Positions 1 through 64,000 of a stretch of DNA of 64,000 nt are shown in pieces. This DNA is from Haliclystus octoradiatus. Taxonomy: Eukaryota > Cnidaria > Staurozoa > Stauromedusae > Haliclystidae. Under the pieces are notes generated by a model. The model did no database searches, was not told the origin of the DNA, and worked only from the letters and a program-made list of their open reading frames with translations. The first letter of the stretch is position 1. Each line of letters starts with the position of its first letter. The stretch lies in contig OU744448.1 of NCBI GenBank assembly GCA_916610825.1, forward strand, positions 28,790,107-28,854,106. The letters are read 5' to 3'. Both the position numbers and the translations under genes were made by a program.

Positions 1-1570
1 GATCCCAGGATACCTACTTTTTTCGGACCATGATTTCCAACAACGCATTGTAGGGTTAATTTAGGCTGAATTAAAACTGACTTTGACATTGTCTGCCCTG
101 GTTGTCAAGACAAACAATTAATTTATGTGAAAATTTATCTAAATGAAATTGGATATCAAGCGATAGAAACGCGACGCACTGTAGCATGTTGTAGCATGTT
201 GGTTTTAAGAAGCAAAACAAAATCAGTGCGCGAAATGACATTTTGTTACTATACACAAAAGAAAATTCCAAACCACAAAGTCCATTAGGTACAACTATTT
301 GCGATTATGTATCAGATGTTATGTGATTTGATTCGTTTGGTTTTGAAATGGCCGAAGGAAAATTAAGAAAAACTACATATACACGATATTCGCATTTATA
401 GGTAGGCCTGTAGATAGTCTAATGATTCTTATTCTTATTCTTAAAGGTGCACAATTTTCTATTGGTGAAGACCAGCCAATGTTCTTTACTTGCAAGCTAA
501 ATCAGAAAACACACAGGTAGGCTGCATCAATTCATTCTATAATTAATTATCTTTCCAATCACATGAACTACCAATATGGTAGCCTGCACCGCAGTAGACC
601 TGTAATTCTTTAGTGAAGGAAGTAATGCGGTCATTACAAAAAAATCAGAATGACCAATCACAGCTTAGCATGTGTGACCTTGGTTGGTGATTGGTCTATT
701 TTCTAACTAGTTAAAATGATTTGCACATTCTGGGGCACATCGTTTCAAATGTAAATTACGCCCCTTTGTCTTAAGTGGTCTATTGCATTCTGTTTATCAA
801 TTAGATGACACAACGTTGCTAGCGCATCATTTTTTTTGCTGAAATTTTACAAGGCCCATTTGTAGGTGCCGTGGACTTTATATACAGGGTTAATTCAATA
901 GAAAATACTATTTTAGACATTGAAAGATTAACCACTATAAACAGGCGGTCACCGTATAGAGGCAGCCATTATAAGAGGTTTGATTGTAGGCAGTCTTGCG
1001 TATTTAAGCAGAGAAAATCCTGCACTAGGTGTTTGACATACTGAATTCATATTACTTAAATATGTATTTAGAAAGTATTTTTCCTCTTGTTAAAAAATCT
1101 AGGATGATATAATTGCGATATTGCAATTTTGAATCCTGTTCCAATGAAAAGATTGAAAATTCAGTATCACTATATAATTCTGATATCAGGAACAATTTAA
1201 CAAACAAACAAACGTCAAATCAAAGATTAATAAATATACCATGAAATATTTATGATTACCGGTATCTAAAAATCAATAACTAAAACTATAACTACAGTAT
1301 ATCAAAAAATTGTGGGGAATACTGATATCGATATCGAGCCCTGTTGTATTGAATTTCTGGTGTATCGAACAGCATTAATTATAGTTATGATTTTCCTTTT
1401 CCTCCAACAATATAGGGAACTAAGTTTTGAATGTACAACAAGTAATAAAAATGGTTCATACCCTGACGTCCTTATGGATTCGATTACGTCACTACAATGT
1501 TTAACAGATTCAACAGCAGATACTTCATCAGGTATCTAACGTAACTCATATTGTTATGAATTTAAAGCAT
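1..1570. other. Non-coding flank, no gene recognised
   Basis: AT-rich sequence with only short open frames and no domain or splice-linked coding pattern that I can see. Around 880-975 there is a decayed stretch resembling the 'tatatacagg...' MITE ends seen again near 2650-2830. Confidence 0.6.
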
Positions 1571-1886
1571 GTATATATTGCCTTTTTAAACAACGGATTT
1601 GGATAGTACTTTGTTTTAACATTTAGCATTAACGTTCATGGACTGTTCATGAACTTCTGAACTGTTTTCGCAAGGGCTGATGGCATGAATGTAGAATTTC
1701 TTGTGGAAAGTAAAATTGTACCCTTTTTTGTTTCAAAAAGTGGGACATAAGAACCTCCAACATTCCATGTTTAAGGTCAATTTTGACGGGGAAAGACTCG
1801 CTCTGTGTAGAAACTCAACAACAACATGTAAGAATAGAAAAAGAAGTTGTATCCAAATCCGTTGTTTAAAAAATGGCGATATATAC
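1571..1886. mobile_element. MITE-like inverted-repeat element
   Basis: The ends are inverted copies: gtatatattgcc followed by a poly-T run and AAACAACGGATTTGGATA on the left, and TATCCAAATCCGTTGTTT followed by ggcgatatatac on the right. The element is about 316 bp with no coding capacity. Its right half recurs near 3310-3490. A fragment of the 'gttcatgaac' foldback family lies inside it at about 1630-1680. The family is not identified. Confidence 0.6.
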
Positions 1887-2178
1887 AGTTTGAGGATTAA
1901 TTTCTTCAAGTTCAACTATGACTTCTCTTAATACCAATGCGGGTATAGTGTTTCATTGTTCAGTCATGATTTCTCAGTATTGATTATACATTCTCTCATT
2001 TTCACGGCCGCAGATAAAATTGTCTGAAGATCGAATGTCGCGTGAAACTTGAAGTTACATGTGTGTATTAAAAATGTGTATTCTCTGAATCAATCACCAT
2101 TATTATTATTATTCATTGATCTGTCAAATGTTGGCGTTGAACACTATTTTATCTGCTATTAGATAAACGTAACTTTAT

Positions 2179-2181
<3 letters not shown>

Positions 2182-2243
<62 letters not shown>
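2182..2243. repeat. (TAA)n microsatellite
   Basis: About 20 uninterrupted trinucleotide units, followed by an A-rich degenerate tail to about 2280. Confidence 0.95.
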
Positions 2244-2245
<2 letters not shown>

Positions 2246-2650
2246 TAATAAAAAAAAATAAAAATAATAAAAAAAATAAACTTTAGAGCATTTGCTTTAA
2301 GAAAAATTTTAGCTGGGAGCAAAATAATTTTTTCTATTAGAATTGTCTAGTATATTCTCTTCATAGAATGTCAGTAAATTGAATTGTTTTTTTTATAATC
2401 GATACTTATCCAACATCATTACTCACTGACACATTTTGATAACTTATTCAATCATAGGTGCTACGCAACTCGTCGGTGTTGTTCTTAAATTCCATCAGAA
2501 TGACCAACAGCAAGAAATCCGATTAATGATTGATAATAGCATTGCAGATAGGAAAGAATCGACACGCTTTTTGGTTGTCTTACAAAAGGTATGTGTGGTT
2601 AATAAATGAACGGTCGCATTACCAATCAACAAATCGTCTTCTCAATGATA

Positions 2651-2827
2651 AAGTCAAACCTGTTATAAAGATCACCTCTATACAACGGCCACCTGTCTAT
2701 AGTGGTCACTCTTGCAATGTCTAAAATAGTATGTTCTATTGAATCAAACCTGTATATAAAGGCCACCTGTCTATAGTGGTCAATTTATCTACCTCTAGTA
2801 GCTTGCTGTTATATACAGGTTTCACTG
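2651..2827. mobile_element. Short MITE with 'caaacctgtatata' ends
   Basis: The left end reads caaacctgttataaag and the right end tatatacaggtttcactg, which are inverted copies. The interior holds two direct copies of ggccacctgtctatagtggtc (first copy diverged at its start), so the element is internally repetitive. It is non-coding. The ends resemble those of pogo/Tigger-type MITEs, but that is only a resemblance. Confidence 0.5.
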
Positions 2828-3309
2828 TAATGTGTCCAAAAATGATGGATGATATTCACTTGTTGATAATAAAAAATGATATCAATGGATGACGATTGTT
2901 TGATGCATGTGTCATCCCTGCCAAGAAAATCATCAGAGACCTTTTTGATGCCGTAGGTAGACAGGCTTCGCACCTGAAGTCCTGCTAATGAATAGTATAG
3001 ATGGTGACAATATCAGTGCATATTGTATGCGCAGTTCTGGTTGAATAATAACATGCTTGATTAATCAATTGATGAATGTTGTATGACCCGTGTTTTGTCC
3101 CTGCAAAGGGACTTGTATTAAAATGATATATCAAGGCTGTTATTGCATCAACCAAATATAATTAGTTGAATTGTAAGATAAGAAAAGTAGCTAGAAGGAT
3201 CCGGATGAACTGATAAATATTTAATGGAAAAAAGTAAAACGATTCTGACATTATTTTTGCCTGTAGCAATTAAAACTAAGAATGTAGGCCGAAAATCACG
3301 GTCAAACTC

Positions 3310-3490
3310 TCTTGTGGTAAATAAAATTGTTCCTTTTTTGGTTTCAAAAAGTGGGACACAAGAATCTCCAAAATGCCATGTTTAAGGTCAATTTTGACGG
3401 GGAAAGAGTCGCTCTGTGTAAAAATTCAACAACAACATGTACAAATAGGAAAAGTTCTATCCAAATATGTTGTTTAAAAAAGGCGACACT
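3310..3490. repeat. Second copy of right half of the 1571-1886 element
   Basis: About 170 bp aligns in direct orientation with about 1700-1875, sharing for example ttaaggtcaattttgacggg and caacaacaacatgta. No matching left inverted end is visible, so this is a truncated copy. Confidence 0.7.
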
Positions 3491-4191
3491 ACAAGTATTT
3501 AATGATAACAGTCAGAGAATCAGATTCATATTTGCTAAAAATATGACTGTCTGATTCTGTGACTACTATCATTATCTAAACTCTGCAATTTATTTATTGC
3601 GTTGAGCCCTATGTCTGATCAGTAAGACAACATTATACAATATTAGATAGGTAGTTATGGAATCATGGACACAAAATAAGTTGGATAGAGAAAGGCAACG
3701 CCATGTTTTCCTGATTTGAATATGTATTGCCTCAATCTTTTTTATTGTGAACAGGCTGTGAAAATGTTGTTTGAAACTAGATGATATCAACCAAAACCTG
3801 ATGACAATAGAAATGGCTGTTGTAAATTTAGAATCTGTCAAACATTTTGCGCAGTTTATGAATAAATGGGTAAATGTAAATTGCATATCAACACTTGTAA
3901 TAAACAATTTTTTACATTAATTCTTAATTTATAGACACTATCGCTCCAAGTGTGTTTTGATTCTATTATCTAATTAAAAATTAATAAATAATTTTAGTTA
4001 AGGTTTGAAGTATTGGTCAATTCAAGTATTGATTGTTTTAAACAATACATTGGGAATATTCTGTTGCATTTAAACATTTTACTTACCAATTCCCCCGGCC
4101 GGCATAACTATGTTACTACAAGTATGCCATATTGGATGATACTTTGAATTGACCAATGCATAAGAACTATCAGAATATGAGTTGAGATTTC

Positions 4192-4434
4192 CCTTGTGAA
4201 AAATAGTTGATTAGTTCATGAACTGTTCGTGAACTTTAAATGACCCCCATTTTCACGACTTTTTCATTGCAATTCATGAACTGTTCATAAAAAGTTCATG
4301 AATAAGCATGAAAATGTCGCTATTTAACGTTCATGAACAGTTCATGAACTTTAAATGACCCAATGTTTATCAACTTGTTCATAAAAATTGGGCCATTTAA
4401 AGTTCATGAACTTATGAACTATTTTTTCACAAGG
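4192..4434. mobile_element. Foldback MITE built from 'gttcatgaac' palindromes
   Basis: The outer ends are inverted: CCTTGTGAAAAATAGTT on the left and AACTATTTTTTCACAAGG on the right. Inside are several copies of the self-complementary gttcatgaac and of tttaaatgaccc in both orientations, so the whole element can fold into nested hairpins. Related fragments occur at about 1630-1680, 18700-18790 and 22470-22560. Confidence 0.75.
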
Positions 4435-4937
4435 TTTACAATGTAATTAAATACAATAATTAGAATAGAAATGTAAGAATGAGAAATAATGCAAATATAT
4501 TATTTGCTATAATTTGGAATATATTAAATAGAATTTAAGATTTTTATGTAACTTTTGAAAATACACTGATGTGTACAATTGTGTTAAATAGATCTGAAGT
4601 GCATTTGTTATGATGTAATGATGATAGAAATGCTTTATTATTATGTATACTTGCTCGTTAGCATAACTGATACGTTCGAATAAGTGACATGTGACGTAAT
4701 CAATTATTCAAGGATACACATTATGCTGTTTTAGTTATATTTATCTTTCAAACAGAATAGATTGAGTTGTACTAAAGTGGTTTTCAACCAAATCATGCTG
4801 TCATTTTCTGTTTTCAAAATAAGTTTAATGTAGTTAAGCTCTTTTTTCACATTTAAATGCAAACTGCCTGGCTGGTATTGCATGACTTATTAAAGAATGA
4901 ATTTAACGGTAATACAGTACAGCAAAAAATGGCACTA

Positions 4938-5110
4938 CAGTCAAACTCTGTTAATATCCCCTCTTTTAATGTCCCACCTTGCTTAATATGTCCACATAAA
5001 AATGATTTCTAGTTTCAATTCTCCATACAAACTCCCATAATCCTACCTCGCTTAATGTCCCACTTTTCATTTGTGCAAGAGGGGGATATTAAGCAAGTTC
5101 GATTGTACTG
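4938..5110. mobile_element. 173-bp MITE with CAGT ends
   Basis: The left end cagtcaaactctgttaat continues into atcccctc. The reverse complement of the right end reads cagtacaatcgaacttgc and then ttaatatccccctc, giving a diverged terminal inverted repeat of about 30 bp. It is non-coding. CAGT termini are usual in pogo-like elements, but I cannot see a clean TA duplication. Confidence 0.6.
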
Positions 5111-7154
5111 GCAAGCAGCTTATACAGTTCAGTCCTAAGTAATTGACCGCCATGTATAGATGACCTTTGTGCAGAGGTTTTCATATCATGGAAATTAAAA
5201 AATTAAATTATTTGAGATGAACATTATTGAGATGCAATCAAGGAGATACACTATTTTTAGATAAAAAAAAAACATGAAAAATTGAGCTGAGCTTTGATGT
5301 TCTTAACTTTCTATAAATGCTCTTCTTTTTTTTCAAATTATTTTTATAATTCAAAATTCTTAACACATAACAATAATAAATACTCAAAACTAAATAAATG
5401 CTACTGTATGCACAATAAACATGTGTAACTATGTGCAAGAAATTTTGCTGGAAACTATTGTAGATTAGATACAGTATTGTTCTGTACGAGACAAGAAAAT
5501 TACATGAGCAGTATTGTGACGTACTGTGCTGTTTATAATAAAGCATTGAATATAGAGTAACAAAATTCTGAGTTAAGAACAGGTTAAGAGAAAGAAAAAA
5601 ATGGGTATTGCCTATTAAAATCACTGTCATAAAATAATATACTGTTTATAACAAGGACAAATCTTTCATAAAATTTCGGAAGGGTAATTATCACGTTATT
5701 TAAAGGTCACATGTAGGTGAGGATACATTTAAAAATATCCTCCTTTCTTCATCTGCCTGTTAGCCATTGTGCCATGATAAATAAATACAGACGCATAGAT
5801 AGAATGAGATGCTATACATGTGAATCAATTTTCGGAATAAAATAACGAAGTGCCTATATGTCCGTACGTACCAATAAGAAAATTATTCTATTATTCGTCC
5901 GTACGGACCAATAACAGGGATTTTTTTCGTTATTCGTCCGCATGGATCCTTGGGGATTAGCTAATAATTGCTTGATCTACATGATCAGACCTAGCTAAAT
6001 AAACTTGCACACATTTTTTAGAAGATACTAACTATATGTACTGATTCTTCAAAAATGTTAAAAAAAACTTCACTGCACTACTGCGAAAGTATTAAAGAAT
6101 CCGTAATTGTAGTTCAATCAAATGTTCATAATTTTTTTTGAGATTCTTGCCTATTTATTTGTAGCTATAAATGTTCTTAGAAACTTTTGGTACGAAAACA
6201 CCATGAAATTTAAGAAATACGTGTCATGTTTCTTGTCATATTTGAGCCTATGAAATTTCTCAAATGCACGACGAAATCTAAAATAAAATTATTTTCGTTA
6301 TTGATTCATCATAGAATTGCGTTTGAAATTTTACTGACACATTTCACACGTCTGCTTGCTTATCTCAACAACAACAGTTTGCATCTTGCGACACAATGGA
6401 TCACCTTGAGAGGAGGAAGACCTACAAAAAAGCTTTTAAAAATTATCAGTTTTGTCTTACTTATACAACAAACAAAAAAAGAGGAAATCAGCTGATTGGA
6501 GGAACTCTTTCACGCAACGCTAGTATGATTTATACATATAGAAATTAACGCATGTATTTGTTTGGAAATGTTTCAACATTTCCGCCTCCAACCGCAACAA
6601 ATATGTCTCCAACCGTAACAATAACTTGCATTCAAAATTGATGTGAGTATTAAAAATCAAATAATAATACAAAATATAGTAGAGACAAAAATCAAATACT
6701 AGCCAATGTTGATAGTTGAATATTTCTCTTCATTTAATTGAAAGAACAAAACAACGCTCAATTTTGAGCACTTTTGAGATTTCACAATACAGCAGTGATG
6801 AAATAGTTGTTTGATTGAATACTACGTCAGAAATTCTATAACAAAGCGCACTGAAGTGTCCCAATAATTCAACCGTAGCGGGATCGTGCCATTTTGAAAT
6901 AGTCAAAGTCCAACTTTGTTAACACGAGGAGACTCTCCACACGCGACTTTGACACCTTTTCAGACAGCGATGAAAAACTTTGTACAATTCATGTGAAATA
7001 GGCTGACTTTGTATCGTTGATTACGGAAACTATCACTATAAATAATGAAATTATCTAATATAGTTTATAGGGTAATGACAAAATTAATTACGATTTGAGT
7101 ATAGAGTCCAACAGAAAATACAATATTATGTTGCATATTATAGGTTGAATAAAT
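5111..7154. other. Intergenic, no gene recognised
   Basis: AT-rich with no convincing coding pattern. It includes a near-perfect 24-bp palindrome at 5891-5914 with core GTCCGTACGGAC, and two partial copies of that core nearby (about 5868-5876 and 5935-5945). Confidence 0.55.
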
Positions 7155-7967
7155 TTAAACAGACTTGTCCTTCTTCGAGTTGCGTTTGCTAAGGTAGGAT
7201 TTAATATAAAAACGACCAAACAATACCAACATTGTGCACATATAGACAACTAGAACAAGGTTCCATTTCCTTGGAAAGCCACATTCTCGTGTATAGCCCC
7301 AACATGCATGAATCAAAATACATATAAATTGAATAATTTGCATACGTGTAAGATATCGTTTCCACCATAAATATTTCTGTATACTTTCACCAAAAGCAGC
7401 CAACATGTAGTAAGAGTACATTAAACAATGGATAAAGCAATTGAACATTGATGCAAAATAAACTCCACCAGGAATGAATTTAAACGAAAGGTATTCTAAC
7501 ATCAGAACAGTTGAATGATGATAAACATGTAATAAACTGATTTGTTGATCTTTCTTACGTAAAATAAAGAAAAAGGTATCCCAAAATTCGATAATTTTGG
7601 AGAAGAAATACCACCATGAAACTCTGATTCTTCTCATCGTTGGCTCAGAATGATCATTTGGGTCGATAGGTTGGCAAAGTAGGTCATATTTTGGGTTCAA
7701 AACAGTAGAAACAAAAAATTCATACATCATCCAGAACGACAGTGAAACCAAAAAGAAATCATATGCAACCAAAGTTTTTCTCAACATAAATGGTTCTCTA
7801 TTTTTCATAATCTTTGGTCCAAAGTACAAAACTGTGAAATAAATAGCCACTAGTACAGCAACATAAATTGGATCTTTTATTAAAAACCAATCGTTAATAC
7901 GTGTATCTCCACTAAGTTTGAATTCATCGTAAGTTTGAGTGAAGTTTTTCCATAATGCTGTAGCCAT
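7155..7967 (-). CDS. ELOVL-type very-long-chain fatty acid elongase
   Basis: Complete intronless frame of 270 aa. It should catalyse the condensing (3-ketoacyl-CoA synthase) step of fatty-acid elongation in the ER membrane. The catalytic histidine box HVYHH is at residues 147-151, preceded by FILRKKDQQISLL. NCFIHCLMYSYY (176-187) and LWWKRYLTRMQIIQF are further family signatures. Several hydrophobic membrane segments are evident, and the tail KKDKSV fits a KXKXX ER-retrieval signal. I chose the start at 7967 (MATALWKNF) because it fits ELOVL N-termini; an in-frame ATG at 7991 adds only MEIYILIK. The sequence is closest to the ELOVL1/4/7 group, so saturated or polyunsaturated very-long-chain acyl-CoA is the probable substrate. 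Lack of introns could mean an ancient retroposition or lineage-specific intron loss. The frame is intact, so it is not an obvious pseudogene. Confidence 0.96.
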   Translation of the reverse strand: MATALWKNFTQTYDEFKLSGDTRINDWFLIKDPIYVAVLVAIYFTVLYFGPKIMKNREPFMLRKTLVAYDFFLVSLSFWMMYEFFVSTVLNPKYDLLCQPIDPNDHSEPTMRRIRVSWWYFFSKIIEFWDTFFFILRKKDQQISLLHVYHHSTVLMLEYLSFKFIPGGVYFASMFNCFIHCLMYSYYMLAAFGESIQKYLWWKRYLTRMQIIQFICILIHACWGYTRECGFPRKWNLVLVVYMCTMLVLFGRFYIKSYLSKRNSKKDKSV

Positions 7968-8891
7968 TTTGATAAGTATATAAATTTCCAATCAACTTTC
8001 GATTGAGGAATCAGCCGCTACGGATCAGACCACTTTTGCTCAACCACTGAAAAGACTGAACTGCAGGCTGGAAAATTGGAACAGTGAGTGATTCAAACGC
8101 CCCTTAGCAGAAACATGCGTTTCATTTTATCCAGGGCGTTGCGCAATAGCAAGATAGTATCAAAGTCCATTAATGTGAAAGCGCGGCTCACAAACCATGA
8201 AAACGCGACCAGTCTGAACACAATGCTTTTCATCCAACACGTGATCACTATAGGAAGTTTGCTGGCAAAATTGTTTTTTACTGGGAGCTTTGACCAGTCC
8301 AAATAGCTGCACTGTCTGCACACATCTCCCACAAATATGTTTCTTGGGAAACTATAGAAATAGCATTTCAAATATAACGAAACTACCGTTATCAAATGAA
8401 GTTTTAGTTTATAATGAATTATTTTTTATTAGTGCAGTCGTGCAGTGAAATTGCACAAACTTATCTTTTCCGAAATCAATCGGTCAAAGATCACCATGTG
8501 TTCCAAAGGTCCAAATACATCAACAGGGGCGGCACCAGAGGGGGTTGGGGCTACACCATGTCGGGGATGCTCAGCCGCCTCGTCTTAGTAAATGTTATTG
8601 ACTAAATCGGTAAAATTTTAAATACACTTTTTCGAATATTTTCTATATATAGCTCCCTCTTTTGGGAAGTTAGCTCATACATTGCAAATGGTACTGGAAA
8701 GTCTGTCAGTTCTCAATCAAAATCTCTTTCCACATTCAACGCATCCATCCATCGATCATGGCTTCAATAAGTTATATTCCCTCTCAGAAATAAAGAAGCA
8801 AGGAAGTAATGGGATAGATTGAAAGCCACCAAAGAGAAAAATCATTCAATTTTAATAGACGATGACATTGACAATGACATAGATATAGCTG

Positions 8892-8981
8892 TTTCGCGCA
8901 AAAAAAACTAAAAAGAATTTCAGTGAACAAAAATAGCATCCTGTAGTCGCAAAAAGTGTTCAACCAATCAGCGCGCGAAAT
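8892..8981 (+). promoter_or_regulatory. Candidate E2F sites and CCAAT box upstream of the zinc-finger gene
   Basis: TTTCGCGC occurs at 8892-8899 on the + strand. CCAATCAGCGCGCGAAA at about 8963-8980 combines a CCAAT box with TTTCGCGC on the - strand. These sit 140-230 bp upstream of the presumed start at 9122, in a stretch otherwise poor in CpG. The match to the E2F consensus is seen; S-phase regulation is inference. Confidence 0.4.
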
Positions 8982-9121
8982 TAAAATTATTCCTAGTTCT
9001 CAGTTCCTGATAGATAGACCACGCGACATCGAACATCTGCGTCCATTTTGTGTTTTTACCAAGCTCAGTTTCAAATTTTTTAAGAGGAGTATTTTGGCTG
9101 GAAAAGATCAACTTAATAACT

Positions 9122-12100
9122 ATGAATTCAAGAGGATTTGACCGCGGAGGATCGGGATTTGACGGAGTCACACCTAGAAGGGATGAAAGTAATAATTATT
9201 ATAGGGATGTGCATGATGCTGACTTTTATGAATATCAAAGAAGAAGGAGTCCATCTCCTCGCCGAGATGACGACCGCCGGATGTTCAATGACAAGGTTAA
9301 CTTGAAACCAGTTTGTTTGCATGTCTGATTTTTTTTCATCTTCTAGGATAAATTGTTCTCATTTGTATTGTTATGCTTTGCATATTTTCCCAAAAAACTT
9401 TGAAGGTTTATATATATAACTATTTCTACCCCAAGGTAAGTCCGTCACACATTCTTAAACTGTACTATTGGAAACCTTCCAGGCATTTTGTCTGCCTATA
9501 TAGTATTCCACATCCTTCATCTGCTGTTATATTTGCTCATGCCATATGGTGATTAATGGCATTAATTATTTGTAGAACTCTATTATTCAGAAGTGCTCTA
9601 CAGTTGAGTCATGTAACAACATATCGATTGTTTCTGGCTTTCTTTCACTTCTTCGGTAGCCTGGCCTGCTGAATCTACCAGTCATCTTCGTGACATTATC
9701 CGTCCTTTCATAGTGCAAAGCAAATCCCAAAACATCACACCCAATCATCCAACTTTATCATTTATAACATTGTCGTCAGTGTGATATCAATACTGCATAA
9801 TGTCCCAATTACTGTTAACTCGATGTTTACCAATTCAATTTATATTATCTGAGCAAATTTGAGACTAAGAAACTGACCGTCTAGCTTTTTTAAAATAACA
9901 TTCCTTTTCGTGACACAACTTCGCAGAATTGTCACTAGACATGCTTTCTCACTTTTGTTGACTATTGCTTTAATGTAATATCATCTTGTTATATTGGCTA
10001 AACAGGAATCTTCATGGGACTCTCAAACAGGTCGAAATTCCAGTGGTTGGCAAGATGACAGAAGTCGCAACAGACAAGCGAGAACACCACCAAATCAAAG
10101 AGCAGGCTTATTAGGAGCTGGACCTTCCGATATGGCATCTGGTAGTCAATCAGGTTAATAAAAGTTCTTTCTTCTGTCTACTCTACTTCTGATTGGGTCA
10201 TTAATAATGCACTCTAGCAACACAGGCAAATAACATTTGTATACCATCAAACACAATCTCAGCGCTAATCTAAATATCTACGCCTCAATTTTTTTGTAAA
10301 AGCTCCTGACTTATGTGTAGCAGTCGATTCATCATGTTTCCGTGTATGCAAATGTTTGCTAAAACTCCTAATTATGATTTAGCCCAAGGCGGCCGCCTAA
10401 ACCTCCTATGGGTTAATTTGGCACTGTCTAGCAGCTTGTGTCGAATGTAAATTGTGCATGGGACTTAGGGACACATGATAGAGGTGACCTATTTGCATAT
10501 GGTACTGCCTTGGTGGAAGGTTACAAGCCTATTTATTTGTTATCTGTTTTGGATTTGTTAGTCTACCGATCACCTTGTTGGAAATTGAGGCCAGTGGCTT
10601 GATTGCTCAGATGAATTGTAATATTTCTGTTGGTGACATGTTGAATCTTTCATAAGAAAGATGAGTCATTTTTAGCTGTCACTGTAGCTTTTGGGCTTCA
10701 CAATATGTTGAAATCAATGAGCTATGACTTGTTGGAAAATTATACAGGCGTTGTTTGGTAATATTTTACCTGTAGACAACAGTAAACCTGTAGACTCTAT
10801 GATAAGTGAGTCAATGGCGCCGATAACGATTCGATGGACTGTTTGTCAGAAAAAACGTTGGCAAGATTTTCAGCTGATCAAACTTCAGGATTTTTAAATG
10901 TCCTTGGTTGGTGACAGAAGTCATTAATCACGGCTGGCATATCACTTTGTACCGTTTTGGTCAGATTTATCATCACTTCTAGCTATCAGATGCGTACACT
11001 TGCATTTATCAATCTCGTAATCTTGAGTAGATGAGCCTAGTTTTAAGATAACTATAACTCATTTTTCAGATTTGAAAGTAAAAATCAGAAAGGAGTATTC
11101 CTCGACTTCCATGAGTTTGAAATGTATCAATTGCAAGAAAATGCAACATTATGTAGATGCTGCTGTCACATTTAAGAATGTGCTGTTGCCTGTATCACCT
11201 TAAATAGTGAAAAACGCCACTGATTACATTTACAGTATGATACAACTGCATTTCACTCTCTCATGTATTGGGAAATATTGTTTCTACATTGACATTCACA
11301 TCAATCTCAGTAGGCTGTAGTCCACAAGCAAAATGTTGACACATCAGATTTGATTGCTGTCATTATAATCTTCTGTTGTTACCAATATTGCCTGTGTTGC
11401 TGTGTGCATGTGACCACATTGAATTTGCTTTAAATCAATTTTGGTAAAACTTCGCATCGACCTGCGTTAAAACATCTTCTTACATTGTTATCATCATTAT
11501 TCTTGTGTGCTTGCTGGTCAAGGCTCTTTCTGCCTCTTTTAATTGTGTTTCAGCTTGCTTTAATTTAAACTGTATTTCTCACCTCTCGACAAAATCTTTT
11601 TCTTCACCTTATTTTCTTTATCTCCTTTTGTTGTTAGTCAGTTGCTGTATCAACACTGGATAAATAATGATATATTTTTGAGACATGGTATTTCTTAATA
11701 GGTGTTGGTAATCAAGTACTAGCTGCTGCGCTACAAGCTCAACAAACTCAGGCATGGCTTGCTGCACTTCAAGCCAATCAAATGAGATTAAACAACAGAG
11801 ATAGTTCATCTGGTGGTGGTAACTTCAACAACCGCAATAATCAGGTAATTAACAGTGTCCAGCTAATATATGTTTATGCGATATGGAATGGGTAAGAAGG
11901 CTGTATCGCGTTATATTAACACAAGTCGTGAGACACAAGAAAGCGTTACAAAATCACGAGCCGCTATGCGAGTGATTGTTAGCTTTTCGAGGCCATGAAT
12001 ATTCGATTATTTCGAATTTACGTTGCCATGGTAGTCCATCATCATTGAACTGTATGGCCCACGATATTAAACTGTATAGCCAAAAACTAATCTTAATAGC

Positions 12101-15100
12101 TGTTTTTCGAAATAGGTCTCAGCCAATCATAGCTCAGAAAAATATTCATTTTGTGGGAAAATAAGCAAAAATTTCAAACAAAAATTCCTTGTAAATCTGC
12201 CTCCTAAATATAAATAAATATGTATATCTTTTGATTTCTAGAACACTTTATCTAGATAAATTATTTTTGAGTAATATATACTATAGCAGTAGCTATCTTC
12301 ACTAGAAAAGAACTTGGTTCTAACTAATCCCTATATTAAGTTATTTATCTTATTTATCAAGCCCTGGCACTGCATTGCTATATAATTTGTTGTTATTTGA
12401 TTTAGCAAAGGCAGCAGTCAAGCCGATGGAACACACGTAAACGCAATAGCTATCCAGAATCAGGCGCTGGAAACAAGAGGAACAGACGAGATGACAGCAG
12501 ACAAGGTTTGTTACATCATCTATTTATCAGCCCATTCACTATGACTTGCAATTGAATATTGATAATGCATAAAACAACTTCTTGTTCCAAAAAGCAACTT
12601 TTCCTTGCAAATTCAATTCCAAGCTTTCCATTGATCAAGGCAGAAAATCTTCAGAAAAACTCAAATTTTCAAGCTACAAACTCAAGGGGACACCATCAAG
12701 TATCATTTGTAGATTCTTTCATTACAATCAATAACTAAACCAGGTATAGAATAAAAACAAATTACAGAAAATTCACATATGACTAGAGGTGGATCGATTA
12801 GGGGTTTTTTGGAATCGATTCAGAATCAATTAATCGCTCGAAAACAATAGACCTATTGTTTTCCAAGTTTTTACATCATCAGCGGTTGAAAGTTTAATAA
12901 AAGTTTTAGGGCTTTTGTATTTCATTTCTTCAGAAACTATTCATTATAAGGTTTACATGATATGAATGTCGTTTTCTTTATCAAATAAATAAAATGCATT
13001 CATTTCAAATTTGTTTGTTACAATTTCATTACCGGTATATTAGATTGTATTTCAATATGTATTTTTTTAGTCGTTTGTTTTTGTTCTTCGTAAGAGCTTG
13101 TATTTTCCAATCCCATTTTCTTCATTGAAAAGAATAAAATCACTGTAATCACATGCAAATACTTAATCAATGATGAAGGTATTGATTATTCCAAAAATAA
13201 TTGTGTTAATGTTTTGAATTAAAGTAAACTGTTCTTTACCCTCGCGTGTTTTCGGACATGTTTTTATCATAACGCTGAAAATGTGATGACATCTTCATGA
13301 TAACAATAGACAATATCAAAAATGGTGTCAAATGGCGTAACGGGAGTAATGAACAGCGCCGGATTAACATTTCAGGGCCCCTAAGCACTCTCTCTCCAAA
13401 GGGCCCTAAAATGGATGTGGCAAACATAGAATTAGCCTCACTTTCAAGTTATCATCTCAGTTTGAATTTTCATAGTCGCCATTTTATTCTTGTCCAAAGA
13501 AAAACGATTCACGCAAAAATAAAATGTTGTTATTGCAGTGGTAGAATGATGGTTTTGAAGCATTTAAAAAGATTTTAAAAGATTACAAAAGACACAGTAT
13601 TATTTGTTTTATTAAACCCATTTTCTTTTGCTGTTTAAATTAACTTTACACTATTCAAAACAAGATCGAATGATGAAAACATTTGTTGAATGTTTAGGCC
13701 TACTTTTGAAAAGTATTATTCGAATTGTTGCTATTCGATTAGCATTTAATATACTATTAAAATCAGTAGACAGTTAACCACAAAGGGCCCTAATTCTCAT
13801 TATAATTGGTTATTGAATTCCTCCATTAATTTCAACTTTTAAAATAATACTATCTTACAAATTGATTTTATTTAAAGGCCCCTCAAAAACGAAGGGCCCT
13901 AAGCTGAAGCTTATTTAGCTTACGGGTTAATCCGGCGCTGGTAATGAATCAAAGAAGCTTTGTTTTCATAAATAAGATCTACATTTAGTAAGAACAGAAC
14001 ATAATATAAATAATATACTATTTTATTGTACAAAAAAACGCTAAAGAAAGAAACGTTTTTATTACGATTTATCGATTCACAATTTCATAATCAATTCATG
14101 AAAACATAATCGATGAATCGGACCCACCTCCACATATGACCAGCAATCCCATTTTATTAAAAACTGCATGTGTAACTGCATAATATATCGCAAGCAAATC
14201 TTTTCAGTATAATCCATTTGGTTGCGTGTTAGCTTTATTTTAATACATTTTTAATCAAATGAACCCTTATTATATATTTCTAGGGAATCGTGCCAGTGGG
14301 AGAGATAATAATCAAAGACGAAACCAAGGAAAGACAGGTAATTTGTGTTGTTGTGGATTCTTTCTTTAGTTTTATGTTCAGTACAATTGTCCAGTCACAA
14401 TGTTTAACTTCCTTAAAATTGCAATCACCAACGACCTCAATTGAGGCTGTGTGTGTATGTAGAATATATGACCTACTACGCTACATACTTGACAGTATGA
14501 TGACGGTTACTTGTGTGTTTTTGTTTGTTGATCGCTTGTAGTTCAATGCCATTTTCTGCTTTGAAAAATACAATAAAATGCAAATACTGAATCATGATTC
14601 AGGTTATTTCATAATGCGAAATAAATCCATATGTATGTTAAGAATTTACAGCATAGATTTGTATCATTTGAAATTCCCTCATAAAATTGTAATTTTCTAC
14701 ATCATTTGAGTCAATTGAACCAGTTGAATAATTGATATAGAAAACGGCATATTATTACGTAGCTATATTTACATTGACAAACTTTATTTTGTGTGTTAAA
14801 AGAAAGCTGGAACACATTAATTAATACAAAATACAAATACTCAGTCAAATTTCGGAATCGAACATGCTTGAATAAAAAACAGTTATTAGTTTAGAAAAAC
14901 CTGAAATCCTGATGCGGAAATTTGTGCAATTTGAAAGTTATGTCTGCAACTGATGGTCCCTGTTTTGTCATAACCATAGGAATGTTCTAATGTAGCGATA
15001 TCTCTTTTTAGATAATAAATCTAATGAATACAATCCAGCTGAACCAACCACTGATAATATTGACAATGGAAAATCTGCTAAAGACATCATTCTTGATGAC

Positions 15101-18100
15101 CTGTGTGAGAAAATTGAAGAATTAAGAAAACGCGAGAAAATTGAACGAAATATTTCAGATCAAGATGTTGATAAATTGGTTATATTTAGTTTTGATGGCA
15201 AAGTATACAAATGTGATGTTTGCAAAGTTATGTGCAAAAGTCCACAGGTGTGTATAATAATGTTGAAAATGTTGCGGTTGCAATTGTTATTGAAGAAAAA
15301 ATCACTCAAATGAGTTTGTACCGGTATGCAACTTTCCGGAGATTGTATTGACAATACCAGCCAGTATCTTATCTATATTGCCAGTATCAAGGAAAAGAGA
15401 AATAAAATTAGTTAACATCAACGTTTTGATTTTTTTGAATTCTTGGATTTATAGTTTGTGCTGACTAATGTTGAATGCTATTCAAGAAAAATGTATCTGT
15501 TTATCTTATGTAGAGCCTAAAAACTCATCTCATGGCCAAGAAGCACAACATGGCATTGATATCAGAGAGAGCAGATGGAAAAGATCCATGCCGGGATATT
15601 ATGGATATTGATTTGAAGCCTGACGTAAGTCTATCAAATATGCACACACAAAATCATGCTACCGTACTAGCTATATAGAAAATACGTTCTTGTAAATGGC
15701 AGTTACTATTATAAATTTCCTTCTAGAATGTTTTCACATCTTTCTGAATTACTTAAGAACTGAATTAAAACTAATAAAATATAGACATACCGGTAACAGT
15801 TTGCAAAGAAAAGTGAAAGTTTTATGAATAGTAGTTTACATTTGCTGTTGCCACAGCTTTGTAAATGAAAAGCTTAGGTAATACTGATGAAATACCTAGT
15901 AGAAAATATATACATAACAGTTTTACCAATCTGCATTGTGTCTATACTCTCTGTGTTGATTTACTCTTGTTAGGACTGGCTTGCCAAAAATGATGTAGCT
16001 AGGGTTCTGTTGGAAAAACAAGCTTCAACTTTAGACCTTGCTCGTCAAGAACAGAGGAGAAGAGAATTTGAACAAAACCCTGCTAATTATGTTCAATACA
16101 ATGTTAATTCAAGGAAGTTAGCAATAAAAAAAGGAAACTCTGTTTCCGTCACAACTTGTGCTGAAGTCACTGTTCATATCAATGAATTCAGTAGCGATCA
16201 GCATATGTTTGGTGAGTGTTGCCTACTATTTTGTAGATAGTTAGGAGCATAGATATCCTTAACTCTGTTAAAGATCATTCAATCACTCAAAGTTAAACTG
16301 TGAAGAGTTCGTTCTGGCTCTAGTTATAGTAAATTTAATTTTCAAAATGCACACATTTTTACCAATTTAATCAACCAAAAGATAGAATTATGTCAGTGCT
16401 ATGTAAATTGTGACACTCATCCGGATTTAAATCTTCAAATTTCTGAGAAATTACATTCAAGTTTAATAGAGGGAAAGGATGCTGTCGGACTGAGTCCATT
16501 CGTTCAGATGAATATAATATTCATTTTTATTTTTGCTGCTTCATGTTTTGTTTCATGTCTCCTCCTTTGTCATTGATAGGCTGTGAGTTCATCAATGCAG
16601 TTGTTGGCTTCAATTGTCAGCTGTGTGATACACTGATCAGTCGAGATTCTTCTGTTATTTCTCATCTACAAAGCAGCGAACATAAAGAAAAATACAAAGT
16701 ATGTTGACCATATGATTATTACATAGACTTGCACAGCGCTCGTCTCATTGCCATTTTCAAAATTATTCGATGTTTCCTGTAAACTCTTATGCAATCAAAA
16801 TCTTCAAACATTTATGAATATCTTGAGAACACACTGAAAGACAAGGACATATTAAAATTAGAAAAATTTTATTCCGTTAGCCGGCAATCACTACAAGCTC
16901 AACTAGAAGTAAAAGGGCAAAATTGACCGGTAGGCTCTAAACGCTTAGAGTCACATGGGTGTTTGTCTTTTGTATTGTTTCTGTGCCTGAAACCATGCTG
17001 AAATTTCAAAATTTTGAAGCCATAGCTGACATTCATCTTTAAATTTACACTAAGCTCAATCCAAGTTGCTCAATTCGCTGGTCAATCAATGTTGCTCCTT
17101 TAACTAATTGATAATAATGAAACCTGCTCAACCAAAAGCTTGCACACAATAAACTTTTAACAGCACTTCCTAATATTAACATAAACAGCTACTAAAACTT
17201 TCACTACAGTTGACAGCGCTGCCTTATTGGGGCCGATAAAATATTTTTCCTCACTCTCAGGACTCTCAGTCACAAAATCCCCCATTTTATCTAACCCTGC
17301 TTATAGAAGAATGATGAACGAAAACTAGGTGTGCCAAAGTAGTGCACTGACGCATCCCCTGTACTTAGGACATTCCAACTGTATCACTTTCCTTATGTGA
17401 TATAAAATAAATAACTTCTCCCACCGTGGTCTACATTTGTTACCTACGTCCGTACAAAATCTTAAGGTGAAGGGCATTTTCAGTATGTGGTCCAAGATTT
17501 TGGAATGCTGTCCCTCTGGATTTACTTACAGCTAAAACAATTAAACAGTTAAAAAAAATACATACAAAGACATTTATTTGAGAAGTTTTTTAAATGATAT
17601 ATAATCTAGGGTAATCATATCTAGTTTCAATTTAACCTTTTGTAACGCACCATTAGCAAAGTTAATGTGCGCTACTAAGGTAATGAGTTTGTATTGTCCT
17701 CCTCTTCTAATTATTTGCTACATATTCCATGACACTTATAAACAAACATTTATAATACAAATGATTAAACAACAAACATGGTATCTTCTTACTTACTCCA
17801 GAAACATGTTGAAGAAAATGAAGATTACGAAGAGGCACAGGTGGCAAGCAATGCAAAATTAGATAATGTTCTTAGTCAAAATGAGAACAAAAAAGTGCTG
17901 TTACACGAGTCATTTGATTCAGAATATTGTGTTTACTTAAAGAATGACGATTCAGAACTGGTATGTTAATTTGTTTATTGAAATCTTATTATTTGGACGT
18001 CTTGTTTTAAGGCTGTGTGATGCTTTTCTACTATAGACCAAATCGTTCCAGCATCCACAATGAACCTGGAATGAATCATGTGACGGTTCGTATCAGAATC

Positions 18101-21100
18101 GATGTATCAAAACATTTTCGGATTTCGTTTAATTTGCTAATCTAATATAGAATATTATGGTCTTCCTAAATCGTCAATTGGTTTTCTGTTTCTGATCAGA
18201 CGACTACACAGTATCTCACTTGGTTTATTAAATTACATAAAATTTGTGGAGAACAGTTTTGAAAGCTAATTTGCTATTGTGAGTAAAAACTTTTAACTTT
18301 CCCTGATCGCTTTTTTTATTATATGGAAAAGTCTTTATTCAAATTCATGTATTCGATGTTATGACCTGATCATTCAAAAAGAAGCATTCAATAGTGAGGT
18401 GTATTTGTTCTATTCTACTTCAATTAAAAACATTTAGTCAACTTCGAATAATGTACATTTCAATTCCTCAAAACTTCCTTAACAACAACTTTGAACCAAG
18501 AATAAACGCTTAATTTGTAAACATTTAAAACTGAACGCTTCCAGTAAGAGTATGTTTCAAACACCAAGATGGAGCTATATAATGAAAATGCCTTATTCAA
18601 TAATCTGCCACTTCTTCCCGACGTACTGGACATTTTGGTTTTCTCTTGATTGTTGATACTGGCACGAACCGTCACATATGTTATTAATTGAAATGTTAAA
18701 GACAATGTTTATGAACAGTCCTGAAAAGTTCATGAATGTGAATTTTTGGACTAATTTCACGATGATAAACTTTTGAATTTTTTCACAGGAGTCCAGGTTG
18801 GTCTGGGTGGCTAACGACTTTTGATGAGCTCAACTGCGTTTTATGAGGCGTTCCGAATCAGATTTTTACGTAGAGGTGACAGGTGTACAGAGTCAGAATT
18901 TTCGCATTCTGAGAGCTAAAATTTCCTATAAGAAACTTGACTTTTGGTTTGGGGACCACCCATAAAGTACGTACTCAGTTGAGGGGGTCATATCAAAAGC
19001 GTACAGGGGATAGAGATGTCAACCATCAAAGTATGTACGCATCTTGACTGTCTCTGTAGCAATTTTTGAAAGATTTACATTCAATTAATTATCAAGTTGT
19101 TGATGATTAAACCGATTTTATTGCAGAAAAATTAATCTATTAATTTCTTATCAACTGTGAAATTTGCATTTTTCTAAAATTGGCTGAACTTGCATATACT
19201 TTTAGAAACAATAAAGAAAAAAATTGTAAAAATACGAGGGTGGTAATAAATTGTCAGTGCGCATGCAGAAGGGGTGATTCAAAAGTGTACAGCGTAATTT
19301 TATGAATTACAGAAAATGCGTACTATACAGGAAATAATGTTGTATAAATTTGCTGTTAGTATTAGTAGATTTCAAATGATATCTCCTGGTTTTATTTTGA
19401 ACGACGAAACCTGTAGAAATTTCTATATGATCTTTCTAGGCAAAAGCAAAGGTATCTCTCCCTAATTGGAACGCCATGGGATCTTTACCAAGTAATGGAA
19501 CAGGCCTTCCATTCATCGATGATAACGAAGAATCTCAAGAAACTACACAAGAAACTGTTAGCGAGATACAACCCGCTACTGAAGATGTTGATGGAGATGC
19601 AACAGTTGAGGAAGGTGAAATTGAAGATATTAAAGATGATCTTCAATTTGATAACACAGATCCAGAAGAGCATGGGCATTCTGTTGAGGACGGAATAGGG
19701 TCTGAAGAACCAGTTCTTGAAAAGGTAAAGTACTGTTTAGTCCCTTCAAATCTTCTTTTCTCCAGTTAACCTCGTGGTTTCTGTAGCCACCACTAGGGGT
19801 ATACAATTTTCAGTACATTTTCGGATCAGATGAGACAATTTTCAAAATATCCGGCCGGATATCCGATCGGATCAGCTAAATATTTGTAAACAATTTTTTT
19901 TATAATTGGCAGAATTCATTGCAAATTATGTTTTTAGATCATCTTATTTCCGTGCAATGACCATGACTGTTTTAGGGTGCACTAAAAACTCATCCCGGCC
20001 GTCATCACAGCAAATATATATCGCTGTTCATTTGCTTGAGTTCGAGAAACTTTCTTTTACAACTGATCTTTGATTGCTAAACCATGAATGAGTCAAATAA
20101 ATCTCTTGCATAATAAACAATGTACAGAGAGTATTTGAAAACGGTTAACCAGTTACATAAATCGAATATCATAATAAATTCTGTCAGGCAGGCTATTGTC
20201 TAGTTGGTCTTCCAAAACAAATAAGATTACGAAGGTAAAAAACCGTAGAAAAGCATGTTTGTATATCCTGATCACATATAGCAATAAAAAGGCAATTCAA
20301 TTTATTTGCGCTTCAATATTATCTGACCCCATCCACATTTATTATGAAATCCAATAATCTGAAAATTAATATTGCTGATGAACTGTTTTCAAAAGCCATG
20401 TTTTTTTCAAAGCAAACGTGACTTCACAAAACAAAATGTCTGGAAATTATTTGAGCACATGTTTGATGATTTTCAAAAGCGAGGCTACTTTGAAAATGAG
20501 GCAGAACTCTAAAATGGCTGCGATCTAAGGGAAATCTCCGATTGTTCTTAGTTCTTACACTATAAAGGCAACATAATCGAATATTACTCTGATCCGACTT
20601 AATGAATGTGCTTTCTTCAAAACTGGAAGTGTTGTTTGTAACGAAAATCTTCAAAGTTCGTATCAAAACACTGCAAATGCTTCGCTAAAACCTTTTTCAA
20701 ATCAAACATTTATTTGAAAAATAATATCCGGTAAAAACTGTCGGTTCAACCACTGCTCCGGCCGGACCAACCAAAACAGAGAATTTAAGGCCGGATCAGG
20801 TATCCGGTACACCCCTAGCCACCACAAACAGGACCGTCCCTAGAAATTTTCTTTGAGGGGGTGTCTAGCAATAAATTTGCTGACTCCGGTCTGGATATGT
20901 AGCCATAAATTGAAAACAAGTTGAGGTTTGGTGTCAGAAGTTGAATCCGCCACACAATGGTTTGCCATGCATGTTTAAATTGTCAATGACATGATATCAT
21001 CATTGGAATACTTCCCGAGCGTAGTGATGACAAATTTAACGGTCATGTTAAATTAAAAGATTCCATGGTGCCCAAAATCTCTACTCTAAGAAAACCAACA

Positions 21101-21675
21101 TTACAATATTCCTTTGCTATTTCTTCCCTCTTTTGCCGACTGGATACATTTCAAGGAAGATTCGCCGACTGACCAGGTCGCCAGGGGGTGTCACTCCTCC
21201 AATAGCCCCATATTTGGGACTGCTAGGGACTGCCTTCAGCACAAAGGCTTTTCAAGTTTTCATGAATGTTGTGCATTTTACAGTTAGAAGGGCACATTTA
21301 TACAACAACTACATTAAGAATACTTTATTAAACAAAATTAAAATGAAGTGATAACAACACAACCGTATAAGTGAATTTCACCAACAAATATATAAAAGAT
21401 TACTAGGAAAGTCATTGAATCCTCGTGTGTTTTCAATGACGTCATTGTTTTTATAGGCTCCTGAAAAGGAAGAGACAAAAGAACTGATTAACCGTCTTCC
21501 ACCTAGGCGTGCTGCTCGTGGAGGCTCAAGTACAGCAAAGAGAGGGAAACCAAGAGGTACACCTAGATCTGCTAAAGGCAAGGCACGTATATCGATAGCT
21601 GCTGTAGTTGCTGAAGATATTAATGAGTCAGTCACAACTGAAGACTATGAAGTCATTGATGAAATGCTGTTGTAG
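9122..21675 (+). CDS. Nuclear matrin/U1-type double zinc-finger protein (CIZ1/ZNF326/AKAP8-like), 12 coding exons
   Basis: Exons by my splicing: 9122-9295, 10006-10153, 11702-11844, 12406-12505, 14284-14337, 15012-15247, 15514-15624, 15974-16211, 16580-16698, 17802-17960, 19440-19724, 21457-21675. All borders are GT/AG, every junction keeps frame, and the product is 661 aa. The N-terminus is Arg/Gly/Ser-rich (RRRSPSPRR). Residues about 108-135 are Gln/Ala-rich. Zinc finger 1 is C274, C277, H290, H296, split by an intron; finger 2 is C414, C417, H430, H436. Both are CX2CX12HX5H. An acidic Glu/Asp region spans about 510-585, and the C-terminus is basic (RRAARGGS). Two matrin-type fingers about 120 residues apart with an acidic tail suggest a nuclear-matrix or RNA/DNA-binding protein. 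The GCEF-x5-G-F-x-C lead-in to finger 2 most resembles CIZ1. Orthology is not settled. Confidence 0.85.
12784..14132. mobile_element. hAT-like element (outer, host of a nested insertion)
   Basis: Short inverted ends TAGAGGTGG and CCACCTCCA are followed inwards by degenerate 'aatcgattcatcg' arms. The element is flanked by a perfect 8-bp duplication, CATATGAC (12776-12783 and 14133-14140), the hAT hallmark. It lies in the fourth intron of the zinc-finger gene. No transposase frame is visible, so it is non-autonomous. A second element sits inside at 13354-13940. Confidence 0.85.
13354..13940. mobile_element. hAT-like MITE nested in the outer hAT
   Basis: The termini are CAGCGCCGGATTAAC and its inverse GTTAATCCGGCGCTG. 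A perfect 8-bp duplication GTAATGAA flanks it at 13346-13353 and 13941-13948. The subterminal regions repeat GGGCCCTAA in several places. No transposase is present. These ends are a common hAT-derived MITE type across animals. Confidence 0.9.
17410..17600 (+). pseudogene. LINE 3' fragment (reverse transcriptase C-terminus)
   Basis: The + strand reads FSVCGPRFWNAVPLDLLTA and then KTIKQLKKIHTKTF, the typical C-terminal end of Jockey/CR1-type LINE ORF2 (GPxxWNxLP followed by FKxxLKxxxF). The frame is broken upstream near 17470. It lies in sense orientation in the ninth intron of the zinc-finger gene and is 5'-truncated, as expected of a LINE insertion. Confidence 0.75.
18700..19290. repeat. Dispersed repeat family copy, uninterrupted
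   Basis: This intronic stretch aligns with 22470-22612 joined to 28224-28650. Shared blocks include ggtgtacagagtcagaat, cgcattctg.gagctaaaat and tgactgtctctgtagc. It shows the insertion site of the 22613-28223 element in unoccupied form. A partial third copy lies at about 54250-54420. It is non-coding and its class is unknown. Confidence 0.8.
19794..20817. mobile_element. hAT-like non-autonomous element, 1024 bp
   Basis: The ends are TAGGGGTATAC and GTACACCCCTA, inverted with one mismatch, and flanked by the perfect 8-bp duplication GCCACCAC (19786-19793, 20818-20825). The subterminal regions are rich in ccggatcag/ccggccgg motifs. No transposase frame is present. It sits in the last intron of the zinc-finger gene. 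Confidence 0.9.
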
Positions 21676-22164
21676 CAATTGGACTTATATACATAAACGC
21701 ACTTCTGTTCTGATTTGTAGACATAATAGTTTAATTTTGAAAAGCTTTCTTTCTTCTTAAGTAATTATATGTAGGGATTTGTAATAATAATTCAACGTAG
21801 ATTGTACTTGTTTCAGTTCAGTTAATTTTATTTGAATATTTATGTAGTTCACATATACTGTATTGTAATAGTTCATCTTTTGGGTATATCGACTTTATGT
21901 AATTTGCCTTGGTTTCTTTGGCTAGCTATGTCTTGAATGTTGTAGGTCCTACTACTTTTATTTTCGAATCATAGGTATTTTTCTTTCATTACAAGTTTTT
22001 AATTTCTTAGAGAACGTTAATTATGTGGATTGTTATATGGATATGCATAATTATATATTTATCATGTGAACCAGAGGTGTAAGCTCAGACTCAATCAGGA
22101 TTATCAATATATCAACATGAGCCGGTTTGGAATGAATTTTTTGCCAGGCAGGAGTCGATCATAG

Positions 22165-22170
22165 AATAAA
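22165..22170 (+). terminator. Candidate poly(A) signal of the zinc-finger gene
   Basis: AATAAA about 490 bp after the stop codon. The 21676-22160 stretch is AT-rich with no other feature, so it reads as 3' UTR. Other A-rich variants occur earlier, so the choice is tentative. Confidence 0.4.
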
Positions 22171-23453
22171 ATCCTTGAAATTTCTTAATATACATTGCAG
22201 TATATTACATATACATACAATTGAAAATTTCCTGGATATTCCAACGTAGAGGTTTGATTTGCTACGTATTTCAGATTATGATAATTATTTTGCACCTTTG
22301 TATGTTTGTTGAATTTTGGGTTTATAAATTAATCAATTTTGGGACATTTCACAGAAGTATTGGAAATTCCGACTCGGTACACCTCTGATATTAACATACT
22401 AGTGATAGTAGCCAATTTTAATTGTGGGAAGGTTCGCTGCCTGGGCTAGGTCAGAGCATGCTCCTGTGAAAAAAATCCATGAGTTTATGAACAGTTCGCG
22501 GATGTTTGGGCGATTTCACCATTCATAACTCATGAACTGTTTTTTCCATGTCAGTCTACGTGGCTATCAACTCTTGATGAACTCGACTGCGTGTTACGCG
22601 GCGTACGAATCACGGCCGGTCTAAAACCCGGACACAGGTAAAATGCCGGATAAAAAACACAGATAAAATTCCATTGTTCTTCCGTATATCACACTTCTGC
22701 TCCCGCGTCTAGTTAACTCGCGTTCAGCGGCAGAAAACAAGCATTTTAACGTTAACATCTTCAACATTCTAACGTAACAAAAACGTTAATTACAATTGAA
22801 TTGTATCATTCAAAACGTATATCTATTTGAAATTAATTATCTCAAGCAATACAATTTGTCAATTTAGAACCAATATACAGTTACAGTTTAATATAATTCA
22901 CAGTTTAATATAGTTAAATTTGTCAAAACCAATACTGCGCTGTTATTATTTCTATTTGCGTTATTCTTCAGTGTGATTGTGGCTCCGTTATGCAGTAGTT
23001 GATATTGCCATGTTTATGGAAATGAGATAAATAAGATCTCTGATGTTTTGTTAAGCAGTGATTATTATAGCGCATATAATTTCGTATTTCTCAACTACTG
23101 TATTAGATGTACTAATTCAGATGCCTGCAGAGTTCTGTGTGCAGTCATAAGGTAATACACGAAGCAATAAAATCTATATTCTACCAGCAGACAAGACAAA
23201 TATCCGTTATTGGTTTCTTTTTTCATAGATCAATTAAAAATTGATAACTGTTAAATATATTAACGATCTCAAAACAACCTTTTACAGGAATTAATTGATT
23301 TGATAAAACCCTGTATTCCCAAACGATTTTATATCGAGTGCATAGTATCAGTGTATAACAGTACCCTTTATGTGTATTCTTTCCGCAAGTATATTCTATT
23401 TCGAATTGAATGCGTCAGTATATACTGTCTCTATTTGCGATGTTGGATGATTG

Positions 23454-23780
23454 CTAGACCATAACTGAATATTTGATCGAGAGCTGAGTTACTCCTTCTA
23501 TAATGCCTATATAATGCGTGATTCCAAATCCATCATCTCCTTTAGAAAAGCATAGGACATGTCCTTCAGCCGGATAGAATTTTTTTGTTTCTATATACCG
23601 ACAAGATGAAAAGTGTTGACTAACTTTACTAGGAGTGTCATTATACGACTCTATATCCTTGCCATTTGATTGTTGTGTTAATTTCGCGTAAATTATTGTC
23701 TTACGGTGATTGATTGAGTTTGGAAATAAAGGCTTTAATTGTAACTTACTTAGAGTCAATGGATTTCTTTTGGCAGCCAA
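23454..23780 (-). other. Unidentified 108-aa frame inside the TIR element
   Basis: An open frame containing GHVLCFSKGDDGFGITHYIG. Its composition is more protein-like than neighbouring frames, and it lies just inside the left inverted repeat, where element-encoded exons might start. I recognise no domain. It may be a decayed exon of the element's own gene or chance. Confidence 0.2.
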
Positions 23781-24087
23781 ATGCCGTTAAAAATGCATGG
23801 TATATGTTTTCGCTATTCTAGCAAGCAAGAAGCTGTTTTTCCAAAACTTCCGAAATCAAAAGTTGGAGTGTCACGCACCCCTATACACCCGTACTATTTT
23901 CGGCCTTGCTTGATATCACGATATATAGTCATTAGATGTATACATCGGATATAATTGGAAACATTTCATGACAATATATCTTGATTGTAATCAGATACAG
24001 CCATTCAAGTTGATATGGGAGTATTTTTAGGGGTTTTCAAAATACCGATAGTTCCCTTTCAGCAACGTTAACGTGTAGGTCTCTCAA

Positions 24088-24830
24088 ATGAGAGCGAGGC
24101 ATGCCAATGACTATAGTTATCACTGGATGTCAAACCTTAACCCTGAAGACGATATTGCTATCTTAACAAATAGCATATCTGATGCACAACAGCTTCTTGA
24201 TGAAGTTGAACGGGTTAGTAAAACGGTAGGCTTGACAATTAACACGACTAAGACGAAATTTATTGCTTTAGGCATAAAACAGGCACACCTTGCTACATCT
24301 AATGGTGACATAGAACGTGTAGATTCTGTACTTCAATCTTCTTCAGATGATTTAACACAACGTACAGGCCAGGCTTGGGCAGCCATTAGAGGTCTGAATA
24401 AATTCTGGGCGTCCGATGTCAACACTGACTTCAAGTTAAGACTGTTCAGACACACGATAGAACCTGTTCTATTATATGCATCTGAAACGTGGGTTCTATC
24501 AACCTCACTCTTGACCCGACTTGACTCAGCTTATGACGCCATGCTTCGGCATGCTTTAGGAGTACATTGGCCCAACTTACTGTCTACTGCTAAACTTAGA
24601 AAACTTTCCCCTTCTGCCTCTGCTATTGCTCACCAACGTCAGATGTCTTTTTGAGGTCACATCGGAAGATCAAAGACGTATGCCCCTCAACCGCTGCATG
24701 ACATCCTTCATTGGCAACCGAAGGAGATGCTTCGACGGGGCTATGGCAGAGTAGTATCTTTTCATAATGTTTTGTATCGTGAATTGTGTTATTTACAATA
24801 TTCTTTGTCAGCTATGTCTGTCTGACCGTG
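24088..24830 (+). pseudogene. LINE reverse-transcriptase fragment
   Basis: The 188-aa frame carries the reverse-transcriptase catalytic region in degraded form (NPEDDIAILTNS in place of YADDI), then GLTINTTKTKFIALG, and the thumb/C-terminal signature EPVLLYASETWVLSTSLLTRLD. After the TGA at 24652 the same frame goes on with GHIGRSKTYAPQPL. It is non-LTR class by these motifs. The upstream two thirds of ORF2 are absent. It ends near a (TAC)n/(TAA)n tail at about 24905-24925. Confidence 0.85.
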
Positions 24831-25453
24831 TTTTGTAGCGTTCTTTGTGTAGCAAATATGTAAGGCGTAAGAGGGGCGGCACATTTCTATAATGTGACTG
24901 TCTATACTACTACTACTACTAATAATGTCAAACCTGGACAACCTTTCAAGTTGACTAATTCTGGTTGACTAAGGGGGCATTTAGATATTGGGCCCTGGGC
25001 ATACATTAATCACAGAAGCCTAGCTATCAACTAAAGTTGTATCTATATAAGCGCTCCCGATCAATCCGAGCAGCCGTTGTTACCAGAAATAAAAGGTTAG
25101 CGTTGATAGGACAGGCTTTGAGAAAACAATTGATGCCCTTAACAATGATACTTGCCCTCAGAGGAACATTTCAACAGCAGCTAATTGAAGATGTACACTC
25201 AATTCAAATTCGCATTCAAATTCGCATTCAAATCGCCATCGTCAAACCTTTTTTGTAAGATGCATAAATGTATATAACTCTTCAAGCCTGGAGACACGTC
25301 AGGCACCCAATGTTTATAAATTCAAAATATATCTCTCCAATGAAAATCTATCTAAATTCTTAATTATGTAAAACTATTTAATCATTTGTTAATTTATCTT
25401 ATGTTATTCTGTATGTAATTCACATTTATATGCTGTTATGCAGAAATAAACAA

Positions 25454-25479
25454 ATCATTCATTCATTCATTCATTCAAT
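25454..25479. repeat. (ATTC)n short tandem tail
   Basis: Six ATTC units directly after 'aataaacaaatc'. This arrangement looks like the 3' tail of a LINE or SINE whose body would lie at about 25260-25450, but no body was recognised. Confidence 0.7.
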
Positions 25480-27604
25480 AGGTATATCTGGCCTAAAAGA
25501 AGGAAGCTCAATCTTTATCATGAACAGAAAAGATGGGAAGTACTTTATCAATAAAATGCACTAAACAAAACTACTAATTTACCGTATTGCTTATCTTTAT
25601 TATTTGACATCGCAAGTTTACTTGAAATGGGAATAAACCTCCAGACTATCTTTACACATGTAGTTGACTTGCCCATGTCTCACTTTTACTTTGACGATTT
25701 TGATATGTTGGTAAGCTTACCGCTCGTCAAAGTGTGGTATATCAAAGCGGGACTTAAAGATCAATCAACAGATGTAGTACAACCCGACGTGAAATAAACA
25801 ATGGCGTAAATTTTGTTTCGATCTGGAAATGACTTCTTGGTGAAAAACGTCTTCAATGTTGTGTTTTGACCCAAATTTCGCTGAAGATCTTTGTAAAATG
25901 AAAATGTCACCCTCAGACTTTTGAAAAAATTGTAGCTGCCAAATTGATTAAAACGATGAGTTGGCGGTAACTTGACAGATACATAGATTGATGAAAGCGA
26001 ATAGATAGACAGAATACTCAAGAAATAGACACAGCTTTTAACAATAACACATAACCATTGATCTCTTTCATATGTACAATATGATATGGAAACTTGTTTT
26101 AAATTATAAGATAGGAAAAGTAAAATGAGGTAAATTAAAGTAAGTTAGCTATATTTATTATATGCGTAATGATTAATTTAACACTAAACTAAACTAATAA
26201 ATTATAATGTCATACCGTGTGTCAGCTGCTTCTTTGTTCTTCGTTGTTGATGGTAATATGATTGATGGGCTAATAATAGTATACTTTAAATGCTTATTGT
26301 AAATATGATATTTCTACTATCATTACGATATAACGATGTTGATGGATTCGATTTTTGTTGCCAGCTGAACACTTGGTCATGAGCACGCAAATTGTATTGC
26401 TTCAGTACGCATGCGTATTAGTTAATATATTAAGGTAATATTGGAGCTTACAACAGTTTCCAGATCAAAAAAAATTTATGCCATTGATGTTATCAGGTCG
26501 GGTTCTATACTACTCCCACTTTGAAGGGTATTTAACTCTATGTAGTAAGTAATAGCCTTCTAGGTCGACCTAAGTTTGATTCAAATGACTTTGAAGAAGC
26601 AGGTTTTCCATGTTTTTCTAATCTAAGCCTCTAGTTTATATTTAAACTTTAAAACCGAACATTTTAAATTTAGTTGGGTCCGCAATTCGAATTCTAAGAA
26701 ATTATTTGTATTTTGAATACATCTAAGAACTATATAAAGTGATATCAAGACATCGACACGCCTCGTTCTCATTTGACGGACAAACAAGTCGGAGAAACAT
26801 AATAACTGGCTTTTTTCAAAATCTGAAAAGTAGTGAAATCGCACTTAGATATGGCAGTTACAAAATATGGACATAACACTTTTTCATTAAGTATTTTAAT
26901 TGACTTCGATACATGTCTGAGGATGACATATTAAGATAAACAATGAGTTTTGTTGCCTGTTTTAGTGCGAGGGACATTTAACTTTCCACCCACCGGTGAT
27001 CATTTTACATAAGGCTAGATTTATCTATTTTGTCTAAATAAAACGCTGTAACTCCAGCATTTCGGTTGAAGTCTCACTTATTTGATGACGGTTTTGATAT
27101 GTTGGTAAAGTGACCAACCATCGAAATTCGGCAAATCAGAGTAAGCGGGACATGGAGCTAGTCAAGTATTTCGGTATTATCGGTTTTTCGTTGAAATTGG
27201 ATTTTTCTACTCCTTCGACTCTGTTTCTCCAGATCGAGTTGTTGCTCTTAAATCATTCAAAAGTCAAAATGACTTTTGTTCTTCATATCTAAATGAAATT
27301 GCACGTGAATTAACACGGCTTTTGTAAATAATACATTAGTTGAGAAATACGAAATTATATGCGCTAAAGAATCACTGCTCAACAACAGATCAGAGATTCA
27401 GGACTCATCAGCAAGTTAGTGCCGGCACGAAAATAAATCTTATTTGTCTAATTTCCATAAACATAGAACATAGCAATATCAACTACGGTATAACGGAACC
27501 ACAATCACACTGCAGAATAACGCAAATAGAAATAATAACAGCGCAGCATTGGTTTTGGCAAATTTAACATATTAAACTGTGAATTATATTAAACTGTAAC
27601 TGTA

Positions 27605-28072
27605 TATTGGTTCTAAATTGACAAATTGTATTGCTTGAGATAATTAATTTCAAATAGATATACGTTTTGAATGATACAATTCGATTGTAATTAACGTTTT
27701 TGTTACGTTAGAATGTTGAAGATTTCAACGTTAAAATGGTCATGTTTTGAATAAACGTGATATTGGTTCTAAATTGACAAATTGTATTGCTTGAGATAAT
27801 TAATTTCAAATAGATATACGTTTTGAATGATACAATTCGATTGTAATTAACGTTTTTGTTACGTTAGAATGTTGAAGATTTCAACGTTAAAATGGTCATG
27901 TTTTGAATAAACGTGATATTGGTTCTAAATTGACAAATTGTATTGCTTGAGCTAATTAATTTCAAATAGATATACGTTTTGAATGATACAATTCGATTGT
28001 AATTAACGTTTTTGTTACGTTAGAATGTTGAAGATTTGAACGTTAAAATGGTCATGTTTTGAATAAACGTTG
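27605..28072. repeat. Three tandem 156-bp units in the right inverted repeat
   Basis: Units start with attggttctaaattgac at about 27605, 27761 and 27917, almost identical over their full length (for example gataattaattt versus gctaattaattt in the third). The left arm of the element has a single inverted copy at about 22745-22875, so the expansion arose after the arms formed. Near identity points to recent amplification. Confidence 0.92.
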
Positions 28073-28639
28073 TTTAAAAATATATTAACTTGATGTTGTT
28101 TTCTGCCGCTGAACGCGAGTTAACCAGACGCGGGAGCAGAAGTGTGAGATAAGAAAGAACAATGGAATTTTATCTGTGTTTTTTATCCGGCATTTTACCT
28201 GTGTCCGGGTTTTAGACCTGCCCTACGAATCAGGTGTACAGAGTCAGAATCTTCGCATTCTGGGAGCTAAAATTATCTATACGAAACTGAAGCTTGACTT
28301 AGGGACCATCCATAAATTAGCTATACTACTCAATTGAGGGGTCATACCCAAAGCATACAGCTGCTCCACATGGGGGAGGGGTGTCCACCATAAAAATGTG
28401 TACTCATCTTGACTGTCTCTGTAGCGCTTTTTGAAAGATTTAAATGCAATCAATTATCAGTTGACAGTTTGTTGATTATTAAATCGATTTTTTTATTGCA
28501 GAAAAGTTAAACCATTAACTTATTATTAACCGTGAAATTTTCATTTTTCTAAAAATGGCTACACTTGTATACACCTTTGGAAACAAAAAAGTGTGGGGGA
28601 TTACAAATTTGTCAGTACACGCAGAAGGGGGTGATCCAA

Positions 28640-28870
28640 AAGCGTACTTATGTGGATATCCGATCAAAACTTCATGATGTAATCCGATTCCTTTTCTGTT
28701 GTCTTTTCCAACCTTCTGACAAATAAAATATTTAATTTCCAATGCATCACTGTTTAAAATAAATCTCTTTCTACCTTTCTCGTCAATCTCTTGAATATTA
28801 TTTTGTAAATCCTTTGTCAACGTTTGAGCATTTTTGATTTTGATTGTGACTTGTGCTAAACTTTGGAAGC
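28640..28870 (-). pseudogene. Decayed duplicate of the 3' end of the DDD membrane-protein gene
   Basis: The minus frame reads TLTKDLQNNIQ, KRFILNSDALEIK, ICQKVGKDNRKG. This matches KLTKNLQINIPQ, KRFILDGNDDAF, ICQKVEKDGRKG at the C-terminus of the neighbouring 437-aa gene. Only the last ~75 codons are present, directly downstream of that gene in the same orientation, so it is a partial tandem duplication. It abuts the end of the dispersed repeat copy at about 28650. Confidence 0.8.
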
Positions 28871-28920
28871 AGTATAATTGCCAGAGCCAGTACATTTTTC
28901 ATTCGCGTCGTATAAATTTC

Positions 28921-30234
28921 TCATGCGGATATCCGGTTAATGTCATGACCTTTTCTGCCGTCTTTTTCAACTTTCTGACAAATAATATTTGATCTCCATA
29001 AAAACGCATCATCATTGCCATCAAGAATAAATCTCTTTTCATCTTGTGGGATATTAATTTGTAAATTCTTTGTCAACTTTTGATAATTTTGATTGAATTT
29101 CAATAATCCACCCCCAACTGGATATTTTCGATGTGAACTATTGATAATTGTTAAATTATAATATGCAATAGCTGTTTGTTTGTTTGCTGGAATTTTTATA
29201 TATATTTGTGATTGGCTTTCCCACCAATTATAATAATCAAATTGTTCGTCATATGGTAATAATATTTTTACGGCATCATTTCGAAATGCATTAAAACATG
29301 CATCAAATTTTCTAATATTCATTATTTCTGGAATGTGACTATAACTATCATGTCTACATTTTTCTTTCCATATTTTAATCTGTTTACTTCTATCACAAAA
29401 TCTATTATCATTACAATAGCTAGGTACACCAATAAAAGGTTTATAGTCAATTAAAAATTGTTCAAATTTTCTTAAAACTGAATTCCTTTCTTGTGAGCAT
29501 CTAAATACCATTTCTTGGATCTTTGTTGTAAAATTTTGATTGAATTTAATTTCATCTATATCTTGATTAACAAATAAAACATCATCATCAGAAAATATAT
29601 AATAAAAATATTCGCCATGTAATAAACTGAATTTGTAAATGTTATTTCTGCCTGCTGCCCATGAAGTATATGGTTGAAATATATAATGAAGATTTTTATT
29701 TGTGGAATTACTGTCACAACTTTCCTTAAATGATAAGACAAATACATCACACATTTCTTCATTCCCCAGAAAATTAACATTCAAAAGATACCGTGGTAGA
29801 CATTTTTCAGTTTGAATTAAATATGCGAATGATTTTTTCCATTTTTTTTTCTTAGTTTCAAGATTTTCTGATGTACCTTTTTTTCTTAAATTTGTTTGAT
29901 GAAATCTTTTTATATGAGAAAATATACTCTTCCTATTTCTGATCCAACGTTTATTTTTAAATTTTCCTCTTTTGTATCCTCCAAATAATTGTTTTTTCTT
30001 CCAATAATAATATTTCCAGATAGATCTTTCAAGAAGTATCAATTCACTATCTTTTGATAACTTTATATTTAACATGTTTCTTTTAAAATCTTTACCTTTT
30101 AATATATAAGTTGAGACATTACTATTATCGAAATATTTTAAAATTATTGGTAATGATAATAATATAATAATTGATAAGGAGATTAAAATATTCTTACAAA
30201 CATGAAAACTTCGTATACTATCAAAGCATTTCAT
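28921..30234 (-). CDS. Type II membrane protein with DDD motif, putative glycosyltransferase
   Basis: Intact intronless frame of 437 aa. A short cytoplasmic N-terminus is followed by one hydrophobic segment at about residues 14-34, then a Lys/Arg-rich stem (about 75-135) and a globular domain. The domain carries YTSWAAGRNNIYK (189-201) followed by YYIFSDDDVLF (211-221). An Asp-rich triplet after a hydrophobic strand, in a single-pass signal-anchor protein, is the usual layout of GT-A Golgi glycosyltransferases, where it binds metal and nucleotide-sugar. Several Cys (for example VPSYCNDNRFCDRS) could form lumenal disulphides. I do not recognise a named family, and the very AT-rich codon use makes homology hard to judge. 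It may be a retrocopy or a member of a lineage-specific intronless family. The duplicated 3' fragment beside it supports local gene turnover. Confidence 0.6.
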   Translation of the reverse strand: MKCFDSIRSFHVCKNILISLSIIILLSLPIILKYFDNSNVSTYILKGKDFKRNMLNIKLSKDSELILLERSIWKYYYWKKKQLFGGYKRGKFKNKRWIRNRKSIFSHIKRFHQTNLRKKGTSENLETKKKKWKKSFAYLIQTEKCLPRYLLNVNFLGNEEMCDVFVLSFKESCDSNSTNKNLHYIFQPYTSWAAGRNNIYKFSLLHGEYFYYIFSDDDVLFVNQDIDEIKFNQNFTTKIQEMVFRCSQERNSVLRKFEQFLIDYKPFIGVPSYCNDNRFCDRSKQIKIWKEKCRHDSYSHIPEIMNIRKFDACFNAFRNDAVKILLPYDEQFDYYNWWESQSQIYIKIPANKQTAIAYYNLTIINSSHRKYPVGGGLLKFNQNYQKLTKNLQINIPQDEKRFILDGNDDAFLWRSNIICQKVEKDGRKGHDINRISA

Positions 30235-30419
30235 ATTTTACTCTAACAAAATAGTAAATTCACATCTGAATTTTTTAGGTTGATAAATCAAAAGCTCATC
30301 AAAACAAATTCAAACGAAAACTGAATGAAACAATTGTGTTAATCATTAATTATTGAAGTTATTGACATGACTTTTTCATCTTATGACGGGACTTCATCTA
30401 TTCTGTCAAAGTATGTACA

Positions 30420-30905
30420 GGTCGTTGCGCCGAAAATCCGTTGCGTCGAAAGGTTAATACGCCGAAAATCGTTGCACCGAGAGTCCATTGCGCCGAAAAT
30501 CGTTGCGCCGAAAGTCTGTTTCGCCGAATGGTCGTTTCGCCAAAAAGCGATGAGCTGAATGGGCGTTGCGCCGAAAGTCCGTTGCACCGAATGGTAGTTT
30601 TTCGAATGACACCGAGAGATTTATCACGGATCGATATAAAGAATCGATAAGTAGGAGTGCAGGCTATTGCGACGAAAGTCCGTCTCGCCGAAAGGTCGAT
30701 ACGCCGAAAATCATTGCGCCGAAAGCCTGTTGAGCCGAATGGTCGTTGCGCCGAGACCAATATGCCAAAATTCCGTTGCGCCGAATAGCGATGCGTCTAA
30801 AGGCCATTGCACCGAATGGTCGTTGCGCCTAAAGGCCAATATACCGAAATTCCGTTGCGCCGAATGGTCGTTGCACCGAATCACACTGCACCGAAAGTAT
30901 GTTCG
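30420..30905. repeat. Degenerate minisatellite with core 'cgttgcgccgaa'
   Basis: About 25 imperfect copies of a 15-20 bp unit around gttgcgccgaaagtc, far more GC-rich than the surroundings. The block is split by tatcacggatcgatataaag near 30625; this segment recurs just after the array near 30920. Chance reading frames arise in all phases and are not genes. Confidence 0.85.
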
Positions 30906-31039
30906 TCACAGTGGTTATCACGGATCGATATAAAGAATCTTTATGATCTTTATGCAGAAATACCTGGAAGCCAGATACCCTGGATGCACACTAAAACGTT
31001 CTCAAGGGAAAATGTGAAGAAAGACAATAATCCCCGCTT

Positions 31040-31499
31040 GTAGCGGTCATCTACGTGACTTTGATAATGAAGCAAAAGTCCTTCATTTGTTGACTTCCGA
31101 TAAACTGAAGTTTCTATTGTTTCGGCATTACGTTTAAGTTCTACGCCAATAAAAGATAGCTTTTGTTGTTCTTCTATTTCCATTGTAATTCTAAAGAAGA
31201 ACTATTATTAAGGGTAGCTAAAATTTCCAACGCCTTGTCAAAATTTGGTACTACTATAGCCAGCGTATCATCAACATATCTACGATAGTAAGTCGGTAGT
31301 AAATTTTGTTTATCTAGTCGTTCTTCTAGATTACACATATATGCATTGGCCATTAGTGGCCCAAGTGGAGATCCCATGGCTACACCATTGATCTGTTCAA
31401 ATAACTCCCCATTAAATTGAAACCATAAGTTTGATTAAACCAATCGTCCTTGAATGCTTTATCAACTAAGAGTTTAATTGTGTCGTCTACTGGAATATT
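31040..31499 (-). pseudogene. Penelope-like element, reverse-transcriptase C-terminal part
   Basis: The minus strand reads NIPVDDTIKLLVDKAFKDDW, then after a frame change GVAMGSPLGPLMANAYM, YRRYVDDTLAIV and LSFIGVELKR. These are Penelope RT motifs, including the YVDD catalytic box and the MGSPLGP block. Frameshifts occur near 31375-31430 and 31175. It is a broken copy whose start abuts the plus-strand fragment at about 31499. Confidence 0.88.
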
Positions 31500-31936
31500 A
31501 GACTTTTGTGAAGAGATTAAGGAGATATCAGTTAATGAACGTGATTTACTTGTATCTTATGATGTGTGGTCTCTATTCACTAATATCAACGCTTCAGACC
31601 AGTTTATACTAGTAAGAAAATAGTAGACGATTTGAGAGTTCGTGAGCCGAGACCGACCCTTGTGTCTCGCCAATGCGTTGTGTATCATTTTCAGTGTGAT
31701 TCGTGCGATGCGAATTATGTTGGTTTTATACGCCGACACCTCCATCAACGCATTGGTGATCATGGTGGGTCGGCCGTCGACAAACACTTGAAAACCCATA
31801 ACAAAAGTTACAGGAAATCTGCCCACATGTTTTCAGTTGTTCGAAAATGCAACTCAAAATTTGACTGTTTGGTACATGAAATGTTGGCAATCAGGAAGCT
31901 AAAACCGACTCTTAACATTCAAAGCGATTCAATTAA
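31495..31936 (+). pseudogene. Penelope-like element, RT N-part joined to GIY-YIG endonuclease
   Basis: On the + strand, DLLVSYDVWSLFTNI (about 31536-31580) is the RT motif that should precede the segment found inverted next door. After about 40 bp it is followed by VVYHFQCDSCDANYVGF, RHLHQRIGDH and HEMLAIRKLKPTLN. Those are the GIY-YIG-type endonuclease domain of Penelope-like elements, with the two-Cys insertion. The central RT is missing on this strand. The endonuclease frame runs into a MITE at 31937, which supplies a false C-terminus up to 31994. Confidence 0.85.
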
Positions 31937-32135
31937 AGGGGCAAGATTGACCGGCGACCGCTGCGAGCACAAGTTGAATTTATGCTTAGCGTAATTCAAC
32001 CGTCTCGCTTTGAAACTATTGTTCTACGCAGGCCTAATCTGTTATAAATTCATGTCAACAATGTACATTGTGTTATGAACAATAAACATGCACGTGATCC
32101 GAAGTGCGTAGCGCCTGCCGGTCATTTTTGCTCCT
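31937..32135. mobile_element. 199-bp TTAA-flanked MITE, copy 1
   Basis: Terminal inverted repeat AGGGGCAAGATTGACCGGC / GCCGGTCATTTTTGCTCCT, bounded by TTAA on both sides (31933-31936 and 32136-32139). Length and ends match the copies at 32140 and 47751. TTAA target duplication is the piggyBac signature; the class is inferred from that. Confidence 0.9.
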
Positions 32136-32139
32136 TTAA

Positions 32140-32338
32140 AGGGGCAAAATTGACCGGCGACCGCTGCGAGTACAAGTTGAATTTATGCTTAGCGTAATTC
32201 AACCGTCTCGCTTTGAAACAATTGTTATACGCAGGCCTAACTTGTAATAAAATTCATGTCAACAATGAACATTGTGTTATAACAATAAGCGTGCACGTGA
32301 TCCTAAGTGCGTGGCGCCTGCCGGTCATTTTTGCTCCT
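32140..32338. mobile_element. 199-bp TTAA-flanked MITE, copy 2 (abutting copy 1)
   Basis: Same family and orientation as copy 1, separated from it only by one shared TTAA (32136-32139). Its right TTAA is 32339-32342. Sequence differences are scattered, so the pair need not be a simple duplication. Confidence 0.9.
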
Positions 32339-32857
32339 TTAAGTCGTGACTTTTAGTTTAATTGTTTCCTTTGTCACAGCGTTCTATTGTCTATATATCT
32401 GTAGGTTTTCGTAATTCTCTCTTTGTAAACAATAGCCATAGAATGTTAAATTTATATCTTAGCACAATTTTACCTATATATATCTTGTAATTTCATATAA
32501 TATTTCTTTTAACCTTGAAAATGACAACAGCAATGTCGAAACGTCGGAATAAATTTAATCGTGATTTTTTGTCGCTATCTTTCATAGTTTATAATGCCAT
32601 ATTTAAATAATTATCGGTTGTTTGGTATTTTCATAAATTTCTTGAAATCGACGGAGTCAAGCTCGGCTATGGTGAAATGGCGTTATTGACGTTAACCAAT
32701 CAAATTGCAAGAATAAATCGTAGCAGATCCTTGATATGTTCTAATATGTCATATGTGACCCTCCTTTGTTTTGCCTGTCAATTTTGACAAAATAAATGAA
32801 ATAAAATAAAATAATCTGCCACTTTGTTTTGAAAATTATAGAGCGTGACGTATTTTC
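32339..32857. other. Non-coding spacer
   Basis: Contains 'gaaaatgacaacagcaatgtcgaaacgtcgg' around 32515-32550, a motif often found just downstream of Penelope endonuclease domains, so it may be the tail of the Penelope element split by the MITEs. No gene is seen. Confidence 0.4.
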
Positions 32858-32970
32858 TATTTCAAAATGGTGTACTGTTCCAAAACCTTAATTAATAATT
32901 AAAGATAGTGAGCAAACTATATAGAAAACAATTTTCCAGTATAGGTAATATACTGTAATTTCAAAAGTAA

Positions 32971-32976
32971 TTTATT
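32971..32976 (-). terminator. Poly(A) signal, peptide gene 1
   Basis: AATAAA on the minus strand 116 bp after the stop codon, in sequence conserved in all three paralogues. Confidence 0.6.
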
Positions 32977-33091
32977 TGTAAATATTCATATAAATATGTA
33001 CAAATTGAAAATTACGTGACCTTAGAAATATCATTATAAAGCAGCATCTCGCTAAGTAATACTATAGCGGTAATTTGGATTATCTCAGTAA

Positions 33092-35224
33092 TTATTTCTT
33101 TCCCCAGAATGTGCGTCGGCGCCAGTAAAGAGTTCTACGTCGATACAAAAGAATTCTGCGGCGCCAGTAATGAGTTCTGGGGCGAATGGAAATTAGACGA
33201 CGACGGCGACGACGACGACGACGACCCCATGGCTTGGCTTTTGGGTCTGAACTCTCTCCTGAGAAATAAACAAAAACATTTAGATAAATAAGATGATAGG
33301 ATCCAGTATCAATGCATTATACAAGGTGCAATGTTCAAAGACTAGCAGAACAATTGCATCAACAAATTCCACAACATGCTGCAAAAATTTAAATTGTCCT
33401 ACAATTTTTATACTACTATTTTCTGAAATTTTATACAGGAAAGAAATATAACTTGTCAAAATTTCCAAAACTTTTACAGTCTTCTTTTTGTAAGTGCTTT
33501 CAAAAATTTTAAATACGCCAGTTTGAAGCAAGCATTTACTTCGTAGTTATATTACGCTCTATAAAAGTTGTCTAATCAAATGGCGACAGTATCTAATGAT
33601 GAAAAATGACACCAAATATTCCACAACAGGCTATACTGCAAAGCACAGTTGTCCTACAATTTTTATGCTACGTTCAAAATATTTGGGTAGACTAAACCTT
33701 TTATCAGTTTCTCCTCCTCCTCAGAAGATTCGATAATTAAATTGGAAGACATTTTGGTAGTATAAATTTTTCTCATATGTATAACCCGATGTAGTTTACT
33801 TAATTATAGTCAGATCGTAATACAGCGGTTGCGCAAAACGTGTAAAGCAGTTTTACAATTTCCTTACCATCTGATTTTTCCTCAATATCATTTCCTTCAT
33901 CTGAAATAATTAATTAAAAATTTGATTGAAATTAAAATTAAGTTCAATAAAAGTTAAATTGTGATTGTATTAGTTGAAAATCAATATTGACATTAACACT
34001 ATAGTTAAATTTAATTGAAAATCAATGTTGAGTTGAAACATGATTGAAAGTCACTCCAACGTTATAAAACCAATCAAATGGCTTCCCTGAATGAATTACT
34101 ATGGAAAACATTCTAACAAAGATTTTCAATTGGTATACCAAATACGTCAATATACTTCAAAATTTGCAACAAGATCAAAGTCATCAAGTTGTCACTAAAT
34201 GCCCAGAGTACAGAAAGTTACAGAGGAACATTTTCCCGTTCAGTCATGCCTAATAACTGCACTCAAAACACATTTTGTAAGTACTGTAGCATCAGGGAGT
34301 GAGTCTCCTCGAGCTGAAGGGATCACTCTACTACCAGTTATTCAATCGAGAGCCTGATAACAAGCATTAGAGATTTTACTATGGAAAATATTAATACAGC
34401 AAATCCGCAAACTCTAAATCCTTTAATCCGCAATTTCATAAATTCTCCACACACCTTCATCTTCAACTTCATCGTCAACTTCATCGTTTTCTTCTTGTGA
34501 TAATTCTTCGTCGTGTTCTTGATGATCATTTTCATGATCTGAATTTACTTCTCTGCCTGATATAAAATAAATATCTTTTAAATGTTGCACCAAATACGCA
34601 CTTGCATTGCATATATGTACTTTGACGTTTGGTTCATAGATAATTCCAAGTTTAACATGTATTCGATCCTATTCCAAGGGTTAATCAATGCTCCTTTGTT
34701 ATTCATATGAAAATTTCACACAATTTAGCATGGACGAACTTCTAATGTGATACGGGATAGAAATTTACGAATCCTATTTTATATAGTATAAAGTTTGAGA
34801 AAATGTTGGTTGTTATCAAAACTGAGTTTTCAGTCGCAAGCAACATGGCAAAATGTGCCCGAAATTATGCACACAATGTCTTAAGTGAATGAATTTGACA
34901 GAAATGAAGGCAAGACACCCAACATATGTAGCATAAATGATATAAATATAGGTCCCCGTGATCTTTGCGTTGTGGCTCTTGGACTTGTTTAAGCGGCAAA
35001 TACTGCTCTTGTGAAAGGAGTAGGAAAACAGGGAGTTCTCAAACTCCGTTCAAGATATAAAACAATAGGATCCGAACATGTATTATATTATTTATTTATA
35101 TACCGGCATAGCTAATTGGTATGTATAGCAAAATGATGAGTCTAATTTTTAATGCCATAAATTTCTTACCTGCCAAAGCAAGGGTAACTCCGAAGAGCAA
35201 AACAATAACGAGTGTTAATTTCAT
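33092..35224 (-). CDS. Secreted precursor with acidic pro-segment and Arg-Trp heptad repeats, paralogue 1
   Basis: Coding exons on the minus strand: 35170-35224, 34455-34556, 33868-33900, 33092-33258. All introns are GT/AG and phase 1; the product is 118 aa. Exon 1 is exactly the signal peptide, MKLTLVIVLLFGVTLALA. Exons 2 and 3 encode a pro-segment with about half its residues Asp/Glu (ELSQEENDEVDDEVEDE, DEGNDIEEKSD). The last exon reads SSDPKAKPWG, nine consecutive Arg, then heptads ending in PRTHYW, RRRILLY, RRRTLYW and RRRTFWGKK-stop. The final Gly-Lys-Lys is a classic amidation signal after cleavage. Function is unknown: antimicrobial peptide with an acidic mask, or multi-copy short-peptide precursor. 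This copy has the longest Arg run and the most degenerate heptads (R to P, ILLY). Splice sites come from sequence only; no transcript is available. Confidence 0.78.
33698..33731 (-). other. Possible extra exon or conserved intronic block, paralogue 1
   Basis: Between coding exons 3 and 4 the minus strand reads ESSEEEEKLIK followed by AAAAG|GTTTAG, a possible donor. The equivalent blocks at 44838-44871 and 50022-50055 differ by whole codons (ESSSSEEKLIK, ESSEEEKLIK), as if translated. I could not find an acceptor that joins it in phase with the neighbours, so I left it out of the models. Confidence 0.3.
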
Positions 35225-35725
35225 CTACAAAAAGAAAATATTGTATAAAAACAGTTTGTAAGTTTTCTGTTTTCATGCCGATATCATAAACAATGTATTG
35301 AATACAATTTACAGTACAACATTAAACAGAATTATCGGGGGATATAATATACTTGGCTCCCGTTGCTATTCTAATTCAAGAATGAAGTAACTCATTCACA
35401 ATTTAAATGATACATAAAAAAGTAAGTTAAATTTTTAAAAATAAGCTGGATTATTACTCGCTCACATTTCGAAATGTTATTTATATATAAACAGTATTAG
35501 AGTACTGCAAATATACAGAGACAGTTTGTAAGGCAAACGAACAAATCAGGTGTTTCAGAGATCAAATGTGCAATATCGTATATTTTCTGTGTAATACTTC
35601 GCAGATCGGTAATATCTACTAACTAGCTAATTAGCTGATAGCTATAGTAGCCTAAAGCAGTCAGTAAGATTTATAGCATAATAATCATACACAGAATAGA
35701 ATAATATGCTAACAACTTGTCTTAC

Positions 35726-35803
35726 CTTGAAATATTAATTGGGTTGCCTGTAGTGTCTGAAAATTTCAAAGTACTTTTTGACTTTACACATCAGAATTTA
35801 TAC
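35726..35803 (-). promoter_or_regulatory. TATA box and noncoding first exon, peptide gene 1
   Basis: TATAAAT on the minus strand at 35797-35803. About 70 bp downstream is the donor TCAAG|GTAAG at 35726/35725, closing a first exon without ATG. The next exon opens with its acceptor TTTTTGTAG directly before the start codon. The same layout is present in all three copies. Confidence 0.65.
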
Positions 35804-36645
35804 TGAAAACAACTCAAATATAGGGACCTGGACTCTATAGGTTGCAGTTGAGCAATTAAAATTGCTTATATGTTCTGTATATATTCGAAACAGGACACTT
35901 TCTGTCCATTGGATACAGATAGCTGGGTTGGGTGTTTTTCGATTCCTATCAGTCCTGTGAAAAAAAGCTCCTGTAGCTTATCAGGTTCTGAATAAATGAT
36001 GATGATGATGATGATGATTATAATTGTATTGGATATATTAAAACCGAGATCTACCAAAAATTTCAAAGGATCATATATATGAACAAAACAAAAAACGGAA
36101 ATAGCTACAATAGGTTTATATATAGGAGACCATTCAGTTAACTTAGGACTCAATTAAGCCATTTATTTTCGTTTATAGTTTAGATATATACTATGGTAAC
36201 TCTCGTGACCCATGAAAACCTTTTACGTTATCTTTCACGCTTCATAGTTCGACTTATATTCTGGAATTTGGAATCAATAGAATTAGTAAGAAAATACAAT
36301 ATAATGATCAGAAGAGGAACTGTTTTGGACACATTTACAATACATTCAACTGTTTGAAAATTTCGAATGACGATATATATAATTATGAGATGTGTTGAGA
36401 AATCCTGCAATAACTCAATTCCAATCCCATCCAACAATAGCATTTTCATAATCATCTAACTGTCAGCTATATTCTATCATATATGAAATTCTAGCAATGT
36501 CTTACCGCATTGCTGTGTTATCTGGGTTAGTTTTTGCTGAATTAAACTACATTCTATGCAATTTCTCTGCAATTTTCTTAATATTTCTAATTAAAATTGA
36601 TTTTTTGAATCTTTTTATTTTTTAAATATGACTGTAAATTGTATT

Positions 36646-37339
36646 AAGCAATTGGTGCACAGTTTCCTATGAGCTACTTATATCTGGCGCACGAGAGGCA
36701 AGTAATGAGAAAACGAGAAGGCGTCAGAAGATTACGAGCCACCTCGGCGAATAATTTTCACCTTCGATTTTTCTCCTGAAGTGACCCCTAAATCAAATAA
36801 TAACATCAGATAATCAATACCAAATGGTTAAATTTGCTGTCAGCTGTAGCCCTTTGGTATAATGTGGTAGAATTAACTATAAAATATGGAATATGATTTA
36901 AATTGTAAGATATCCGTAATTAGCCTCATTTTAGTTATGCGTCACATTCATGTAAGTTCAATATTTAATATTATAATTCTTGTTTTAGTTTCCTGACAGT
37001 CCTCTTGAGTAAGAAAAACATTTAACACGAACTGTACACAGTCTCGTCATTTTGTTTATTATTACCGAATTAGTATATTACCACAACCCCACAATTGGTT
37101 CGTCGACATTTAACCAGTCATTGTACCTAATTGGAGAACTCAATTTTATTATTTCATCGTACTATTCCATTCATTTATCTTACTACCATTTATCAATTAC
37201 CTCACATCTATTATCCATAATACACAATTTATTTGGCATTACATTATTCACACATCTCAAAGTATTATTCAAAGACATCACATATTCAAATTCAAGGTAC
37301 ATTAATCTCTATCTCTACATTTAATCATTCTGAATAATC
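36646..37339. other. Probable leader of the first Ty3/gypsy element
   Basis: No conserved gene. The AT-rich stretch immediately precedes the gag start at 37340 and probably holds an LTR or leader, but I could not identify a matching second LTR. Confidence 0.35.
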
Positions 37340-38760
37340 ATGTCTCGCAATAGTGATTCACCTTCAACTTCAGGCACTCAAAACCCACCCGGCACTCCCG
37401 GTGCACCTAAGGAGACACAACGACCACTTTTACCTGACCGTTTGAATACATCTTCCATTACTATCAAACCACCACCATTTTACAAAAATAACCCTCAAGC
37501 TTGGTTTGATCAAATAGAGAGCCAATTTACGATTCGTGGCATCAATTCAAGCGTCACAAAATACCATGCACCATGTTGTTTCTGTCCTTTCTGAAGATAT
37601 TGCTATCCTTACTTTGAATTCTTCCGCTGCCGCGGATACGTACAAGTATGAACTTTTGACTACAACCACCCTTTCATTGTTAGAAAAATCAAAACAAAGC
37701 CGCGTAAGCGAAATATTAGATACGCAAGACCTTGGCGGAGACACACCAACAATATTTCTGAGACAAATAATTAACCGTTTGTCTCAATGTGAAGTACCTG
37801 CCTCAGAAATAATTTTAAAGTCAAAACTTTTGCAATGTCTCCCCAATAGAATTACGCACCACGCTCAGCGCGTTCCAGGATGAGCCTGCTGAGAAGCTTG
37901 CAAAGATCGCTGACCACATATTGGCCATTAATTTATCTGGCACCGCTGCAGCTGTAGGCAGCACACCACCAGCCACATATAATAGTCATCAATACACAAA
38001 TACATCTAGTTATTCTACTACATATCAACCACGTCAAAATTAACAAGCAGCCACACCCTCCTATCATACTGCTATTCCCCGTGAAGTACAACCGTTTCAC
38101 GAAAATCAACAACCTAAAGTTTGTCGAGCACATCTATATTACGGACGTCTTGCTCGCTCATGCCGACATTGGTGCCAATTTCCCAGTGATGCCCCTGTTC
38201 TACCTTCATGTGCCAATACTCCATCTCCATCTCGATCCGCTTCACCTGAGCGACAGGGAAACTAGATCATGCTGCTAATTCCGCCGCGATTAGTGACGAA
38301 GAATCAACTATTGCGGTACACAAACGATATTTTACTGCAAGGAAATTTCTCATCACATCGATATAACTCTTTATTAGACTCCGGTTCTACTACAGTATTT
38401 CCATTATACCTCGCAATTATTTATCACCATCTAAATTTCAACCATGTAATATTAATCTAACTTCTGCTAATGGTAAATCTATCAATGTTTATGGACAATA
38501 TCGTATCTCTATCTCGTTCAAATCATTACGTCGTTCATATACATGGACTTTTATTGCTGCTGACTTTACACATCCGATTATTGGTTGGGATTTTTTATCA
38601 ATAAATATACTTATTTTAGATTTTAGTCGTAAGTCAATTATTGATCCTCTTACTAATTTTACTGTTCCCTTGACAACCGCTACTGTATCATCTGATTCAT
38701 CTATTATCTCAAATATTAACATTCCAGAAAGTTTTTCTCAATCTATTCAAACATTAATTT
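37340..38760 (+). pseudogene. Ty3/gypsy element A, gag and protease remnants
   Basis: The gag start MSRNSDSPSTSGTQNPPG leads into IKPPPFYKNNPQAWFDQIES and QFTIRGINSS, the usual metazoan gypsy gag opening. A frameshift near 37560 is followed by DTPTIFLRQIINRL. Further frameshifts lead to the aspartic protease: SLLDSGSTTVFPL (active-site DSG, about 38365-38405), ANGKSINVYGQYRISISF and THPIIGWDFLSINI. There is no reverse transcriptase, RNase H or integrase; the element stops near 38760 where a different gypsy begins. It is clearly inactive. Confidence 0.85.
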
Positions 38761-38769
38761 GTAAGACTA

Positions 38770-41700
38770 TGGTTGATGTGAGGGAGACATAAACGACACA
38801 GTAATTGATTCAAATAATTATCATGTCAACTGGTCCCTCGATGAACTCTAAACACGAGTCTCCTCACTTGACTTCAAACTCTGTTTTTATATAAAAACAA
38901 ACACCGCTGACCTGTGACCTGCCATACCGCAGTCAGCTTACAGACTTTACAAGTTTATATTACATCACAGCTACGATCACAGTAATGGACAATACCACAT
39001 ACAGATTGGCGAAATATTTAGTATTTGCAGAAAAACAATCAACGATAAGCTTCAAAAATCTGGTTATAAAAGTGGCAGAACGCAAAGCGCCAGCAAGAAA
39101 TGAAGTGGTGGAAAGATTACAATATTGTAACTTTGGAGATGGCCTGGATATTCAACTCAGAGATAGATTTGTTTACGGGTATCGAAGACCAAACCATGCT
39201 TCGAAAGTTATCATGTAAACATAAGCTAAAACTAAATAAAGCGATTGAAATAGGTTTGGCAATTGAACAATCTCTCAAGAATACGGACAATATTTCAAGT
39301 CACCAAACATCAGATAACGCGACAATCGATGTATAAACTCAGTTAGAATCGACAAATCGAGTTGAAAAAAGACAAACGACTATAATAAGTCTAATCAGAA
39401 AAGAGGGCGTTCAACATACAGTGAAACGTTTAGACTGTACCTAACCTAAAACTAAAACCTAAAACTGACGTAAAACAGTTTTGTCATCGTTGCATCAGTG
39501 AGAATCACCTAGCACGGAACTGTAACTTCAAATCTATGAAATGTCATTGTTTGCAAAAACATAGGACACATTGAAAGAGCTTGCGTAGCAAAACACAATT
39601 ATATTGACTAACATACACAACAAGAGACTATCAGATACAGGAGGCATTTGCAGTTCTAGTGAAAACGAATACTGACTTATGCAAATCATCAAAGATAACA
39701 CTGGTAAACATGAAAATTCAATTATGGTGACATCAAGTATTAACTGCAAGCTGCAAGCGCATTCAAATGGAATGGATACAGAAGCATCACGTATCATTGT
39801 TGGACGTTAACTATATACGAGAATAACTTTAATGGTAAACCGCTGGTGTTAATGGTCACAAACATAAAATTAAAGACATACTCAGGTGAGAGAATACCGA
39901 TACGTAGAAAAGTCAAAATTGAGGTTGAAAAAAATGAGGAACAATTTCAAAATTTAAGTCTTATTATAGAGGAAGGAAGTACACCAGCCTTGATTTGGAG
40001 GGATTGGCTATACAAAATACCCCTCGATTGGAAGAATATTTTCCCAATCAATTTTATCAATGGTAAAACAGAACCAAAAGTTAATGAAGTTCTAAGCAAT
40101 TATAGTCATCTTTTCAAAAAGGACGCTATACTGGCGGTAATGTAAAAAATTCATTAAAAAAAATGCTACTCCAAAGTTTTTAAGAGCACGACCAGTACCG
40201 TTTGCAATTCTCCATATGATTGATCAACAAAATTGATAGACTTTAGGCGGAAGGAATGTTTCTCCCTGTGTAACACAGACACAGTAATCGGGCCTCACCA
40301 ACCTTGCATGTTGTTAAACCAGATAAGACAATACGACTATGTGGTGACTTCAGGCCGACTGTAAATTGCAATATTAAATAGATGATTATCGTATACCAGA
40401 TATGAGACTCTGTTCACTAAACTGGATGGCTGTACAGTATTCGTACGCTTATATTTAGCACATACCTGCACCCAACTTACGCTTGAAGAAGACTCACAGG
40501 AACTTTGTACGTTGAATTCACATAGAGGTTTATTTGGATATACACGATTATCATTTGGGATATCTTCAGGCCCTGCACTTCTTCAACGCGTAATATGTGC
40601 TGCAAGCAGCACTCCAGTACTAACCCAACGCCTCGAAAAGGTATTCAAGTTCACGCCTTCAGAAAGCAGGACTGAGGCTCAAGCGGCAGAAGTGTCAATT
40701 CATCTTACACAGAAAAGACAAATTCGGCTAAGAATCGAATGTATGCTCACGTCAACTGAAATTGGTGTTTAACAAATGAATGGTTGGATGCGGTCGCAAG
40801 TACTTTTCTGCAGTTTCATAAAGCTTGTAAATTCGTATTATTGGAAGATTAATTTGATTTATAGATTCAAAAAGTTACTTCTGTGCCTAGTTGTTTACTC
40901 AACATTGTTGCTGGCGTGTTTCATGTCTTATTTATGCCCCTGTGAGAAAAGTTACAAGGATTAGAAGACAGAACGTTTTCGTTGCCAGATTATTCAAATT
41001 TTACAGGTTGACACATTACTTTTTGGGAATATTACTATATATAAATACTGGAATAATGCATTGAAAGTGAATCACATTCTTTACTCTTTTTCAATGATGA
41101 CAGCGAAGGAAAAAGGTAGTTCAATGCAGTTATAAAGCCACCAGCAATTTCCATTGAACGTTACATTTTTGGCGCCGTTTTCTCGCTCGTTTTCTTTCTA
41201 TGAAGACTATGACGATCAAACATGAGTTTTATATATGTAAGAAGTATTATAATAGCAAAAAATAGTATATTTCATGACAATTAATGCAAAATATATCTAT
41301 GATGTATTTTATAATAGCCTGTGCCGTGTGCTGAGCCGTCCAACACATGCGTTTTAGTCTTACAAAGATGGTGTAGTTATTATATGGCTATATATATTTC
41401 ACAAAGTGGATTTTCCCTCTGCCGTGTTGAACGTGAACAGTGTCACAACTCTGGTGAAGTCTATATAGAAGTAGAATGAATCAAATTTTGTCGAGAAGAA
41501 ATCAGCCCTATAACTCGATTGAAATCAAAACGTTTGTGACTAACATTGAAATCATATAATTTATGTCCAATTAATTGCATATTAATTGTATTTCAAAGTC
41601 CTAATGATATTGTAGTTTAATAAGAAATCAATAGAAGTTTACTCTTTGCTTTGCAATTTTTGTCACCGATTTACATGCAGATTTATTTTCCTCATAACAA

Positions 41701-42890
41701 TGACAACAAATTTAATGTGAAATTCAACATTTAAAATTATCTTTAGACTAACAAATTCTAAGATTCAAACTCATTTTGATAAATTAATTGGTTAAAATGA
41801 AACAGCATATTGCTCTGTTTTGCGGTACTTCAATTTATATTTTACTTAAGTCACGTGATGTAAATACCCATTTCAAGTCACGTGATTTCTTAGCCGAATT
41901 TGTCTATTGACTTTTTGGGGGCATAGAGTTAATGTAAGGGGATTAAAACCACTGCCTGCGAAAATTGATGCTATCTGCAAAGCACCGGCACCAAAAGACT
42001 TAACGCAGCTTAGGGCGTGCCTTGGTCATTTAATTATTATGCAAAATTTGTACCAAGCACTACAGAGTAGTTAGCTCCCTTATATGAATTATTGAACCAA
42101 GATACAACTTGGCATTGGGATACTTCAAAAGATATTGCTTTTCAAAATGCAAAATAGCCATGGAATAGCAATAGTCTCCTGTTTCATTATGACCAAATCT
42201 ACCCATAAATTTATCATATGGGATTAGCGCAGTAATGTCGCATATACATCCAAACAGAGACGAAAAAGATAATTACATGTGCATCAACAACACTCAATTC
42301 ATTAAAAAAGAATTACTCACCAACTGAAAAAGGGGGGATAACAATCATATTTGTTGTTGAAAAATTTCATCTTTATTTATATTGAGTGTCATTTCAAAAT
42401 TATTAAAGATCACAAACCATTGATCACTCTGTTCTCAGAACATAAAATGACTACGAAGTTAGCAGCAGCATCCAGATTGATGCGTTGGTCACTTCATCTG
42501 TCACAGTACGAAACTAAAATAGTACATCGCCATGGAAGATTTATTACATCTGAATGCAGATTCTTTCAGTCGCCTACCAATGGGGTCACAATTAACCTAG
42601 CAAGAAGAAAACGTCGGACCCTTCAGACACAATTAATTCGGTTGAAACACTACAACAGAGTGCAATTCATTCAATAAACTTTACAAAGCTTTAAAAATGA
42701 CCCTCTGATCAGTACGTTAGCATAACATATCAAGTGCTCAGTCGTGATGATGCAAAGCATTTTTCTGTTAAATTGTATGAGCTAAGCACACACCTAGACT
42801 CTCTGTTGTGGGGCTCAAGAGTACTGGTTCCACAATAGCGACAAAAAGCGCTTGAAATGCTTCATCAGAGGGATCAAGAGACGGTAGAAA
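38770..42890 (+). pseudogene. Ty3/gypsy element B, degraded gag-pol with a ~1.2-kb interruption
   Basis: A TATA-bearing leader (about 38895) precedes a gag at about 38985. Identifiable pieces in order: RLQYCNFGDGLDIQLRDRFV (gag), CHRCISENHLARNC (zinc knuckle, about 39482-39525), LKTYSGERIPIRRKVKIEVE and LIWRDWLYKIPLDWKNI (protease C-terminus, 39860-40050), and RGLFGYTRLSFGISSGPALL (RT, about 40525-40580). After an unrelated segment from about 40780 to 41935 comes KPLPAKIDAICKAPAPKDL followed by QLRACLGHL (RT connection), then DHKPLITLFSEHK and RLMRWSLHLSQYE (RNase H, 42400-42520). Stops and frameshifts break every domain. No integrase is seen. This belongs to a different lineage from element A. 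Confidence 0.85.
41848..41885. repeat. Two TCACGTGA palindromes 27 bp apart
   Basis: 'aagtcacgtgat' occurs twice at 41848 and 41875, each an 8-bp E-box palindrome. They lie in the segment interrupting gypsy element B. A transcription-factor role is possible but there is no adjacent gene. Confidence 0.4.
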
Positions 42891-43773
42891 TGAAAGGATT
42901 AGCATGCGGTTTCATCTGGTAGCAGGCTATTGACAAAGATATTAGGTATCTGTTTATCATAGTTTGAGTTTATATATTATTATATTGTAAGTTAATAGCT
43001 GTATTATTAGACATTCTATTAATTGTTAACAACTTTTAACAGTGTGTGTGTGTGTTATTTTATTTCAGTTGATCGTAACCAAAATGTGATCAAGATATAG
43101 GGTCAACATTTTCCTTCTACTGAAGTATTTTTGAATTTTTAGAATAAAATTCAGAAATTCGTAATTTTAATTTAGATTTAAATCTTTTTAGCATAGTTTG
43201 AAATTTTTTTTTATTAGCTTTAATTAGTTATTTTAGGGCTTTTCAAATGTATACTAGACTGTTGTAATTAGTTTTAATTTAATTAAGTATGATAGGATTT
43301 TATGGTAATTTTTTTTAAGGTTATTAAAGTTGCAAGATTTTAAGGTTTTTTTAAGGACCCTTTTTTATATATTATGAAATGGGATTATTAATTAATTTAC
43401 AAGTGAAGAACCTTAATTTTGTGGATTAATCAATGGGTTGCCTAGATTAATTTCGGGGCTAATGGGCTTCAAAATCCCCCCACCTTTTACATCAATATTC
43501 ATACGTGTTACGAAACATACATTTATCGAAAGAAAGAAACAAATACAGATAAATGATAATATAATTCAATAAAGCATCTTAAATAGTCTTGGATAAAATT
43601 GTCGGAGATTAAAAGCTCACCAAATTTCATAAATAATCACCATTTTTCAAACACTTCCAATTCTGTTGAATTTTTGATATTATTTTAAATTTACTTATAT
43701 AATTTTATAAATTAAATTTAATATAATATAATATAATATATAATAAATATAATATAAATTTATATTATTTTAG

Positions 43774-43926
43774 ATTGATGTAGAAGTACGCTTCAAAGGT
43801 GATGATGAAAAAACGAGGGGGCCCAGAGTTATTGCAAAAAATGTATTCTATAGGAATTTTTATGCTGCTACAGATGTTGCCATGAAAACACCAATGAATC
43901 CTAAAGGTGCTGCCACACCGTCATGA
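43774..43926 (+). pseudogene. Orphan terminal exon of an unknown gene
   Basis: Preceded by the acceptor-like tatattattttag, the + strand has 50 open codons to a TGA: IDVEVRFKGDDEKTRGPRVI, then AKNVFYRNFYAATDVAMKTP and a Pro/Ala/Lys tail. The composition looks like real protein, and the C-terminal end tolerates silent change between copies. No other exon of such a gene is present here. KGDD-x4-GPRVIAKNV is loosely like the last strand of a cold-shock domain, but I do not claim that. It was probably captured by the duplication and separated from its parent gene. Confidence 0.5.
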
Positions 43927-44117
43927 CGTGATATAAATATGCCTAAACTCTTTCCCGCAATATGGATTGACAACCAAATTACCTACAATCATAACAAAAC
44001 TTCTATTTCAAAATGGTGTACTGTTCCCAAGCCTCCTTAATTAATAATTACAGATAGTGAGCAAACTTTGGAGAAGAAAATCTTTTTGTAGGTAATATAC
44101 TGTAATTTCAAAAGTAA

Positions 44118-44123
44118 TTTATT
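44118..44123 (-). terminator. Poly(A) signal, peptide gene 2
   Basis: AATAAA on the minus strand 116 bp downstream of the stop codon, at the position equivalent to gene 1. Confidence 0.6.
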
Positions 44124-44238
44124 TGTAAATATTCATATAAATATGTACAAATTGAAAATTGCGTGACTTTAGAAATATCATTATAAAGCAGCCTCTCGCT
44201 AAGTTATACTATAGCGGTAATTTGGATTATCTCAGTAA

Positions 44239-46353
44239 TTATTTCTTTCCCCAGAATGTGCGTCGGCGCCAGTAAAGAGTTCTGCGACGCCAGTAAAGAG
44301 TTCTGCGGCGCCAGTAATGAGTTCTGCGACGAAAGGTAATTAGACGACGACGGCGACGACGAATAAGCCATGCTTTGGCTCTTGGGTCTGAACTCTCTCC
44401 TGAGAAATAAACAAAACATTCAGATAAATAAGATGATAGGATCCAGTATTAATGCATTATACAAGGTGCAATTTTCAAAGACTAGCAGAACAATTGCATC
44501 AACAAATTCCACAACATGCTGCAAAAATTTAAATTGTCCTACAATTTTTATACTACTATTTTCTGAAATTTTATACAGGAAAGAAATACAACTTTTCAAA
44601 ATTTCCAAAACTTTTACAGTCTTCTTTTTGTAATTGCTTTCAAAAATTTTAAATACGCCAATTTGAAGCAAGCATTCACTTCGTAGTTATATTACGCTCT
44701 ATAAAAGTTGTCTAATCAAATGACAACGGTATCTAATGATGACAAATGACACCAAATATTCCACAATAGGCTATACTGCAAAGCACAGTTGTCCTACAAT
44801 TTTTATGCTACGTTCAAAATATTTGGGTAGACTAAACCTTTTATCAGTTTCTCCTCAGAAGAAGAAGATTCGCTAATTAAAATGGAAGACATTTTGGTCG
44901 TATAAATTTTTCTCATATGTATAACCCGATGTAGTTTACTTAATTATAGTCAGATCGTAATACAGCGGTTGCGCAAATCGTGTAAAGCATTTTGCAATTT
45001 TCTTACCATCTGATCTTTCCTCAATATCATTTCCTTCATCTGAAATAATTAATTAAAAATTTGATTGAAATTAAAATTAAGTTCAATAAAAATTAAATTG
45101 TGATTGTATTAGTTGAAAATCAATATTGACATTAACACTATAGTTAAATTTAATTGAAAATCAATGTTGAGTTGAAACATGATTGAAAGTCACTCCAACG
45201 TTATACAACCAATCAAATGGCTTCCCTGAATGAATTACCATGGAAAACATTCTAACAAAGATTTCAATTGGTATACCAAATACGTCAATATACCTCAAAG
45301 TTGGCCACAAGCTCAAAATTCATCAAGTTGTCACTAAATTCACAGAGTATACAAAAAAGTTACAAAGGAACATTTTCCCGCTCAGTCATGCCCAATAATT
45401 GCACCCAAAACACATTTTGTTAGTACTGTAGTTTCATGGAGTGAGTCTCCTCGAGCTGAAGGGATTACACAACTACCAGTTATTCAATCGAGAGTCTGAT
45501 AACACGCATTAGAGATTTTACAATGGAAAATATTAATACAGCACATCCGCAAACTCTTAACCCGTTATTCTGCAAATTCATAAATTCTCCACACACCTTC
45601 ATCTTCAACTTCATCGTCAACTTCATCGTTCTCTTCTTGTGATAATTCTTCGTCGCGTTCTTGATGATCATTTTCATCATCTGAATTTACTTGATTGCCT
45701 ACTATTAAAAAATATTTTTTAAATGTTGCATCAAATACACACTTGCATTGCATATGTACTTTGACTTTTGGTTTATAGATAATTCCAAGTTTAACATGTA
45801 TTCGAACCATTTCCAATGGTTGATCAATGCTACTTTGTTATTCATATCAAAATGTCACACAATTTAGCATGGACGAACTTCTAATGTGATACGGGATAGA
45901 AATTTACGAATCCTATTTTATAGCATAAAGTTTGAGAAAATGTTGGTTGTTTTCAAAACTGAGTTTTCAGTCGCAAGCAACATGGCAAAATGTGGCCAAA
46001 AAATTATACTCACAGTGTATTAAGTGAAGAAATTTGACAGAAATGAAGGCAAGACACCCAAGATATGTGGCATAGTTGATGTAAGTAAAAAGTCAGCGTT
46101 TTCTGTTTGTTGAGGTTCCTGGACTGTTTTAAGCTGCTAATGCTGCTCTTGTGAAAGGAGTAGGAAAACAGGGAGTTCTCAAGCTCCGTTCAAGATATAA
46201 AACCATAGGATATATTACTTATTTGTATACCAGTATATAGCTAATTGGTATGTATAGCAAAATAATGAGTATAACTTGTCAGGCCATGAAATTCTTACCT
46301 GCCAAAGCAAGGGTAACTCCGAGGAGCAAAACAATAACGAGCTTTAATTTCAT
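44239..46353 (-). CDS. Secreted precursor with acidic pro-segment and Arg-Trp heptad repeats, paralogue 2
   Basis: Coding exons on the minus strand: 46299-46353, 45597-45698, 45007-45039, 44239-44399. The product is 116 aa, with the same phase-1 architecture as the other copies. The signal peptide is MKLKLVIVLLLGVTLALA. The pro-segment contains NSDDENDHQERDEELSQ and DEGNDIEERSD. The last exon follows a good acceptor (tttatttctcag) and encodes SSDPRAKAWLI, six Arg, LITF, then RRRTHYW, RRRTLYW, RRRTLYW and RRRTFWGKK-stop. This is the most regular array: each heptad is three Arg, Thr, His or Leu, Tyr, Trp. Because the DNA unit is 21 bp, another phase also stays open (repeats of QNSLLA), but only the Arg frame agrees with the phase-1 donor of the previous exon. 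A secreted, proteolytically processed peptide is inferred; the activity is unknown. Confidence 0.8.
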
Positions 46354-46863
46354 CTACAAAAAGAAAATATGGTATAAAAACAGTTTGTAAGTTTTCTGTT
46401 TTTATGCCGATATCATAAACAATGTATTGAATACAATTTACAGTACAACGTTAAAACAAACTTATCGGAAGATATAATATACTTGGCTATCGCTGCTATT
46501 CTAATCCAAGAATGAAATAACTCATTCACAATTCAAATGATATATAAAAAAGTAGTTAAATTTTTAAAAATATGCTGGATTATTATTCGCTCACATTTCG
46601 AAATGTTATGTAATATATCTATTTAGGACAGTATTATAGTACAGCAAAAATATACAGAGATAGTTTGTAAGGCAAACGAACAAATCGGGTGTTTCAGAAA
46701 TCAAATGTGCAATATCGTATATTTCCGTGTTATACTTTGCAGATCGGTAATATCTACTAACTAGCTAAATAGCTGATAGCTATAGTAGCCTAAAGCAGTC
46801 AGTAAGATTTATAGTATAATAATCATACACAGAATAGAATAATATGCTAACAACTTGTCTTAC

Positions 46864-46940
46864 CTTGAAATATTAATTGTGTTGCTTGTAGTGTCTGAAA
46901 ATTTCAAAGTACTTTCTGACTTTAGATGCCAGAATTTATA
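46864..46940 (-). promoter_or_regulatory. TATA box and noncoding first exon, peptide gene 2
   Basis: TATAAAT on the minus strand at 46934-46940 and the donor TCAAG|GTAAG at 46864/46863. The arrangement is conserved with genes 1 and 3. Confidence 0.65.
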
Positions 46941-47750
46941 CTACTAACACCTCGAATATGGGGACCTGGACTCTATAGGTTGCAGTTGAGCAATTGAAAC
47001 TGTTTATTGTTCCGTGTATATTCGAAATAGGACAGTTTCTGTCCATGGGATACGGATAGCTGGGTTGGGTGTTTTATGATCCTTATTATCATTGTATTGA
47101 ACAGATTAAAACTGTTATCTACTAAGCATTTCAACGGATCACAGATAAAAACAAAACAAAACACGGAAATAGCTACAATAGGTTTATATATACCATTCAC
47201 TTCTTAGGACTCAATTCAACCATTTATTTTCGTTTTGTAGTTTAGATATATACTATAATAACTCTCATGACCCATAGAAACCTTTTACGTTATCTTTCAC
47301 GCTTTATGGATCGACTTATATTCTGGAATTTGGAATCAATAGAATTAGTAAGAAAATACAATATAATGATCAGAAGAGGAACTGTTTTGGACACATTTAA
47401 AATACATGCAACTGTTTGCCATTTTCGAATGACGATATATAATTATGAGATGTGTTGAGAAATACTGCAATAGCTCAGAAGCACCTTCAATCCCATCCAC
47501 AATGGTATTTTCATAACCATCTAACTGTAATGCTCTGTTCCAGCATATATTAAATACTAGCAATATCTTACCTAGCCTGTGCGCAGACCTTACTTGAAAA
47601 TCTTACTTCCTCGTTAGTAAGTTACTTACGATGATCTTACTTAAATGTCTTATCCAGGCTGCTGGGTTAGCTGGGTTAGTTGTTGCTGAATTAATACTAC
47701 ATCCAATGCTATTTACTTTTAGTTTTCTCAGTATTCCTAATAAATATTAA

Positions 47751-47949
47751 AGGGGCAAAATTGACCGGCGACCGCTGCGAGCTCAAGTTGAATTTATGCT
47801 TAGCGTAATTCAACCGTCTCGCTTTGAAACTATTGTTATACGCACGTCTAATTTGTAATAAATTCATGTCAACAATGAACATTGTGTTGTAAACAATAAA
47901 CATGCACGTGATCCTAAGTGCGTAGCGCCTGCCGGTCATTTTTGCTCCT
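47751..47949. mobile_element. 199-bp TTAA-flanked MITE, copy 3
   Basis: Ends AGGGGCAAAATTGACCGGC / GCCGGTCATTTTTGCTCCT between TTAA at 47747-47750 and 47950-47953. The equivalent place in unit 3 has a single TTAA at 52678-52681 inside alignable flanks (ttctTAATcaaaTTAAccttgtaaa), which is an unoccupied site. Confidence 0.93.
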
Positions 47950-48166
47950 TTAACCTTGTAAATCTGTTTCTGTTTATAGACATGACTGTAAATTATTTCT
48001 ATTGTACTAAATCTGCTATTACTTATTTCTTCCTTATATGACTTCAGAATACAGTAATAAATTGAATAATTAATTATATTGAATGTAAACTCAACTGATA
48101 CACATATGTATATGAAAGTGTTCAAAGTTGGGTACAACAGAGCATTATAGAGCATGCAGTATCATC

Positions 48167-48448
48167 CAGAGCCATTTATTTACAAGAGTTGGGACACTTC
48201 TGCCATTTTTGTATCTTTTTGCCTGGACCCGAGCACGTTTTTAACAGTGCGCATGTGCAGGAGAATGTTGTGTGTTTTTTCAGCCATATTGTATTGTATT
48301 TTTTCGCGCGTTTCACTTGAAATGATTGAGAACCTGTTATCAAAAGAACAAAGATGGCATCCAAAAATCACGTGACTGGCATCTGTCCAATTGGAGACGA
48401 TAGCGGCTCATGAAAGCGTGTCCCAACTCTTGTAAATAGATGGCTCTG
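48167..48448. mobile_element. 282-bp hAT-like MITE
   Basis: Ends CAGAGCCATTTATTTACAAG and CTTGTAAATAGATGGCTCTG, with the inverted repeat extending through agttgggacac. Flanks GTATCATC and GTTTCATC form an 8-bp duplication with one difference. Unit 2 has the single site GTTTCATC at 42909-42916. It is non-coding; chance frames at 48154-48375 are not genes. Confidence 0.9.
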
Positions 48449-48923
48449 GTTTCATCTGGTGGCAGGGTATTGACAAAGGTATCTGTTTATCATACTTTGA
48501 GTTTTTATATTATTAGTGCAAATTAATAGCTGTATTATTAGACATTCTATTAATTAGGTATTGATGTTTTTTAAGGACCTCTTTTATATATTATGAAATG
48601 GGATATTGTAAAAAATAGATAAATTTATAAGTGCAGAACCTTCATATTTTAGATTGATTAAGGGGATGCCTAGATTAATTTCGGGGCTAGTGGGCTTCAA
48701 AGTCCCCCATTTTTTACATCAATAATCATACATGTTATGAAACATTAATTTATCGAAAGAAAGAAACAAATACAGATAAACGATCATATAATTTAATCAA
48801 AAAATCACAAACGGTCTTTGATAAAATTTTCGGAGGTTAAAATGTTCACCAAATTTCATAAATAATCGCCATTTTTCAAACACTTCCAATTCTGTTGAAT
48901 TTTAGATATTATTTTAAATTTAC

Positions 48924-49086
48924 TTGATTAATGTAGAAGTATGCTTTAAAGGTGATGATAAAAAGCGAGGGGGCCCAGAGGCACAGAGTTATTGCAAAAA
49001 ATGTATTCTATAGGAATTTTTATGCTGCTACAGATGTTGCCATGAAAACACCAGTGAAACCTAAAGGTGCTGCCACACCGTCATGA
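48924..49086 (+). pseudogene. Second copy of the orphan exon, frameshifted
   Basis: The unit 3 counterpart of 43774-43926. It keeps GDD, then VIAKNVFYRNFYAATDVAM and the Pro/Lys/Ala tail. An 8-bp insertion after 'ggggcccagag' and the loss of the acceptor (ttacttgattaatg) break it. The tail reads KTPVKPKGAATPS in place of KTPMNPKGAATPS. Confidence 0.6.
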
Positions 49087-49281
49087 CGTGATATAAATAG
49101 ACCTAAACTCTTTTCCCGCAACTATATGGATTGACAACCAAATTACCTATAATCATAACAAAACTTCTATTTCAAAATGGTGTACTGTTCCCAAGCCTCC
49201 TTAATTAATAATTACAGGTAGTGAGCCAACTGTGGAGAATAAAATCTTTCAGTAGGTAATATACTGTAATTTCAAAAGTAA

Positions 49282-49287
49282 TTTATT
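49282..49287 (-). terminator. Poly(A) signal, peptide gene 3
   Basis: AATAAA on the minus strand 116 bp downstream of the stop codon, conserved in position with genes 1 and 2. Confidence 0.6.
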
Positions 49288-49402
49288 TGTAAATATTCAT
49301 ATAAATATGTACAAATTGAAAATTACGTGACCTTAGAAATATCATTATAAAGAAGCATCTCGCTAAGTAATACTATAGCGGTAATTTGGATTATCTCAGT
49401 AA

Positions 49403-51330
49403 TTATTTCTTTCCCCAGAGTGTGCGTCGGCGCCAGTAAAGAGTTCTACGTCGATACAAAAGAGTTCTACGACGCCAGTAAAGAGTTCTGCGGCGCCAGT
49501 AAAGAGTTCTGCGACGAAAGGTAATTAGACGACGACGGCGACGACGAATAAGCCATGCTTTGGCTCTTGGGTCTGAACTCTCTCCTGAGAAATAAACAAA
49601 ACATTCAGATAAATAAGATGATAGGATCCAGTATTAATGCATTATACAAGGTGCAATTTTCAAAGACTAGCAGAACAATTGCATCAACAAATTCCACAAC
49701 ATGCTGCAAAATTTAAATTGTCCTACAATTTTTATACTACTATTTTCACAAATTTTACACAGGAAAGAAATACAATTTATCAAAATTTCCAAAACTTTTA
49801 CAGTCTTCTTTTTGTAAGTGCTTTCAAAAATTTTAAATACGCCAATTTGAAGAAAGCATTTACTTCGTAGTTATATTACGCTCTATAAAAGTTGTCTAAT
49901 CAAATGGCGACAGTATCTAATGATGAAAAATGGCACCAAATATTCCACAATAGGCTATACTGCAAAGCACAGTTGTCCTACAATTTTTATGCTACGTTCA
50001 AAAAATTTGGGTAGACTAAACCTTTTATCAGTTTCTCCTCCTCCTCAGACGATTCGATAATTAAAATGGAAGACATTTTGGCCGTATAAATTTTTCTCAT
50101 ATGTATAACCTGATGTAGTTTACTTAAATATAGTCAGATCGTAATACAGCGGTTGCGCAAATCGTGTAAAGCAGTTTTGCAATTTTCTTACCATCTGATC
50201 TTTCCTCGATATCATTTTCTTCATCTGAAATAATTAATTAAAAATTTGATTGAAATTACAATTACAAATACCGAGAAATTTGCAACAAGATCAAATTCAT
50301 CAAGTTGTCACTAAATTCACAGAGTATACAAAAAAGTTACAAAGGAACATTTTCCCGCTCAGTCATGCCCAATAATTGCACCCAAAACACATTTTGTTTG
50401 TACTGTAGTTTCAGGGAGTGAGGTTCCTCGAGCTGAAGGGATCACACAACTACCAGTTATTCAATCGAGAGCCTGATAACACGCATTAGAGATTTTACAA
50501 TGGAAAATATTAATACAGCACATCCGCAAACTCTAAACCCGTTATTCCGCAATTTCATAAATTCTCCACACACCTTCATCTTCAACTTCATCGTCAGCTT
50601 CATCGTTCTCTTCTTGTGATAATTCTTCGTCATCTTCTTGATGATCATTTTCATCATCTGAATTTACTTCATTGCCTACTATTAAATAAATATTTTTAAA
50701 ATGTCGCATCAAATACACACTTGCATTGCGTATGTACTTTGACTTTTGGTTTATAGATAATTCCAAGTTTAATATGTAATCGAACCATTTCCAAGGGTTG
50801 ATCAATGCTACTTTGTTATTCATATCAAAATGTCACACAATTTAGCATGGACGAACTTCTAATGTGATACGGGATAGAAATTTACGAATCCAATTTTATA
50901 ATATAAAGTTTGAGAAAATGTTGGTTGTTTTCAAAACTGAGTTTTCAGTCGCAAGCAACATGGCAAGATGTGGCCAAAAATTATACTCACAGTGTCTTAT
51001 GTGAAGAAATTTGACAGAAATGAAGGCAAGACACCCAAGATATGTGGCATAGTTGATGTAAGTAAAAAGTCAGCGTTTTCTTTTTGTTGAGGCACCTGGA
51101 CTGTTTCAAGCTGCTAATGCTGCTCTTGTGAAAGGAGTAGGAAAACAGGGAGTTCTCAATCTCCGTTCAAGATATAAAACCATAGGATATATTACATAAT
51201 TATATACCAGTATATAGCTAATTGGTATGTATAGCAAAATAATGAGTCTAATTTGTCAGGCCATAAATTTCTTACCTGCCAAAGCAAGGGTAACGCCGAG
51301 GAGCAAAACAATAACGAGCGTTAATTTCAT
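49403..51330 (-). CDS. Secreted precursor with acidic pro-segment and Arg-Trp heptad repeats, paralogue 3
   Basis: Coding exons on the minus strand: 51276-51330, 50574-50675, 50192-50224, 49403-49584. The product is 123 aa. The signal peptide is MKLTLVIVLLLGVTLALA. The pro-segment has NSDDENDHQEDDEELSQ, DEADDEVEDE and DEENDIEERSD. The final exon has one heptad more than paralogue 2: RRRTLYW, RRRTLYW, RRRTLLY, RRRTLYW, then RRRTLWGKK-stop. Unit-number change in steps of 21 bp, with all frames intact, suggests slippage or unequal exchange within a translated array. Here the terminal Phe-Trp of the other copies is Leu-Trp, while the GKK end is unchanged. Tri-Arg spacers would be substrates for furin or prohormone convertases. 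Bioactivity is unknown. Confidence 0.8.
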
Positions 51331-51834
51331 CTACAAAAAGAAAATATTGTATAAAAACAGTTTGTAAGTTTTCTGTTTTTATGCCGATATCATAAACAAT
51401 GTATTGAATACAATTTACAGTAGAAAATTAAAACAGAATTATCGGGGGATATAATATACTTGGCTACCGCTGCTATTTAAATTCAAGAATGAAATAACTC
51501 ATTCACAATTAAAATGATACATAGAAAAGTATTTAAATTATTAAAAATATGCTGGATTATTATTCGCTCACATTTCGAAATGTTATGTAATATATCTATT
51601 TAGGACAGTATTATAGTACAGCAAAATATACAGAGATAGTTTGTAAGGCAAACGAACAAATCAGGTGTTTCAGAGATCAAATGTGCAATATCGTATATGT
51701 TTTCCGTGTAATACTTAGCAGATCGTAATACCTAGCTAAATAGCTGATAGCTATAGTAGCTAGAGCAAGTCAATAAGATATATAACGTAATAATCATACA
51801 CAGAATAGAATATTATACCATCAACTTGTCTTAC

Positions 51835-51911
51835 CTTGAAATATTACTCGTGTTGCTTGTAGTGTCTGAAAATTTAGAAGTATTTTCTGACTTTAGATGC
51901 CAGAATTTATA
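51835..51911 (-). promoter_or_regulatory. TATA box and noncoding first exon, peptide gene 3
   Basis: TATAAAT on the minus strand at 51905-51911 and the donor TCAAG|GTAAG at 51835/51834, as in genes 1 and 2. Confidence 0.65.
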
Positions 51912-52952
51912 CTAAGAACATCTCAAATATAGGGACCTGGACTCTATAGGTTGCAGTTGAGCAATTGAAATTGTTTATTGTTTCGTGTATATTCGAAACA
52001 GGACACTTTCTGTCCATTGGATACAGATAGCTGGGTTGGGTGTTTTTCGATTCTTATTATAATTGTATTGAACAGATTAAAACTGTTATTTACTAAAAAT
52101 TTCAACGGATCACAGATAAATGCAAAACAAAACACGGAAATAGCTTAAATAGGTTTATATATAGGAGACCATTCAGTTAACTTAGGACGCAATTCAGCCA
52201 TTTATTTTCGTTTCCTAGTTTAGATATATAATATAATAACTTTCCTGACCCATGAAAACCTTTTACGTTAGCTTTCACGCTTTATGGCTCGACTTATATT
52301 CTGGAATTTGGAATCAATAGAATTAGTAAGAAAATACAATATAATGATCAGAAGAGGAACTGTTTTGGACACATTTAAAATACATGCAACTGTTTGCCAT
52401 TTTCGAATGACGATATATATAATTATGAGGTGTGTTGAGAAATACTGCAATAACTCAGAATCACTTTCACTCCCATCCACAATAGTATTTTCATAACCAT
52501 CTAACTTTATGCTATGCTCCATCATATATTAAATACTAGCAATATCTTACCTAGCCTGCGCGCAGACCATACTTGAATGTCTTACCCAGGCTGCTGGGTT
52601 AGCTGGGTTAGTTTTTGCTGAGTTAAAATTACATCCAATGCAATTTCTTTCTAATTTTCTGAGTATTCTTAATCAAATTAACCTTGTAAACCTGTTTCTG
52701 TTTGAACATGATTGTAAATTATTTCTATTATACTAAATCTGCTATTACTGATTTCTTCCTTATATGACGTCAGAATACAGTAATAAATTGAATAATTAAT
52801 TATATTGAATGTAAACTCACTGATACACATATGTATATGAAAGTGTTCAAAGTTGGGTACAACAGAGCATTATAGATTAAGGGATATAAGAAATTAAGAT
52901 GAGGCAAAAGCCTTTTTCCGTTCAATTCCACGTTGCGACAGTCTAGACCCAC

Positions 52953-53031
52953 CCTAGCCTCACTCCATCACGGCCTTCAATTCCGCGGAGTGCCGCGCGG
53001 AAATGAGGGCCGTGATGGAATGAGGCTAGAC
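52953..53031. repeat. GC-rich hairpin
   Basis: Left arm ctagcctcactccatcacgg and right arm ccgtgatggaatgaggctag pair over about 22 bp with one mismatch. A second inner stem is formed by ttccgcgg/ccgcgcggaa. It lies between the end of duplication unit 3 and the inverted relic, so it may mark a rearrangement point or a tiny foldback element. Confidence 0.75.
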
Positions 53032-53035
53032 CCGC

Positions 53036-53240
53036 CCTTGGTCCATGGACAGAAAGTTTCCTGTTTCGAATATACACGGAACAATAAACAGTTTCAACTG
53101 TTTGCCTGTAGCCTTTAGAGTTCATGTCGCAATTCTAATGTTGCAATGTCATAAATTCTGAGATCTAAACTCAGAAAGTACTTTGAAAGTATGTTTCAGA
53201 CACTACAAGTAACACAAGTATCCTTCCAAAGTAAGAAATA
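53036..53240 (+). pseudogene. Inverted relic of a fourth peptide gene: promoter and first exon only
   Basis: The + strand matches the upstream part of the peptide genes in opposite orientation: gtccatggacagaaag, gaatatacacggaacaataa, cagaaagtactttgaaa, cagacactacaagtaacac. The TATA is altered to cataaat and the donor TCAAG|GTAAG to CCAAAGTAAG, so it is dead. No coding exon follows. Confidence 0.8.
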
Positions 53241-53337
53241 TTGTTAGCACGTTTATTCTATTCTGTTTACAATTATTATTCTATTAAGCAATTACGCAAT
53301 TATTAAAACGTACAATTTAATATTCTGTAACTCTAAA

Positions 53338-53472
53338 GTATAATAGAGAGCTTCAGATCCAACTGACGACGACAGTATTTCGATGCGCGGCACTTCTGCG
53401 CACAGCTGTAATATACGAAAGCAACGCGATGCTTATCGTCGTCGTTACTTGAATCTGAAACTCTCTATAATA
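53338..53472. mobile_element. Foldback MITE, ~135 bp
   Basis: The left arm tataatagagagcttcagat and the reverse complement of the right arm tattatagagagtttcagat pair closely. An inner stem is formed by tgacgacgac and gtcgtcgtta. The interior is non-coding. Confidence 0.7.
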
Positions 53473-54249
53473 ATAATACGAAAAACGCAAGAGGTAAAAC
53501 AACCCAGAACAATGGGTCAGCAGTCCACCATTCAACGCATATTAGTCATACGCTAGAGCCGATAGCCAATAACTAACCAGCGGTCTGACCACACGTTACG
53601 ACACAACACTCCCACTATAGTGATCCTTTACCATTATGTAGAACAATTGGTATTTAATATCAAGAAAGGTCAAGACAACAATGGCCCTTTATGATCAAAT
53701 GACATAAAGATTCAATTCAAGTACTGTAGTCGTACGTTAACACAATAGCCAACATGTTGTAGTATAACATTGTATCATATTCATGTGTATAATACGTGCA
53801 TATCATTTCTCATCTTCTCAACTTTGTCTCGTTGCAATCCTTTCGAAAGGCCACCTAGAGGCATTTCCTTGTTTTGTCAATATTAAATTTGAACTGATCT
53901 TTGTTTTCGATCATTTGTCGAATGAAATAATATCTACTATTAACATGTTTTGTCCGTGGATGTTCTGTGGGGTTTTGGAATGGCGTTGTCTTCTCAATAA
54001 ATCCCAATCCATTTAATACCAGTGTCTTAGCCATAGATATTCCTGTGTGGCCTCTGTGCTTGATAACGCTAAGACGGAATGCTTCTCGCACCTCCAACTT
54101 ATTGAAACAATGTATTCAGAATATGATTGTCTGCTGTTCACATGTGGTGCCCATTCAGAGTTACTGTAACCAGTTACAACTACGTATTTGCTCCCACTGA
54201 ATAAAATTCTATAGTTAAATGTACCCTTTATAAATCATAAGACACGCCT

Positions 54250-54560
54250 TACACTCGTTATGAATGGGGGAGGGAGGGGTCAACCTTCGAAGTACGTAAG
54301 CATCTTTACTTTCTCTTTAGGACTTTTTGAAAGATTATACTGCGATTAATTATCAGTTTACTGATGATAAATCGATTTTTATTGCAGAAAAGTTAAACTA
54401 TAAATTAATAATAATTAATAATAATAATACGCAGACCGTGTCGGTGTCCAAATCACCATTTTTCCGCAGCCCACTTTCCAAACTTCGCTCCTGGGATATC
54501 TATATAGACCTTCAAATATCCGATGTTTTGCTTTTAAAGTTTAAAATGCGATCAATTGAT
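54250..54560. repeat. Copies of two dispersed repeats side by side
   Basis: 54260-54400 matches the family at 18980-19140 (gaaagattt...attaattatcag, gattttattgcagaaaagtt). 54425-54560 matches 62325-62500 (atacgcagaccg, caccatttttccgc, gacctt/ggccttca). Both are non-coding. Confidence 0.65.
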
Positions 54561-54990
54561 CTTAAATTGCTGTTAAGTTCCGGGAAAATAAACTGCTTTT
54601 CCTTTGTGTATCCCCTCATGCCTATCAAAATCACGAACTTTAGAGCGCGATATATTTTAATGGTTGCCAATATTTTGTAAAAGTGTTTTACATTTTGCAA
54701 AAGTATTCCAATATGCCTAGAAGGAGAAGAGGTACTGTCAGATCCAACAATACTCCATTTTACATCACAAACAGAAGACACAATTCATGGCATGTTTTTG
54801 CAACTTAAATATTTAAAAGCTTCATGTAATTATGTCAAGTTTGTCGAACTCGAAGTCACTTTTACTGTGATTTTTACCCTGTTGCATAAGGGTTTACAGG
54901 ACTCTGATGCAATCGTTCCTTTTAGTTTTCTTTCAAGTTTCATAATCCCTGATAGTCTTCTTTGTTATTAACCCATCCTCTTGTCAGAAG

Positions 54991-55460
54991 TGTCGGGAAT
55001 TAGATATGTCCACAACAAATAGTTCTCAGCAACGCGTTGTCTCCGATAAACAGACGTTTATACAAAATAAATACTCCAGCATTTAGTAGCGTAGCGTATA
55101 TTTCTTGTATTCGTTGCCTGATTACACTGTTGTATTCTACGCTTGATCTAGATGATCCTCAAATAGATACTAATGTTATAATAATATACAAGTTTAGTTG
55201 AGTTCCTTTTATACTAATTTATGTTGCTAAATATAGAATGAGATATAATAATTAAGAATGTTCTAGATTACATGACAGCGTCAAGGTCAGCATCGAATTT
55301 TCCAGTTTTGTCTTTAAATAGAATAACGATGACGTCAACCTTGGAGAACAAAAGGAGCAATTTGATGACGTTAGCTTGAACTTATGACATTGCGTTCTAT
55401 TCCGCACGTAGATAGTCGCTTCTAGAAAGTTCCGTCTTGCAATTCCCGTCACTCTCCCCC
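54991..55460 (-). repeat. 3' LTR of the BEL/Pao element
   Basis: In element orientation it ends ...attcccgaca (54991 on +). The last 44 bp recur at 60051-60094 on the other side of the element. The other LTR edge is not fixed by a match, so 55460 is approximate. Confidence 0.65.
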
Positions 55461-55519
55461 TATTTAAGTATATCGTTTATAGTTAAATACACTTTTTCAC
55501 ATGTATAGTTTTATATTAT

Positions 55520-58500
55520 TTATTCTATGGTTACTTCGTCTTCCTTATTTGTTGTGTCTTCTGTATCTTTTATTTTCAATCTCGCAATAGCTGCTGCATT
55601 TCTTCTTGGTCGTTCTTCCGTTGTTTTATTTGTTGAATCATCTAAATCATTTTCTGGATACCTATCACAGCTTATTTCCAACGGGTAAATATGTTCTAGT
55701 GCTCGTTGTAATTCTGATTTATTGGTTTTAACTGTAACTCCTCTTAGCACTCTATCTTTGCCATAAATTAATTCTTTAACAATACCTAATGTCCAATGAC
55801 CTCTATTTTTCTGTTCACCTTTGATAATAACAACACCTCCAATTGAAAGAATACGTTTCTCTTTTTTATACTTGCAGTCATGGCGTTCTCTGAGACCTCT
55901 CAATTACTCCGTTGTCCAACATTTCCATGCTGCGTCTTTGCACTTATTTATATTTCCATTCCTCTCTTCCTTAAATCTCTGTCTTCGATGTTATCCCATT
56001 GTTCTTTTGGACAGCTGTTAATAATCCCATGGATCATTATACTTGGAGTCAGTAAAGGTAATTGATGATCATCTTCTACATAGCTCAATGGTCTATTATT
56101 TAATGTGATTTCAACATCTAGTAGTACTTCTTCCAGTTCAGACCAAGATGGCATTGATTTTCTCATTGCCTTGTACATCGCTGCTTTTCCCAATCCGATT
56201 ATCCGTTCAAATTGTCCGCCCCACCAAGGAGCCCTACTCATGTTAAATTGCCATCTGATGTTGTGCATTGCATTGCAATGTAGTTATTTAATTTTTCGTT
56301 TTTATTCACCTTCTTGAGCCATTCTGAAATTGATTTGAAAAATTCATCTACGGTTTGATCCCGCATTAGTTCAACGTGAACTGCTCTGGTTAAACTGCAT
56401 GAAAAAAGTAAAATGTAGGATTTATGTTCTTTTGTCTTTGAATGTTTATATATAATTGGTCCTGCGTAGTCTATGCCAATTACTTGGAAAGCTCTATTTC
56501 CAGTTGTTCTATCAGTTGGTAGATTTCCAGGTTTAGGTCTTTTGAAGGGAGTGGAGTGGTAGCGTTTACATTCAAAACAGTCTCTAATGATGGTTTTTGA
56601 CAAACGCCGTAAATTTGGTATCCAATATTTGTTTCTGACTTCTGCCATGGTCAAACCAACTCCACCATGTAGCGCTTTTGTATGTGCCTGTATGACTATC
56701 TGCTTTCCAAGTATTGATTTTGGAGGGATAAATACTGGATAGTCTCCTTGTAGTCTTCCTTTGCACACATAGTTATTTTCTTCACTTTTCTGAAGGTTTA
56801 ATTTGTGTTTGAATGATTCGAATGCGTCTTCTTTGATGAAATTGTTTTATAATTTTGTTTGTAGCTGATGTAATCTCTTGCGTTTGTAGGTATCCTCTGT
56901 AATTGTTTTCATTAGATGCATTACCGTTGTGTTTGAGCCTCATGATCCCTGCTATTATTCTGGAGGCTTTCCATATACCATGTTTGTCTAGTAGTTTTTG
57001 AATGTCGTCGTCTTGACTTGTAATTTTTGTTGACATGATTTCTTTTATGGTTTTTGCTTCTGCTGCACTTTCAGTCGTATCTTGTGTTAATATGTTTTTA
57101 GGCCAATTGTAGGCATCTTCTAACCAAATTGGACCGTTCCAACAAAGATCTATGAGCTGTTTTGCTAATGATCTTTCTTCTTCTAACGTTGACATTTTCG
57201 TTTCTTGTTTTCCTTCAATGCATGTTTTGATTGAATTCCATTTATGTAGTTGAAAACCTCCATCTTTGAAGATGTTGCAAGCTTTGTCTTTAAATCTCTG
57301 TGTTTCCTCTATTGTGGTGCAGCCAGTGATCAATCGTCTACGTATAAACACTTTGTAATCTCTTCTGCTTCTTCAGGATATTCTTTCTTCATTGTGTCCA
57401 GATGAGTATCTATTGTTGCTGCCAACATAAAGGGTGATTGTACTAAGCCAAATAATGCTCTTGTGAAACGTAATGTTTCAATCTTTGTTGGATCTTTATC
57501 TTTAATCCAACGAAATCTCAACGAATCTCTATCCTCTTCTTTAATCCGAACTTGTAGAAATGCCTTTTAATGTCTCCTGTAAGTGCTATTGGTCTAAATC
57601 GATTTCTGATCAATACATCCCATAGCTTGTTTTGAAGTGGTGAACCAGTTTCAAGGCAATTGTTTAACGATGGTCGATTAGTGTTTTCTTTTGCAGATGC
57701 ATCATATACAATTCTTAAGTTTGTAGTCTCCACAATTTCTCTGATAACTGGTTTGTGAGGTATGTAAAACTCTTTGTTCTTTATGGCGTCAGGAACTCTT
57801 TCTACTATTCCCTCTTGTAGTTGTTCTGGAATAATGTCATCATATTTCTGTAACAATCCTGGTTGCCGATTTAAGCTTCTCATTAAATTATTTAATCTCC
57901 CCATGCTTCCTGCTTTGTTGCTTGCTAACTCTGGATGGTTAGGCTTCCAAATAAGGCTTGTTTCATACCATCTTTCTTTACTTTTAGTTAGTCTATCCAA
58001 AAATGTTTCCATAAATTCTTCATCATTTGTTTTGTTTTTATCGGCCACGCCCAGTACACCCAACGAGCACAGTCTCTCGAAGTCATATGTTGAATCTTTT
58101 GTAAGATATGTACTTGCCAATGTTGCTTCTTTGCCAGGCGACAGGATGGTCCAACCTAGCTTTGTTCTCTCCGCCACTGGCTCTCCTGGTCGACCTATTC
58201 GTGGTTGTGATGCTGTCTTTACTCTGGCATATTCACTTGCACAAGAACTAGGTGAATAGACAACATCTTCTCGTTTTCTTGTTCGTTCATTGACACATCT
58301 TTTAGGTAAGTATATCTTGCAATAATTTTGTCATAGTTAGGATTCGGTAGTGATAATAACTCTCTTTTATCAACTTTGTTTACCTCTGCTTGAATAACGC
58401 ATGTTTCATCCAAATCTGTAATTGTAATGTTGTACACTGATATTTTACATGTCGTTTTTTCCATCATCATTACTATTGTTTTCATTTCTTTACGTATAGG

Positions 58501-58887
58501 CTGCATTTTTAGTCTGCTAATTAGAGTCGAAGAAGCGTATGAGCTTACAGCTCCGGTATCCAATAACGCTCTACATTTGATACCGTTGGCTCTTACTATT
58601 ACTACAGGGTATGTTACATCTTTTGATGCAGCAGTTGTCAGTGCTTGTTCCTTTTGTGGTTTTGTTGCAGTGTGGTTGCCTTCGCATATTGACGTGTGAT
58701 GTCTTCTAGAGCAGTTAGAACATTTCCATTTACTCTTGCAATCAGCAGCTCTGTGATCCATTTTTGTGCAGTTGAAACATCGTTTCTCTTTCATCAATAG
58801 TTTTCTTTCACTAATATCTTTAACTTTTGTACATTCTGATGATTTATGGTCTTGCTCTTCGTCTTTATAGTAACACAGCTTCTCCAT
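55520..58887 (-). pseudogene. BEL/Pao retrotransposon protease and pol, broken
   Basis: In element order: zinc knuckles CFNCTKMDHRAADC and CSNCSRRHHTSIC; aspartic protease CRALLDTGAVSSYASS; reverse transcriptase IVYDASAKENTNRPSLNNCL, then RFTRALFGLVQSPFMLAATI and the CLYVDD box; integrase zinc finger H-x4-H...CFEC (56610-56700), GIDYAGPI and MSRAPWWGGQFERI; and the terminal tract GHWTLGIVKELIYG. There is an internal deletion. After the YVDD box the frame passes from FQLHKWNS almost directly to KQLIDLCWNGPIWLEDA, so the RT thumb and RNase H are gone. The integrase also lacks the block with its second Asp. Frameshifts occur near 57520, 57340, 56775, 56260 and 55900. It is inactive. Confidence 0.9.
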
Positions 58888-59106
58888 GATGATTGTCTTG
58901 TATTAAATATTTTGTCCCTTTTATGTTTATATCTGTCTGTATTCTGACGATCTTCAGAAACATGATTTCTCTCAGTCCATTGCCAAAGTGCTTCGGTTAG
59001 ATGGTTGAACTTCCATTCTTGCCAATTGTTATCTGTTCGTACTAAAATCTGATCGTATACCAGGTAATTTGTCCAATGTCATTCTTACGTAACCGTTGAT
59101 TTCTGT

Positions 59107-59955
59107 TTACTTTGTCATGGTTTCTAACGCTTGTACATTTGTAACTAATTTTTGATAGAACTCATTAATTTTGTAAGTATTTGTTCCATATATTGTAGAT
59201 AATGATAATATGCTTTGAATACGTACATTTGTTACTTCACTAGGTCTATTATATTTTGACCTTAATATAGCTTTATCTCTCTCATAACCTTCATTTGTGA
59301 AAGGTAGCCCATCAATAACAGGGCCTATTTTTCCTTCAATCAGCTCTTTCAAATATAAAAACTTTGTAACTTGTGCTAAATTGCTACTATTTTCTATTTC
59401 GGACTCAAATTGGTCCCAGAATCTGTTCCAGTCGATATGTGTTCCATTGAACTTTGTTTTAACCAGCTTTGGTATTTTAGCACTTACTATGTTTTGAGAG
59501 TTTTGATCGCTCTTAATATTTTGCTTACTTTCTGCTTCTCTTTGTTTAAGCATTTGTAATTGTAGTTTTCTCTCTTCAAGTGTTTCTTCGTGTTTTTTAC
59601 TTAATAATTCTAATTCTCTGATAGAATCTTCTTCTGATACTGTATTGTTGATATCTTTAATATGTTTCTCTAAAGTCTCCATAGTTGTGTTGCTTAGCTT
59701 CAATTGTAATTGTAAATCTTTCTTCCATTGTCTCACTGATATAGGTTCTTCGCCGTCTTCTATTTTCAGTTCTTGGATTGATGTCTCCGTTTTGTTGATT
59801 TTCTCTGATTGTTTGAGTAAATCTCTCTTGTAATTTTCTATTTCTCGAACATTATTGCTCGCAATAATTCCATCTGCATCTTCCACTGTTAAGTTAAGTA
59901 ATTGTATTCTGTTTTGTAACTTCTTGAGTTGGCTCTCCAGCATTTCTTTCGCCAT
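59107..59955 (-). pseudogene. BEL/Pao gag
   Basis: 282-aa frame starting MAKEMLESQLKKLQNRIQ. The coiled-coil N-terminal half is followed by the BEL gag core: IPKLVKTKFNGTHIDWNRFW, DQFESEIENSSNLAQVTKF, YLKELIEGKIGPVIDGLPF, NEGYERDKAILRSKYNRPS. It stops at 59107; the rest of gag up to the zinc knuckles (58890-59100) is out of frame. Same strand and order as the pol remnants. Confidence 0.9.
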
Positions 59956-60050
59956 TGTAACTATATATGAATAGTTTAATCTCCAATAATTCTGTGTTGT
60001 ATAATTCGGAATGTAGTCTCAAAATTCTTCTTCCATCATGGGTGCCACTT

Positions 60051-60094
60051 TGTCGGGAATTAGATATGTCCACAACAAATAGTTCTCAGCAACG
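60051..60094 (-). repeat. Truncated 5' LTR end with adjacent primer-binding site
   Basis: 44 bp identical to the end of the 3' LTR. In element orientation it is followed by aag and TGGCACCCATGATGG, a TGG-starting primer-binding site. The rest of this LTR is missing: at 60095 the sequence switches to an inverted satellite unit. Confidence 0.8.
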
Positions 60095-60180
60095 TTCTCC
60101 AACTTCTAGGTCCTTTTGATTAAAACGAGGGATGCCGTCATGCCGATGACTAGATATCACCAGATATTACTTGTAAACGA
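60095..60180 (-). repeat. Inverted satellite unit fragment
   Basis: The reverse complement shares ggacctagaagttggag with 61203-61220 and gatatctagtcat with about 61358-61371. It is therefore one unit of the nearby satellite in opposite orientation, directly joined to the truncated LTR. Confidence 0.75.
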
Positions 60181-61011
60181 CACCCAGCGTCTGTGGAGTT
60201 TAATTTGTGTTACACTTTGTATATTTGTTCAACTATTAGAACATTGAGGAACAAATGAAATTGTTAGAACATTGAAACAACATAACACTAAACACATGAA
60301 TATCTTTGCTACAGTATTAAAATTAACTATTTCAAATCAATAATTCCGTCGTCGTAGAACACCCAAACACCTGACAAACAACTGTCACAAATTGAGGTGA
60401 TGTGTACGTAAAACAGCGGATGCACAGTCCAACTGCATGCTGCTGAGGATGACTGCCACATTTTTGAGAGATAAAATCCAACAACTAAATTCCCTTGTAT
60501 TTCATGTATTTCTTAATAAATTATATTTATTTCAAGCATAAAAAATGATTGAAAATAGGACAGATTCAACATTAAATATCTCCGCTTATACAGTTTCAAC
60601 TAAGAAATCGTTGTCACCATTCTTCATCATTTAGCTTCAGCTACTTGAATCTGTGTTAAAAATTTGTTGTGTCATGTGCTCTTTAAACTAGGTTACCTAT
60701 ATAGGCAAAATACCTAAATTATCTAATTGCTCAGCATTCTAAAAATAGGGTTACGTTATGATTGAATATAGTGCTCTCAAAACCATCCCGAAGTAACATT
60801 ACGTTATAAGTTAAAGATATGACATGCTATCATCTATTACATTCAAATAACGACACCATAATCAAACTTAGGCATAATTCAGAATACCTATTCATGTAGC
60901 TACGTCATCCAAGTTTAACATTTGTAATTAAACAATCATGTAATAATATAAAAAGAGGCCGATAAATTAGGAATTCCATTAATTAATTAACTAAATAAAA
61001 AGCACAAATTT

Positions 61012-61620
61012 CATGAAATTGGAAAAAGTGTAAATCCGGCTTTTTGAAAAGACGCAAATGCCCCCTTTGATAACTTAAATGGCTCAATCTGAATATAAAC
61101 TTGATATTTTGTCAAGAAATGTTTTGAACCTACTTCAATATAATTTGTCAAAGAGTAATCTCTAATGATACTTAATCATCAGCACCCCTTGTTTCACTTT
61201 GAGGGACCTAGAAGTTGGAGAAGGTGTAAGCCCAGCTTTTTGAAAAACCCCAAATGTCCCCTTTGTCAACTTAAGCGGCTATATCTAAATATAAACTGGA
61301 TCCTTTTTCGAGAAATATTTTGAATTTACTTCGATACATGTCTAAGAGTAGTATCTAGTGATATCTAGTCATCTGCATGTCTCAATTTATTTGGATAGAC
61401 CTACAAGCTTAAGTGAAAGACCAGCATTTTGACCCCCCTCCCCCCAAAAAACCTTTGTCAACCTGAACGGTTATATATCTAAACATAATAAATTTGATAG
61501 AGCTTTTTCATGAAATTTTATCAATTTACGTCGATACATGTTGAGTGATATGTAGTCATCGGCATATCTTGCTTTGATTTGAGAGACCTTATAATTCAAA
61601 AAGAAAAAGATGGCTTTGAG
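61012..61620. repeat. Diverged ~190-bp tandem satellite, three units
   Basis: Units begin near 61012, 61204 and 61395. They share gctttttgaaaa...c.ccaaatg, cctttg..aactta...ggct, cttcgatacatgt and agt.atctagtcatc. Divergence between units is substantial, so the array is old. A related scrap (acttcgatacatgtctgagg) occurs at about 26905. Confidence 0.8.
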
Positions 61621-62324
61621 ACTTTAGTATCAAAGAGTCAAGCAATGATAGTCAAACTTAGAATCATAGTAGTTTATGAATTATTTTAAATGTGCAACCA
61701 GTTTGAGATTAATTAGTGTGCGCTTTTAGAAGAACCAGACAGTTTTTATTGCCAACGTAGGCCTATCGAAGGTTTTCTAGACTTTGTTGAACTCGACTGT
61801 CGTGTTTTTGCAAAATCAATATCGAGCTGCTCTTTGTTGAAGCATTATCAAATACTGTCAACAGTTTCAAGCTTAGATAAGTCATAGTTTATTATGTGCT
61901 TACCTTTTTAGCGATATAGATTGTCGACTACAGTGTGTCTAGAATCATAGAATAATCAAATAATAGGCCATGACATTCAGAAATTAAGAGTTATGCCGTC
62001 GACTATTTGACTTGATAATAAAAGTTTTTCTGAATCCATTTAATCGTAACTTTTTTATTGTGAAGTGTAAACAAGTATTCAATTTTCATTAAGAAATATA
62101 AAGTGTAATCTAAATATAAGTCATAGGTTTCCTTCGTTTAACGTCTGCTTCTGATCGCCATTTTGTAAAGATAAATTACGTGTTAGGCTTTGGCCGCACA
62201 ATTAGAGCAAATTGACCGCTTTGGATATGTTACGGCACATGCGCGCGCAGGTGGTCACAACTTCTATCTGTTTGTCAAATCGCGCCCCGGGCGCAGGCCG
62301 CAAGCCGAAGGCATGTACAATATA

Positions 62325-62500
62325 ATACGCAAACGGACTCGGTGACGAAATTACCATTGTTTCATTATACTCAAACTCCTTCTCCGCGGCGCACTAATCC
62401 GAACTTCTAATTCATTTCTGAGGTATCTATAGGCCTTCAGCTAGGCAAAATTTGAATTTTTACAGCTTAAAATGCTATACAAACTGCTCATAAATTGCGA
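62325..62500. repeat. Dispersed repeat copy matching 54425-54560
   Basis: Shares atacgcaaacgg, cgaaattaccatt, the block ccgcggcgcac, and tatctataggccttca with 54425-54560. It adjoins a CpG-rich stretch at 62230-62320 (gcgcgcgcagg, cgcgccccgggcgcagg) unlike its surroundings. Confidence 0.6.
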
Positions 62501-64000
62501 CAAAAAGAAACAAAATAACGTAATTTCGAAGTAAGTCTTGCGTAGCCATTGTTCTCTTTCTTTTGTTATGAAGCGCTAAACCAAATGACAGACACAGATA
62601 CTGTCTTCGATCTAGAACTCCTGCTAGATGCTTGTTTTATAAAACATTCATTTACAGATTATATGATAAAATAACATTAACATACGGCCAGCTATCTTAG
62701 GTACTTCAGTATCAGGGGAACGTTTTGGACGGGCTGGACCATTTTCAGGAAATTATAAAAATCTCAGCCACGTCTTCGGGGGAAAAGTTTGGCTGTCAGG
62801 AAACGTCTGGTATTTCAAGCTTTTTTTCAAATATTTTCTGTGAATAGCCCTCTCTTCGAAGGAGCTATATTGTCCACTTTGAATAATTCTCAATTTTTAA
62901 ACTTTTTCCAGTTCTCCTGTAAATGCGAGAAGATTTACTGTAGAAATTGTGATTGATTGGTATAGAATACCTGTTGATGTAAGTACCATATATAGAGTAT
63001 AAGTAACTTTTATTCTTCCTCCTAGTTAAATATAGATGAAATGACCTCATGCATCATTAAAAACTTTAATGTATAACGATACATTAAAACGATAATTAAT
63101 GTATAATTATCAATCATTCTCTTTCTGACCTGCTCGAAAATGAAATAAAGATTTTTTCGAAATATTGCAAACCACTGTGTTATTTTTTATCGCATACCAT
63201 TACGGTGAAGTAAAAAATAAGAATTACTCTTTCATTAAAACAAATTATGCACAGTTGCACACACAATAGAAGCAAACTTTGGATGGATAAATATCAAAAT
63301 CTCAAACTTCAAAAAATAACTTTGGCATTATTTAAAAATTTCCAAACGATAGCCCTTTCTCCTGCTACGCCCACCCTGGCTCAGCTGTTAATCATATAAT
63401 TACTAAATAATGATCTATATTGCTATCAAACTACGCCCAAAACCCCACACTGACGTACATTTCTTAATGCTGATTAATCTGTCACAGCGTCTGATAGATA
63501 TTTTTTTGTTTGATCGTGGTTTTGAAATCAAAAAATATTATATAAGGAGGAATGTGACAATTTTGTTGAATATGGTCTACTATGATAAACTATCGATGGT
63601 TTCTAAGGCCTTATAATAATGCATGATTTCTATGGTAGTATATTTAGGTGACACAGCAAGAATCGCTGCCGTCAGTTCTTATTTGGTTTTTATCAACAGG
63701 TGTCCCTGTTTGATAAGAAGATAGAGTTTAATCTTTGCATTCTGAAATATTTAACTTCACTTTAAACACTAAATGACTTGGTCTTTATATATTTTTCACA
63801 TTGAAGAGAAGCATTGTAAAGGTAAGTTTTTGGAATTGAGACTATCAACTACTTTAAATGCATATTAGGAGCTATAATGATGACAACATACTTGCATATC
63901 CTCTCACTTAATAATAGTGTCTGTATGTTTTTGAATTATTTCAAAATCATGAATTTCTGGCGTTGTTTAAAAATATAAAATTATGCTGATATTTTATTTG
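62501..64000. other. No gene recognised
   Basis: AT-rich with no coding signature, repeats or RNA gene that I can support. Confidence 0.5.

Follow-up and report, generated by a model that had tools for sequence, protein, structure and literature searches.

A staurozoan gene family encoding candidate charge-masked, arginine-rich peptide precursors with arminin-like architecture

The window analysed here, a stretch of 64,000 nucleotides from Haliclystus octoradiatus (contig OU744448.1, positions 28,790,107 to 28,854,106), contains three genes, A, B and C, between window positions 33092 and 51330. All three lie on the minus strand and are composed of four coding exons each, with the borders and the shared design proposed by an earlier sequence-only reading; the nine coding introns are all GT–AG and all in phase 1. 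In gene A, coding exon 1 (51276..51330) consists of the signal peptide MKLTLVIVLLLGVTLALA and the first base of a Gly codon, and the 3′ splice site adjoins the ATG. Exons 2 (50574..50675) and 3 (50192..50224) encode an acidic pro-segment, and the last exon (49403..49584) encodes the end of that segment, a ladder of X-Pro/X-Ala dipeptides (DP-RA-KA, 49556..49573, a position obtained by manual counting from the first base of the exon), Arg/Trp heptads, GKK and the stop codon. The predicted trimmed cargo (49415..49555) begins and ends with Trp and is followed by the amidation signal GKK (49414-49406). Gene B has the same parts: signal peptide (exon 1, 46299..46353), acidic pro-segment (exon 2, 45597..45698; exon 3, 45007..45039) and a last exon (44239..44399) with the ladder (44388-44371), the predicted cargo (44370-44251), GKK and stop. 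In gene C they are found at 35170..35224, at 34455..34556 and 33868..33900, and at 33092..33258, the last exon comprising the ladder DP-KA-KP (33247-33230), the predicted cargo (33229-33104), GKK and stop. The proteins are 123 (A), 116 (B) and 118 (C) amino acids long.

Between the signal peptide and the cargo, 51–57% of the residues are Asp or Glu, bearing out the description of acidic exons after the signal-peptide exon, and the longest coding exon is 182 bp, within the limit of 190 bp given for all exons. The last exons run from an Arg tract through heptads of the RRRT(L/H)YW type to W-G-K-K-stop; this order, too, had been read correctly in all three genes, except that several of the heptads in C depart from the near-exact form. 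The gene C exon also has an internal G-R after KAKPW. An alternative phase with QNSLLA repeats, which that reading had set against its own, is interrupted by internal stops in A (two) and C (one) and is open only in B. The likeness of A, B and C is beyond chance, since their introns are 89–96% identical between copies and a whole-genome protein match of the last exon recovers B and C at E values of 1e-20 and 2e-13. The dN/dS values within the window, based on few changes, are 0.32–1.07 for the last exon and 0.40–1.15 for the pro-segment. A motif scan of the 64-kb window revealed no member beyond these three.

Conservation and splice signals point to a 5′ non-coding exon in each gene, the last base of which lies 76 bp downstream of a TATAAAT. 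The predicted exons are located at 51835..51880 (A; start placed about 30 bp past the TATAAAT at 51911, donor after 51835), 46864..46909 (B; start likewise inferred, TATAAAT at 46940) and 35726..35771 (C; start likewise inferred, TATAAAT at 35802), all on the minus strand. The intron between this exon and coding exon 1 is 501–510 bp long and ends exactly at the ATG. Downstream of the stop codon, on the same strand, each gene has an AATAAA polyadenylation-type signal (49282..49287 in A, 44118..44123 in B and 32971..32976 in C). Blood cells, suggested earlier as a tissue in which to check for transcripts, are inapplicable to a cnidarian.

The family had been described as three-member, a count that did not hold: 29 last exons were found genome-wide, on four chromosomes. 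Those on C4 form groups of clustered paralogues at 28.82-28.91 and 33.90-34.13 Mb; further copies are located at C4 33.39-33.49 Mb and on C1, C10 and C11. Eleven genes could be modelled completely and five partially, the latter because no signal exon was found in the 1.7-2.2 kb searched upstream of exon 2, and all 16 have one phase pattern. Precursors are 81–144 amino acids long, and all family exons are shorter than about 260 bp, a size at which simple ORF calling can overlook a family. The succession of signal peptide, acidic segment and cationic C-terminus is present in all 11 complete models, and a terminal G-(K/R)1-2-stop in 24 of the 29 last exons, including all 16 modelled genes. The cargos of A–C, D–H and K are repeats of Arg triplets and bulky residues, an unusual peptide design. 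E on C4 and K on C1 are distant paralogues with non-alignable introns; their signal exons differ by nine synonymous and no non-synonymous changes (p = 5e-6), so that this exon is under purifying selection between the two genes.

A feature of the family is that the charge of the pro-segment follows that of the cargo encoded by the same gene. Cargos of the 16 modelled genes span 27–71 residues and charges of +10 to +27, yet the sum of pro-segment and cargo stays between −5 and +2 in every one of them when the C-terminal G-K/R tail is left out, and between −3 and +3 when it is included. The two charges are correlated (Spearman 0.90 for the 11 complete models, 0.94 for all 16), and in a re-pairing test on 11 genes, from which near-identical ones had been left out, the mean absolute sum was 1.8 compared with 5.7 for randomly re-paired pro-segments and cargos (p = 0.0001). 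The X-Pro/X-Ala ladder ahead of the cargo has at least one step in 29 of 29 last exons, at least two in 28 and three in 18, and is followed by F (14), W (8), L (5), I (1) or T (1); its mean run was reached by none of 5,000 shuffles of 15 representatives. Both the charge and the ladder statistics are weakened by the use of paralogues, which are not independent. Such a ladder is what stepwise trimming by a dipeptidyl peptidase would need.

The gene A precursor had no match at E ≤ 1 in the protein database, nor did its cargo in the PDB; arminin 1a, used as a PDB query, gave one match, chain Crov539 (E = 0.0075). A profile of the 11 precursors returned two protein matches at E 0.1–0.2, which by eye are bacterial twin-arginine-type proteins with Arg/aromatic tails and were taken as convergent. 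No Pfam-A family exceeded its curated cut-off for the four of 16 modelled precursors searched (A, H, D and M), and six sequence words of the family did not occur in the literature searched.

We consider it probable that A, B and C stand in tandem and belong to a large staurozoan gene family for precursors of linear, amidated, cationic host-defence (antimicrobial) peptides, charge-masked and arminin-like in working. In the mode of action that we infer for them, which covers every processing step, the amidation and the antimicrobial activity, the signal peptide encoded by exon 1 would direct the chain into the secretory pathway, and the Asp/Glu-rich pro-segment, charge-matched to its own gene's cargo, would mask the Arg-rich cargo and thereby spare the membranes and nucleic acids of the producing cell. 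During maturation, the pro-segment may be cut after acidic residues, a cleavage reported for cnidarian preprohormones, staurozoans included. A dipeptidyl peptidase would then remove X-Pro/X-Ala pairs up to the bulky first residue or, alternatively, trimming would stop at a Pro-protected K-P terminus, and Pro-protected N-termini have been reported for cnidarian preprohormones. A carboxypeptidase would take off the final K or KK, and the bared Gly would be converted into a C-terminal amide. In the peptides released from the window genes, Arg triplets would take turns with bulky residues; Arg would bind anionic bacterial surfaces, and Trp, Tyr, Phe, Leu and Ile side chains would insert. The maximum 18-residue helical moment is 0.37–0.39 for A–D (0.38 for arminin 1a by the same measure); such a low moment in the heptad type does not indicate a classic amphipathic helix.

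The Arg runs are convertase sites too and, together with the internal G-R found in eight of the 16 modelled cargos (one or two each), they mean that the cargo could be cut up. The genes might then encode a neuropeptide-type precursor, releasing as short peptides either the bulky blocks (TLYW, THYW and a final TLW/TFW with an amidation signal) or, in some members, an amidated head (such as KPFW-amide or KPWF-amide) cut at the internal G-R. Blocks do lie between basic runs, the last block of A–C ends in W-G-K-K, and in seven modelled cargos the G-R directly follows the first block (KAKPW, KPFW, KPWF, TRSW, RPFLF); four of seven further cargos also have an internal G-R, and medusozoan neuropeptides with X-Pro starts and W-amides have been published. 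Yet A, B, D, E, G, M, P939 and P983 are without it. In other members the blocks are reduced to LI, II or LL, which would make poor ligands, and cleavage sites would not need a pro-segment that matches the charge of the cargo. A published staurozoan survey found three neuropeptide families, none like this one, although it admitted only precursors with three or more similar copies of a peptide and a separate processing site after each copy. Set beside that criterion, A–D do repeat blocks between Arg runs, with G-K/R standing only at the end, plus the one internal site in C, and in the modelled genes that have it the internal G-R never occurs once per block. We regard a neuropeptide function as unlikely.

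Another reading is a venom or stinging-cell component, a cytolytic cationic peptide stored with its acidic pro-segment. Venoms do contain amidated cationic peptides, melittin among them, the acidic pro-segments of which are trimmed away as dipeptides. The Pfam Conotoxin family does match over the signal peptide and pro-segment, at 17.4 bits in A and 12.4 bits in M, but below the cut-off of 25.1 bits, and 10 of the 11 complete precursors contain no cysteine, the only one in D lying within its signal peptide; this reading appears more improbable still. Staurozoa live attached, and oppositely charged blocks of one chain could give rise to coacervates, which would fit an adhesive, matrix or nucleic-acid-binding polycation (for example a peduncle glue) rather than an antimicrobial one; the trimming ladder, the G-K/R ends and the cargo size of 27–71 residues indicate small released peptides instead, leaving such a role very improbable. 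Least probable of all is a tandem-duplicated relic of decaying, unexpressed repeats: several copies outside the window look broken or truncated (34021632, 34087653 and C10:17053270 appear broken), but A, B and C are intact, with splice sites and TATA-like and poly(A) signals, and E and K show purifying selection.

The near balance of charge across such a range of cargos amounts to a clean, testable rule for one way in which a dangerous polycation may be stored by a cell. The earlier suggestion of a novel class of defence or signalling peptide survives in part: these are secreted, cationic precursors with acidic pro-segments and G-K/R ends, most likely serving defence, but a novel class is not supported, because Hydra arminins and placozoan ‘arminin-like’ peptides are built in the same way. 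Frog-skin preprodermaseptins likewise combine a conserved signal exon, an acidic spacer and a diverse amidated cationic peptide. Promelittin, too, has an acidic pro-segment and an X-Pro/X-Ala ladder ahead of an amidated cationic peptide; the likeness is one of maturation type, with no sequence relation claimed, and the staurozoan ladder has one to three steps. Ascidian styelin/botryllin is described as a cationic peptide that is processed out of a secreted pre-propeptide, as predicted here. Compared by description, the placozoan peptides (Trichoplax AMP1-4) share the signal peptide, acidic N-terminal part, basic C-terminal part and Gly for amidation, and are given as about 150-250 amino acids compared with 81–144 in the staurozoan family.

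The main comparison is with arminins. According to the literature, they combine a signal peptide, a conserved negative N-terminal region, a variable positive C-terminal region and an amidation-type Gly end, and their paralogues lie mostly at one genomic locus; the staurozoan family has the same parts and is likewise clustered. Expansion into clustered families of bipartite charge is the pattern that has been published for Hydra antimicrobial peptides. Arminins are further characterized by endodermal epithelial expression and by a bactericidal C-terminal part. Arminin 1a begins with KPW and ends with GKK, as do the two C11 family members, but is not repetitive, in contrast to the Arg-triplet cargos. 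The best of 29 family members against arminin 1a, the sole arminin compared, is L071, whose score was reached by none of 50,000 composition shuffles; with three residues kept at each end, p was 0.007–0.01, uncorrected for the 29, and a profile of 15 cargos against arminin 1a gave a null result (p = 0.26). Common descent is thus not shown. Published accounts restrict arminins to Hydra and describe Hydra antimicrobial peptide genes as limited to a single genus and probably of de novo origin. We tentatively propose, as a possibility we hold to be doubtful, that arminin-type peptides are not a Hydra invention, that the staurozoan family shares their origin, still recognizable in the C11 (chromosome 9) copies (KPW, Arg-rich, Pro-containing, GKK), and that the chromosome 3 branch was rebuilt by expansion of Arg3/bulky repeats under a charge-cancelling rule. 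The presence of a similar-looking family in a second class of medusozoans means either that the origin of arminin-type peptides is far older or that the design arose twice.

The three minus-strand genes that the sequence-only reading had placed in the window (A, B and C; 33092–51330) are real as sequence features, their positions, exon borders and splice sites having stood up to checking. Each consists of a 55-bp signal-peptide exon, which stops one base into a Gly codon, acidic exons of 102 bp and 33 bp, and a last exon of 161–182 bp; all nine coding introns are GT–AG and phase 1. Upstream of each gene lies a conserved stretch that resembles a non-coding exon and whose last base comes 76 bp after a TATAAAT. 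The 5′ intron measures 501–510 bp, with its acceptor directly abutting the ATG, and an AATAAA is present downstream of each stop codon. The alternative reading phase contains stops in A and C and is open in B. Introns of the window copies are 89–96% identical, and a motif scan of the 64-kb window revealed no fourth copy.

The window (C4:28790107-28854106) is almost certainly on chromosome 3 of Haliclystus octoradiatus, for which the genome note gives 262 Mb, 33 scaffolds and a GC content near 34%. The mitochondrial COX1 of this genome reads open with TGA as Trp, and its conserved stretches, by eye, look normal when translated with code 4 but not with the ascidian code. The family, first taken to have three members, has at least 29 last exons by whole-genome similarity search (16 with gene models, two further sets of five, and three more on C10 or in a stretch already examined), such counts being lower bounds. 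Its sites are C4 28.82–28.91, 33.39–33.49 and 33.90–34.13 Mb, and also C1, C10 and C11 (chromosome 9). All 11 complete gene models start with MKL and have exon lengths of 1, 0, (0) and 2 modulo 3. Compared pairwise, eight representatives have an average identity of 0.82 in the signal peptide, 0.46 in the pro-segment and 0.58 in the Arg-rich cargo, where arginine content raises the figure.

Cargo designs vary. Gene D, 56 kb past the window, encodes nine HRRR units and the C terminus FPFGKK, and we infer that one of its donors is GC. Genes E–H and K use mostly RRR plus 2–4 other, chiefly bulky, residues, and shorter types (I, M, P939, P943, P902, L067, L069 and L071–L073) carry a handful of longer Arg runs, in some cases together with a hydrophobic tail. 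Some copies appear broken: the 34021632 copy has a stop within exon 2, the 34087653 copy is seen as a signal exon alone, the C10:17053270 copy has lost its end, and L066, L074, L075 and 34024091 are without a clean G-K/R end. A divergent gene pair is present twice (L056, L057, L059 and L060; C4:33.937–33.946 and 33.982–33.999 Mb); the two copies are 98.6–100% identical through introns, and the doubling is a very recent segmental duplication. Family-gene introns carry high-copy genomic repeats (about 1654–1860 in L055 and about 5515–5710 in L023), so that DNA searches for further members are hampered.

The acidic pro-segment and the cargo are matched in charge. Each precursor was split just behind the first D/N-P/A that its last exon encodes, a following K-P or R-A-K-A being counted with the cargo. 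Across 16 genes, five of them partial models possibly without an unseen acidic exon, pro-segments carry −12 to −28 and cargos +10 to +27 without the C-terminal G-K/R tail; in every one of the 16 their sum falls within −5 to +2 without the tail and within −3 to +3 with it. Pro-segment and cargo charges are correlated (Spearman 0.90 for the 11 complete genes, 0.93 when eight representatives are used and 0.94 across the full 16), and the mean absolute sum in 11 non-near-identical genes is 1.8 compared with 5.7 on random re-pairing (p 0.0001), p-values here being optimistic because paralogues have a common history. The two C11 genes, found later and as partial models, sum to +1 and +1. In gene K (C1:36675624-36675819, loci L043–L045) the acidic exon 2 is present twice, as EPMNDDLEFDQEDG and as EPMNDDLENDQEDG; one copy is used in the model, and both, if used, would add negative charge.

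A ladder of one or more X-Pro/X-Ala pairs precedes the cargo in all 29 last exons (at least two pairs in 28, three in 18), in the forms SA-DP-KP, RA-DP-KP, RA-DP-EP, DP-RA-KA, DP-KA-KP, KA-DP, RA-NP, DA-RP, DA-AP-KP, DP-KP and KP. The next residue is F in 14, W in 8, L in 5, and I and T in one each. In 15 representatives the run of pairs averages 2.6, compared with 1.38 when the first 12 residues are shuffled, and 0 of 5000 shuffles reach 2.6. Between paralogues the second position alternates between Pro and Ala while the first is variable, a pattern that a dipeptidyl-peptidase substrate would conserve. Stepwise dipeptidyl-peptidase trimming is a mechanism known from promelittin. Such putative trimming would halt either before or after KP; a K-P start would leave the cargo N-terminally protected. 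A Pro-protected N terminus has been reported for cnidarian neuropeptides.

These precursors could instead be of neuropeptide type, releasing short amidated heads at internal G-R sites. Such sites, the best support for this alternative, occur in 8 of the 16 modelled cargos (C, F, H, I, K, P943, P997 and P902), immediately after the first block in seven of them (for example KPFW-GRRR), and in four of seven further cargos examined (L067, L070, L071 and L072); in gene C the site is just after 33229 (minus strand), and in this gene as in F, H and P943 it follows the first aromatic block. A second amidation site is possible in part of the family. Eight modelled genes, including A and B, are without an internal G-R. 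We favour, as the more probable reading, host-defence peptides that would work like arminins.

Between gene E (C4) and gene K (C1), whose introns are no longer alignable, the signal exon shows nine synonymous and no non-synonymous changes (p 5e-6), and dN/dS is 0.17 for the pro-segment and 0.43 for the last exon; for the window genes it is 0.17–1.15, on few changes.

Elsewhere in the window, a single-exon fatty-acid elongase of 270 aa (7182–7991, minus strand; Pfam ELO, E 9e-67) may be a retrocopy, because its remaining relatives in the genome match in pieces only. Several long minus-strand ORFs seen by eye at about 55520–60018 presumably belong to a BEL/Pao-type retroelement. ORF calling gave a 438-aa stop-to-stop ORF (28921–30237, minus strand), by eye a membrane-anchored protein, with no Pfam match at E ≤ 0.001. 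The stretches 30423–30895 and 31933–32342 hold tandem arrays, made of units like GTTGCGCCGAA and of a 203-bp unit that occurs twice with 93% identity.

Among the matches listed for arminins and arminin 1a, staurozoan AMPs, the Haliclystus transcriptome and immunity, and acidic-pro Arg-repeat peptides, the titles, abstract openings and cited passages contain no description of this family, and six of its sequence words gave zero matches in the literature searched; subscription papers and any Ensembl annotation lie outside this scope. Two database proteins (P0001 and P0002), by eye bacterial with twin-arginine-type N termini, have Arg4-5/aromatic repeat ends resembling the jellyfish cargo, a likeness that is probably convergent.

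Reviews and a 2024 genome survey describe arminins as restricted to Hydra, homologues having been found in neither Hydractinia nor Clytia; placozoan look-alikes were named arminin-like from architecture. We tested homology by comparing cargos with the arminin 1a peptide (KPWRF...VGKK). The best match, L071 (C11), beats 50000 of 50000 composition shuffles, but with three residues kept at each end p is only 0.007–0.01, uncorrected for the 29 comparisons. Against a profile built from 15 cargos, arminin 1a reaches 2.1 bits, no better than shuffles of itself (p 0.26; 0.22 with ends kept). By architecture, then, the family is built like an arminin, its membership not being established. In Hydra arminins the N-terminal region is conserved and negative and the C-terminal region positive and scarcely conserved, and the paralogues are described as clustered in the genome. 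The staurozoan family is likewise composed of an acidic N-terminal part and a cationic C-terminal part, encoded by clustered paralogues.
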